Assembly (NCBI GenBank): GCA_024401275.1
Contig: JAKSLJ010000030.1
Span: 1-45,970, forward strand
Length of the DNA: 45,970 nt
Reading direction: 5' to 3'
Origin: Bacteroidaceae bacterium
Lineage (GTDB): Bacteria > Bacteroidota > Bacteroidia > Bacteroidales > Bacteroidaceae
The stretch's first letter is position 1, and every line of letters starts with the position of its first letter. The position numbers were made by a program, and so were the translations under genes. The notes below the pieces were generated by a model. It had not been told where the DNA came from. It saw only the letters and a program-made list of their open reading frames with translations, and made no database searches. Positions 1 through 45,970 of the stretch are shown piece by piece.

Positions 1-1
1 C

Positions 2-2029
2 TTAGAGCATGCTCTTTACCTGGTTGTAAACGTTCTCTGCTGTGTAGCCGAGCTTCTCGTCGAGCACCTTGTAAGGAGCTGAGAAACCGAATGTCTCGAG
101 TCCCCAGATCTTAGATGCAGGATCAGCACCGATGAGGAAGCCCTGGAGGTTTACAGGAAGACCTGCTGTCATACCGAATACCTTAGCACCTGCTGGGATT
201 ACGCTCTGCTGGTACTCAAGTGGCTGGCAACGGAATACGCCCTCAGAAGGAACGCTAACGATGCGGCACTTAACGCCTTCCTTGCGGAGAAGCTCTGCAC
301 CAGAGATGAGTGTAGAAACCTCAGAACCTGTAGCTACCATTACTACGTCTGGGTTCTCGTCTGAACCAGCTACTACATAGCCACCCTTGCGAGCCTGCTC
401 ATAGTCGTTGCCTTCAGGGAGGTTGTTGATGTTCTGGCGAGAGAAGATGAGAGCTGTAGGGCTATCCATGTTCTCCATAGCCATTGCCCATGCAGTTGTA
501 GTCTCCTTGGCATCAGCAGGACGAAGAACGAGAGTAGAGTTCTTGCCATCGTGACGCTTGAGCTTCTCCATGAGACGAATCTGTGCCTCGTGCTCAACAG
601 GCTCGTGAGTAGGACCGTCTTCACCTACGCGGAATGCGTCGTGAGTCCAGATGAACTTAACTGGGAGCTGCATGAGAGCTGCCATACGTGCTACAGGGAG
701 CATGTACTGAGAGAATACGAAGAATGTACCGCAAGCTGGGATAACACCACCGTGGAGAGCCATACCAACGCAGCAGCAAGCCATAGTGAACTCAGCAACA
801 CCTGCCTGGAAGAATGCACCAGAGAAGTCGTCCTTTGTGAGAGCGTGAGTCTTCTTGAGGAAGCCGTCAGTCTTATCTGAGTTAGAGAGGTCTGCAGAAG
901 CACAGATCATGTTTGGAACCTGCTCAGCGAGAACAGAGAGACAAGCAGCAGAAGCAGAACGAGTAGCGTCGTTGTCCTTCTGTACGCATGCGCTCCAGTC
1001 AATCTTTGGAGCCTTGCCTGAGAACCAGTCAGCTTGCTGTGCAGCCTTCTCTGGGTTAGCCTCAGCCCATGCCTTCTCCTCAGCATAGCGCTCAGCGCAG
1101 ATAGCCTCGAGTTCCTTAGCGCGGTTAGCGTAGAGTTCCTTAACATCGTCGAAGATCTGGAATGGGTTCTCAGGATCACCACCGAGGTTCTTTACTGTGT
1201 TCACGTAAGCATCACCACCGAGAGGAGCACCGTGAGTCTTGCAGTTTGCCTCGTAAGAAGAACCGTCAGCCTTGAGAGCGCCCTTACCCATGATACACTT
1301 ACCGATGATGAGTGTTGGCTTGCCCTTAACAGCCTGTGCCTTCTCGATAGCGTCGCGAATCTGCTGAGCGTCGTTACCGTTGATTTCGATAACTTCCCAA
1401 CCCTGTGCGCGATACTTGGCAGCTGTATCCTCGTTCATTACGTCCTTTGTCTCTGTAGAGAGCTGGATGTCGTTGCAGTCGTAGAACATGATGAGGTTGT
1501 CAAGACCGAGGTTACCAGCGATACGAGCAGCACCCTGTGAAACCTCTTCCTGGATACCACCGTCAGAGATGTAAGTATAGATAGTCTCCTTAGCGAATGT
1601 TGGGTTGCCTGTGTGAGCAGCAAGGAACTTTGCAGCGATAGCAGCACCGATAGCGTAAGCGTGACCCTGACCGAGAGGACCAGATGTATTCTCAATACCA
1701 CGAGCTACTTCATACTCTGGGTGACCAGTAGTAGGAGAACCCCACTGACGGAGCTGAGCGAGCTCGTCAAGAGTGAACTTGCCAGCAAGGCAGAGCTGAG
1801 AATAGAGCATTGGAGCCATGTGACCTGGATCGAGGAAGAAACGGTCGCGACCTACCCATTCTGGGTTCTTTGGGTCATACTGGAGATACTCTGAATAGAG
1901 CACGTTGATGAAGTCTGCACCGCCCATGGCACCACCTGGGTGACCTGACTTTGCCTTCTCTACTGCAGAAGCAGCGAGGATGCGGATGTTATCCGCAGCG
2001 TGATTTAATACTTTAATGTCGTTTGCCAT
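2..2029 (-). CDS. tkt: Transketolase
   Basis: Thiamine-diphosphate enzyme that moves two-carbon ketol units between pentose phosphates in the cytosol; here it probably drains the xylulose-5-phosphate made from arabinose. The 675-aa protein has the normal family length. The N-terminal GHPGGAMGGADF segment (residues 29-40), the cofactor-binding stretch around 150-190 (SDGGIQEE then NLIMFYDCNDIQ) and the GEDGPTHEPVEH motif near 466-480 of the pyrimidine domain are all present. The gene is complete, with its TAA at the very edge of the window. It is last in the ara block, 149 bp after araB. Transketolase genes are known members of arabinose operons in gut Bacteroides. The ATG start gives the standard N-terminus; no Shine-Dalgarno site is visible. 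Confidence 0.97.
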   Translation of the reverse strand: MANDIKVLNHAADNIRILAASAVEKAKSGHPGGAMGGADFINVLYSEYLQYDPKNPEWVGRDRFFLDPGHMAPMLYSQLCLAGKFTLDELAQLRQWGSPTTGHPEYEVARGIENTSGPLGQGHAYAIGAAIAAKFLAAHTGNPTFAKETIYTYISDGGIQEEVSQGAARIAGNLGLDNLIMFYDCNDIQLSTETKDVMNEDTAAKYRAQGWEVIEINGNDAQQIRDAIEKAQAVKGKPTLIIGKCIMGKGALKADGSSYEANCKTHGAPLGGDAYVNTVKNLGGDPENPFQIFDDVKELYANRAKELEAICAERYAEEKAWAEANPEKAAQQADWFSGKAPKIDWSACVQKDNDATRSASAACLSVLAEQVPNMICASADLSNSDKTDGFLKKTHALTKDDFSGAFFQAGVAEFTMACCCVGMALHGGVIPACGTFFVFSQYMLPVARMAALMQLPVKFIWTHDAFRVGEDGPTHEPVEHEAQIRLMEKLKRHDGKNSTLVLRPADAKETTTAWAMAMENMDSPTALIFSRQNINNLPEGNDYEQARKGGYVVAGSDENPDVVMVATGSEVSTLISGAELLRKEGVKCRIVSVPSEGVFRCQPLEYQQSVIPAGAKVFGMTAGLPVNLQGFLIGADPASKIWGLETFGFSAPYKVLDEKLGYTAENVYNQVKSML

Positions 2030-2088
2030 TTTTATTTTGGTTTTTGGTTTTTAGTTGATCGTTTTTGGTTTTTAGTTGTTACTGCGTA

Positions 2089-2169
2089 ATTGATAATTGA
2101 TAAATGAAAATTGAAAATTATTTACGGCGCATGCCTCATTATCAATTATCCATTATCAATTATCAATTA
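2089..2169. repeat. AT-rich inverted repeat between araB and tkt
   Basis: The gap between the ribulokinase and transketolase genes contains iterations of AATTGATA on the left and their complement TATCAATT on the right, around a short GC-rich centre (TTACGGCGCATGCC). It can fold into a long AT-rich stem. Whether it acts in RNA processing or is a dispersed repeat cannot be told from one copy. Confidence 0.6.
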
Positions 2170-2178
2170 AATAAATAT

Positions 2179-3804
2179 TTATTTCTTGCATTCTGTAGCC
2201 TTCTGAGCTACAGGAATACATGCCTTGTAAGTCTCGATGTACTTGTTGAAGCCTTCTACATCAGCAGGATCTGGCTGAATCTCAACGCCTGTATTTCCAG
2301 CGAAGACGATTGTCTCAAGATAATCAGCGAGGTTCATGCCCTTATTGTTGATAAGGTAAGCAGCAAGGAGAGCGATACCCCAAGCACCACCTTCGCCGGC
2401 TGTCTCCATTACAGAGATTGGTGAGTTGATGGCAGCTGCGAGGACTTTCTGACCTACACCAGGAGTCTTGAAGAGACCACCATGACCTGTAATGCGGTCA
2501 ACCTTTACCTTCTCCTCCTTGAAGAGGATGTCATTACCGAGCTTAAGAACGGCTACTGTACCGTAAAGGTTTGCGCGCATGAAGTTTGCGAGGTTGAACT
2601 TGTCGTTTGCAGAACGAAGGAACATAGGACGACCTTCCTGAAGTCCGGCAACAGGTTCGCCAGAGATGAAGTTGTAAGCCATGATGCCACCACAGTCTGC
2701 GTTGCCTGTGAGAGCGTGGTTGTAGAGCTTAGCGTAAACGTCGTTCATGTCAACAGGAATGCCGAGAAGTTCCTGATATTCCTTGAAGAGCTTAACCCAA
2801 GCGTTGATGTCTGAAGTACAGTTGTTGCAGTGAACCATGGCAACGAGAGAGCCGTCTGGAGTTGTTACCATATCAATCATCTCTGATGGCTTTGAAAGGT
2901 CTTTCTCAAGAACGATCATAGAGAATGATGAAGTTCCGGCAGAAACGTTACCAGTGCGCTGCTTAACAGCGTTTGTGGCAACCATACCAGTACCTGCGTC
3001 ACCTTCTGGAGGACAGAGTGGACAACCTGGCTTCAAGTGGCCTGAGATGTCAAGACGATGAGCGCCATGCTCAGTGAGGAAACCTGCCTGCTCGCCTGCG
3101 CAGATGCACTTAGGGAGAAGGTCTTCAAGCTTCCATGGGAAGTTGTATTTTGCAACGAGGTCATTGAACTTCTTGACCATTTCTGCATTGTAGTTCTTTG
3201 TCTCTGGGTCAACAGGAATCATACCTGAAGCGTCGCCGATACCAAGAACCTTCTCACCTGTAAGACGCCAGTGGATATAACCTGCGAGAGTAGTGAGGTA
3301 TGTGATGCCTGGAACATGCTCTTCGTTGTCGAGAATGCACTGGTAGAGGTGTGAGATAGACCAACGGAGAGGAATGTTGTAGTTGAAGAGCTCTGAGAGC
3401 TCAGCAGCTGCAGCACCTGTGTTTGTGTTACGCCATGTGCGGAATGGAGAGAGAAGCTTCTCGCTCTCGCCTACAGGAGCGCCTGCACTTGCAACGCCGT
3501 TAGGACCGAAAGGCATATAGCCGTGCATCATGGCAGAAATACCGATGGAAGCGAGAATCTCGATTTCGCAGTCATATTCTCTTTTTACGTTCTTGCGGAG
3601 GTCTGCATAGCAGTCAGCAAGACCGTACCAGATAGCTTCTGTAGAGTAAGTCCAGATGCCGTCATGGAGTTGGTTCTCCCATTCGTGAGAACCTTGTGCT
3701 ATAGGCTTGTTTTCCTCGTCGATGAGGACAGCCTTGATACGTGTAGAACCGAACTCAATACCAAGAACGGCTTTACCTGATGTGATGGTTTCTTTTGGTG
3801 TCAT
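2179..3804 (-). CDS. araB: FGGY-family kinase, probable L-ribulokinase
   Basis: Cytosolic ATP-dependent sugar kinase, expected to convert L-ribulose to L-ribulose-5-phosphate. At 541 aa it has the FGGY length. The first ATPase motif is LGIEFGSTRIKAVLID (residues 14-29), and the second half holds a glycine-rich nucleotide-binding stretch GDAGTGMV followed by GNVSAGTSSF near 270-295. Sequence alone does not separate xylulokinase from ribulokinase in this superfamily. The call rests on its place between araA and transketolase in an araD-araA-kinase-tkt order; Bacteroides use a non-classical FGGY ribulokinase in this position. A structured repeat ends 2 bp upstream of the ATG. Confidence 0.85.
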   Translation of the reverse strand: MTPKETITSGKAVLGIEFGSTRIKAVLIDEENKPIAQGSHEWENQLHDGIWTYSTEAIWYGLADCYADLRKNVKREYDCEIEILASIGISAMMHGYMPFGPNGVASAGAPVGESEKLLSPFRTWRNTNTGAAAAELSELFNYNIPLRWSISHLYQCILDNEEHVPGITYLTTLAGYIHWRLTGEKVLGIGDASGMIPVDPETKNYNAEMVKKFNDLVAKYNFPWKLEDLLPKCICAGEQAGFLTEHGAHRLDISGHLKPGCPLCPPEGDAGTGMVATNAVKQRTGNVSAGTSSFSMIVLEKDLSKPSEMIDMVTTPDGSLVAMVHCNNCTSDINAWVKLFKEYQELLGIPVDMNDVYAKLYNHALTGNADCGGIMAYNFISGEPVAGLQEGRPMFLRSANDKFNLANFMRANLYGTVAVLKLGNDILFKEEKVKVDRITGHGGLFKTPGVGQKVLAAAINSPISVMETAGEGGAWGIALLAAYLINNKGMNLADYLETIVFAGNTGVEIQPDPADVEGFNKYIETYKACIPVAQKATECKK

Positions 3805-3806
3805 AT

Positions 3807-3878
3807 AGCCCCCCTCTAACTCCCCCCCTAATGGGGGAGGACCTTAAATTAGTTTTGCTAATTGAGGGGATTAAGGTC
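3807..3878. repeat. GC-hairpin/AT-hairpin repeat (arm A), copy 1
   Basis: A 72-bp element directly upstream of the araB start codon. It has a C-run/G-run hairpin (CCCCCCC...GGGGGAGG) followed by a nested stem closed by GACCTTAA/TTAAGGTC with AATTAG/CTAATT inside. It is almost identical to 5502-5573, which sits directly upstream of araA. Confidence 0.85.
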
Positions 3879-3925
3879 GTGATATATTAATTAATGATTC
3901 TATAGCCTTTCCGCAAAAGTAATTA

Positions 3926-3965
3926 TATTCTCCCTCCCACTGGGGGGAGGGTCGGGGTGGGGCTT
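3926..3965. repeat. G-rich hairpin repeat (arm B), copy 1
   Basis: A 40-bp element with CTCCCTCCCAC pairing to GGGGGGAGGG, followed by a GGGGTGGGG tail. It abuts the araA stop codon and is repeated with one visible change at 5624-5663. Confidence 0.85.
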
Positions 3966-5498
3966 TTACTTCAACGCCTTATTCATCCAATAGTAAACCT
4001 CGTTGTTGCGGAGGTTCTGCTGGAAGTTTGCGATAGTTGTCTGCTTGTTGATTTCAAGGATTTCTACGCCGAGCATTTCTGCGAAGTCTTCCCAATATTC
4101 CTCAGTGATGTCATAACCGAATGCGCTGTGGTGAGTACCGCCGGCAAGAATCCAAGCGCCTGCGCCGATCTCGAATGATGGCTGTGGAACCCAGAGAGCA
4201 GAAGCAACAGGAAGCTTTGGCATTGGCTTTGGCTCGATACACTCAACTTGCTGAGTGATGATGCGGAAGCGGTTGCCGAGGTCAACGATAGTTGCCTTAA
4301 CACCAGCGCCTGTCTTTGAAGTGAAGACGAGACGAGCTGTCTGCTGCTTGCGGATACCGATACCGAGGAAGTGAACCTCGAGAGTTGGCTTGTTTGTAGC
4401 AATGAGCGGAGTAACCTCAAGCATGTGGCTCTGGAGGATAGAAGTCTGACCTTCTGCGAAGTTGAGAGTGTAGTCCTCAAGGAATGAAACGCCGTGCTCA
4501 TTGCCCTGGTTCATAACCCAGATTGTGCGGTAGAGACAAGCTGTCTTCCAGTCGCCTTCAGCACCGAAACCGATACCTTCTGCCATCAAACGCTGTGAAG
4601 CGAGACCAGGAATCTGGTCGAAACCGCAGAAGTTAGGATCGTCGATGTCTGCGTCGCCGAGGTCATCGAAGTTTGTAGTGAAAGCAGTAGCACCTTCGTC
4701 TTTGAGGACAGCGCGGATAGCGAGCTCAGCCTTAGCAGCATTGCGTACCTTCTCCCAATAAACTTCTTCGCCAGATTCGTCAATCTTGATTGTATATTCC
4801 TGCTTGTAAGTCTCAACAAGTGCGTCAACTTCTGCATCAGTTACCTTCTTGAAGTAATCCATAAGAGAAGAAACTGGGTAGTAGTCAACATGATAGCCGA
4901 AACGCTGCTCGAATTCTACGCGATCGCCATCAGTAACGGCAACATTGTTCATGTTCATACCGAACATAAGACAGCGTACATCGTGAGCGTCAGCAACACC
5001 GGCACAAACGCGGCCCCAAACAGCAATCTGCTTCTGAGTTTCCTCGCTCTTCCAATAGCCTACAACAACCTTACGAGCTACACGCATACGAGTGCAGATA
5101 TGACCAAACTCGATGTCGCCGTGAGCTGACTGGTTGAGGTTCATGAAGTCCATGTCCATTGTGTCCCATGGAATCTCTGCATTGTACTGAGTGTGAAGGT
5201 GAAGGAGTGGCTTCTGGAGTGCCTGAAGTCCCTTAATCCACATCTTTGCAGGAGAGAATGTGTGCATCCATGTGATGACGCCGACACACTTCTTTTCATT
5301 GTTTGCAGCCTTCATGATATCTTCTACTTCTACAGAAGAGTTGGCTGTACCTTTATAAACTACCTTAATAGGAATGATACCACTATTGTTGAGACCGTCA
5401 ACCATCTCCTGAGAGTGACCGTCAACGATTTTTACGGTTTCACCACCGTACAAAAGCTGTGCGCCGGTGATCCACCAAAGTTCTAAATTTTTGTACAT
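3966..5498 (-). CDS. araA: L-arabinose isomerase
   Basis: Metal-dependent cytosolic enzyme interconverting L-arabinose and L-ribulose, the first step of bacterial arabinose use. The 510-aa protein matches the usual ~500 aa. Residues corresponding to the E. coli active-site set are visible: E314 in FGAEGDW, E341 in FLEDYTLNF, H358 in LQSHMLE and H456/H457 in GGTHHSAF. The N-terminus (LELWWITGAQLLYGG) is typical of the family. It lies between araD (163 bp) and araB (161 bp), and both gaps are filled by the same two-arm repeat cassette. I am confident of the function. Confidence 0.97.
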   Translation of the reverse strand: MYKNLELWWITGAQLLYGGETVKIVDGHSQEMVDGLNNSGIIPIKVVYKGTANSSVEVEDIMKAANNEKKCVGVITWMHTFSPAKMWIKGLQALQKPLLHLHTQYNAEIPWDTMDMDFMNLNQSAHGDIEFGHICTRMRVARKVVVGYWKSEETQKQIAVWGRVCAGVADAHDVRCLMFGMNMNNVAVTDGDRVEFEQRFGYHVDYYPVSSLMDYFKKVTDAEVDALVETYKQEYTIKIDESGEEVYWEKVRNAAKAELAIRAVLKDEGATAFTTNFDDLGDADIDDPNFCGFDQIPGLASQRLMAEGIGFGAEGDWKTACLYRTIWVMNQGNEHGVSFLEDYTLNFAEGQTSILQSHMLEVTPLIATNKPTLEVHFLGIGIRKQQTARLVFTSKTGAGVKATIVDLGNRFRIITQQVECIEPKPMPKLPVASALWVPQPSFEIGAGAWILAGGTHHSAFGYDITEEYWEDFAEMLGVEILEINKQTTIANFQQNLRNNEVYYWMNKALK

Positions 5499-5501
5499 AT
5501 T

Positions 5502-5573
5502 AGCCCCCCTCTAACTCCCCCCCTTATGGGGGAGGACCTTAAATTAGTTTTGCTAATTGAGGGGATTAAGGTC
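5502..5573. repeat. GC-hairpin/AT-hairpin repeat (arm A), copy 2
   Basis: Near-identical second copy of the arm A element of 3807-3878, here 3 bp from the araA start codon. The nested GACCTTAA/TTAAGGTC stem is unchanged; the visible difference is in the C-run loop (CCCTTATGGGGG instead of CCCTAATGGGGG). Confidence 0.85.
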
Positions 5574-5623
5574 TCTTTGTGTTAATAATTAAATATGGAT
5601 ATTCCCTACCCACAAAGGATATT

Positions 5624-5663
5624 TATTCTCCCTCCCACTGGGGGGAGGGCCGGGGTGGGGCTT
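5624..5663. repeat. G-rich hairpin repeat (arm B), copy 2
   Basis: Second copy of the arm B element. It runs into the stop codon of araD, so the order stop codon, arm B, non-conserved AT-rich spacer, arm A, start codon is the same in both araD-araA and araA-araB gaps. Confidence 0.85.
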
Positions 5664-6372
5664 AATGTTTCTGTCCTGGCTGTCCATAGTAAGCGTTAGG
5701 ACCATGCTTGCGCATGTAGTGCTTCTCTATGAGGAGAGGATTCATTGTGAGATTTGGATTTACGCCGAAAGCAACGAATGCCATCTTTGCGCACTGCTCC
5801 ATAACCTTTGCGTTATAAACAGCGTTGTCAGGAGAAGTTCCCCAAGAGAAAGGACCATGGTTCTTTACGAGAACTGCTGGAGTGTGATCTGGATTGATGC
5901 CACGGATGTTGAGAATCTCGTCAACAATAACATTACCTGTCTCAAGCTCATACTGACCTTCAACTTCTTCCTTTGTCATGTCGCGAGTGCAAGGAATGTC
6001 CTTGTAGAAGTAGTCAGCGTGGGTTGTGCCGATGTTTGGAATGTCCTTTCCTGCCTGAGCAAAGGCAGTTGCGTAAGTAGAGTGAGTGTGGACAACGCCC
6101 TGAATGTTTGGGAAAGCCTTGTAGAGAACAAGGTGAGTAGGTGTGTCTGATGAAGGATTGAGATTGCCTTCTACAACCTTTCCTGTCTCAAGGTCAACAA
6201 CAACCATATCTTCTGCCTTCATGTCGTCATAGCTTACGCCAGAAGGCTTGATTACAACAAGTCCTTTTTCACGGTCGATACCAGAGACGTTACCCCAAGT
6301 GAAGATAACAAGTCCCTGCTTTACTAGGTCAAGGTTTGCCTTGAACACTTTCTGTTTAAGTTCTTCTAACAT
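5662..6372 (-). CDS. araD: L-ribulose-5-phosphate 4-epimerase
   Basis: Class II aldolase-fold, zinc-dependent enzyme that converts L-ribulose-5-phosphate to D-xylulose-5-phosphate in the cytosol. Its 236 aa fit the family (E. coli AraD is 231). Zinc ligands are visible as H95 and H97 in [12 protein letters not shown] and H172 in [11 protein letters not shown]120 in THADYF and Y229 near the C-terminus (NAYYGQ) match the known acid/base positions. It appears to be the first gene of the ara block, since the gap upstream carries a hairpin close to the end of the symporter gene. No clear TAnnTTTG box is visible in front of it. Confidence 0.96.
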
Positions 6373-6724
6373 AAGATTTTTATTAAGATTATATTTGGTT
6401 TATATTATATTTTTGGTTTATATTATATTTTTGGTTGTAATGAATTTTCAAATCAAGTGGACCGAATAAAAATCAGTCAGGTATTGCGATCTCATCAAAA
6501 CGTCAGAAAGCCAAGCTAGATGCCTTTTTTATGAGCAAAGCCATGTTTTATACACTTTCCTTCATGAGAGATCTTCCAACATGGTTTTGACAACAGTTTG
6601 TTTTGATGATGTTTTTTTTGATGGGGTTGAGATTCAATGATCTCTAATGTGAGTTTGTAGTTTGGTTTTATCGGGTGGGGAGTTTCATCACTTCCCCACC
6701 CTATTATATAATTAATGTGTATTC
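6373..6724. other. Intergenic region with 18-bp tandem repeats upstream of araD
   Basis: A 352-bp stretch without a convincing gene. Next to araD it holds an AT-rich tandem repeat with TTGGTT recurring at 6395, 6413 and 6431 (period 18). The far end carries the symporter terminator. I could not find a TAnnTTTG box on the minus strand, although the ara promoter or operator should lie here if araD starts a transcript. Confidence 0.6.
6673..6701 (-). terminator. Hairpin downstream of the symporter gene
   Basis: A 9-bp perfect stem (GGGTGGGGA pairing with TCCCCACCC) with an 11-base loop, starting 23 bp after the symporter stop codon. There is no long U-tract on the minus strand, so it is a terminator or 3'-end stabiliser by position and stem strength. 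Confidence 0.65.
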
Positions 6725-8719
6725 TTACCAGAGAGCGAGGTAAAGAATTGTAAGGAGTGCTATTACGATGAACGCACCAATATTGAATGTCTTGTCAGTC
6801 TTGAAGATTGCAAGGTCAATAGCAACAAGCTTAGGATCCTGAACAGCATCGAGAGCGTTAGAACGGAGGTAGTAACCAATAGTTGCTGTGATTGCTGCGA
6901 AGAATGCCATCGCACCTTCCATACCGTAAATATGGAGAGTATCGCTGAAGAATGAAGCTACGAAGAGTACGAAAGAAACAGCTGCGATAGCGAACATGAT
7001 GTTGCTCCAGAAGAGCTGCTGCTTAACGTCTGCCTCAGAAAGCTCGTCAGCCTTCTCTACATCCTTGCTCATAAGTGACATACCTACGAACATGATAACG
7101 AGAACGATGAATACCAAACCTGAACGTACGAGGAATGGAATCTCAGGGAGCGCAAACTTAAAGATGATTGAGAATGCGAATGTACCGATAGCGGCAGCAA
7201 CTGCAGCCTTACCAGAAGCACGCTTCCAGAGGAGACCAAGACCGAAGATAACTACAACACCTGGGTAAACGAATGCTGAGTATTCCTGGATGAACTGGAA
7301 TGCCTGGTCAATACCACCCATAAGTGGGTAAACTGCGATGAGAGCGATAATAAGAGCTGTGATAGAAGTCATACGACCTACGTTCACGAGCTTCTTCTCA
7401 GATGCGTTCTTATTGATGAACTGCTTATAGATATCCATTGTGAACAATGTTGAAGTTGAGTTGAACATTGAAGCCAATGAAGAAATTACAGCAGCAGCAA
7501 GAGCAGCAAATGAGAGACCCTTTACGAATACTGGAGTAAAGTTACGGATGAGGTATGGGTAAGCGTCATCAGAACGAGTGATTTCACCAGCGAGGTTAGG
7601 GAGTTTATCAAGAACAGGTACGCCATTTACGTCACCATTCATGATGAAGAATGCACAAACACCTGGGATACAAACGATGAATGGGATGAGGATCTTAAGA
7701 ACGGCTGCAAATACCATACCCTTCTTTGCCTCTGCAAGTGACTTAGCAGCAAGACCCTTCTGGATGATGTACTGGTTGAAGCCCCAATAGCCGAGGTTTG
7801 TAAGCCAAAGAGCACCGAATACGAGAACAAGACCTGGGTTAGTGAAGAATGGGTCTTCCTTCTGGACAACTTCACCTGCAGCATTTGTAACACCGTTGAT
7901 TACAGGATAGAGTTCTTCCTGACGGGTTACAATCAGGTTGAAGTGCTTGTCGCCTTCCTGACCGATACACCAACTGTAGATGTTTCCTAATGCTTCAAGA
8001 GCACCGCAACCCCAAACTTCAGCACCGATTACAGAGAGTGCTGCGTAAGCTGTGATAAGACCACCACCAACGAGGAATGTTACCTGCATAACGTCTGTCC
8101 ATGCTACAGAAGCAAGACCTCCGTAGATAGAGTAGATACCTGCGATGAGGAAGAGGAAGAGGATGATGCAGATACGAACCTGGTCAACTTCCATTCCTGC
8201 GATAGACATTGTCATGTCTGTTGGAAGGCCGAGGATCTGCTGGATAGCGAGAGCACCGAGCCAAGCTACAGAAGTGAGGTTTACGAATACATAAAGGAAA
8301 AGCCAAAGGAGAGAGAATGCGAGACCTACACCCCAGTTGTAACGCTCACGAAGGAACTGTGGGATAGTGAAGATCTTCTTCTCGATCATCAAAGGCAAGA
8401 GGAACTTACCGACAACGAGCAATGTTGCTGCTGCCATGAGCTCGTAAGCTGCCTGAGCGATACCTGAAGCGAAAGCAGAACCAGACATACCGATGAACTG
8501 CTCAGCGGAAATGTTGGCTGCGATAAGAGAAGCACCTACTGCCCACCAAGTAAGGGTGTTACCTGCGAGGAAGTAGTCAGTAGATGATTTTTCCTCGCCC
8601 TTCTTTCCACGGCTGAGGAAAATGCCCAATCCTACGAGAAGGACGATGTAAGCGGCGAAGACGATGTAGTCAATAGGTTCGAAACCATTGCCGCTCAAAG
8701 CTGAGAAGATTTTTTCCAT
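6725..8719 (-). CDS. SSS-family sodium/sugar symporter
   Basis: Inner-membrane Na+-coupled sugar transporter of the SGLT-like solute:sodium symporter family. The 664-aa protein is strongly hydrophobic along its whole length, with roughly 14 likely membrane helices, the first at about residues 18-36. The family signature is visible as IYSIYGGLASVAWTDVMQ (195-212), and the helix preceding it contains the usual polar Na+-site region (SLIAANISAEQFIGMSG, 64-80). It lies 103 bp after the mutarotase lipoprotein and ahead of the ara block. The substrate may be L-arabinose, as for the Bacteroides arabinose symporter, or galactose/glucose, as suggested by galK upstream. The sequence does not decide between them. 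Confidence 0.9.
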   Translation of the reverse strand: MEKIFSALSGNGFEPIDYIVFAAYIVLLVGLGIFLSRGKKGEEKSSTDYFLAGNTLTWWAVGASLIAANISAEQFIGMSGSAFASGIAQAAYELMAAATLLVVGKFLLPLMIEKKIFTIPQFLRERYNWGVGLAFSLLWLFLYVFVNLTSVAWLGALAIQQILGLPTDMTMSIAGMEVDQVRICIILFLFLIAGIYSIYGGLASVAWTDVMQVTFLVGGGLITAYAALSVIGAEVWGCGALEALGNIYSWCIGQEGDKHFNLIVTRQEELYPVINGVTNAAGEVVQKEDPFFTNPGLVLVFGALWLTNLGYWGFNQYIIQKGLAAKSLAEAKKGMVFAAVLKILIPFIVCIPGVCAFFIMNGDVNGVPVLDKLPNLAGEITRSDDAYPYLIRNFTPVFVKGLSFAALAAAVISSLASMFNSTSTLFTMDIYKQFINKNASEKKLVNVGRMTSITALIIALIAVYPLMGGIDQAFQFIQEYSAFVYPGVVVIFGLGLLWKRASGKAAVAAAIGTFAFSIIFKFALPEIPFLVRSGLVFIVLVIMFVGMSLMSKDVEKADELSEADVKQQLFWSNIMFAIAAVSFVLFVASFFSDTLHIYGMEGAMAFFAAITATIGYYLRSNALDAVQDPKLVAIDLAIFKTDKTFNIGAFIVIALLTILYLALW

Positions 8720-8753
8720 TTTTTATTATTTATTATTATATTGTATCCCTTGT

Positions 8754-8813
8754 TGTAGGGCGAACATTTGTGAGCCGTTTGTGTGAATACGGCACGGAAA
8801 TCCTCGCCCTACA
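8754..8813. repeat. GTAGGGCGA palindromic element, copy 1
   Basis: A 60-bp element with inverted ends TGTAGGGCGA/TCGCCCTACA and an inner pair GAGCCG/CGGCAC. It lies 9 bp beyond the stop codon of the mutarotase lipoprotein. Related copies are at 10029-10089 (opposite orientation), 24094-24193 and 25068-25173. Confidence 0.8.
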
Positions 8814-8822
8814 TTTCGTAAT

Positions 8823-9992
8823 TTACTTGATAGAGAACTTGTAAGCAGCGTGACTATAGTACTTCTCGCCTGGGTTAACGACTGGTGATGGCCAATCCTT
8901 AACATTTGGAGAGTTAGGGTACTTCTGGCTCTCGAGACAAACGCTTACGTGAGGAGGATACTTCTTACCGCCCTTGCAAACGAGTTCCTTGTTTTCGCCC
9001 TGGAAGTTACCAGTATAACACTGAACACCTGGTTCATTAGTGAACATCTCCATGAAGATACCTGTCTTTGGAGAGTAGAGAGAAGCACAAACCTGAGTAT
9101 CGTCGCCCTTGCCGTCCTTGTAAGTGTTCAAGCACCAGTTGTGGTCGTAACCGATACCGTTGCTGTTCTTCATCTGCTCGAACTTAGCGTTCACGATAGA
9201 GTCAGCAATAGCGTGTGGCTCACGGAAATCCATTGGAGTGCCTTCTACTGGAGCAATCTCACCTGTTGGGATATAAGCGTCAGTAGCAGGTGTCCAATTA
9301 TCAGCGTTGAGGTAGAGAACCATGTCTGTACCAACGTTTTCAGGATCGCCGTTGAGGTTATAGTAGTTGTGGTTTGTCATGTTGATGACAGTTGGCTTGT
9401 CTGTTTCTGCCTCCCAAGTGATGTCGAGAGTATTGTCGGCAGTAACCTTGTAAGTAGTTACAGCTGTTACGTTGCCAGGGAAACCGTTTTCGCCGTCCTC
9501 TGCCTTGAGAGTGAGCTTGAGAACGCTGTCGCCAATCTGCTCTGCTGCGAGCACCTTGTGCATCCAACCAGTGTTGCCACCGCCGTGGAGGCAGTTAGGG
9601 CCATCGTTTGGACGGAGGTTATAGACAGTATCGTTGAGAGTGAACTTAGCACCTTCGATACGGTTAGCGTAACGACCTACAGAAGAACCGTAGTCACTTG
9701 GAGAGTTCACTGTGTCGGCATACTGAGCGATGTTGTCGTAACCGAGGACAACGTCTGTTGGCTTGCCGTCCTTGTCAGGAACGACGAGTGAAACGACGCG
9801 ACCGCCATAGTTAGTGATGCTCACTTCCATGCCCTTATCATTCTTTAATGTGTAGAGCTTAACTGTGTCGCCACCGATGATAGTGTCGAACTTTGCAGGA
9901 TCAAGTCCTGACTGGAGCGTTGCGCTCTGTTCTGAGCAATTGCAAGCTGCCAAACCAAGTACAGCTGCTACTGCGAATAGGATTTTTTTCAT
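8823..9992 (-). CDS. Aldose 1-epimerase (mutarotase), predicted lipoprotein
   Basis: Interconverts alpha and beta anomers of galactose, glucose or arabinose; here probably on the periplasmic side because of a lipoprotein signal. I start it at the ATG at 9990-9992, giving 389 aa beginning MKKILFAVAAVLGLAACNC with lipobox LAAC, rather than 27 codons upstream where the leader would be disrupted. Catalytic residues of the family are visible: histidines in CLHGGGNTGW and MTNHNYYNL, and the glutamate in VCLESQKYPNSPN. The window holds a second, unanchored mutarotase at 11334-12401, so the pair may serve periplasm and cytosol. Two inverted palindromic elements flank this gene. Confidence 0.93.
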   Translation of the reverse strand: MKKILFAVAAVLGLAACNCSEQSATLQSGLDPAKFDTIIGGDTVKLYTLKNDKGMEVSITNYGGRVVSLVVPDKDGKPTDVVLGYDNIAQYADTVNSPSDYGSSVGRYANRIEGAKFTLNDTVYNLRPNDGPNCLHGGGNTGWMHKVLAAEQIGDSVLKLTLKAEDGENGFPGNVTAVTTYKVTADNTLDITWEAETDKPTVINMTNHNYYNLNGDPENVGTDMVLYLNADNWTPATDAYIPTGEIAPVEGTPMDFREPHAIADSIVNAKFEQMKNSNGIGYDHNWCLNTYKDGKGDDTQVCASLYSPKTGIFMEMFTNEPGVQCYTGNFQGENKELVCKGGKKYPPHVSVCLESQKYPNSPNVKDWPSPVVNPGEKYYSHAAYKFSIK

Positions 9993-10028
9993 TATTGTTA
10001 GGGTTAGAGTTTTAACTAGGTATTTTAT

Positions 10029-10089
10029 TGTAGGGCGAGGATTTCCGAGCCGAATTCGCGAAAAACGGCTCACAAATGTTCGCCATACA
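10029..10089. repeat. GTAGGGCGA palindromic element, copy 2 (inverted)
   Basis: A 61-bp element between galK and the mutarotase lipoprotein gene, in the reverse orientation to 8754-8813. The GAGGATTTCCGAGCCG arm is on the left and the CGGCTCACAAATGTTCG arm on the right. One end is slightly degenerate (CGCCATAC). Confidence 0.8.
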
Positions 10090-10102
10090 TCTCTAAGGAA
10101 TC

Positions 10103-11257
10103 TTATTCAATCTTACGAGCTCCGTCGGCAATCTCAACATCATAAACCTTAAGTTCAATGCCGAACTTTGCCTCGTACTCAGCCTTTGCAGTGTTGACGA
10201 AAGTTTCCTTGAGTTCGTTCTTCACGAGGTTTATTGTGCAGCCACCAAAGCCACCGCCCATAATGCGGCAACCGGTAACTCCATTAGCTTTAGCCACTTC
10301 CGCGAGGAAATCAATCTCTTCGCATGAAACTTCGTAATCTTTGCTCAAGCCTTCGTGAGTTTCGTACATTTTCTTGCCGACAGTTTCAAAATCGCCTGCC
10401 TGGAGAGCTTCACAAACAGCCATTACGCGCTCCTTTTCGCCGAGCACATAAACGGCACGCTTGTAGTCAACAGGATCAATCTCGTCCTTCTTTGCTTCGA
10501 GCATTGCGAAGTCAGCATCGCGGAGAGATTCAACGCCAAGAATCTCAGAAACTGTCTCACAGCTCTGACGACGCTGGTTGTAAGCATTTCCTTCCTCAGA
10601 AGCGAAGCTGTGCTTAACGCCAGAATTGCAGAGAACGAGAGAGTAAGCGTCAGTTTCGAATGGCATGTACTCGAATTCACGAGAACGACAATCAAGACGC
10701 ATCACCTTGCCTTTCTGTCCAAAGCAGCTTGCAAACTGATCCATGATGCCGCAATTCATTCCGAGATACTTGTGTTCAGTTGCCTGTCCGATGAGAGCCA
10801 AATCCCAAGTACTCACAGCATTGTCACCGCCAAAGAGGTCGTTGAGGGCAAAGCCAAAGCAACTTTCAAGAGCTGCAGAAGAAGACATTCCTGCGCCGAG
10901 AGGCACATCGCCGGAAAATGCAGCATTGAAGCCTTCAACCTTGACACCCTTGAGCTGAAGTTCACGCATAACACCGAAAATGTAGCGTGCCCAAGAAGCC
11001 TTTGGGCCATTCTCGTCATTAACAGCAAACTCCACTCTATCTTTCAAATCGATAGAGTAGAGTTGCACGGTGTCTGTTCCGTTAGGGCGGATTTCACAAA
11101 GGATGCCGTTAGAAACGGCACCGGGAAGTACGAATCCGTTATTATAGTCAGTATGCTCACCTATGATATTTATACGGCCAGGGGCAGCATAAATACTGCC
11201 CAATCGGCCGTCAAAATGTTTCACGAAGCGTGAGCGAACATGTTCAATTGTAACCAT
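10103..11257 (-). CDS. galK: Galactokinase
   Basis: GHMP-family kinase converting galactose to galactose-1-phosphate, first committed step of the Leloir pathway. The 384-aa protein has the family length. The galactokinase signature GRINIIGEHTDYNNG lies at about 27-41, the GHMP phosphate-binding loop PLGAGMSSSAALE at about 118-130, and the C-terminal GGGFGGCTINLV near 335. I use the ATG at 11255-11257; a TTG directly before it is not needed. No galT or galE is in the window, so the rest of the Leloir pathway must be elsewhere. It is flanked by the two mutarotase genes, a common arrangement for galactose use. Confidence 0.97.
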   Translation of the reverse strand: MVTIEHVRSRFVKHFDGRLGSIYAAPGRINIIGEHTDYNNGFVLPGAVSNGILCEIRPNGTDTVQLYSIDLKDRVEFAVNDENGPKASWARYIFGVMRELQLKGVKVEGFNAAFSGDVPLGAGMSSSAALESCFGFALNDLFGGDNAVSTWDLALIGQATEHKYLGMNCGIMDQFASCFGQKGKVMRLDCRSREFEYMPFETDAYSLVLCNSGVKHSFASEEGNAYNQRRQSCETVSEILGVESLRDADFAMLEAKKDEIDPVDYKRAVYVLGEKERVMAVCEALQAGDFETVGKKMYETHEGLSKDYEVSCEEIDFLAEVAKANGVTGCRIMGGGFGGCTINLVKNELKETFVNTAKAEYEAKFGIELKVYDVEIADGARKIE

Positions 11258-11273
11258 CAAACAAATGATAATT

Positions 11274-11335
11274 CAAAAGTGAAAATTGAAAAATGCTCAA
11301 GGTGCAGCACTTTTCAATTTTCATTTTCACTTTTT
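11274..11335. repeat. AT-rich inverted repeat between the two gal genes
   Basis: AAAAGTGAAAATTGAAAA pairs with TTTTCAATTTTCATTTTC around a small GC loop, reaching the stop codon of the upstream mutarotase gene. It resembles the AT-rich hairpin at 2089-2169 in style and position. On the minus strand it could form a hairpin at the 3' end of the first cistron. Confidence 0.65.
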
Positions 11336-12401
11336 ATTCAACAACACCAAACTTATAGATTGTCTTTGACTTAAGGCGCTCTCCTGGACGGAGAACTACA
11401 GAAGGGAAGTAGTTGCGGTTTGGTGAATCTGGGAAGTGCTGAGTTTCAAGACAAACAGCAGAGCGACGTGGGAATGTAGCGCCTTCAGGGCCAACGATGT
11501 CGCGAACGAAGTTGTCGCAGTAAAGCTGGCAACCTGGCTCAGTAGTATAAACTTCAAGAGTACGGCCGCTTTCTGGCTCTGTAAGACGAGCAGCGAATGA
11601 AAGTTCACCTTCCTCGCGCTTGTTGAGGACATAGTTATGGTCGTAACCAGAACCGTTCTTGATCTGCTCGTGATCTGCGTTCTGCTCAAGACCTATAGCC
11701 TTTGGCTTGCGGAAATCGAATGGAGTACCCTCTACCTTGAGGATTTCACCTGTAGGAATACACTCAGTGTCAACAGGGAGGTAGAAGTCAGCGTTCATCT
11801 CAAGAATCTGGTTGTCAACAGTAGCTGTTGGATTCTTGATACCACCGAGAGAGAAGAATGCGTGGTTAGTAAGAGCTGCGATAGTTGTCTTGTTTGTAGT
11901 TGCGAGATATTCAATGCAGAGTTCGTTGTCATCTGTAAGAGAATAGATAACAGTAACCTTCATCTCACCAGTGAAACCTTCCTCACCGTATGGAGAAGTG
12001 TACTTGAGCACGATTGTCTGGTCGTTCATAGGAGTAACGTCCCACACCTTCTTGTTGAAGCCCTTCATACCACCATGGAGAGTGTTTCTGCCCTCGTTCT
12101 GAGGAAGCTGATACTTCTTGCCATTGAGATAGAACTGACCACCTGCGATACGGTTGCCGTAACGACCGATAGTAGTTGAAAGATACTTCTGAGAGCTGTT
12201 GAGGATAGCATCAATGCTGTCGTGACCGCCAATCACGTTCTCAAAGTTACCGTTCTTGTCTGGTACATAAATACCGATGATGGCAGCACCGAAGTTTGTG
12301 ATGGCAACTTCCATTCCGTTAGCATTCTTGAGAGTGTAGAGATCTGTCTGCTTGCCATCTACTGTGGCCTGAAAAGCAGATTGCTGAATTCCTGGTATCA
12401 T
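11334..12401 (-). CDS. galM: Aldose 1-epimerase (galactose mutarotase), cytosolic
   Basis: Anomer interconversion of hexoses and arabinose inside the cell, feeding galactokinase and isomerases with the right anomer. The 355-aa protein has no signal peptide (MIPGIQQSAFQ...). The catalytic histidines lie in NTLHGGMKGFNKK and LTNHAFFSLGG and the general base glutamate in VCLETQHFPDSPN. It is the first gene after the -7 box at 12455-12462, followed 76 bp later by galK. It is clearly related to the lipoprotein mutarotase at 8823-9992 but differs enough that a recent duplication is unlikely. Confidence 0.95.
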   Translation of the reverse strand: MIPGIQQSAFQATVDGKQTDLYTLKNANGMEVAITNFGAAIIGIYVPDKNGNFENVIGGHDSIDAILNSSQKYLSTTIGRYGNRIAGGQFYLNGKKYQLPQNEGRNTLHGGMKGFNKKVWDVTPMNDQTIVLKYTSPYGEEGFTGEMKVTVIYSLTDDNELCIEYLATTNKTTIAALTNHAFFSLGGIKNPTATVDNQILEMNADFYLPVDTECIPTGEILKVEGTPFDFRKPKAIGLEQNADHEQIKNGSGYDHNYVLNKREEGELSFAARLTEPESGRTLEVYTTEPGCQLYCDNFVRDIVGPEGATFPRRSAVCLETQHFPDSPNRNYFPSVVLRPGERLKSKTIYKFGVVE

Positions 12402-12454
12402 ACTAGTTTTATTTTGATTTAGTTATTAATTATTATTTTTCTTTTATAACGCTG

Positions 12455-12462
12455 CAAAGTTA
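12455..12462 (-). promoter_or_regulatory. Bacteroidetes-type -7 box for the gal/ara array
   Basis: On the minus strand this reads TAACTTTG, a perfect match to the TAnnTTTG consensus, 53 bp before the mutarotase start. No well-placed TTG -33 element is visible, so strength is uncertain. It implies the transcript begins with galM and reads through galK and the transporter. Confidence 0.6.
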
Positions 12463-12598
12463 ACAAATATTTAACAAAAATCATACTTATTGACACAAAA
12501 TTTATATTTTTGACGAAATTATTACATAATAAGGTTAAATAATTCCCCAAAATAGCAACTTGACTTTACAAAAAATCAAGAAATCAAGTAAAGTTTAA

Positions 12599-12628
12599 TT
12601 GCAATTTCACAAAAAAACAGTAACTTTG
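12599..12628 (+). promoter_or_regulatory. Promoter of the GH95 gene
   Basis: TTG at 12599-12601, a 19-bp spacer and TAACTTTG at 12621-12628 exactly fit the Bacteroidetes -33/-7 promoter. Transcription should start a few bases later, which rules out the long upstream reading of the GH95 ORF from 12599 and supports the ATG at 12710. Confidence 0.8.
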
Positions 12629-12709
12629 CAGCAGTTTTTATCATTATATAAACAAAAAAACATCATCAGATTGATAGTAAAATCACCATCATACAAGAAC
12701 AAACAATTC

Positions 12710-15175
12710 ATGAAGAAAGCACTTATTTTACTGATAGCAAGCGTCATTACATTGACAGCAACGGCTCAACAATCGGGACAAAAAACATTGAGCGAAAAGC
12801 AGGAACAAAGACTTGGACAAGACAAGCCGGAACTGAAACTATGGTACAACAAACCAGCAACTTGCTTCGAAGAGGCACTGCCTATTGGCAACGGCAAGCT
12901 GGGTGCCATGATCTACGGTGGCGCAGAAGTGGATTCCATCTACCTGAACGACATCACGATGTGGTCGGGGAAACCATTTGACAAGCAACTTGACAAAGAT
13001 GCCCACCAATGGCTTCCTGCCGTAAGAGAGGCGTTGTTCAAAGAAGATTACAAGCTTGCCGACTCACTGCAACTTCACCTTCAAGGACACAACTCGCAGT
13101 TCTACCGTCCTTTGGCGCAGCTCTACATCACGGACAACGATCTTCATAAAGCTAAGGCAACCAGATACAAGCGTAGCCTTAGCCTTGACAACAGTATCTA
13201 CACCGAAACCTACCATCATGGCGATTTCGGCGTGTATTCACGCACTATTTTTGCATCTAACCCAGATCGTCTTATTGCCATCAAACTAAAAGCGCACTAC
13301 GACGAGGGCGAAGGTTTAGGTCGCATAAACAACACGCTCCGAATGTCGGCTATCGTACCTCACGAGACGAAAGCAGAAGGCAAGTCAATCACCGTGCAAG
13401 GTCGCTCTGACGAAGACGAAAACAGCATTCATTTCTACACAAAACTCATCGTTCAAAACAAGGATGGCGAGGTAAAAGCTAGTGGAGATTCGCTCGTTAT
13501 AACAGATGCTTCGGAGGTCGTAATCTATATAATAAACGAAACAAATTTCAAGGCGTACAACATTCAGCCGGACAAGAACAACAAGGATTACATCGACGCG
13601 GTAAACCTTCAAGCTCAGCGACTTGAGCACAAATCGTTTGAAAGCATCATGCAGCGTCACACGCTCGATTACAAGCAGATTTTCAATCGCTTCAACATCA
13701 TGCTGAACAATGCAAGCGAACCGAAGGACATTCCTACCGACGAACTCCTTAAACGCTACAACGACCAGCAGAACAAACTCACATCTGACTATGCCTCATA
13801 CCTCGAAATGCTCTACACGCAGTACGGTCGCTATCTGCTCATTTCATGTTCACGCACAGAGGGAGTACCAGCCAATCTACAAGGACTTTGGGCAGTAACA
13901 AAAGATTCACCATGGCGCGGAAACTACACCGTAAACATAAACCTAGAGGAGAACTACTGGCCGGCAGAAGTGGCGAACATGCAAGAGATGACGGCTCCGC
14001 TTAACGGTTTCATAAAGGCTCTTGCAGACAACGGACAAAGCACGGCACGCAACTATTATAATGTACAAAAAGGATGGTGTTCAAGTCACAACTCTGACAT
14101 CTGGGCGATGACGAATCCTGTAGGCGAAAAGCGCGAATGGCCGGAATGGTCAAACTGGAACATGGGTGGAGCATGGCTCGTGGAAGCACTTTGGGAGCAC
14201 TTCCTCTTCTCCATGGACAAGGATTATCTTCGCTCTACGGCTTACCCTCTGATGAAGGGTGCTGCGGAGTTCTGTTTGGAATGGCTCATCAAGAACCCGA
14301 AAAACAAGGGAGAACTCATCACCGCACCTTCCACATCGCCTGAAAATGAGTACATTACAGACGAAGGTTACAACGGTCAAACTTGCTACGGAGGAACAGC
14401 TGATCTCGCCATTATACGCGAACTTTTCCAGAACACATCTGCTGCATGCGAGATTCTCGGTACAGACAAGCAACTGAAGAGCCAGATTGACAAGGCATTG
14501 AAGAAACTGCGACCTTACCATGTTGGCAAACGCGGTAATCTCATGGAGTGGTATCACGACTGGGAAGACAAGGATTGGCATCACCGCCATCAGTCGCACC
14601 TCATTGGCCTTTACCCTGGTCAGCAATACGAGAAAATGCCTGTCACAGCGAAATCAAACTTCGTTGCCGACAAGGAGTTCATTGCCACATCTCAGCAGGA
14701 TTTCCTGAACGCTTGCGAGAAAACTCTCGAGATAAAAGGCGACCAATCAACGGGGTGGTCAACTGGTTGGCGCATAAACCTTTGGGCACGCCTGATGAAA
14801 GGCGACACTGCCTATCATTATCTCCAAAAACTCCTCACCGATGTAGATCCTCGCAACCCTCGCAGCGGCACTTATCCGAACCTCTTTGACGCTCATCCGC
14901 CATTCCAGATTGACGGAAATTTCGGAGGCACAGCGGGCGTCTGCGAGATGCTTGTTCAGAGCAGTTATTCGCCTGTAAATGGCACAGTAATAAAACTCCT
15001 GCCAGCATTGCCAAAGGCATGGAAAAGCGGTAAGGTGGAGGGCATACGCACAAGGGGCGGCTACACCGTATTTCTGGAGTGGGAAAACAGCAAGGTTAAA
15101 AGCTGCATAATCCTTGACAAAGACGGAAAAATCGTTGACCAAAACAACGAGAAAAACCTGAAGATTGTTCAATAA
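12710..15175 (+). CDS. GH95 family glycoside hydrolase (alpha-L-fucosidase type)
   Basis: Secreted or periplasmic exo-glycosidase expected to remove terminal alpha-1,2-L-fucose, or alpha-L-galactose as some gut GH95 enzymes do, from glycans. The 821-aa protein starts MKKALILLIASVITLTATAQQ, a clear signal peptide. The N-terminal domain begins LWYNKPATCFEEALPIGNGKLGAMIYGG, typical of GH95. Residues matching the known catalytic set are N409 and N411 (in the NINLEENYWP stretch), E545 (STSPENEY) and D735 (FQIDGNFGG), with spacing close to that in the Bifidobacterium fucosidase AfcA. It diverges from the gal genes and has its own promoter. No SusC/SusD pair is nearby, so it is not inside a classic PUL here. 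Fucose versus galactose specificity is open. Confidence 0.95.
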   Translation: MKKALILLIASVITLTATAQQSGQKTLSEKQEQRLGQDKPELKLWYNKPATCFEEALPIGNGKLGAMIYGGAEVDSIYLNDITMWSGKPFDKQLDKDAHQWLPAVREALFKEDYKLADSLQLHLQGHNSQFYRPLAQLYITDNDLHKAKATRYKRSLSLDNSIYTETYHHGDFGVYSRTIFASNPDRLIAIKLKAHYDEGEGLGRINNTLRMSAIVPHETKAEGKSITVQGRSDEDENSIHFYTKLIVQNKDGEVKASGDSLVITDASEVVIYIINETNFKAYNIQPDKNNKDYIDAVNLQAQRLEHKSFESIMQRHTLDYKQIFNRFNIMLNNASEPKDIPTDELLKRYNDQQNKLTSDYASYLEMLYTQYGRYLLISCSRTEGVPANLQGLWAVTKDSPWRGNYTVNINLEENYWPAEVANMQEMTAPLNGFIKALADNGQSTARNYYNVQKGWCSSHNSDIWAMTNPVGEKREWPEWSNWNMGGAWLVEALWEHFLFSMDKDYLRSTAYPLMKGAAEFCLEWLIKNPKNKGELITAPSTSPENEYITDEGYNGQTCYGGTADLAIIRELFQNTSAACEILGTDKQLKSQIDKALKKLRPYHVGKRGNLMEWYHDWEDKDWHHRHQSHLIGLYPGQQYEKMPVTAKSNFVADKEFIATSQQDFLNACEKTLEIKGDQSTGWSTGWRINLWARLMKGDTAYHYLQKLLTDVDPRNPRSGTYPNLFDAHPPFQIDGNFGGTAGVCEMLVQSSYSPVNGTVIKLLPALPKAWKSGKVEGIRTRGGYTVFLEWENSKVKSCIILDKDGKIVDQNNEKNLKIVQ

Positions 15176-15274
15176 ACACAAAAATACCGCCATAAGAAAT
15201 TGAGTTATTGCAATATTTATTGCTGTTTTTTGCAATATTTTGCCATTAAAAAGCTCCTTATGACAAAAATTGTG

Positions 15275-15282
15275 TAACTTTG
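15275..15282 (+). promoter_or_regulatory. -7 box upstream of the PBP gene
   Basis: TAACTTTG matches TAnnTTTG, 75 bp ahead of the ATG at 15358. No TTG is found at the expected -33 distance. It overlaps the longest possible ORF start, so the shorter start is preferred. Confidence 0.55.
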
Positions 15283-15357
15283 TCGCGATTTTTTAGAACC
15301 TCAAATAGAGATCTTCCATCAGAACCTCTCACTAACAGAAAACATCATACACAGAAT

Positions 15358-17646
15358 ATGAAGAATAAGATTATCAAATGGATTTGGATAACATTCGCCG
15401 CTGTAATTCTTTTCAGCGCTGCAATTGTTGTCGGTGCATGGAACGGCTGGATTTGCGACATGCCAGATTTCAAATCTCTGCAAAATCCCGTGGACGAATA
15501 TGCTTCCATGGTTTATTCGTCTGACGGAAAACTGATCGGTCAGTACAACGTGGCAAGAGCCAACCGCCGCGCTGCCGACTACAAGGAACTTTCTCCATAC
15601 ATCGTGGAGGCACTCGTTGCCACTGAGGACGAGCGTTTCTACGAGCACTCTGGTATTGATGCCATCGGCCTTGGACGCGCCATCGTGAAACGCGGTTTCA
15701 TGGGCGATGTTTCTGCCGGTGGTGGTTCTACTATCACACAGCAGCTGGCAAAGATGCTCTTCTCCGAGACAGCAAAGACAGTAACCGATCGACTCTTGCA
15801 GAAACCGGTGGAATGGCTTATCGCCGTGAAACTTGAAAAGCAGTTCACCAAGGAAGAGATCATCACGATGTATCTCAATCAGTTCAACTTCCTCAATGGT
15901 GCTTACGGTATCAAGACAGCTTCACAGATTTACTTCAACAAGAAGCCAAGTGACCTTACTCGTGCGGAATGTGCGCTGTTTGTTGGTATGTGCAAGAACC
16001 CTAGTTACTTCAACCCTCTCCGCCACCCTGAGCGCACTTGCGAGCGTCGTAATGTCGTTCTCAAGCAGATGGTGAAGGCGGGTTACCTCACAGAAGAGGA
16101 ATACGAAAAGGACAGCAAGGAAGAACTCAACCTTACAAACTATAAACCAGCTTCGCACAAAGACGGCCAGGCACCATATTTCCGCGAGTTCCTTCGCCAC
16201 TACATGATGGCAGAGAAGCCGGTAAGAGAGAATTATCCTTCATGGCAGAAGGTGCAGTACTGCATTGACTCTGCTCTCTATGTCCGCGACCCTCTCTTCG
16301 GTTGGTGTACAAAGAACCACAAGGCAGACGGAAGCAACTACAACATCTACACAGATGGCCTTAAGATTTACACTTCTATCGACACTCGCATGCAGAAATA
16401 TGCCGAGGAAGCAGTGTTTGAACGCGTAGCAGTAGAGCTTCAGCCAAGCTTCAACAGATACTGTAGCGGCCTTCGCTATGCACCTTTCAACAACTCGGCT
16501 TCAAGACGTGACATCGAGCGCGACATGAATCGTTCATGGAAGAACTCAGAGCGTTACAATCGCATGAAAGATGCTGGCGCTTCGGAAGAGGAAATTGCAA
16601 AGGCTTACCGCACTCCTATCAAGATGAAGCTCTTCACCTACGATGGCGGCAAGGAAGAGACAATGACTCCTGAAGATTCCATCCGCTACATGAAGCGTTT
16701 CCTCCGCGCAGGTTTCGTCAGCATGGATCCTACAACAGGCGATGTCAAGGCTTATGTTGGTGGTACTGACTTCGAGGCATTCGGTTACGATATGGCTGGT
16801 CAGGGACGCCGCCAGGTTGGTTCTACCATGAAACCATTTCTCTACTCTCTGATGGTACAGAACGGCATGAGCCCTTGCGATCCTGTATCCAATGTAAGAA
16901 AGAGCTACGGCGGCTGGTGTCCTAAGGGCGGCGGTGGCGGTGGTACCGTCATGCTGAAGCAGGGCCTTGCACAGTCAAACAATACTGTAGCCGCTTACCT
17001 CATGAGCCTTATCGACCCAAGAGATTTCCTCACATGGCTCGACCTTTTCGGCATTCCTGCTTACTATCAGACACCGAGCATGGCTCTTTGTCTTGGCCCT
17101 CTTGAGATTTCCGTACTCAACCTTATCAGCGGTTATACAACATTCGTCAACGATGGCCTTCACATGAGCCCTCGTCTTGTAACAAAGATCACTGACCAGC
17201 AGGGAAATACTCTCGCTGAGTTTGCTCCTCGCATGAACGAGATTCTTTCGCAGGAAGCTGCTTGGAATATGCAGATCATGCTTCAGGGCGTAGTAAATAC
17301 TGGTACTGCAAGACGCTTGCGCGGCATGGGATTCACTGGAGAAATCGGTGGCAAGACAGGTACTACAAACGACTGTACCGACTTCTGGTACGTTGGTGTT
17401 GCTCCTAAGCTCGTATCTGGCGGCTGGGTAGGCGGTGAAGAGCGCGATGTTCACTTCGTAACCGGTCAGGGTGCTGAGCAAGCTCTCCCTATGTGGGCGA
17501 AATACATGAAGAAGGTTTATGCTGACCAATCGCTCGGAATTTCCCAATCTGACACATTCAGTGTACCAAAGAAATACGACGGATGTGATAAGAGCAAGCG
17601 AGTTGACTCTGACCAGCTTAACGACATCACAGAGATCTACAACTAA
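15358..17646 (+). CDS. Class A penicillin-binding protein (PBP1A type)
   Basis: Bifunctional peptidoglycan synthase: glycan polymerisation by a GT51 domain and peptide cross-linking by a transpeptidase domain, in the periplasm and anchored by one helix. The 762-aa protein has an N-terminal membrane segment (about 5-27). GT51 motifs are [14 protein letters not shown] near residue 87 and [13 protein letters not shown] near 121. The transpeptidase motifs are STMK near 488, SNN near 540 and KTGT near 665. There is no extra C-terminal PBP1C domain, and a glycine run ([10 protein letters not shown]) lies between the SxxK and SNN motifs. The start at 15358 gives the standard N-terminus. It is followed by proS 91 bp later. 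Confidence 0.96.
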
Positions 17647-17681
17647 GCATTTACAACTAAGCACAAAGAAGCCCCCGTTTT

Positions 17682-17696
17682 CAAAGTATAACTTTG
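17682..17696 (+). promoter_or_regulatory. -7 box (within a small palindrome) upstream of proS
   Basis: CAAAGTATAACTTTG is a short palindrome whose right half contains TAACTTTG (17689-17696), 41 bp before the proS ATG. No TTG -33 element is visible at standard spacing. Confidence 0.5.
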
Positions 17697-17737
17697 AACA
17701 AAACAATAACGAACCAAAAATAAAAAACAAAGATATA

Positions 17738-19219
17738 ATGGCAGAACTTAAAGAACTGACAAAAAGAGCTGACAACTACAGTCAGTGGTATAACGACCTC
17801 ATCGTGAAGGCCGACCTTGCTGAGCAGTCAGCAGTACGCGGCTGCATGGTTATCAAGCCATACGGTTACGCAATATGGGAGAAGATGCAGCAGCAGCTTG
17901 ACAAGATGTTCAAGGAAACTGGCGCCGTAAACGCTTATTTCCCACTCCTCATCCCAAAGTCATTCCTCTCTCGTGAGGCAGAGCATGTTGAAGGCTTTGC
18001 AAAGGAATGTGCCGTAGTTACCCACTATCGTCTCCGCGCTAAGGAAGACAAGAGCGGCGTAGAGGTTGACCCAGCAGCAAAGCTTGAGGAGGAACTCATC
18101 GTTCGTCCAACTTCAGAGACAATCATCTGGAACACATACAAGAACTGGATTCACTCTTGGCGCGATCTGCCTTTGATGTGCAACCAGTGGTGTAACGTAA
18201 TGCGTTGGGAAATGCGTACTCGTCCTTTCCTCCGCACATCAGAATTCCTCTGGCAGGAAGGTCACACTGCTCACGCTACTCGCGAAGAAGCTGAGGAAGA
18301 GGCACAGAAGATGCTCGGCGTTTATGCCAAGTTTGCAGAGGAATGGATGGCAGTGCCTGTTGTTCAGGGTGTTAAGAGTGAAACAGAGCGTTTCGCAGGT
18401 GCTCTCGACACTTACACTATCGAGGCAATGATGCAAGATGGTAAGGCACTCCAGAGCGGTACATCTCACTTCCTCGGACAGAACTTCGCAAAGGCATTTG
18501 ACGTAACATATCTCACAAAGGAAAACAAGCCAGAGTATGTTTGGGCAACATCTTGGGGCGTTTCTACTCGTCTTATCGGTGCGCTTATCATGACTCACTC
18601 TGACGACAACGGCCTTGTTCTTCCTCCACGCCTTGCTCCACTTCAGGTTGTCATCGTACCTATCAGCAAGGGCGAGAAGCTTCAAGCAATCACAGAAAAG
18701 CTCAACCCTGTTATCGAGAAGCTCCGCGCAGCTGGCATTACTGTCAAGTACGACGATGCTGACAACAAGCGTCCGGGCTTCAAGTTCGCTGAATACGAGC
18801 TCAAGGGTGTTCCTGTACGCCTCGTTATGGGTAACCGCGACCTTGAGAACGGCACTATCGAAGTTATGCGTCGTGATACTCTCGAGAAGGAAACTCGCTC
18901 CGTAGAAGGCATCGCTGAGTATGTTATCGAGCTTCTTGAGGACATCCAGAAGAACATCTTCAACAAGGCACTCACTGCTCGCGACGAGAAGATCTATACT
19001 TGCTCCGACTACGAAGAGTTCAAGGCAAAGGTTAAGGATGGCGGTTTCTTCTTCTGCCCATGGGACGGAACAGCTGAAACAGAAGCCAAGATCAAGGAAG
19101 AAACTCAGGCAACAATCCGCTGTGTGCCTTTCCATATCCCTCAGCCAGAAAACCTCGGCGTAGATATGGTAACCGGCGCTCCAGCTAAGCAGTGGGTAAT
19201 CATTGCCCGTAGCTATTAA
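17738..19219 (+). CDS. proS: Prolyl-tRNA synthetase, archaeal/eukaryal type
   Basis: Charges tRNA-Pro with proline in the cytosol. The 493-aa protein is the short form without the bacterial editing insertion, as expected in Bacteroidetes. Class II motif 2 is visible as [20 protein letters not shown], motif 3 as [19 protein letters not shown], and the C-terminus ends in the family-typical ARSY. The start is the ATG at 17738 ([20 protein letters not shown]); the open frame reaches back into the PBP gene but that part is not protein-like. Three palindromic repeats follow its stop codon. Confidence 0.98.
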
Positions 19220-19227
19220 AAAAAGGA

Positions 19228-19321
19228 ATTAGCCGAGTTCGGCTGATCTCCTTACTCAAACCAAAGGAATTAGCCGAGTTCGGCTGAAGCTATAAAAAGG
19301 ATTAGCCGAGTTCGGCTAATC
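19228..19321. repeat. Three tandem copies of a GCCGAGTTCGGC palindrome
   Basis: Between proS and the PqqD-like gene the phrase GGATTAGCCGAGTTCGGCT or GGAATTAGCCGAGTTCGGCT occurs three times, about 40 bp apart. The third copy is extended to the perfect 20-bp palindrome ATTAGCCGAGTTCGGCTAAT. A fourth copy is at 20570-20589. They could be transcription terminators, a regulator's operator or a small dispersed repeat. Confidence 0.8.
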
Positions 19322-19337
19322 CCCCAAAAACACCACT

Positions 19338-19604
19338 ATGAGAATAAAAGAAGGTTTCAATCTGCGTAATGTCTGCGGCGAGAACATCGTTGTTGCGGAA
19401 GGCGAAGCAAACATCGACTTCACCAGCGTGATCAGCGTAAACGAAACCGCTGCATGCATTTGGAAAGCTGTCAGCGGAAAGGACTTTGACGTAAACGACA
19501 TGGTAGAAGCCCTTATGGCAGAATACGAAGTTGACCGTGAAACAGCAGAAAGAGATTGCCAGCAGTTGGCTATCGATTGGAAGAAAGCCGATGTTCTTCA
19601 ATAA
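19338..19604 (+). CDS. PqqD-like peptide-binding (RRE-type) protein
   Basis: Small 88-aa protein of the PqqD family by pattern: N-terminal VCGENIVVAEGEANIDFTSVISVNETAACIWKAV, then helices around residues 50-80. PqqD-fold domains bind leader peptides of ribosomal peptide products and hand them to modifying enzymes. Here it is the first gene of a trio with an HPr-kinase-like protein (8 bp later) and an S26-type peptidase. No radical SAM enzyme, cyclase or obvious precursor peptide is adjacent, so the substrate is unknown. It follows three palindromic repeats and shows no recognisable promoter of its own. Confidence 0.75.
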   Translation: MRIKEGFNLRNVCGENIVVAEGEANIDFTSVISVNETAACIWKAVSGKDFDVNDMVEALMAEYEVDRETAERDCQQLAIDWKKADVLQ

Positions 19605-19612
19605 GATTTTAT

Positions 19613-20494
19613 ATGCAATTCAAAATAGCAGAACATATTGTTGAAGTTATGTCAACCAATCCAACGGTTGACATAATTTCTCTTGTACCCTCGCTAAAGC
19701 CTTTTGTATATAATAATGTAGGGGAAGACACTGAGCCGCAGCTCTCCATCGTCATAGACAATGAAATGGAGATAGCCACCGACTATCGCGAAATTGGCGA
19801 CTTCGACACTGGCAACGGCCACACAAAAGTGGAGAAGAAAGACGCTACCGGCGAGTATCAGTTTACCATCCGCAACATTGAAGAGAAGGAAGTTTGCTGG
19901 CTGAAAACCAATGCCGACTACTCCGATTGCCGCTGTCGTCTGCAAGGAAACAGCATGCTACAGTCATACGGCATAAACTCCGTACTCATGCTCTGCTACG
20001 CTTTCGCCACTGCCTCAAAGCAAACGCTGCTCATCCATGCTTCGTGCGTGAAGAAGGGCGAATATGCCTATGCCTTCATCGCAAAGAGCGGAACAGGAAA
20101 ATCCACTCAGGTAAGCAATTGGCTGAAACACATTCCTGGTTGCGAGCTTCTGAACGATGACAACCCTATCGTTCGCGTCATTGACGGCAAAGCATACATC
20201 TTCGGTTCTCCATGGTCGGGCAAAACTCCATGCTATCGTAACCGCAAGGCATATCTCGGCGCTATTACCCGCATAGAGCGTGCGCAGGAAAACAAAGTAA
20301 GGAAACTTGCTCCGGTGGAAGCATTCACCTCTCTCCTACCCTCTTGCTCAACGATGAAGTGGGAAAGCAAGCTCTACAACGATGTCATGGACACCATTTC
20401 AAAGATTGTGGAAACCTCGTGCATCTACACCCTCAGCTGCCTACCTGACAGGGAATCGGCAATCGTCTGCCACAACGGTATCAGCAAGTCTTAG
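19613..20494 (+). CDS. HPr-kinase-like P-loop protein
   Basis: 293-aa protein with the core of the HprK/PEP-carboxykinase fold. A Walker A motif, FIAKSGTGKSTQ, lies at about 154-165 after a typical LLIHASCVKKG strand; LLNDDNPIVRV (about 182) corresponds to the acidic catalytic loop and GSPWSGKTPCYRN (about 200) to the following loop. The N-terminal ~130 residues are poorly conserved. HprK-like proteins in lasso-peptide clusters phosphorylate precursor peptides, and the PqqD partner makes a peptide substrate plausible here; metabolic HPr kinase is less likely because the usual N-terminal domain is absent. The start at 19613 (MQFKIAEHIVEVM) follows the preceding stop by 8 bp. Confidence 0.75.
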   Translation: MQFKIAEHIVEVMSTNPTVDIISLVPSLKPFVYNNVGEDTEPQLSIVIDNEMEIATDYREIGDFDTGNGHTKVEKKDATGEYQFTIRNIEEKEVCWLKTNADYSDCRCRLQGNSMLQSYGINSVLMLCYAFATASKQTLLIHASCVKKGEYAYAFIAKSGTGKSTQVSNWLKHIPGCELLNDDNPIVRVIDGKAYIFGSPWSGKTPCYRNRKAYLGAITRIERAQENKVRKLAPVEAFTSLLPSCSTMKWESKLYNDVMDTISKIVETSCIYTLSCLPDRESAIVCHNGISKS

Positions 20495-20495
20495 T

Positions 20496-20535
20496 GGAAA
20501 CGACGCCCCATGGCATCGTTAAACAGCCGCAAAGC
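20496..20535. repeat. GACGCC palindromic repeat, short copy
   Basis: GGAAACGACGCCCCATGGCATCGTTAAACAGCCGCAAAG directly after the kinase gene matches the left part of the larger inverted repeat at 25250-25355. It is a dispersed intergenic element. Confidence 0.7.
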
Positions 20536-20569
20536 ATCTATAGCAATTAGCCGCAAAAGCATCTATAGC

Positions 20570-20589
20570 AATTAGCCGAGTTCGGCTAA
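20570..20589. repeat. Perfect 20-bp palindrome, fourth copy
   Basis: ATTAGCCGAGTTCGGCTAAT lies just before the peptidase gene. It matches the third copy of the array at 19228-19321, so the PqqD-like and kinase genes sit between copies of this palindrome. Confidence 0.8.
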
Positions 20590-20616
20590 TTGCCCCCCAA
20601 AAATAAACAAAACCAA

Positions 20617-21171
20617 GTGAAGAAACTAGCATTACTCATTTGCCGCATTTTGCGCAAATTTGTTCCGAAACCAAAAGGTCGCGGAACAACACCTGCGTCC
20701 ACCCACCGAGCGATGCGTAACGACGTTTTTCTTCCACTTGCCGTATCATATCTCGACACGAAGGAGAGTGTCAAGATTCCGCTTAAAGGCTTCAGTATGA
20801 GGCCGTTCCTTGAAAGCGACCGCGACATCGCCGTACTCGTCAAGCCGCACGCTCCCGTACTCTATGAGCCAGTTCTCGTGGAAGCAGACATCGTAAATCC
20901 ATTCACTCATCAGACGGAAAAGCGCTGGATTCTCCACAGAATAATCGAAATAAACGGCGAAAATATCACCCTGCTCGGCGATGGCAACCTATCGCCAGAA
21001 CATTGCAAAGCGGCAGACATCAGAGCCTCCATAAAAGGCTTTTACAGAAAAGGGCGAAGCGAAATGGACCTCATATCTGGCAGAAAATGGAAAGTTTATT
21101 CTTTCTTCTGGGTTCGCTTGCGTCCTATTCGCCGTTACCTGTTGTTCATCCATCGAAACATTTTCGTATAA
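20617..21171 (+). CDS. S24/S26-type peptidase with Ser/His/Asp motifs
   Basis: Likely serine peptidase related to signal peptidases. With a GTG start at 20617 it is 184 aa; a TTG at 20590 and an ATG at 20713 are also possible. The nucleophile motif is KGFSMRPFLE (S60), followed by RWILHRIIEI (H107) and LLGDGNLSPE (D122). The HRI and GDGN motifs match the ER/archaeal type of signal peptidase I, which uses histidine in place of lysine. No clear membrane anchor is visible, apart from weakly hydrophobic stretches at both ends, which is odd for an export peptidase. As the third member of the PqqD/kinase trio it may mature a modified peptide. Function is inferred from motifs and context only. Confidence 0.7.
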   Translation: MKKLALLICRILRKFVPKPKGRGTTPASTHRAMRNDVFLPLAVSYLDTKESVKIPLKGFSMRPFLESDRDIAVLVKPHAPVLYEPVLVEADIVNPFTHQTEKRWILHRIIEINGENITLLGDGNLSPEHCKAADIRASIKGFYRKGRSEMDLISGRKWKVYSFFWVRLRPIRRYLLFIHRNIFV

Positions 21172-21217
21172 CCCACCCCATTTATAATCTACGCACAACA
21201 AACAAACAAGCAATCAC

Positions 21218-23788
21218 ATGCATAAACTACTCAAAGCCATCATATTACAGCTTCTGCTAACAGTCGTCCCTGTAGCTGTTTCAGCACAAAATGATTCCAT
21301 ACCAGAAATGCGAATCCTAGGTGTTGTGGTTGATGAGGAAACGGGAGACAGCCTTCAGCTTGTTTCCATGCAATACAAGAAACTGAAGGAAGCTTTCACA
21401 TCAAACATGATGGGCAAGTTTGACATCCCAAAGAGAGAGAAGCAATATCTTACGATCACAGCTGTCGGATATAAGGAAACCCGCATTCTCATAGGCGAAA
21501 ACACTCCACAGCACATGCGAATCTCGCTGAAGCCTGATTCCAAGCACCTTAAGCAAGTGGAGGTAAAGACAAAAAAGCGCAAGTATTCCCGTAAGGAGAA
21601 TCCAGCGGTAGAACTGATGCGCCGTGTCATTGCTGCCAACAAGGCAACCGACCTGAAGAAAACCCACGACTATTACAAATACACCAATTACAACAAACTC
21701 ACGCTTGCTATAAACGATGTCAAGATAGCCGACATTGAGCGCGAAAAGAACAAGAATCGCCGACAGTGGCTCATCAACCAGATCATGATAAGCCCTGATA
21801 ACGGAAAACCGATTCTTCCGCTCAACCTTGAGGAAACCGTCACCGAGGAAAGATACCGCAAATCAACCAACTCTGAGCGTTCCGTCATTCTCGGACAAAA
21901 GTCAGAGGGCATCAGCGACCTTATCGAAACCGGTAAGATCATGAACAAGATGGCTGACGAAATCTTCTGCGACATCGACCTTTACAAGAACCAGATAAAG
22001 ATGTTGCAGTATCCGTTCACGTCTCCTATCGGCTCTTCTGCCATCGGCTTTTACCGCTACTATATCGTTGATACTCTGATGGTTGACGGCGACAAATGTA
22101 TTCAGTTGGAGTTTATTCCGAACAATCAGCAAGACTTCGGTTTTCGCGGAAATCTCTATGTTCTTGCCGACTCCACACTGCATGTCCGCAAATGCGAATT
22201 GACCATACCTAAGAAAAGCGATGTCAACTGGGTGGACAATATCCACATCAACCTGGAATACGAGAAACTCCCTACCGGCGAATGGGTGCTTTCTCGCGAC
22301 GACATGTTCTGCGAACTCTCCATCGTCGATTTCCTATCGAAAGCTGCGGTCATGCGAACAACGCGGCGAACCGACTATTCCTTTGCTCCCCTTCCAGACA
22401 CCGATTTTGAGGGAATGGGAAAAGAACGAAAGGAGAAGGATTACAACCACCGCGACCAAGCTTTCTGGGACGAACACCGTACCGCCCTACTCTCGCCAAG
22501 TGAGCAGAATATGGGCAACTTCATGGCAGCCATGAAGAAAACAAAAGGTTTCGGCGTACTGCTTCAGGCGTTCAAGATCATAACGGAAAACTTCGTGGAA
22601 TTCGGCACGGAAAAGCACCCGAGCAAGGTTGATTTCGGACCTATAAACACCGTCATTTCGCAAAACTTTGTTGACGGCCTTCGCACCCGAGCAAGCCTTG
22701 TAACAACACCTCGCCTTTCTTCCCATTTCTTCCTGAAGGGATATTATGCACACGGTTGGGACAGCAAGAAAGACTACTACCAAGTCGATGCCACATATTC
22801 GTTCAATGCGAAGGAAAACACCATGTACGAATATCCAGTGCGCGAAATCACACTGACCTCTGCCTACGACAACATGGCGCCTTCTGATCGCTTCGGTGCT
22901 CACGACAAGGACAATATCTTCACCATGCTAAAATGGAAGGGAAACGACACCCGCATCTTCTATAATGAGCATAAGGTGGCATTCCGATACGAGCAACTCG
23001 GCGGCATGGAGTATCTGTTCCATTACATGCACGAGAAGCAATCGGCTGTCGGAACTATCGACTATCCGGAAATGACACTTAGCGAGTTCAATTTCGGAAT
23101 ACGCTATGCTCCGGGCGAAAGCACTGTCAGCACAAAGCGCCATCGCGTAAAAACCAATAGCGACAACCCTGTTTATACACTCTCACACACTGTCGGCTTG
23201 AATGGTTTTCTTGGTGGAACGCATCACTACAACACCACCGAAGCCTCTATCTACTACCGCAAATGGCTCAACAATTGGGGCAGGATGTCCGTTTTGTTCA
23301 AGGGAGGCGTACAGTGGGAAAAGGTGCCATACATGCTGCTCCTTCAGCCACCTGCAAACACATCGTTTATCAAGCAGAAATACACATTCAGTTTGATGAA
23401 CGAAATGGAGTTCCTTACCGACCGCTACGCCATGGTGGATTTTGCCTGGGATTTGAACGGTCGCATCTTCAATCGCGTGCCACTTCTCAAGCATCTGAAA
23501 TGGCGTGAGTACCTGGGTTTCAGGTGTTTCTACGGAACACTTACCGAGAAGAACAAACCGACTTTCAGTTACGAGCAAGACATGATGAATCCAGGCAGCA
23601 CCATACAGATTTCGTCATGGCCAGAAGGTGTCAGGATGCTCGATGAGCGCCCATATATGGAAGCCAGTGTCGGCATACACAACATCCTGAAATTCTTCCA
23701 TGTAGAGTATGTACGTCGCCTCACTTACAACGAATTCAAGGATGTTAGCAAGAATGGCGTCCGCATGAAGTTTGAGATGACATTCTAA
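21218..23788 (+). CDS. DUF5686 and carboxypeptidase-like regulatory domain protein
   Basis: 856-aa predicted outer-membrane protein. It begins with a signal peptide ending in SAQ (about residue 24), then a CarboxypepD_reg-like beta-sandwich (about 33-110, MRILGVVVDEETGDSLQ ... RISLKPD), then a long DUF5686 region with alternating beta-strand patterns and a C-terminal phenylalanine (KFEMTF), typical of a Bacteroidetes outer-membrane barrel. The biochemical role of the family is not known to me. It lies 46 bp after the peptidase gene in the same direction, so it may share its transcript, and ends at a strong terminator. Whether it works with the trio or merely follows it is open. Confidence 0.88.
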   Translation: MHKLLKAIILQLLLTVVPVAVSAQNDSIPEMRILGVVVDEETGDSLQLVSMQYKKLKEAFTSNMMGKFDIPKREKQYLTITAVGYKETRILIGENTPQHMRISLKPDSKHLKQVEVKTKKRKYSRKENPAVELMRRVIAANKATDLKKTHDYYKYTNYNKLTLAINDVKIADIEREKNKNRRQWLINQIMISPDNGKPILPLNLEETVTEERYRKSTNSERSVILGQKSEGISDLIETGKIMNKMADEIFCDIDLYKNQIKMLQYPFTSPIGSSAIGFYRYYIVDTLMVDGDKCIQLEFIPNNQQDFGFRGNLYVLADSTLHVRKCELTIPKKSDVNWVDNIHINLEYEKLPTGEWVLSRDDMFCELSIVDFLSKAAVMRTTRRTDYSFAPLPDTDFEGMGKERKEKDYNHRDQAFWDEHRTALLSPSEQNMGNFMAAMKKTKGFGVLLQAFKIITENFVEFGTEKHPSKVDFGPINTVISQNFVDGLRTRASLVTTPRLSSHFFLKGYYAHGWDSKKDYYQVDATYSFNAKENTMYEYPVREITLTSAYDNMAPSDRFGAHDKDNIFTMLKWKGNDTRIFYNEHKVAFRYEQLGGMEYLFHYMHEKQSAVGTIDYPEMTLSEFNFGIRYAPGESTVSTKRHRVKTNSDNPVYTLSHTVGLNGFLGGTHHYNTTEASIYYRKWLNNWGRMSVLFKGGVQWEKVPYMLLLQPPANTSFIKQKYTFSLMNEMEFLTDRYAMVDFAWDLNGRIFNRVPLLKHLKWREYLGFRCFYGTLTEKNKPTFSYEQDMMNPGSTIQISSWPEGVRMLDERPYMEASVGIHNILKFFHVEYVRRLTYNEFKDVSKNGVRMKFEMTF

Positions 23789-23790
23789 CC

Positions 23791-23828
23791 AAAATTTGCA
23801 CAAAGGGTTGACCCCTTTGTGCAATTTT
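23791..23828. terminator. Strong intrinsic-type terminator after the DUF5686 gene
   Basis: AAAATTTGCACAAAGGG pairs with CCCTTTGTGCAATTTT around a short loop, 2 bp after the stop codon. Its A- and T-rich flanks would let it work in both directions, which suits the convergent smalltalk gene. Confidence 0.85.
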
Positions 23829-23847
23829 CATGTTATTCGGGAGAGTT

Positions 23848-23967
23848 TTACAGCATGGCAAGCCATTTGTCAGTATTCACTGCTGCGCTTGCCGTGAGTG
23901 CGCCCATGAGAGCTGAGAGAAGACCGATGAGAAACTTTGTCCAGTCGAAGTTTAGTTTGTTTTCCAT
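23848..23967 (-). CDS. Smalltalk-family micro-protein
   Basis: A 39-aa ORF starting MENKLNFDWTKFLIGLLSAL and ending DKWLAML. One short hydrophobic helix (about residues 12-29) follows a W-x-K-F/L pattern, the hallmark of the small Bacteroidales proteins annotated as smalltalk. These genes are usually found just downstream of an HU-related DNA-binding gene, exactly as here (24264-24665), and often ahead of an amidase gene, which is missing. The function of the family is not known to me; a membrane-associated micro-protein is likely. Confidence 0.75.
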   Translation of the reverse strand: MENKLNFDWTKFLIGLLSALMGALTASAAVNTDKWLAML

Positions 23968-23970
23968 AAA

Positions 23971-24036
23971 GAAGAACCCCTCAAGCTCCCCCAAGGGGGA
24001 AGGACCCCCTAGCCCCCGAAGGGGGAACTTTTAATA
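23971..24036. repeat. C-run/G-run hairpin repeat between smalltalk and HU genes
   Basis: CTCCCCCAAGGGGGAAGGACC followed by CCCCCTAGCCCCCGAAGGGGGAAC and TTTTAATAGT; a related copy with the same GGGGGAACTTTTAATAGT ending is at 24766-24808. The style resembles arm A in the ara operon. Confidence 0.7.
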
Positions 24037-24093
24037 GTCTTGCGGGGAGTTAGGAGGAATTTGTTTTTAAGGGTTAATGATTTGGTGATTTGT

Positions 24094-24193
24094 TGTAGGG
24101 CGAACATTTTGTGAGCCGCGATTCAGGTTTTATTTCCGAGCCGCGATTCAGGTTTTATTCCTGCACTACCGGCTCAGTAAACTTCGCCCTACT
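24094..24193. repeat. GTAGGGCGA palindromic element, copy 3
   Basis: Same inverted ends as 8754-8813 (TGTAGGGCGA ... TTCGCCCTAC), expanded to about 100 bp by a tandem duplication of GAGCCGCGATTCAGGTTTTA in the centre. Confidence 0.8.
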
Positions 24194-24263
24194 TTTCTGC
24201 CTTCAATCCAATTTAACATCCTTCCCTTCGGGAAGGCTTGGTTAGGCTTTTGGGGGGAGAGGC

Positions 24264-24665
24264 CTATTCCACAGAATACTTCTCCATCTCCTTCATGCGG
24301 ATAGCTGCTGCACGCTGTGCTGCCGAGAGCTTGCCAGTGCCGCGAGCCTTGAAGGTATAGCAGCGGACCTTGTCAGGAGTAGCCTCATTGGCGGTGTCTG
24401 AAGGCTTGCAGCTTACGCCGAGTGAGAAGATGGCGAGATCCTGGAGCTTGACGGTCTTACCGTCGAGGAGAATCTCCTTGATACAGTTTACGGCATCGCA
24501 GAGAATACCGCGGATAGTTCCCTCTGAGTAAGGGGTGTTGTGCTGAGCCATGTGTGCTGCAAGGCCAGCTACATCTACCTGCTCACCGTTGACAACGCGG
24601 ATGAACCACTTGCCGTTCGCACCCTCAAGGGTGCTCTTTGATTGGTACTTTTGATACTGAAGCAT
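24264..24665 (-). CDS. HU-related DNA-binding protein
   Basis: 133-aa histone-like protein of the Bacteroidales HU-related family, expected to bind DNA as a dimer in the nucleoid. Features are the N-terminal YQKYQSKSTLEGANGKWFIRVV extension that classical HU lacks, the helical region (VAGLAAHMAQHNTPYSEGTIRGILCDAVNCIKEIL, about 31-66) and the strand DGKTVKLQDLAIFSLGVSC. It lies 296 bp upstream of the smalltalk gene on the same strand, with palindromic repeats between them. A minus-strand -7 box is found at 25000-25007, some 335 bp upstream. These gene pairs often sit at variable loci in Bacteroidales. Confidence 0.9.
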   Translation of the reverse strand: MLQYQKYQSKSTLEGANGKWFIRVVNGEQVDVAGLAAHMAQHNTPYSEGTIRGILCDAVNCIKEILLDGKTVKLQDLAIFSLGVSCKPSDTANEATPDKVRCYTFKARGTGKLSAAQRAAAIRMKEMEKYSVE

Positions 24666-24999
24666 AATGATTGATTTAGTGATTTTCGGATTTACAATTC
24701 ACCAATTTGGCTGCGCGCTATGCCGTAATGGTATTTTGCAAATCAGGGTTAATGAAAGGGTTAAGCCCCCTACCCCCCTAGGGGGAACTTTTAATAGTTG
24801 GCGGGGGTATGAAAAGGTTAAGGGTTAAGGGTTAAAGTTAAGGGGTAAAGTTTGTAGGGCGGTTAGTTGCAGGGCGAACTTTCTGTCTTCAATCCAATTA
24901 AGGCTCCCCCTTCGGGGGATGGGGGGCTTTTTCCAAAGGATTTTGAAGTGTTTTCCAAAGGATTTTGAGTCGTTTTCCTATTGCTTTCAAAAGCGGGTG

Positions 25000-25007
25000 C
25001 AAAGGTA
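25000..25007 (-). promoter_or_regulatory. Possible -7 box for the HU-related gene
   Basis: Reads TACCTTTG on the minus strand, matching TAnnTTTG. No clear -33 element is seen, and the leader to the start codon would be over 300 bases. Confidence 0.35.
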
Positions 25008-25067
25008 GGAAAAACATCTGGCGGTCTAAAGGATTTTCGCAACTTTTTTCAAACTTTTTTCAAAAGA

Positions 25068-25173
25068 TGTAGGGCGAGGATTTTCCGAGCCGCGATTAAG
25101 GTTTTATTCCCGCAAACGGCTCGGAAGGTTTAGCTCGGCGGCGCGAAGCGGAAAGCCAAATCCTCGCCCTACA
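25068..25173. repeat. GTAGGGCGA palindromic element, copy 4
   Basis: About 106 bp with perfect ends TGTAGGGCGAGGATTT and AAATCCTCGCCCTACA. The centre has GAGCCGCGATTAAGGTTTTATT, related to copy 3, and an extra GC-rich segment. Confidence 0.85.
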
Positions 25174-25212
25174 ATTGCATTACGCAACATTACACGCGAG
25201 TAGAAAAACTTA

Positions 25213-25407
25213 ATGACTTAAAATGACTAATGACTAATGACTCGGGGTATTGGAAACGACGCCCCATAGCGTCGTTAAACTGCCGCAAAACATATATTGT
25301 TCATATACAGCTTTCATATTCGCTTCCTAACGACGCCATGGGGCGTCGTTTCCAACTTCATTCTCAATTACCCTGGTCATTAGTCATTAGTCATTTTCGG
25401 TCATTAA
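25213..25407. repeat. Large nested inverted repeat
   Basis: The outer arms are iterated AATGACTAATGACT on the left and AGTCATTAGTCATT on the right (25213-25242 and 25376-25407). The inner arms are TTGGAAACGACGCCCCAT (25250-) and ATGGGGCGTCGTTTCCAA (ending 25355), plus an internal CGTCGTTA/TAACGACG. The inner part is shared with 20496-20535. Confidence 0.85.
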
Positions 25408-25429
25408 GAAAAATTCACTTCCTGAAACA

Positions 25430-25849
25430 ATGAACATCGAGAATAACCTGGAAACCTTCGTGCGCCTCTGGCGAAAGCTGGTGCGCACACGAAGGGTGCT
25501 CCTGCAACAGAACAAGCGCTTCTGCATACGCCGCATACTGCAAGCTTGGCTGCCGCTTTGGGCAAGCGACCGACGCATCGCCTCCATCTGCCAGAAGAGT
25601 GAACAATGCGGCTACGACTTCCTGCCGCCGCCAGCAATAGAGCCGCTGTTGCACCGTGAATTTCTTCGCGCCTTCGTCAGCGAATACCTCGACATAGGCA
25701 TGCGTGCCGTCAACCTGAAAGCCCTGGACAAGGCTTACAGCGAGGTCTTTCCGCACTCACCGCCAATCAATGCGGCGAAGAAGAAAATCATAGGGCAATA
25801 CGCAAAAAATGCAACAATTAGGCAAAACCCACCTTGCGAAATGTTATAA
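25430..25849 (+). CDS. Hypothetical basic protein, 139 aa
   Basis: I do not recognise this protein. It is rich in arginine and leucine (LWRKLVRTRRVLLQQNKRFCIRRIL), has five cysteines including SICQKSEQCGYD, and lacks a signal peptide or membrane segment. Its DNA looks more GC-rich than the flanking genes. It begins right after the outer arm of a large inverted repeat and ends before the promoter of the next gene. Three ORFs on the opposite strand overlap it but have no better protein character. It could be an accessory gene tied to the HU/smalltalk island or a fortuitous ORF. Confidence 0.5.
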   Translation: MNIENNLETFVRLWRKLVRTRRVLLQQNKRFCIRRILQAWLPLWASDRRIASICQKSEQCGYDFLPPPAIEPLLHREFLRAFVSEYLDIGMRAVNLKALDKAYSEVFPHSPPINAAKKKIIGQYAKNATIRQNPPCEML

Positions 25850-25907
25850 AATGTACTGTTTTTCAAAAAAAATCGCAAAAAACTTTCTTAATTGCTTACA
25901 ATATTTC

Positions 25908-25915
25908 TAACTTTG
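25908..25915 (+). promoter_or_regulatory. -7 box upstream of the first anchor-J gene
   Basis: TAACTTTG fits TAnnTTTG, 75 bp before the start codon at 25991. A degenerate TTTC lies about 20 bp upstream in the -33 position. Confidence 0.6.
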
Positions 25916-25990
25916 CACGATTATTCTTTACAATTTGTCAAGACTTACAACATAATTGAAGTATAATAATTAAACATAAAACAATAAACA

Positions 25991-28900
25991 ATGAAACATT
26001 TTACTCTATTTGTCATGTCTTTGCTCCTCACTGTTGGAGCCAAGGCACAAACAATCCTCTATGAGGATTTTGAGACAGAAGCCACAGAGTATTGCTCAGA
26101 ACCCGTTGCCACAGATCCAGGATGGACAGTCATCAACGGTTCGTCTGACGGCTTGCAATACAACTGGCACAACTACTACACAGAAAAGGGACACAACACT
26201 GGATCAAAGCACGTAGCTTGCGTTGACGCTAAGACATACGAAGCTGCAGGTGTAGGTCTTGGTCCTCGTGAGGAGATTCTCCTTTCACCGGAAATTGACC
26301 TCAACGGCACTTACCAGTTGAGCTTCGACTGGAGTGCAGGTCCTATGGCTTGGATGGACAAGAGCCGATACGACCTTCAGGTTCGCGTGGTGGTTGACGG
26401 TGACATGAGCAACGCTGAGACAATCTTCTCTATCCAGAACAACCAGATACTGAAGCTCAGTGGTGTTGATCCAAGTTCAATAGGCACATGGGATGCCCAC
26501 AGCTCAAAGGTAGGCCTTGAGGATTGGAAAGGTCAGAAAGTAAAGCTCGCTTTCGTCTATAAGATGATGAACGTGACAGGTAACCAGGTTTGCCTTGATA
26601 ACGTAAGAGTAAAGAAGTATTCTCCTGAGACAGGTCCTCGCGCCACTGTTTCACTCACAAACTACGTCTTCCCAGAAATGTACATTGGCGAGAAGTATTA
26701 CTCAGAAGTTATCAAGCTCACTAATGCAGGTCTTGACGGTTTGAAGATCACAAGCGTAGATTGCCCATCAGGTTTGGCTCTTAACATTGATCCTGCTACA
26801 GTAAACCTTGCTTCAAAGGAATACGTAAACTTCCAGCTTTGCTACACAGCAAGCTTGTTCTCTCCAGCAAGCGGCACTGTCGTGCTGCACACTACTGGCG
26901 GTGATGTTTCAATCAGCTTCACAGCTTCAAAACAAGCCATTGAAGACGGCTACGTAATAGAAAACTTCGAAAACGGTGTTCCTCCAACAGGATGGAAGAG
27001 CAAGGGTTGGGAGCGTAACTTGACAGCCATCGAAGGTGACTACTCAGCTTGGGCAAGCGGTGGTTATTCTACAGCTTACCTCACTTCACCACGACTGAAC
27101 GTGAAGAGTGGCGACAAGCTTTCATTCACTTACTATAACGACTTCACCAACGGCGACGAGGGCGAATGTCAGTACAACGACTTCTCTGTAGAAGTGAGCT
27201 ACGACGGCGGTGCATCTTGGCAAGAAATGTGGCTCTTTGACTACCAGCTGAGAACCATCCTCGAAACTCTCACTCTCAACTTCACACAGACAAGCGACAA
27301 CACATACGTAAGATGGAAGAACACAGCCGTAGAAATCACTGACGAAGGTGCAGAGCCTTATTCAAGTGTTACCATTGACCGCGTTATCCTTCCTGAATAC
27401 TATGGTGCCACTCTCGCTCCAAATGCTCCTGAACTCGTTTCTCCTGCAGATGGTACAGAAGAGGTTCTCTGCCGCAACATTGAACTCACATGGAAGCCAG
27501 TACTCTTCGCCGATGGCTATCGCGTATATGTTAAAGGTAATGGCAAGTACCTTGTGAATGGCGTTGACGCAGGTGATGCTTTGTCATACACTATCGCTCG
27601 CGCTGACTACGAGACAACTTACACATGGAAGGTTGTTCCTTACAACTCATACGGTTCAGCTACAGATGTTCCAGAATGGACATTCACTACTCAGAAGGAT
27701 GCCACAACAAGCATCTTCCCTTACACTGAGGACTTCAGCAAGTGTGGCACAGGTCTTCCTACAGGATGGACTTCTAGCAACACTTCAAACTATGGTGCTA
27801 ACCGCAACTGGAGCACTAATACAAGCAAGTATTGGGGTGATGAGCCAGGTTCTCTCTACAGCATGTGGCTCTCTACTGGCCAGGAAGCTTCTGTAACAAC
27901 ACAAGAATTCAAGCTCCCTGCAAGCGGAAACTATAAGATCTCATTCGTTTGGGGTAACAATCACCCAGCTTCACTCAAGATGGACGAGTCAGATCTCCAC
28001 CGCAACTCAACACCAGCTGGCGGCAACAACGGCTTCGCTGAGATTGTGTTTGAGGTTATCGCTGACGGTGTAGCTCATAAGGTTGGCTATATTTCAGAAC
28101 CAAAGATTGACGACGACTACAACTTCTGGACACCAGAATCATTCGACATCTCTGAATTTGCAGGTCAGACAGTTCAGTTCCGTTGGACACACCGCGCACT
28201 CAGCGGTCGCGACAATGGTGCAGGCCTTGACAACATTCTCATCGAGATGATCGAAGGTAATAAAGCTGCATTCAACCAGGAAGAGTGGAATGCTGGTAAG
28301 GTTAACTACAACAAGTCAACTTCTACAGCAACTGTCTTCACTCTCCTCAACAAGGGTAGCCAGTCACTCACAGTAGAAAGCGCTACATTCGCAACAGAAA
28401 ACTTCTCTACTTCACTCAAGGCAGGCGACGTCATTGCTGTTGACGGCGGCATTGAGTTTACAATGCAGTTCGACGCTCTCACAAGCGCAAGCAGCATTGA
28501 CGATGAACTCACAGTAAACTTCGAGGGTGGCTATAGCGTGACTCTCCCTGTTCATGGTGAGGCGCTCGCAGAGGATGTTCTCTACTATGCATTTGAGAAG
28601 AACGCTCTTGACTACAACTGGAAGGAAGACTTCACACTCATCGATGTTGACCGTCAGGCAACTCTCAACCTCTCTTCTTACTGGATTCAGTATGACCTTA
28701 AGGGTGCTCCATTCGCATTCGCTCAGGGTTACGACTCAGAGATGTACCACATCATGAAGCCTACATCTGGCGACGGCGCTCTCATCGCAGCTTCTACAGC
28801 TTCAGACGTAGCAGAATCAGAAGACTGGATTGTCAGCAAGGCTATCAGCATAAACAGCAATTCTACATTCGACTTCATGGCTCGCAACTACGAGTCGCTC

Positions 28901-29317
28901 GAAAGTGTTCTCCCTAACCCACGTCACCGCATTGAGGTTCTCGTAAGCACAACAAGCGCTACTGACCGCAAGTCGTTTGAGACAGTGATGAAGGGTCAGG
29001 AGATTCCTTTCCTCACAAGCGGAGCATGGCAGGCTTACAGCGTAGATCTCAGCAAATATGCTGGAAAGAAAGTTTACGTTGCACTGAAGCACTACACTGT
29101 CGGCGGCGGTTTGCTTGCTTTCTTTGATGACTTCACATTCAACCATGTTGGTGAATCTTCTACAAGCATCAATGCAGCTTCACTCGACCTTGACAACGCA
29201 ACAATCTACACCATCAACGGTGTTATGGTTGGCAAGGGCAACAAGCTGAACTCTCTCGGTCATGGCATGTACATCATCAAGACAGACAAGGGTCAGAAGA
29301 AGATTACAGTAAAATAA
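25991..29317 (+). CDS. Secreted multidomain choice-of-anchor-J protein, 1108 aa
   Basis: Large exported protein, probably a surface adhesin or glycan-binding scaffold. A signal peptide ends near residue 20 (VGAKAQ). By reading, it has four choice-of-anchor-J-like beta-sandwiches, at about 21-210 (ILYEDFETEA ... VCLDNVRV), 322-475, 575-760 and 870-1055, with SPD-2/Hydin-like strands at about 215-320 and 765-860 and a fibronectin III-like domain at about 480-572 (APELVSPADGTEEV). The C-terminus (IYTINGVMVG ... HGMYIIKTDKGQKKITVK) looks like a type IX-style sorting or anchoring motif. It has its own promoter and a terminator hairpin and is first of a run of related genes. Ligand unknown. Confidence 0.88.
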   Translation: MKHFTLFVMSLLLTVGAKAQTILYEDFETEATEYCSEPVATDPGWTVINGSSDGLQYNWHNYYTEKGHNTGSKHVACVDAKTYEAAGVGLGPREEILLSPEIDLNGTYQLSFDWSAGPMAWMDKSRYDLQVRVVVDGDMSNAETIFSIQNNQILKLSGVDPSSIGTWDAHSSKVGLEDWKGQKVKLAFVYKMMNVTGNQVCLDNVRVKKYSPETGPRATVSLTNYVFPEMYIGEKYYSEVIKLTNAGLDGLKITSVDCPSGLALNIDPATVNLASKEYVNFQLCYTASLFSPASGTVVLHTTGGDVSISFTASKQAIEDGYVIENFENGVPPTGWKSKGWERNLTAIEGDYSAWASGGYSTAYLTSPRLNVKSGDKLSFTYYNDFTNGDEGECQYNDFSVEVSYDGGASWQEMWLFDYQLRTILETLTLNFTQTSDNTYVRWKNTAVEITDEGAEPYSSVTIDRVILPEYYGATLAPNAPELVSPADGTEEVLCRNIELTWKPVLFADGYRVYVKGNGKYLVNGVDAGDALSYTIARADYETTYTWKVVPYNSYGSATDVPEWTFTTQKDATTSIFPYTEDFSKCGTGLPTGWTSSNTSNYGANRNWSTNTSKYWGDEPGSLYSMWLSTGQEASVTTQEFKLPASGNYKISFVWGNNHPASLKMDESDLHRNSTPAGGNNGFAEIVFEVIADGVAHKVGYISEPKIDDDYNFWTPESFDISEFAGQTVQFRWTHRALSGRDNGAGLDNILIEMIEGNKAAFNQEEWNAGKVNYNKSTSTATVFTLLNKGSQSLTVESATFATENFSTSLKAGDVIAVDGGIEFTMQFDALTSASSIDDELTVNFEGGYSVTLPVHGEALAEDVLYYAFEKNALDYNWKEDFTLIDVDRQATLNLSSYWIQYDLKGAPFAFAQGYDSEMYHIMKPTSGDGALIAASTASDVAESEDWIVSKAISINSNSTFDFMARNYESLESVLPNPRHRIEVLVSTTSATDRKSFETVMKGQEIPFLTSGAWQAYSVDLSKYAGKKVYVALKHYTVGGGLLAFFDDFTFNHVGESSTSINAASLDLDNATIYTINGVMVGKGNKLNSLGHGMYIIKTDKGQKKITVK

Positions 29318-29327
29318 AACTATTAAC

Positions 29328-29375
29328 GAGAAGGGCATTTGGCGATGAAACGAAAGCATCGCCAATGCTCTTCTT
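29328..29375 (+). terminator. Long hairpin after the 1108-aa gene
   Basis: GAGAAGGGCATTTGGCGATG pairs with CATCGCCAATGCTCTTCTT across a 9-base loop, followed by a pyrimidine-rich tract. It starts 10 bp after the stop codon and contains the first possible ATG (29345) of the next ORF, which argues for a later start of that gene. Confidence 0.75.
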
Positions 29376-29413
29376 CTGCTATTAAACTAGCAAAACTAAA
29401 CTTCGAAAGAAAA

Positions 29414-31822
29414 GTGAGGAAAACCATTTTCATAATAATGCTCATGCTGATTCCGGTTTTGGCATCGGCACAGACAAGAGACAAGAAACTGACCGTTCAC
29501 GCCACAACAGAAACTGGCGAAGATCTGGAAGGTCAGTTGGTGAGCGTTTTGCACACCGCGTATCAGATTTCCTATGGCACTCAGCGACTGGATGCTACGG
29601 GAACACTTAGCTTGAAAGTTTATGAGGGAGAACACCTCATCACTATACAGCGTCCTGGATATGAGGATGCCACAAAGACAGTTATGGTGAACACTGACAC
29701 AGAGGTTACGCTTAACCTTGTGGAGAAAGTGCGTTCGCCATACGCATTGAAAACGCAGCACTCACATGATGCGTTCACAGGAAACAACACTATCAACCTT
29801 GCATGGAACGAGGAGGCACCGGTTTTTGCTGACGACTTTGAATCGTACGAACCTTTCTCCATCAACTTCTCTCCATGGACAGGTATTGACAACGACCACG
29901 AAACAGCAGCTGCACTTATTGGCGATTATCCAAATCGTGGTGCAATGCAGTATGCACAAATCATAAATCCGCTTACCGTAGAGCCAACATGGTGGTATGA
30001 ATATGAAGTGCTGCGCCCACGTAGCGGAAAGCAATATGTAGGCTTCACACGCACGATGTCAGGCAATGCCAACGACGATTGGCTCATTTCTCCTGTTCTT
30101 ACAATCGGTACGGAGAATGTTCTCTCGTTCAGGGCAAAGGCGGCTGATAAATATCCTGAGCGCTTTCAGGTGTATGCCACTACAGTCATAGACAATCCTC
30201 AGCCATCTGATTTCAAGATGATAAGCGAAGGAAATTACGAAACTGTTGATTATACGTATTGGCATGAGATGACTTACAACCTTACGGAGTATGCGGGAAA
30301 GCAGATGCGCTTTGCCATTCATTATATAGGTGAATACAATCGTTTCGGCAACTTCATGCTTATGGTGGATGATGTTTTCGTAGGACAGCGAAACGATATT
30401 ACTCAAAGCAATCCTAACGAAAAGTTCATCATTTATCTTGACGGCGCAGAAATTGGCGAAACATACAACTATAACTATGCCATTGAGAATGTGCCTGCAG
30501 GTCATCATGTCATTGGCATAAAGGCGAAATACGTGGTTGCTGAGACAGACATCGTAACGACAGAGGTTGACATTGACGGCAGCAATTATGTTAATGTAAC
30601 ATTGAAAGCTGTAGCGGAAAGTATTCTCCAGCCAAAGGATTTGCAACTTACCATACTCAACAAACTCACAGCAGAAAGCATTATCTGCAAGACAGACAAC
30701 GACTGCAAGATATCAATCCCTTCACTTCCAAAGGGCGAATACATCATTACCAATGAAGAAGGTGCCTACGAAGCTATAAGCCAGAACGTTAGCATAAACG
30801 GAGATGACGAAATAGAGATAAATCTTACTGACAACAAAATAACTCCTTTCAACATTACCGTCAGCGAAAACAGCGAGGAAGGCAGCACTATCGCCCGTTG
30901 GAACCAGAAGCTTTCGTTTACTGACAGTTTTGAGGATTATGAAGACTTTGCCACAGGAGAATTTGGCGGTTGGACATCTCTCGACCTTGACCAAATGCCT
31001 GTTTATCCTATAGGTCTTGGCAATGCTCAAACAATTGTCAGCTTCCCTGGTTCTGGCACACCGGCTAATCCGCTGCCAGTAGCTCCTATCGTGTTCAATC
31101 CAAATACGACGAAGCCGGCTATGCTTCCTACCGACAAGGCGATGCAAGCTCCTACGGGTGACAAGCAGATCATCTTCTTCTCGCCACAGAGAGGAAAAGC
31201 CGACAAATGGCTCATCTCACCAGAGATTGAAATCCACGACAATTATACTATTGAGTTTACGGCTAAGGCTTATTCCATGTATCCTGAATCCATGGAGATT
31301 TGCGTAAATACTAAGGATGCCGACACGAAGAACTTCAAGGTTATTGCCGTGATTGACGAACTTGAGGAAGGCGAATGGGTAAGATACAAGGCAGATCTTA
31401 AAGCTTATGCCGGTCAGAACATCCGCATTGCCCTTCACTACACTTCTTACGACGCATTCTTCGCACAGGTTGACGACATCACTATAGGCAACGAGAATGG
31501 AACAGCGGAAATAGTTGATTTCGGAAATGTCATCAATTTCGAGATTTCGCTCGACGGAAAACCTTACGCCGTTGTAGAAGAGCCTTTCGTTGAACTTTCC
31601 GACTTGACCACCGGTTCTCATACTATTGGCGTAAAGGCAATCTACAAGAGCGGTGCCTCTGAAGAAGCATTCTATACTTTCAATGCTACTACAGGCATTA
31701 GTGCGGTTACACTGAATCCGATTTCAGGTAATGTCTATAACATTATGGGACAGAAGATTACGCATAAGAATGCCATGCCTGGTATCTATATCCGTAATGG
31801 TAAGAAGCTACTTGTGAAGTAA
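29414..31822 (+). CDS. Secreted choice-of-anchor-J protein, about 802 aa
   Basis: Exported protein with a short N-terminal beta-sandwich after the signal peptide (KLTVHATTETGEDLEGQLVSV, PEGA or carboxypeptidase-regulatory like), then two choice-of-anchor-J domains beginning VFADDFESYEPFSINF and SFTDSFEDYEDFATGEF; each contains the W-L-I-S-P core (DDWLISPVL, DKWLISPEI). The C-terminus VYNIMGQKITH ... GIYIRNGKKLLVK is the shared local sorting-like motif. I prefer the GTG at 29414, which gives MRKTIFIIMLMLIPVLASAQ, a classic signal peptide; the ATG at 29345 lies inside a terminator stem. It begins a tight run of four genes spaced 44-53 bp. Surface binding role inferred. Confidence 0.85.
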   Translation: MRKTIFIIMLMLIPVLASAQTRDKKLTVHATTETGEDLEGQLVSVLHTAYQISYGTQRLDATGTLSLKVYEGEHLITIQRPGYEDATKTVMVNTDTEVTLNLVEKVRSPYALKTQHSHDAFTGNNTINLAWNEEAPVFADDFESYEPFSINFSPWTGIDNDHETAAALIGDYPNRGAMQYAQIINPLTVEPTWWYEYEVLRPRSGKQYVGFTRTMSGNANDDWLISPVLTIGTENVLSFRAKAADKYPERFQVYATTVIDNPQPSDFKMISEGNYETVDYTYWHEMTYNLTEYAGKQMRFAIHYIGEYNRFGNFMLMVDDVFVGQRNDITQSNPNEKFIIYLDGAEIGETYNYNYAIENVPAGHHVIGIKAKYVVAETDIVTTEVDIDGSNYVNVTLKAVAESILQPKDLQLTILNKLTAESIICKTDNDCKISIPSLPKGEYIITNEEGAYEAISQNVSINGDDEIEINLTDNKITPFNITVSENSEEGSTIARWNQKLSFTDSFEDYEDFATGEFGGWTSLDLDQMPVYPIGLGNAQTIVSFPGSGTPANPLPVAPIVFNPNTTKPAMLPTDKAMQAPTGDKQIIFFSPQRGKADKWLISPEIEIHDNYTIEFTAKAYSMYPESMEICVNTKDADTKNFKVIAVIDELEEGEWVRYKADLKAYAGQNIRIALHYTSYDAFFAQVDDITIGNENGTAEIVDFGNVINFEISLDGKPYAVVEEPFVELSDLTTGSHTIGVKAIYKSGASEEAFYTFNATTGISAVTLNPISGNVYNIMGQKITHKNAMPGIYIRNGKKLLVK

Positions 31823-31875
31823 GACATAGTTGTAATTAGTAAATCATACATCAAAAATCATAAATCATAAATGGT

Positions 31876-33729
31876 ATGATGAAAAGAATATTTCTTATTA
31901 CCGCGATTTGCATTCTGCAATCTGCATTCTGCATTACATTCGCTCAGTCAGGCCTTGGAGAAATGCAGCGTGGAGTAGGACAAACCTCCGGCGACAAAAT
32001 AACCGAGAAGAACGTTGCTATTGGCAAGGAAGGAACTTATAAGCTTGCCGCAATGTTGACTGCCGACGACTTGAAACCATACGTTGGATGCGAAATTGTC
32101 GGTATTCGCTTTGCTTTAGGCATGGACATGCAGCGCTCAAGCATTTTCCTGAACACTATTTCCAACAACGAGATAAACGACCCCGTCATTTCACAGACGA
32201 CTCGCTACCCAAGTGCAGGTTGGAACAACATTTTCTTCAATAGCGGAAAGAAATACACCATCACTGGCGAAGAAGACCTTCTCTTCGGATACGAATACAC
32301 AGAAACCGCTGCTATGGTGGCTAACGACGAAGGTGCCATCTGCATAAATGGAGATAACACTTCGGGCAACGGATTCTATCTCTATGGAAATTTCGGACAG
32401 GGCGATGGATGGTACAGCAGTGAAACGGGAAATCTTTGTGTCCAGCTTATCGTTGACATCAGCAATATGCCGGCTCACGACATTCAGTACACCACATTCA
32501 CTGCCGGTCACAAGTACAAAACAGCAGATGAAGGCGTTGACTTCCTCTGTGGTTTCAGCAATGCTGGTAGAGACAACATTGAAACTGTAGATTTCTCTTT
32601 CCTCATTGATAATGAACAGATTGGAGATTATCATTGCGTGAACACAAAGAGCGAAAATGCCATAACAATTGACTATCGTGTAGATTTCCCGGAACCTCTT
32701 TCTGTTGGCGAACATAATTTCACGATTGTGCTTGAAAAAATCAATGGCAAAGATGTTGACATCGTCAGAACTGTGGGCGAGGATTTCGTTGTTTATGATG
32801 GTACTCTCGGACGTCAGAAGCATTATGTTGAGCAGTATATGAGCCAGAAATCCACTTACTCTCAATACACGGACAAAATCATGTCTGAGGTTGCCGATAA
32901 CAGTAAGGTATGCTTGGTAAACATGTACAATGCAGACGGAACTCTTGCCGTGCCAGAAGCAGCGAAATACATCTCGCGCTATGCTTACGACTTCCCTTGC
33001 TTCACTGTTGACCGCTCTTATTTCCCTGGTGAGCAATATGTAGCTTATGATGTAAACTACTATGCTCAGGTTGTCCCAGACATCATGATTGGCGTTATAG
33101 GAGAGATTGTTGCTGAGCAAGACCTTTATCCTGCTTTCGCAACCGTAGAGATTGCTCCTGAATATGATGCAACTTCACGCGCCCTCAACATTGAGGTTTC
33201 AGGAGATCTCATTGAAGGCGCAAAGGCTCTTATGGGCAACAATGCCGTGCTTACTGTCATGCTTACAGAGAACAAAGTAGCTGCATCACAAATAGTTACT
33301 GACAAGACAGGCAGAAACAAAACAAATACAAGCTACGTTCACAATCATGTGCTCCGCAAGTTCGTAAGCGATGCTGACGGAGATGCCATTGACCTCAGTG
33401 GCAATTCTTACAAGAAGAACTACAGCATCACTCTTCCTAAGAATATTAAAGCCGAGAATGTAGAGATTGTTGCCATCGTTAGCCGTGGCGTAGATGAGGA
33501 CGCTTTCAGCATCAACAACTACGACGTTACAAACTGCAACAGCGTCAAGCTCGAAAGCTACATTACAGGCATCAAGAATGTAAACTCTGACTTTGACCTT
33601 GAAACCTCAAAATCTCAGGACATCATCTACAACCTTAACGGCCAGCGTATTCTCGCGCCTCGACATGGAGCAAGCGAAGGCTTTAAAGGCATTGTCATCA
33701 GAGGCGGTAAAAAGTTTGTAACAAAATAA
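31876..33729 (+). CDS. Omp28-like secreted protein, 617 aa
   Basis: Exported protein with signal peptide MMKRIFLITAICILQSAFCITFAQ. Residues ~25-195 form a beta-rich module opening with a phrase similar to those in neighbouring proteins (LTADDLKPYVGCEIVGIRFALG). The middle and C-terminal part (about 300-560; RQKHYVEQYMSQKSTYSQYTDKI, VCLVNMYN, FPCFTVDRSYF) resembles Omp28-type proteins, which have a thioredoxin-like core, but the expected CxxC pair is missing. It ends with IYNLNGQRIL ... GIVIRGGKKFVTK. Part of the signal peptide is encoded by an exact 27-bp repeat also found in the gene at 38327-40303. Third in the run of surface protein genes. Confidence 0.82.
   Translation: MMKRIFLITAICILQSAFCITFAQSGLGEMQRGVGQTSGDKITEKNVAIGKEGTYKLAAMLTADDLKPYVGCEIVGIRFALGMDMQRSSIFLNTISNNEINDPVISQTTRYPSAGWNNIFFNSGKKYTITGEEDLLFGYEYTETAAMVANDEGAICINGDNTSGNGFYLYGNFGQGDGWYSSETGNLCVQLIVDISNMPAHDIQYTTFTAGHKYKTADEGVDFLCGFSNAGRDNIETVDFSFLIDNEQIGDYHCVNTKSENAITIDYRVDFPEPLSVGEHNFTIVLEKINGKDVDIVRTVGEDFVVYDGTLGRQKHYVEQYMSQKSTYSQYTDKIMSEVADNSKVCLVNMYNADGTLAVPEAAKYISRYAYDFPCFTVDRSYFPGEQYVAYDVNYYAQVVPDIMIGVIGEIVAEQDLYPAFATVEIAPEYDATSRALNIEVSGDLIEGAKALMGNNAVLTVMLTENKVAASQIVTDKTGRNKTNTSYVHNHVLRKFVSDADGDAIDLSGNSYKKNYSITLPKNIKAENVEIVAIVSRGVDEDAFSINNYDVTNCNSVKLESYITGIKNVNSDFDLETSKSQDIIYNLNGQRILAPRHGASEGFKGIVIRGGKKFVTK
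31909..31935. repeat. 27-bp intragenic repeat, copy 1
   Basis: An iteration of TGCATTCTGCAATCTGCA identical over 27 bp to 38421-38447. Here it encodes part of the hydrophobic signal peptide core (CILQSAFCI). Confidence 0.85.
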
Positions 33730-33776
33730 ACAACACAAAATCAATATTGTAAAACCCAATACTAAAAACAAACATT

Positions 33777-35078
33777 ATGAAGATTACAAAGATCTATTTG
33801 TCATGCATGTTGGCATTCGGCGCTATTGCAGCCAATGCCCAATCGTTGCAGGTTACAGTTTGCGATGGTACTGAGTATAGTGCCACAGTGCCTTTCTATG
33901 GCTTTGCAAATATGGACGGCGACCAAACCTCACAGATGATTTATCCTGCTTCAGAGCTCAGCGATCTCGAAGGCAAGATCATCAAGGGAATGATTTTCTA
34001 TCCAAGAGACATCGTCGATTGGAATACCACGAACACTTGGTCAATGGCAGAGGTTGAGCAAGCTGCTTTCCCAAGCAAAGCCATCATGAGCGTTACGGCA
34101 ACAGAGGTGGCAAAGGCTGTAGGTGAATATGATAAGGATTCACAAACATGGACAATCGAGTTCGACACTCCATACACTTACGCAGGTGGAAACCTTCTTC
34201 TTCAGGGTGTCATGCCAAAAGACTACAATGGCAACAAGACATTCTTCGGTGCAAAGCAGGCAGCTGTAAGCAGTGTTGTTTATTACAACGACATGGGTTT
34301 CGGCTACGAGACAACAGGCGAAAAATTCCTTCCAAAGGTAACTTTCATCTGCGAAGAAGCAGTGCCACAACTTGAACTTGGTGCTGTTGTTCTCAACGAG
34401 CCTTTTGAAAGCTACACTGACGCATTCTCTACTACAGCAGTTGGCGAATGGACTTACATCGACAAAGATGGTTGGTCAACATACGCTAATCCTAACATGA
34501 CAGCCCTTCCTCATGCTGGCGAAGCACAGGCATACCAGCTCATTGACACAGGTGACAGCCGCTACAAGGCTTACTATCGTGCACATGGCGGTTCAAAGTT
34601 CCTTATGGCTATGGGTGCAAAGGATGGCATCGTAAACGACGACTGGCTCATTTCCCCTGCTCTTGACCTCAAATATGGTGGAAGACTTTCATTCTGGGCA
34701 ATGGGAGCAACTGGTTACGCTTCGTTCCAAGTATTGGCTTCAACTACAGACACAAACATCGAAAGCTTCACTCAGATTGGTGAAACATATACAAAGCTCG
34801 GTGGCAGCTGGAATCAGTACAGCGTTGAACTGCCAGAGGGAACAAAGTACTTTGCAATTCGCAACGTAACAGATTGCGGAGGTTGGCTTGCCATTCCTTT
34901 CAGCGTTGACGACATCCTGGTCAACGAGTATGTGGCAGCAACTGCTATCAATAAGGCAACTGCCTCACAATCACAAAACCGTGCAGCCGCTAATGCCTAT
35001 GGCGTTAACGGACAATCTGTAGCCAAGGATTACAAGGGCATCATCATTAGCAACGGTCGCAAGTACATTGCAAAGTAA
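33777..35078 (+). CDS. Secreted choice-of-anchor-J protein, 433 aa
   Basis: Exported protein with a signal peptide ending ANAQ (about residue 22). Residues ~23-195 form a module shared with the 1686-aa protein (MIYPASELSDLEGKIIKGMIF ... PYTYAGGNLLLQG). Residues ~205-390 are a choice-of-anchor-J domain (LNEPFESYTDAFSTT, DDWLISPALDL, SVDDILVNE). The C-terminus AYGVNGQSVAKDYKGIIISNG is a variant of the common C-terminal motif. It lies 47 bp after its neighbour and shares direction and style, so one transcript is likely. A cell-surface binding role is inferred from the domain type only. Confidence 0.85.
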   Translation: MKITKIYLSCMLAFGAIAANAQSLQVTVCDGTEYSATVPFYGFANMDGDQTSQMIYPASELSDLEGKIIKGMIFYPRDIVDWNTTNTWSMAEVEQAAFPSKAIMSVTATEVAKAVGEYDKDSQTWTIEFDTPYTYAGGNLLLQGVMPKDYNGNKTFFGAKQAAVSSVVYYNDMGFGYETTGEKFLPKVTFICEEAVPQLELGAVVLNEPFESYTDAFSTTAVGEWTYIDKDGWSTYANPNMTALPHAGEAQAYQLIDTGDSRYKAYYRAHGGSKFLMAMGAKDGIVNDDWLISPALDLKYGGRLSFWAMGATGYASFQVLASTTDTNIESFTQIGETYTKLGGSWNQYSVELPEGTKYFAIRNVTDCGGWLAIPFSVDDILVNEYVAATAINKATASQSQNRAAANAYGVNGQSVAKDYKGIIISNGRKYIAK

Positions 35079-35122
35079 TTGTAACTCAGTAAATTGTACA
35101 TGCTAAATTGTAAATCCATTAG

Positions 35123-36415
35123 ATGAACATACTCAAATCCACATCAATGCTGACTGCTGCCTTGGCAGTCAGCACTTTTGTATCAGCACAGACAGTTGTT
35201 GATGCAAGCACTATATCTCTTACAGAACGTCGCGGTTGGTATTACTCTACAGAATGTCCTGTCAATCTTAATGTGGAGCACGACAAAGTGCAAAGTGAGA
35301 AGATGCGATTGGAGTTCTTTGGTTGGAGCCCGGAGAATGACTATCCGTTTACTTTGCAGTTCCCGACAGAGAAGTCATACGGACGTTGCATCCTTCAGTA
35401 CACGATGTCAGGTTCTCCACGTCCTGCCGACTGGGATCAGCTTACCGAGATCCAGGTCTTCAATCCCAAGGATGGACTTTGGTATGAGATATCTCGTGTC
35501 GTAACTCCGTATGGCGGTAGCTTCAATACTTTTTGGAGCAAGAACTATTACTTTGATGTAACGGAGTTCCTTCCACTTCTCCAGAATCCTGAAGGCACAA
35601 ACTTCCGAATCTACTACGGTGGTTTTGATGCTACGGAAAAGAAGGCTCATGCGGCTACTCTCACTTTCCACCTTTATGAAGGCACTCCATCTGATGGCCC
35701 TGTTGTCTTCACAGCACAGGTTTACGACTCTTTCCGCAATGGCAACAATGGCTATCGCGCTTGGGCTTACGGAGTTCCAGGACATAGCATAGAGGCAGAT
35801 GAGCGTTTGGGCAAGCGAGAGATAGACATTCCAGAGAACGTACATTCCGGCTGGCTTCGCGTATGCTTCACAGGTCATGGTCAAGAAGCAATAAATGAGG
35901 CAGGCGACGGTTATGCCACAGTCATTCCTTATTTCCCAAACAGGAAAGGTTATCAAGTCAACAACCCTGCGGAGTTCGACATGAATACATACGAAATCAA
36001 ACTTCATGGGGAAACTGCCGAACAGACAGGAACGATATGGGAAGAAAACACCAATAACTATTCCCAAGCTGGAACCTACAAATACAACCGTGCTGGCTGG
36101 GGGCCAGGAAAACCTGCCAACGTACATTGGTGGTATGTGGAGAATCTTCCTGCCGGTGGCAAATGGAATATTGACATTGACTTGGAAGAGTATGTTTCAA
36201 ACCGTACAGCTCCAAATGCGGCTTATGTAGCAAACTATTACGTATCGGCAACACTCTTCGGATTGGAACAAACTTCAGCTGGTATTAAGGAACTTGTCAC
36301 AACTCCTTCAACTGAAAAAGACACTTTCAAGGATCTAACAGGAAGAACAGTCATTAATCCAGAGCCAAACCACATTTATATCCATAACAACAAGAAGATT
36401 ATCTACGGAAAATAA
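35123..36415 (+). CDS. PNGase F-like secreted protein
   Basis: 430-aa exported protein related to peptide-N-glycosidase F, which cleaves N-glycans from asparagine. After a signal peptide (ends VSAQ, 23), residues ~60-385 follow the two jelly-roll domains. Matching phrases are DGLWYEISRVVTPYGG, FDVTEFLPLLQ, FTGHG, and NRAGWGPGKPANV, parallel to DRAGWCPG in the Elizabethkingia enzyme. D105 (ADWDQL) aligns with catalytic D60 and E284 (PAEFDM) with E206, but the position of E118 is G166 (RIYYGGF). Most cysteines of the secreted enzyme are absent. The C-terminus (DLTGRTVIN ... IYIHNNKKIIYGK) is the shared motif. Activity is uncertain because of the G166 change. Confidence 0.78.
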   Translation: MNILKSTSMLTAALAVSTFVSAQTVVDASTISLTERRGWYYSTECPVNLNVEHDKVQSEKMRLEFFGWSPENDYPFTLQFPTEKSYGRCILQYTMSGSPRPADWDQLTEIQVFNPKDGLWYEISRVVTPYGGSFNTFWSKNYYFDVTEFLPLLQNPEGTNFRIYYGGFDATEKKAHAATLTFHLYEGTPSDGPVVFTAQVYDSFRNGNNGYRAWAYGVPGHSIEADERLGKREIDIPENVHSGWLRVCFTGHGQEAINEAGDGYATVIPYFPNRKGYQVNNPAEFDMNTYEIKLHGETAEQTGTIWEENTNNYSQAGTYKYNRAGWGPGKPANVHWWYVENLPAGGKWNIDIDLEEYVSNRTAPNAAYVANYYVSATLFGLEQTSAGIKELVTTPSTEKDTFKDLTGRTVINPEPNHIYIHNNKKIIYGK

Positions 36416-36442
36416 ACTCCAAGAACTCCACGGATAGCAATA

Positions 36443-36493
36443 AAAAACTCCCACGAAACATCTATATTCAGATTTGTTTTCGTGGGAGTTTTT
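36443..36493. terminator. Bidirectional terminator between convergent genes
   Basis: AAAAACTCCCACGAAA pairs perfectly with TTTCGTGGGAGTTTTT. A- and T-runs on both sides make it an intrinsic terminator for the plus-strand run and possibly for the minus-strand pair. Confidence 0.9.
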
Positions 36494-36539
36494 GTATGTA
36501 TTATAATATTTCCTCCAAAGATTTCCTCAATCGGATTTG

Positions 36540-36606
36540 TGCTTCGCATCCCTTCGGGACTCCCTGACGGTCGCGACTACGCTGACGCTAGTTCTAGCCG
36601 TTAGGC
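36540..36606. repeat. GC-rich intergenic segment, probable dispersed repeat
   Basis: TGCTTCGCATCCCTTCGGGA and CTAGTTCTAGCCGTTAGGCC bracket a GC-rich segment with small internal hairpins and no coding character, between the convergent gene ends. Only one copy is seen here. Confidence 0.4.
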
Positions 36607-36620
36607 CATAAAATAAATAT

Positions 36621-38312
36621 CTACAAGATTTTTTTCTCTGCGTTTAGAATCTTCTTGCCGTTCTTTATGATGATGCCATTATAGCCGCTGCCTGGCGCAA
36701 CACGCTGACCTGCGAGGTTGTAGCAATTCTGCATTCGGCTATCTGCATTCGGCATAACTTCGACATTCTCAATTCCCGCAGAACCATCATAGCTTACCCA
36801 AGCAATATTGTACATGCCAAGAGCAGCTGGCATATCAGCATCCAGCTGTGCTGCAGTACACCAATCACCCATCTTAAGCGTCTTGTCTGCAATACCACTA
36901 GGAAGATAATATGGCTTCACAATCATAGTCGAAGTCTTTACCTTCTTTATAGGAGCGAGGCAGAAGTATGAGCGGATAACCTGATTGCCATCATCGTCAA
37001 TGCAGAAATCATCGCCAACTCGGAAGCTGATGTATGCAGGACCTTCCACGGTAATAGGCTTGTCAAGCACAAAGTTGCGTGGCTCTGCCGAAGTACCTCC
37101 AACACCTGTTGTACCGAATGATTTTGCGAATGTAGAGGTTGTTTTACCGTAGATATGGTTCTCATCTGGCTTACCGTCCTTTTCTGCATACACAATAACC
37201 TCAAGAGGAACGTTCTGCTGAGTTTGCCACATGTCTGTACGCAAGTTATACTCTGTGAGGAACACGTTCAATGTGTTGATGTTCATCGTCACGCCCTCTG
37301 GGAATGCGTAGCGCTCAGCAAACTCTCGATAAAGATGGTTAGGACCTGTCACATAGTCATAGTCAAGGTCTGTCTTGAAGCAAGGCACAGTTCCACGTTG
37401 TATGAGTTCGTCTGTCAAACCATCGTATGTTGTTACGCCGTAACTTGTCATGCCCTTTGCGGCAAGTTCGTCTGTTGATTCCACGTTAATCTCGTGGCTT
37501 GCCTTGACAGTACCGGTTTCGTTTATTGCGTTGAGAGTGATGGTGTATTTGCCGGAACCGTCGAAAGTTATCGTAGGTTCTGCAGCAGTATCGTCGCTGA
37601 ACTTGACATTCGGATTGCTGCATTCCCATTTGTATGAAGTGGCTTTCTCGGATACATTGTCAAGTTTCACCTTCTGACCAGGAGAAGTGAGCAAGGCACC
37701 TGTAGATATGTTGTAGATGTGAGGCAGAGCAAATGCAGCCTTTGGCAGGTCAACCATCCAAGCGGCAATGATGCTAAAGTCGTCTATGGCAACAAATGTT
37801 GTACGGCGATCAGGGCTTGTCACGTTCCATCCGAAATAGTAATTGCCGCTTTCCTCAGGAGTAAACTCAAACTTCATCTCTTGCCAATCGCCAACCGTTG
37901 CCTCAGATGTAGTGTGCAGTACCTGCTGATCCTTGATGTCCTGGGTGGTTCCTACAGTGAATGAAACTGTAGAAGGGCCATTACTGTCGTTGTGTAGCCA
38001 GTATGAACCAGAGTATTTAACGCCGCCTTCCAATGTGAACGCACAGGTGTTCATCCAGTCGTTACGGGCAACGAGGGTTTGATACTTGTTGATATCAATG
38101 CTTATGGCGTAGTATTTTCCGCTATGAGCAGGCAGTGTGTACCACGACAATGTATAGAAAGGCTGATCGCCAGAAGTCGCCCATCCTATAGGGAGATAGG
38201 ATGTTCTGTCATAGTGACCGCCTTCAAAGTCTTCTATATAAGCATCATTGTCTTGTGCTATTGCCATCATTGAGATGATGAGCATAGAGGCAATCATATA
38301 AAGTCTTTTCAT
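36621..38312 (-). CDS. Secreted choice-of-anchor-J and PKD-like protein, 563 aa
   Basis: Exported protein with a signal peptide ending MAIAQ (about 19). Residues ~23-190 are a choice-of-anchor-J domain (AYIEDFEGGHYDRTSYLPIGW ... FVAIDDFSI). Residues ~195-280 are PKD-like, with the characteristic SYKWECSNPNVKFSDD and GKYTITLNAIN. About 285-500 is a further beta-rich region I cannot name. The C-terminus CYNLAGQRVAPGSGYNGIIIKNGKK carries the shared motif, with a short extra tail. It starts 14 bp after the stop of the upstream gene, so both are probably co-transcribed from the promoter at 40367-40398. Confidence 0.85.
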   Translation of the reverse strand: MKRLYMIASMLIISMMAIAQDNDAYIEDFEGGHYDRTSYLPIGWATSGDQPFYTLSWYTLPAHSGKYYAISIDINKYQTLVARNDWMNTCAFTLEGGVKYSGSYWLHNDSNGPSTVSFTVGTTQDIKDQQVLHTTSEATVGDWQEMKFEFTPEESGNYYFGWNVTSPDRRTTFVAIDDFSIIAAWMVDLPKAAFALPHIYNISTGALLTSPGQKVKLDNVSEKATSYKWECSNPNVKFSDDTAAEPTITFDGSGKYTITLNAINETGTVKASHEINVESTDELAAKGMTSYGVTTYDGLTDELIQRGTVPCFKTDLDYDYVTGPNHLYREFAERYAFPEGVTMNINTLNVFLTEYNLRTDMWQTQQNVPLEVIVYAEKDGKPDENHIYGKTTSTFAKSFGTTGVGGTSAEPRNFVLDKPITVEGPAYISFRVGDDFCIDDDGNQVIRSYFCLAPIKKVKTSTMIVKPYYLPSGIADKTLKMGDWCTAAQLDADMPAALGMYNIAWVSYDGSAGIENVEVMPNADSRMQNCYNLAGQRVAPGSGYNGIIIKNGKKILNAEKKIL

Positions 38313-38326
38313 ATTTGTTTTTGCAC

Positions 38327-40303
38327 TTAGTGTTTAGTGTTAATATATGCCTTGCCATTCTTGATCACGATGCCTTTATGGCTGCCGTTTACGCGCTGAC
38401 CAGCGAGATTGTAGTAATTCTGCATTCTGCAATCTGCATTCTGCATTTCAGTCAAGTTCTTGATTGCAGCTGAAGCATTATCTATACCAATCTTCTTTGC
38501 AGCCATGATTTCGCCAGAACCTTGTTCCATGAGCAGAATCACTACGTGGAGGTTCTGTGCGTTTTCAAACTCTTTTGGCATAGGTACAGCGAAACCACAT
38601 GTGTATGTTTCGCCAGCAGCAACGGCACCGCTGAGAAGTCCTGGCACTCCATAGCGCAGACTTCCTTCGCGAGCAACGTCATTGAAAGTACGTACCCACC
38701 AGAAAGGAAGGTCAGGAAGCCCAAGTTCCTGGAACCACTTGAAGCACTCGTAGTTGCCAGAGTAGATGTTGCGCTGCTTGCCAACAAGTCCGTCTTCCGT
38801 TACTACATAACCAACGGTGTAATGGCTGATGTCGCTTATCTCGGAAAGGAATGTCACTTCCGTAGCAACATCTATTGAAAGCTCGTCTTCCGAAATGTTT
38901 GCACTACCGCCTACGACAGCTTCTGCCGGTTGGCTTGCAATGTTCGAAACAACGGTGCGAATGCCATTCTTGCCTGCAAGGAAGTCAGCTTCACTTCCAT
39001 AGAATGGATCGCCCTCAAAGACGCGGTTTACGAAGCAGTTTGGAATCTTGAACATTGCTTCACGCTGAGCAGCGTAATCCTGGCAGTGCCATGGGTCGTA
39101 ATTCCACCAGTTCTCAGGTAATCCTGTCTGACCATAATGGGCATCAATAAGAATGAACTGATCGCCATATTCCTTCTGAAGTTCCTCAATGCTGCGGATA
39201 GCATATGGCTCATCACTCTGATAGAGGGCAGCGAAGTTTTCCATAACGACAACGCGCTTGTTCTCGTTTGCATTGTTGAGCACGACAGCAATACCGGTAA
39301 ACTCGTTGCCGTCTGTGAAGGTATCCTCTACCCCATTTACCTTCTTCACTCTGAGAGTCAGGTCATAGAGCTTAGCCTCCTCTGGCATCTTCACGTCAAA
39401 CGTTACAGGAACGACTGCACCGTAAGGCATGGCGTTGGCACCGGCGTCAATGGAGAATGTGCCTGTCTTGCCGTCTATCTCATATTCGAACTCAACGGTA
39501 GTGACCTTGTTTCTTCCGTAGTTGCCGAACTTAGCTTCCACAGTAGCTGTCTCGCCGCTCTTCGCGCGTGTACTTATTATATCTGTTACACTGACGTCGT
39601 TCATCTGAAGTCCTTTGGCACTTCCCTCAGCTTCCACTGTCTGCAGCTCAAAGATGTAAGCACCGTTGCCAGTGAAGTCTTGCCACTCACTCATCTCATC
39701 AGGACAGAAGAACCAGTGTCCTTCCGTGTATGCAGGAGAACAAACGTATGCGTGGATACCGTTGTATTCTTCACGGAGCTGAAGGTCATGACCGACATAG
39801 ATAGGTTCGCCATCAAGAACATAGTCGCAAGGGATGTCAATAGGGCTTTCGTAGTCGATAACAGTAGAAGAACCGTCTTCGCCGTAGATTATTTCGTCTG
39901 CGTTCGGGTCAACGAGTCTTCCAAACTCGTCTGCTATGCATGTCTTCGACCAAAGGTCAGGACCGTCAAGGCTCTTGCGAATCCATATCTTAGCCTCACT
40001 AACTCCCTGCCAGTAGATGGCAGTAGTGATGGCTTTCACCTTTCTACCTCGGAATCTCTTTGCAATCTCCTTGTTGAAATAAGCAGCATTGCGCACAAGA
40101 CCGCCTTCCTGAATTCCGTCGGCGGAATTAAGAACACCCATATAGCCGGCAGCACCGAGCGGGATGTTAGTCATCACGCTGGCATTGAGTGTCGTCATGT
40201 CTCCCAGAGCACGCTGGATCACCATAGGCTTCTTGTCGCCCATCGCATTCGCTACCGTGAGAGAAAGACAGAACAATAATAGTAATGTAAGTTTTTTCTT
40301 CAT
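38327..40303 (-). CDS. Omp28-like secreted protein, 658 aa
   Basis: Exported protein with signal peptide MKKKLTLLLLFCLSLTVANA. Residues ~30-215 form a beta-rich module similar in style to the N-terminus of the 617-aa Omp28-like protein (FRGRKVKAITTAIYW); ~235-340 look Ig/CARDB-like (AKSGETATVEAKFGNYGRNKV). Residues ~350-620 resemble the Omp28 thioredoxin-like core (VVVMENFAALYQSDEPYAIRS, FILIDAHYG, FKIPNCFVNRV), but the CxxC expected after the first strand is replaced by ALYQSDEP. The C-terminus YYNLAGQRVNGSHKGIVIKNG is the shared motif. The promoter at 40367-40398 fits it; it is first of a two-gene unit. Confidence 0.83.
   Translation of the reverse strand: MKKKLTLLLLFCLSLTVANAMGDKKPMVIQRALGDMTTLNASVMTNIPLGAAGYMGVLNSADGIQEGGLVRNAAYFNKEIAKRFRGRKVKAITTAIYWQGVSEAKIWIRKSLDGPDLWSKTCIADEFGRLVDPNADEIIYGEDGSSTVIDYESPIDIPCDYVLDGEPIYVGHDLQLREEYNGIHAYVCSPAYTEGHWFFCPDEMSEWQDFTGNGAYIFELQTVEAEGSAKGLQMNDVSVTDIISTRAKSGETATVEAKFGNYGRNKVTTVEFEYEIDGKTGTFSIDAGANAMPYGAVVPVTFDVKMPEEAKLYDLTLRVKKVNGVEDTFTDGNEFTGIAVVLNNANENKRVVVMENFAALYQSDEPYAIRSIEELQKEYGDQFILIDAHYGQTGLPENWWNYDPWHCQDYAAQREAMFKIPNCFVNRVFEGDPFYGSEADFLAGKNGIRTVVSNIASQPAEAVVGGSANISEDELSIDVATEVTFLSEISDISHYTVGYVVTEDGLVGKQRNIYSGNYECFKWFQELGLPDLPFWWVRTFNDVAREGSLRYGVPGLLSGAVAAGETYTCGFAVPMPKEFENAQNLHVVILLMEQGSGEIMAAKKIGIDNASAAIKNLTEMQNADCRMQNYYNLAGQRVNGSHKGIVIKNGKAYINTKH
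38421..38447. repeat. 27-bp intragenic repeat, copy 2
   Basis: Identical to 31909-31935 on the plus strand, but here inside a minus-strand gene, encoding the linker MQNADCRMQN just before the C-terminal motif. A diverged copy is at 36729-36757 in the next gene. Confidence 0.85.
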
Positions 40304-40366
40304 GTTGTATTGTAGGTTTTAATTAAAGTCTTACTTTTGATTTTTGCTAAAATCTTTTAAGTTGTG

Positions 40367-40398
40367 CAAAAATAGATAAAATAAATTCAAAATGCAAA
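40367..40398 (-). promoter_or_regulatory. Promoter of the minus-strand surface-protein pair
   Basis: On the minus strand TTTG (40395-40398), a 20-bp spacer and TATTTTTG (40367-40374) match the Bacteroidetes consensus. It lies 64 bp upstream of the start codon at 40303. Confidence 0.75.
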
Positions 40399-40464
40399 TA
40401 TTTTGAGCCCTTTAGATAGAAATTCGTTAGTTATTTTTGCGTTTTCGTGAAAAAAAGTAAAGAA

Positions 40465-40498
40465 TTGTTCCGTATTTCCTTAACTTTTGTTAATTTTG
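40465..40498 (+). promoter_or_regulatory. Promoter of the 1686-aa gene
   Basis: TTG at 40465-40467, a 23-bp spacer and TAATTTTG at 40491-40498, 87 bp before the start codon. The spacer is at the long end of the accepted range. Confidence 0.6.
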
Positions 40499-40584
40499 CG
40501 CACTAAAATAAGAAGGGTATTCCATACATATCCGCTAACTAGACATTATTAACTCAATTTATAACTTAATTTTTTTCAAAACAA

Positions 40585-43500
40585 ATGAAACGTTTACTTT
40601 TTCTCATGCAGATGCTCATCGCATTTGCAGCTGGAGTTTCAGCACAGGAAGTAGTAGCAACGTTCGATTTTGTTGCAAACCCTTGGGAACATGCTCAGGG
40701 GTTTGGTTCTCAGGGGCAGGATTCCTATGACCAGGGCAACATAACCGAACCTCTTGTTGCTCCCGACTATGCAGCAACACTGGCATTTGACAACACTGGA
40801 GCATCTACTCCGGCTCGTTTCTGGAACAGCACAGGTCAGGTGCGTGTGTATTCTGGTGCAAAAGCAACAATTACTGCACCTACAGGCAAGGCAATCAGCA
40901 AGATTGCTGTTACTGCCACAGCTTCAAACTACCTGGGAACTCCAGAACCTTTCATAGCAGATGGTTCTGTAGCAACTGCAACTCTTGCCGAGGCTGTTGA
41001 ATCCTACACTTTTACAGCTAACGCTAACGCTCGTTGGACAAAGATTGAGGTGACATTGGTACCTGCAACAAGCGGTGGTGGAGAGGATCCTGCCCCTTCT
41101 CCTACAGGTTCTATTGAAATCAGCAAAAGCAATTCAGCTTCAACAGGATTCCCAATTTCCGCAGGTGCTGATGCTGCAAGCCAGAAGGCTCAATTCATTT
41201 ATCCAGCTTCTATGCTGACTGACTTGGTCGGTAAAGAGATTACAGAAATCAAGCTTCACCTTAGCGATGCTGGTTCTATCCAGTCATCAGGCGCAACAGA
41301 AGTAATCAACCTTGCTGAGGTTGATGCAACTGCATTCTCTTCAGCTGCATTCCTTACTGCAGACTTCACAAATGTTTACAACGCTACAGCTCAGACAGTA
41401 AATGGTTCAAAGGAATGGGTGTTCACACTCTCTTCACCATATGTCTATGAAGGTGGAAACCTCCTCGTACAGATGGAAACCAACAATCCTTCAGGTATGT
41501 TGGGTAGTCCAAATTTCTATGGAACAACTCAGTCAGGAAATGTAGGCTATATTAGTTATACAGAATTTGGTTACTCGGAATCTAAATTGAGTAAGTACCT
41601 CCCAATGATGACTGTCACTTATCAGGAGGCAGTAACTCCAGATCCAGAAGATCCTTCTGAGCCTACTGTTGCTACATTCGACTTCTACAACAACCCATGG
41701 GGTAAATCTTTCGGAAATTGTCCTGATGATACATTTACTGCAAGTGATGGTGCTACCACTATTTCATTTATCCCAGGCGGAACAAGCACATACACAATTC
41801 AGTACAAGATGACTGATAACCAACTACGTGTATACAAGGATGATAAGATTGTTATTAAAGCACCTGCAGGTAAGGCAATATCTCAGTTGGATTTTGTTTA
41901 CGCAAGTTCTTATGATGGTGGCTTAGGTTCTTCTATTAAACTTGATGAACCTGCAGCAACTCAGACTCTCACGCTTACAGGTAATGCTCGTTGGACAAAA
42001 ATTGACGTAACTCTCGTTCCTGGTAGCGATGATGCTGGTGGCGACGCTGGTGGCTTTGAAATCCCGGAAGGTTATGCAGAAACTGCAAACTACACTTATA
42101 ACTTTGACGATTTGAAGACAAAGTCTTTAAACGGAAGTAGTGGTGTTGATCCTTCACAGTTGGCTCTAGGTTGGGGATATGCAAGTCAGCAGACAACACC
42201 TGGTGGCTTCTTTGGTTACAGCACATACACTTATCACTCAGGTAAAGCTCCGTATCTCGCTAACAAGAGTGCTGAGCCTCTACTTGACTATTTCGTAACC
42301 CCTGCTGTTAAGGGTGCTGTTAAGTTGTTCGTAAGGAATTACTCTACATCATCTTCCTATGATGGCAAGCAGTATCTTAAGTTCTACAAGGTAACAAAGA
42401 ATGAGGATGGCACATTCACTGCTCCTGCAGCTGATGCAGAGCCTTTCTTCACAAAGGAGTTCACTCTGTCGGAATCATCATGGGCAGAGCTTGAGATTGC
42501 AAATCTTGAGGATTACGAGTACATCGCATTCACAGGTAGCTACTGCTACTTCGATGACTTTTCTGCAGAGTATGCTGTTATGCCAGAGAACCCTGCACTC
42601 CAAGTTATTGAGATGACAACAGAAGTGGCTCAGGGGGGCAATATCTATGCTGATGAAACAGGTAAGGGTACATGGACTGGTTCTATCAAGGTTAAGAACA
42701 CTGGTAATGTTGATCTTGTAGCAGGTCGTACCAACTACTCAGTAACAGTTACTTCACAGTCAACAAGTTCTGTTACTATTCCAGAAACAATCATTCCTAT
42801 TTCTGTAGATCTTGCACAAGGCGAAGAAACAGAAATTCCTCTTGAAATTGAGTGTCAGATCGTTGATCTCTCAAAGGATGGATGGACTGCTATCCGTGCT
42901 ACATCTAATATCATAGAGTATGGCTTGAAAAACACTGACACTAAGTATTACAAGCAGTCTCCTTGGTTCTATGTTAAGAACTATTCTCCAAAAATCTCTG
43001 TAAAGGAGGGTGTTGTTGGTGCTCTTGACTCATACGTTCTTCCATTCGGCTTGGTTTCTGGTTCAGGATCAAAGACTGTAACAATTACGAACGATGGTGG
43101 TTCTGACGCTGTAATCACAGCTATTGAGACAACAATCCCTGAGGGATTCTCACACAACGCAGAACTTCCTCTCACAATCGCTAAGGGTGAGACAGCTGAC
43201 GTTGTTCTTACTATTGGCGGTGCAGAAGGCTACAAGGAAGGAACAGTAACAATCACTTACGGTAATGGTCTTACATTCACTACAAAGAAACTCTCTGCTA
43301 CTATAATCGCAGAAGGCACATACCTTGAGACATTTGGCACTCAGCTTTCACCTGCTTCTTCATACGTTCCTAGTGGTTGGATAAACCAGAATGGTTCAAG
43401 TTGGGAGGCAGATGCTTCAAGCAGTAATGTTTATATGAAAAGTGGTAACCAAACATATAAGACCGAGATGCTTGTCTCTCCAAAGATTACCTTCGCAGAA

Positions 43501-45645
43501 GGTCAGGTTCTTACAGCTGGCGTAGGCGTAGGTACAACTTATATGTCAGGTTCTTCTACTGACGTTTATCTCCAGATTTACTACTCTACAGACCGTGAGA
43601 ACTGGCAGCTTGCTAATGTACTTGCTTACTCAACATCAAAGAAATCTGCTACAACGGATATCTACGGTAATTCTATCGATGCAAGCAAGGTTACTACATG
43701 GGGCTCATTTGACGGCTCTGGCATAGGCAATGCTAAAGCATTCACTATTGACGGTATCCCTGCAGGTGACTACTACATTGGCTTTAACTCTGGCTACACA
43801 CAGATTGACTACATCTTCGGTGGTAAGCTCGCAGAACTTGAAAACGATCTCTACCTTACAAGTTATTCGGTTAATGCTGGTCAGTCAATGGTTAACAACC
43901 CTATATCTGCAACTGTTTCATATACTAACATGATGAATGCTACAGCCCCAGCACGTACAGTCGCTCTCTACGATGGTGAGACTCTCATCGAGGAGAAGGC
44001 AGGTGCAGACCTTGAGGCTTATGGTTCAGAGACAGTTGAATTCACATTTACTCCACACGCTGTAGGTACAATGAATCTGCAGGTTAAGATTTCTAATGTT
44101 GAAGGTGACTACTCTGTCGCTACAGAAACTAAGTCTGTAAATGTTAAGGAAGAGACTATGGTAGGCGAGAAACTCGTTGGTGAGCGTACATCTAACGCAG
44201 CTGGCGTCGCTCCTATCTCTCTCTACTACTACAACTCTCACGTAGAATGGATTTGGGATGCTGAACATCTTGGTCTTAACGATGGTGATAAGATTAATAG
44301 CCTTACATTCTATTATTATACCACATCTAAGGATCTTCCTGGCAAGAAGCTGAGAATCTACATGGTTAACACTGAGGATAGCAAGGTTGGATCTGCTTTC
44401 TATAATGGTAACACCATCGAGCAGATGACTCTTACACCTGTATTCTCAAGCGATAACTACACATATCCTAAGGCTGGTTCATCTTCTGACCATGCGGAGA
44501 TGAAGTTCACACTTGACAATGACTTTGTATATACAGGTAACAACATTCGTGTTATTGTAATCAGTGAGGACTATGCACATACCGCAGAAGCATCTGGTTC
44601 ATTTGAGTACTACAATTCAACTACTGGTACAATGGCATACAACCGTAGTGACACTAACAGCACTTACGAGAATGCTACATCGATGAATACGTCAACCAAT
44701 GTTCCTGTAGCTACTCTCGGTCTCTCAGTTACAGCTCCAGTTCTCTCAGGTATTATTACAGAAGCTGGCGATGCTCTTGCAGGTGCTACAGTTGAAGCTA
44801 AGTCGGGTGAGGTTGTTTACACTGCAACTACCGACGCTGACGGTAAGTACTCTATGGAAATCATGCAGCCATCGCTTGAGTATGTAGTGACTGTAACTGC
44901 TGATGGTTATGATCCATTTGTTTCTGAGGCAATGACTATTGCTGAGAACACAGTTCTCGACCATGACTTCTTTAACGGTGCAATTGTAAAGATCAACTCA
45001 ACAATCGGCTACTCTACATTCTATGATTCTGAGCATGCCGTTAAGATTCCTGAAGGCGTAACTCCATACGTATTTGGTTTGAGCCTTACTGCAAATGAAA
45101 TGGCACTTGTTTCTTACGCTGATTACCTTGAAGCATACGATAAAACTTATGAGAATGTAGTTCAAGCTGGCGAAGCTGTTGTTCTTATGGGATCAGGTGA
45201 TGTAGCTCTTGAATACACTACATCAAGCCTTCCTCTTATTGAAGACAACTGGCTCTCTGGTTTTGATACTCCTGCGACTACGACGGTTAGCGCATACTGG
45301 TCTTATATGGATTACACAGATGCTGATTGCTACTTCTATGCTCTCACTCTCAACAAGGATAAGGATCCTGATAGCGTAGGTTTCTACTGGATGAACGAGA
45401 CAGGTGCTCCATTCGTATCAGCAGCTCACAAGGCTTACCTCTCTATTCCAATGGATGCATTCAGTTCGTTTGCTGGTGGCGATGCATTTGTAAAGGGCAT
45501 CCCATTCCATAAGGATGCTACAGCAATCAAGAACGTTAACGCAAACCGCAACGACGGCCAGATGTACAACATCGCTGGTCAGCGCGTAAACGGAAACGTT
45601 AAGGGCATCGTTATCAAGAATGGTAAGAAGTTCATGGTTAAATAA
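40585..45645 (+). CDS. Giant secreted multidomain surface protein, 1686 aa
   Basis: Exported adhesin-like protein with signal peptide ending VSAQ (about 21). An N-terminal unit (23-160, ATFDFVANPW ... NARWTKIEVTLVP) is repeated at 362-480 (ATFDFYNNPW ... NARWTKIDVTLVP). Between them, about 175-345 is the module shared with the 433-aa protein (FIYPASMLTDLVGKEITEIKL ... PYVYEGGNLLVQM). Then come a choice-of-anchor-J-like domain (500-665), Ig-like strands, another anchor-J-like region near 910-1080, a CARDB-like domain near 1090-1190, a second shared-type module near 1190-1380 and a carboxypeptidase-regulatory-like domain near 1381-1465 (GIITEAGDALAGATVEAK). The C-terminus is MYNIAGQRVNGNVKGIVIKNG. 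Ligand unknown; a 49-aa peptide gene follows after 20 bp. Confidence 0.88.
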   Translation: MKRLLFLMQMLIAFAAGVSAQEVVATFDFVANPWEHAQGFGSQGQDSYDQGNITEPLVAPDYAATLAFDNTGASTPARFWNSTGQVRVYSGAKATITAPTGKAISKIAVTATASNYLGTPEPFIADGSVATATLAEAVESYTFTANANARWTKIEVTLVPATSGGGEDPAPSPTGSIEISKSNSASTGFPISAGADAASQKAQFIYPASMLTDLVGKEITEIKLHLSDAGSIQSSGATEVINLAEVDATAFSSAAFLTADFTNVYNATAQTVNGSKEWVFTLSSPYVYEGGNLLVQMETNNPSGMLGSPNFYGTTQSGNVGYISYTEFGYSESKLSKYLPMMTVTYQEAVTPDPEDPSEPTVATFDFYNNPWGKSFGNCPDDTFTASDGATTISFIPGGTSTYTIQYKMTDNQLRVYKDDKIVIKAPAGKAISQLDFVYASSYDGGLGSSIKLDEPAATQTLTLTGNARWTKIDVTLVPGSDDAGGDAGGFEIPEGYAETANYTYNFDDLKTKSLNGSSGVDPSQLALGWGYASQQTTPGGFFGYSTYTYHSGKAPYLANKSAEPLLDYFVTPAVKGAVKLFVRNYSTSSSYDGKQYLKFYKVTKNEDGTFTAPAADAEPFFTKEFTLSESSWAELEIANLEDYEYIAFTGSYCYFDDFSAEYAVMPENPALQVIEMTTEVAQGGNIYADETGKGTWTGSIKVKNTGNVDLVAGRTNYSVTVTSQSTSSVTIPETIIPISVDLAQGEETEIPLEIECQIVDLSKDGWTAIRATSNIIEYGLKNTDTKYYKQSPWFYVKNYSPKISVKEGVVGALDSYVLPFGLVSGSGSKTVTITNDGGSDAVITAIETTIPEGFSHNAELPLTIAKGETADVVLTIGGAEGYKEGTVTITYGNGLTFTTKKLSATIIAEGTYLETFGTQLSPASSYVPSGWINQNGSSWEADASSSNVYMKSGNQTYKTEMLVSPKITFAEGQVLTAGVGVGTTYMSGSSTDVYLQIYYSTDRENWQLANVLAYSTSKKSATTDIYGNSIDASKVTTWGSFDGSGIGNAKAFTIDGIPAGDYYIGFNSGYTQIDYIFGGKLAELENDLYLTSYSVNAGQSMVNNPISATVSYTNMMNATAPARTVALYDGETLIEEKAGADLEAYGSETVEFTFTPHAVGTMNLQVKISNVEGDYSVATETKSVNVKEETMVGEKLVGERTSNAAGVAPISLYYYNSHVEWIWDAEHLGLNDGDKINSLTFYYYTTSKDLPGKKLRIYMVNTEDSKVGSAFYNGNTIEQMTLTPVFSSDNYTYPKAGSSSDHAEMKFTLDNDFVYTGNNIRVIVISEDYAHTAEASGSFEYYNSTTGTMAYNRSDTNSTYENATSMNTSTNVPVATLGLSVTAPVLSGIITEAGDALAGATVEAKSGEVVYTATTDADGKYSMEIMQPSLEYVVTVTADGYDPFVSEAMTIAENTVLDHDFFNGAIVKINSTIGYSTFYDSEHAVKIPEGVTPYVFGLSLTANEMALVSYADYLEAYDKTYENVVQAGEAVVLMGSGDVALEYTTSSLPLIEDNWLSGFDTPATTTVSAYWSYMDYTDADCYFYALTLNKDKDPDSVGFYWMNETGAPFVSAAHKAYLSIPMDAFSSFAGGDAFVKGIPFHKDATAIKNVNANRNDGQMYNIAGQRVNGNVKGIVIKNGKKFMVK

Positions 45646-45665
45646 TTAAAAAGGAGAAATCAGAT

Positions 45666-45815
45666 ATGAAAACATACGTAAAACCAGAAATTGAATTGGT
45701 GAGTGCACAGACAGAATCTCTCCTGATTAATGCAACTAACACTATGGGAGATGGCGAACAGCTCTCAAAGGAGAACAAATTCATTTTTGATGACTCAGAA
45801 GAAGACGAACTCTAA
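45666..45815 (+). CDS. Short acidic-tailed peptide, 49 aa
   Basis: ORF too short for routine calling, starting MKTYVKPEIELVSAQTESLL and ending in an acidic tail FIFDDSEEDEL. An AGGAG sequence sits about 11 bases before the ATG, unusual for this phylum, and an intrinsic terminator follows 31 bp after the stop. The opening MK-x-Y-x-KP-x-IE resembles many small Bacteroidales proteins of unknown function and has the look of a leader/core peptide; no signal peptide is present. It is 20 bp downstream of the 1686-aa gene and probably on its transcript. Being a substrate of the PqqD/kinase/peptidase trio is only a hypothesis. Confidence 0.75.
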   Translation: MKTYVKPEIELVSAQTESLLINATNTMGDGEQLSKENKFIFDDSEEDEL

Positions 45816-45846
45816 TCTTGCAGGATTAGAAACTACTCTATAAAAG

Positions 45847-45882
45847 AAAGGTTGCCACAATGTGAAGTGGCAACCTTTTTTT
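45847..45882 (+). terminator. Intrinsic terminator after the 49-aa peptide gene
   Basis: AAAGGTTGCCAC pairs with GTGGCAACCTTT across a short loop and is followed directly by a T-run. A textbook Rho-independent terminator. Confidence 0.93.
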
Positions 45883-45939
45883 CATGTTTATTGCTTACGC
45901 CAAAAATATTTCCTCCGTAAGCATTCATTAAAATACAAA

Positions 45940-45970
45940 TTGTAGCAGTTGTATAAAAGTTGTACCTTTG
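45940..45970 (+). promoter_or_regulatory. Promoter of a gene beyond the window
   Basis: TTG at 45940-45942, a 20-bp spacer and TACCTTTG at 45963-45970 match the Bacteroidetes promoter. The window ends at the -7 box, so the gene is outside. Confidence 0.65.

What the first reader, a model, noticed from the sequence alone, without database searches (positions are those of the whole stretch)
19338..21171. PqqD-like / HPr-kinase-like / Ser-His peptidase trio: candidate peptide-modifying system
Three adjacent genes encode a leader-binding PqqD-fold protein, an HprK-like P-loop protein (KSGTGKST) and a peptidase with KGFSMRP, LHRI and GDGN motifs typical of Ser/His/Asp signal peptidases. In known lasso-peptide clusters PqqD-type proteins bind leaders and HprK-like enzymes phosphorylate precursors; a peptidase would complete maturation. 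There is no cyclase, radical SAM enzyme, transporter or precursor next to them, so the unit could act in trans on scattered peptides. This is inference from motifs and order.
Basis: partly seen in the sequence, partly recalled or inferred. Interest (0 to 1): 0.75.

Follow-up and report, generated by a model that had tools for sequence, protein, structure and literature searches.

The report
Scattered-peptide phosphorylation and cleavage system
Three neighbouring genes in a Prevotella-like bacterium look like a shared workshop that grips, phosphorylates and trims about twenty small peptides encoded all over the genome, most of them right behind large secreted-looking proteins, which suggests an unsuspected peptide partner for those proteins.

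Summary
The trio is real and conserved: a stand-alone PqqD-type recognition element, an HprK/PEPCK-fold kinase with its ATP-site residues, and a LexA/signal-peptidase-fold Ser/His/Asp peptidase, together in 76 of 80 named Bacteroidales loci picked by the kinase.

The missing substrate was found: peptides of 38-74 aa with a leader like MKKxYIKPExEVIxLxxExLLAGS. In a sample of 247 Bacteroidales genomes, 17 of 36 with the kinase have them, against 1 of 211 without. In distant genomes the peptide lies inside the operon: PqqD-peptide-kinase-peptidase. In the window's genome precursors are scattered: 21 were read, one at 45666-45815, and 19 lie directly behind genes for large proteins with a T9SS-like tail.

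Closest known kind: LPP, linear polyphosphorylated peptides of Bacillota (PMC13381572, 2026), with the same enzymes and YxxP leader; the two LppB residues important for leader binding match N35 and D73 here. New here: the phylum, a different leader, action in trans on many precursors, and the T9SS-like neighbours.

Phosphorylation, cleavage and purpose are inferred, not tested.

The parts
19338..19604 (+). PqqD-fold stand-alone RiPP recognition element (LppB/B1-like), 88 aa
   Evidence: Pfam PqqD E 4.3e-15; profile A8 matches TfuB1 6jx3 E 2.8e-6 and LppB 9x8z E 0.046; N35 and Y63 invariant, D73 at least 90% conserved, aligned to LppB N33, Y60 and D70
19613..20494 (+). HprK/PEPCK-fold peptide kinase (LppK-like), 293 aa; H142, P-loop A157-KSGTG-K163-S164, D182 D183
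   Evidence: AlphaFold2 model pLDDT 95.8; Foldseek PEPCK and HPr kinase; H142, S159-T165, D182, D183 invariant in 61 sequences
20617..21171 (+). signal-peptidase/LexA-fold Ser/His/Asp peptidase (LppS-like), 184 aa; S60, H107, D122
   Evidence: model pLDDT 91.1; Foldseek LexA/UmuD'/SipA; S60, H107, D122 invariant in 60 sequences; 42 of 60 family members match Peptidase_S24
45666..45815 (+). candidate precursor peptide MKTYVKPEIELVSAQTESLLINATNTMGDGEQLSKENKFIFDDSEEDEL (49 aa), YxxP leader
   Evidence: seen; profile match E 1.3e-10 with A5, of which it is a row; AGGAG shortly upstream (sequence); 20 nt behind the preceding gene
40585..45645 (+). large secreted-looking protein (1686 aa) with T9SS-like C-terminal tail, directly upstream of the precursor gene
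   Evidence: tail match E 6.1e-16 to A10, of which it is a row; CarboxypepD_reg domain E 1.2e-12

Best explanation
The trio is a trans-acting RiPP-type maturation unit, the Bacteroidales counterpart of LPP (linear polyphosphorylated peptide) biosynthesis. The PqqD protein grips the YxxPx[V/M/I/F] part of the leader of short precursor peptides and presents them to the other two enzymes. The HprK-like kinase phosphorylates the precursor, most likely on the Ser that 60 of 65 peptides carry 18-21 residues after the leader Tyr. The signal-peptidase-like enzyme removes the leader near that site, and an ABC exporter (adjacent or fused in relatives, not looked for in this genome) would export the acidic, linear core. 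In this lineage the precursors have left the operon and multiplied: at least 21 occur in the genome, mostly as the second gene behind a large protein with a T9SS-like tail, so the mature phosphopeptides probably act together with those proteins at the cell surface. Shown by computation: the three folds, conserved active-site residues, conservation of the trio, the precursor family, co-occurrence, operon linkage in distant genomes, and tail-gene adjacency. Inferred: binding, phosphorylation, the cleavage site, export and the role beside T9SS-like proteins.
For: Trio together in 36 of 39 and 76 of 80 loci, all picked by the kinase. Shared peptide leader. Peptides against kinase in one sample of 247 genomes: 17 of 36 against 1 of 211, Fisher p 1.9e-15; leaving out the 7 genomes whose leaders built the query, 10 of 29 against 1 of 211, p 1.4e-9; hits re-read in 15 of these 18 genomes, single-hit ones included, are short peptide ORFs. 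Operon PqqD-peptide-kinase-peptidase in L291 and L292; PqqD-peptide-kinase in L303; peptide upstream of kinase-peptidase-PqqD in L293 and L071; radical SAM-peptide-PqqD-peptidase-kinase in L074. LppB N33 and D70, which matter for YxxP binding (PMC13381572), align with N35 and D73. Residues important in the lasso kinase BsfK (PMC10368454) have counterparts H142, K163, S164, D182, D183 (matched by inspection). Peptidase keeps Ser, His and Asp, as LppS needs. Peptidase fused to an ABC exporter in two genomes. NTP_transf_5 and ABC exporter genes in relatives' clusters. Two paralogous peptide pairs have dN/dS about 0.20 and 0.15. 19 of 21 own peptides follow tail genes.
Against: No biochemistry. 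G032 (97% complete, same genus) has two peptide genes but neither kinase nor PqqD was found; G271 (76% complete) has a real-looking peptide without the kinase, though two genomes of its family have the kinase. G001, G023 and G027 (56-79% complete) also have peptides without the kinase found. 19 of 36 kinase genomes gave no peptide. The leader lacks most of the LPP VLxHQxIxFET element, so the LPP cleavage site is not conserved as such. The window PqqD profile scores LppB only at E 0.046, less than TfuB1. The first P-loop Gly, important in BsfK, is Ala in the window protein. Exporter and NTP transferase are not next to the window trio and were not searched for in this genome. In loci around the trio the peptides are not clearly denser than elsewhere (10 in 2.09 Mb; own genome 21 in 3.2 Mb).
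Confidence: 0.76

Rival explanations
1. A lasso-peptide pathway with the cyclase encoded elsewhere: the trio would be B1, kinase and an unusual leader peptidase, and the mature products would be knotted lassos.
For: YxxP leader and PqqD are lasso-like; the PqqD profile best matches the lasso RRE TfuB1; HprK and NTP transferases accompany lasso clusters (PMC7533575, passages).
Against: PF00733 in the own genome (91% complete) finds only an AsnB-like protein beginning MCGI and an MnmA-like protein (names by inspection). Cores are acidic and very variable. A B2-type peptidase was not searched for.
Confidence: 0.05
2. The trio matures peptides, but the kinase's main product is not a phosphopeptide: it acts as a checkpoint or nucleotide-dependent chaperone, and the essential step is leader removal and export.
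For: Peptidase-ABC exporter fusions in two genomes; the kinase matches described kinase families only weakly; A157 in place of the first P-loop Gly.
Against: The other residues important in BsfK are kept (PMC10368454); LppK, a kinase in the same gene company, phosphorylates its precursor (PMC13381572); 60 of 65 peptides keep a Ser at the same place.
Confidence: 0.1
3. The peptides are not substrates but regulatory or accessory ORFs linked to T9SS-like genes, and the trio serves some other substrate.
For: In the own genome 19 of 21 peptides follow tail genes rather than the trio; G032 keeps peptides without the trio.
Against: Co-occurrence with the kinase; peptide inside the trio's operon in several distant genomes; YxxP motif and matching PqqD residues.
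Confidence: 0.07

Closest known systems
LPP, linear polyphosphorylated peptides (lppA-K-B-S-D-N of Paenibacillus alginolyticus; Popov et al. 2026, PMC13381572; sections 6, 7, 11, 12, 35 and further passages read)
   Same: Discrete PqqD-type RRE, HprK-like kinase and signal-peptidase-I-like Ser/His/Asp peptidase, with NTP transferase and exporter in relatives' clusters; no cyclase; precursors with a YxxP leader and highly variable C-termini; the Asn and Asp that fix Pro and Tyr of the motif.
   Different: Reported as restricted to Bacillota, in clusters with one to three precursors; leader there is YxxPxVLxHQxIxFETxxS, here roughly YIKPExEVIxLxxExLLAGS. Here the trio is orphaned and at least 21 precursors are scattered, most behind genes with T9SS-like tails; two relatives carry a peptidase-exporter fusion.
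Phosphorylated lasso peptides (paeninodin; Bsf system, PMC10368454, passages read)
   Same: YxxPxL leader, discrete PqqD RRE that speeds up an HprK-like kinase, RRE-dependent leader cleavage.
   Different: Lasso pathways use a B2 peptidase (transglutaminase-like, PMC7533575 passages) and a cyclase; here the peptidase is signal-peptidase-like and no cyclase was found.
Bacteroidales RiPP clusters with C39 peptidase exporters and GG leaders (PMC10352776, passages read)
   Same: Bacteroidales; short precursors; export linked to leader removal.
   Different: Those use GG leaders, radical SAM/YcaO enzymes and C39 peptidases; the passages seen do not describe PqqD-HprK-signal peptidase units.

Membership tests
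LPP biosynthesis | Discrete PqqD-type RRE with Asn/Asp for YxxP | tested here: met
   N35 invariant, D73 at least 90% conserved, aligned to LppB N33/D70 (chain residues N51/D88 of 9x8z; I fixed the register, offset 18, from other LppB residues named in the paper)
LPP biosynthesis | HprK-like kinase with its active site | tested here: met
   fold and invariant H142, K163, S164, D182, D183; first P-loop Gly is Ala
LPP biosynthesis | SpI-like peptidase with Ser, His, Asp | tested here: met
   fold, invariant S60, H107, D122
LPP biosynthesis | Precursors with leader YxxPxVLxHQxIxFETxxS | tested here: not met
   YxxPx[V/M/I/F] present; VLxHQxIxFET not; a reduced E-S/T element occurs in part of the peptides (18 of 65 have E followed by S, T or P there)
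LPP biosynthesis | NTP transferase and MsbA-like exporter in the cluster | tested here: inconclusive
   present in some relatives' clusters; not among the genes beside the window trio; own genome not searched for them
LPP biosynthesis | RRE belongs to the monophyletic LPP clade | not tested
   no tree built; by profile score TfuB1 is nearer than LppB
LPP biosynthesis | Ser phosphorylation and RRE-dependent leader cleavage | not testable with these tools
   needs biochemistry
Lasso peptides | Macrolactam cyclase (Asn-synthetase-like C) | tested here: not met
   own genome (91% complete): only AsnB-like and MnmA-like proteins
Lasso peptides | YxxP leader plus RRE | tested here: met
T9SS cargo (proteins upstream of the peptides) | Por-secretion C-terminal sorting domain | tested here: inconclusive
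   all 18 upstream tails match profile A10, partly built from them; against Pfam only 1 of 9 tails reaches Por_Secre_tail, 22.7 bits, below the cut-off of 27

The most novel reading that the evidence does not exclude
One orphan PqqD-kinase-peptidase unit makes a genome-wide repertoire of about twenty phosphopeptides, most of them produced from the same operon as one large type IX-secreted protein, so that each such surface protein gets its own acidic phosphorylated peptide partner (a cofactor, ligand or assembly tag at the cell surface). This would be a new layer of cell-surface biology in Prevotella-like bacteria.
Probability: 0.35. Interest if true: 0.88.

Novelty: new variant of a known kind. 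Interest (0 to 1): 0.78.

Why it matters
The LPP kind was published only in May 2026, was said to be restricted to Bacillota, and its role is unknown (PMC13381572). Here an equivalent machine appears in many Bacteroidales, in one lineage freed from its cluster and apparently serving many scattered precursors next to large secreted-looking proteins. That gives a first clue to function (work at the cell surface with secreted proteins), assigns a likely fate to a set of unnamed short proteins, and makes the question testable in cultured species that carry the trio, such as Segatella albensis or Prevotella veroralis (their peptides were not looked for by name). The peptidase-exporter fusions suggest a second, signal-peptidase-based design of the peptidase-containing peptide exporter.

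Tried and rejected
NCBIfam and Pfam on seven peptides gave no family (one DUF5972 match at E 0.13).

A loose regex for YxxP peptides was dominated by chance matches (49 in its reversed control); profiles replaced it. A pattern search in the own genome was noisy (13 hits against 6 in the control). Reading relatives' peptides on one strand only gave wrong reads and was redone; crashed. Alignment A9 had one wrong row and was remade as A10. In one search, 5 of 50 loci gave no convincing peptide and one peptide was read twice (65 unique of 66 with the own ones).

A radical SAM or lasso-cyclase route for the window itself was considered: radical SAM genes adjoin the trio in a few relatives (L068, L070, L074), and no lasso cyclase was found. 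Clustering of peptides around the trio was not clearly above genome density.

The PqqD search of the seven kinase-free genomes had no positive control in the same call, as the tool warns. Whether G032's two peptides are relics was not resolved.
Full report
What is in the window. The contig (G000:C24) belongs to a 3.2-Mb genome in 71 contigs, 91% complete, Prevotella-like by its named relatives. Three genes lie in a row on the + strand between a gene that I read as prolyl-tRNA synthetase (by inspection) and a DUF5686 protein: PqqD-like 19338-19604, HprK-like 19613-20494, peptidase-like 20617-21171.

PqqD. Pfam PF05402 at E 4.3e-15. A profile of 43 sequences (A8) finds, in the PDB, the lasso recognition elements TfuB1 (6jx3, E 2.8e-6) and TbiB1 (E 0.077), and the chains 9x8z (E 0.046) and 9x90 (E 0.056). 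The paper that deposited the last two (PMC13381572, data availability section) says they are LppB with its leader and PbaB1 with its leader. In the printed alignment the LppB residues named in the paper (T30, L32, N33, V35, C39, Y60, V63, V67, D70, F74) fall in register at chain number minus 18. D70A lowers and N33A almost abolishes complex formation in that paper (passages); these two align with N35 (invariant) and D73 (at least 90%) of the window family. Paeninodin-type elements have Gly in place of N33 and prefer WxxP, so the window protein is expected to prefer YxxP.

Kinase. AlphaFold2 with 61 sequences gives pLDDT 95.8, pTM 0.92. Foldseek: PEP carboxykinases (best E 5.4e-6) and HPr kinases (1knx 1.0e-5, 3tqf 8.2e-4). 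H142, S159-G160-T161-G162-K163-S164-T165 and N181-D182-D183 are invariant in the 61 sequences. In the lasso kinase BsfK, changes of H148, G163, K169, S170, D186 and D187 lower activity (PMC10368454, passages). By inspection the H-to-K spacing, 21, is the same here, the two Asp lie two residues further on, and the Gly six before the Lys is Ala in the window protein and Gly in part of the family. By NCBIfam, 44 of 61 members match HprK_rel_A and 40 match ScmC at E 0.001 or better; for the window protein the HprK_rel_A match is far below the curated cut-off.

Peptidase. pLDDT 91.1 with 60 sequences. Foldseek gives LexA, UmuD' and lambda repressor C-domains (best E 1.5e-3, probability 1.00; no match below 1e-3) and the signal-peptidase homologue SipA (E 0.076, rmsd 2.2). 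S60, H107 and D122 are invariant. Alone the window protein matches no Pfam family, but 42 of 60 members match Peptidase_S24 and 5 match S26 at E 0.01 or better.

Conservation of the trio. In 60 genomes (its own, 35 of its genus, 24 others) the window kinase as a single query is found in 35, as a profile in 34 at E 1e-6. Of 39 loci fetched around these hits (some genomes give two or three), 36 carry all three genes; L064 lacks the peptidase, L072 and L077 lack both partners. Of the other four, L117, L131 and L150 end within about 270 nt of the peptidase gene; L146 has about 800 nt left without a PqqD. The order is kinase-peptidase-PqqD in 74 of the 76; the window and L103 have PqqD-kinase-peptidase, and in L142 peptidase and PqqD lie 4-5 kb off on the other strand. 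In the five same-genus genomes without the kinase, and in two genomes of another genus of the family, no PqqD of this type was found either (0 of 7; no positive control in that call, and three of the five are only 56-79% complete).

The substrates. Near the trio in some relatives are short genes with a common start: two in L059, others in L069, L071, L074, L057. A window ORF at 45666-45815 has the same start. Profiles of these found 13, then 20, matches in the own genome. Reading the loci gave 21 peptides. With those of relatives, 65 unique peptides of 38-74 aa show Y at 0, P at 3, mostly V/M/I/F at 5, V at 7, L/I/V at 10, L/I at 16, small residues at 18, S at 19 or 20. Sixty of 65 have Ser at Tyr+18 to +21, where the tail background is 7.8% per residue. 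The rest is acidic (24% D/E) and variable. A C-terminal S/T..W.D/E motif occurs in 19 of 65, against a mean of 2.6 and a maximum of 8 in 1000 shuffles of the cores, nearly all outside the own genome (1 of 21). Two paralogous pairs have dN 0.12 / dS 0.58 and dN 0.06 / dS 0.42, as expected of translated genes under selection.

Link between peptides and trio. One sample of 247 Bacteroidales genomes (the own one included) was searched with the kinase profile (36 positive, E 1e-10) and with leader profiles. With A5 (18 leaders, E 0.05), 11 genomes matched, 8 of them kinase-positive; the three kinase-negative ones had single weak hits (E 0.0099 or worse) whose loci gave no convincing peptide (L189, L191, L192). 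One of the eight kinase-positive ones (G176, L190) also read as junk. With A11 (51 leaders, E 0.01), 18 genomes matched, 17 of them kinase-positive; hits re-read in 15 of the 18 are short ORFs with the YxxP leader, G271's included (peptides of the other three, the own genome, G090 and G146, were read). The exception, G271, is 76% complete and shares its family with two kinase genomes. Fisher p is 1.9e-15. Leaving out the seven genomes that supplied leaders, 10 of 29 against 1 of 211, p 1.4e-9; all 14 taxonomic families with peptides are among the 26 with the kinase. Relatedness is not corrected for, and 19 of 36 kinase genomes gave no peptide. Many of the distant genomes share a sub-form of the leader, with ID-x-E-I-S/T-L-I-M before a Pro-rich core. 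Within the genus: G020 (92% complete) has neither kinase nor peptides, but G032 (97%) has two peptides and no kinase, and the incomplete G001, G023 and G027 have 10, 3 and 5 peptide matches without the kinase found.

Physical linkage. In L292 (G125) the order is PqqD, peptide, kinase, peptidase within 2.3 kb on one strand; L291 (G164) has the same order; L303 (G178) has PqqD, peptide, kinase. L293 (G265) has peptide, a 661-aa gene, kinase, peptidase, PqqD, an NTP transferase (PF14907) and a gene that looks like an ABC exporter. L071 (G054) has the peptide about 160 nt from the kinase, L182 (a Muribaculaceae genome) 1.3 kb away. In L074 a radical SAM gene, a Cys-bearing YxxP peptide, PqqD, peptidase and kinase follow each other. 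In L302 and L076 the peptidase is fused to an ABC exporter half with membrane and ATPase domains, which ties cleavage to export. Over all 119 loci around the trio, though, peptides are not clearly denser (10 in 2.09 Mb, 0 in the reversed control; six within 2 kb of the kinase).

The scattered precursors sit behind large secreted-looking proteins. Of the 21 own peptides, 19 lie on the same strand behind one of 18 genes (gap -4 to 257 nt) whose product ends in a tail like YNLNGQRV...KGIYIKNGKKFIVK. A profile of such tails finds 78 in the genome (E 0.1), including all 18. If upstream genes were random among about 2700 genes (my estimate, treating the peptides as independent), the chance is about 1e-27. 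The two others follow an unrelated 373-aa gene (L243) and lie in front of a secreted-looking gene (L252). In relatives, 45 of 50 loci gave a peptide, 35 have a same-strand gene ending within 300 nt upstream, and 24 of these 35 have the tail at E 0.001 (one duplicate). In G090 the peptides have longer N-termini, and the seven read are not tail-linked. I take the tails for T9SS sorting signals from their look; Pfam supports this only weakly (1 of 9, below cut-off).

How it works, and what is known. The LPP paper (PMC13381572, sections 6, 7, 11, 12 read) shows for Paenibacillus that a discrete RRE (LppB) binds a YxxP leader, an HprK-like kinase (LppK) phosphorylates core Ser3, and a signal-peptidase-like enzyme (LppS; Ser, His and Asp needed) removes the leader only with LppB; NTP transferase and MsbA-like exporter complete the set. 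Our trio has the same three parts, and some relatives' clusters have the other two. So it works like LPP. Whether it is an LPP is open: the leader lacks the VLxHQxIxFET element, the recognition element scores nearer TfuB1, and no tree was built. Two cleavage models fit: after E-S/T at about Tyr+14, as in LPP, leaving the conserved Ser as phosphoacceptor a few residues into the core; or after the A-x-S at about Tyr+20, as signal peptidases cut (recalled). Not a lasso pathway as far as tested: the own genome's Asn_synthase matches are AsnB-like and MnmA-like.

Print search. Full-text searches of the held library gave no paper that describes this unit or these peptides in Bacteroidales, judging by listings and the passages read; 'bacteroid' does not occur in the LPP paper's main text. 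The library lacks most subscription journals, and the searches state that no bioRxiv preprints are held apart from what PubMed Central carries.

Verdict. The finding stands and is stronger than stated: the precursor family exists, is linked to the trio, and is scattered in a patterned way. The enzymology is inferred from close precedents.

Noticed in passing
window 20489-20542 and 25248-25354: A dispersed intergenic repeat of about 40 nt (between kinase and peptidase genes) has about 50 partial copies over the genome, some as inverted pairs (e.g. 25248-25297 + and 25328-25354 -).
   Followed up: no
window 19220-19335 and 20560-20600: Imperfect copies of a palindromic intergenic element; the exact 18-mer TTAGCCGAGTTCGGCTAA occurs at 19302 and 20572.
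   Followed up: no
window 25991-45645: Eight consecutive genes for large secreted-looking proteins all match the T9SS-like tail profile (E 1.5e-5 or better); only the last is followed by a YxxP peptide.
   Followed up: partly
L302:6095-8326(-), L076:1716-3956(+): Natural fusion of the S24/S26-type peptidase with an ABC exporter half (743 and 746 aa), like the C39 peptidase-containing exporters in design but with a signal-peptidase-type domain.
   Followed up: partly
L068:8338-11787, L070:1413-4443, L074:334-3255: Trio copies beside radical SAM enzymes (with second PqqD genes in L068 and L070); L068 and L074 also hold Cys-bearing YxxP-type peptides: probable radical-SAM RiPP clusters using the same leader type.
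   Followed up: partly
L262, L266, L268, L271-L274, L279, L284: Distant Bacteroidales genomes share a sub-form of the peptide: YxxP leader, then ID-x-E-I-S/T-L-I-M-M-x, then a Pro/Asp-rich core, often ending near NPF or SPF.
   Followed up: no
L039-L055 (same-genus loci): In many same-genus loci the trio follows a sigma-factor gene (c3, read as RpoD-like by inspection) and a conserved small secreted-looking protein of about 150 aa (c5).
   Followed up: no
window 2-12401: A set of sugar-use genes on the - strand (by inspection: transketolase, ribulokinase, arabinose isomerase, ribulose-5-phosphate epimerase, sodium-sugar transporter, galactose mutarotases, galactokinase).
   Followed up: no
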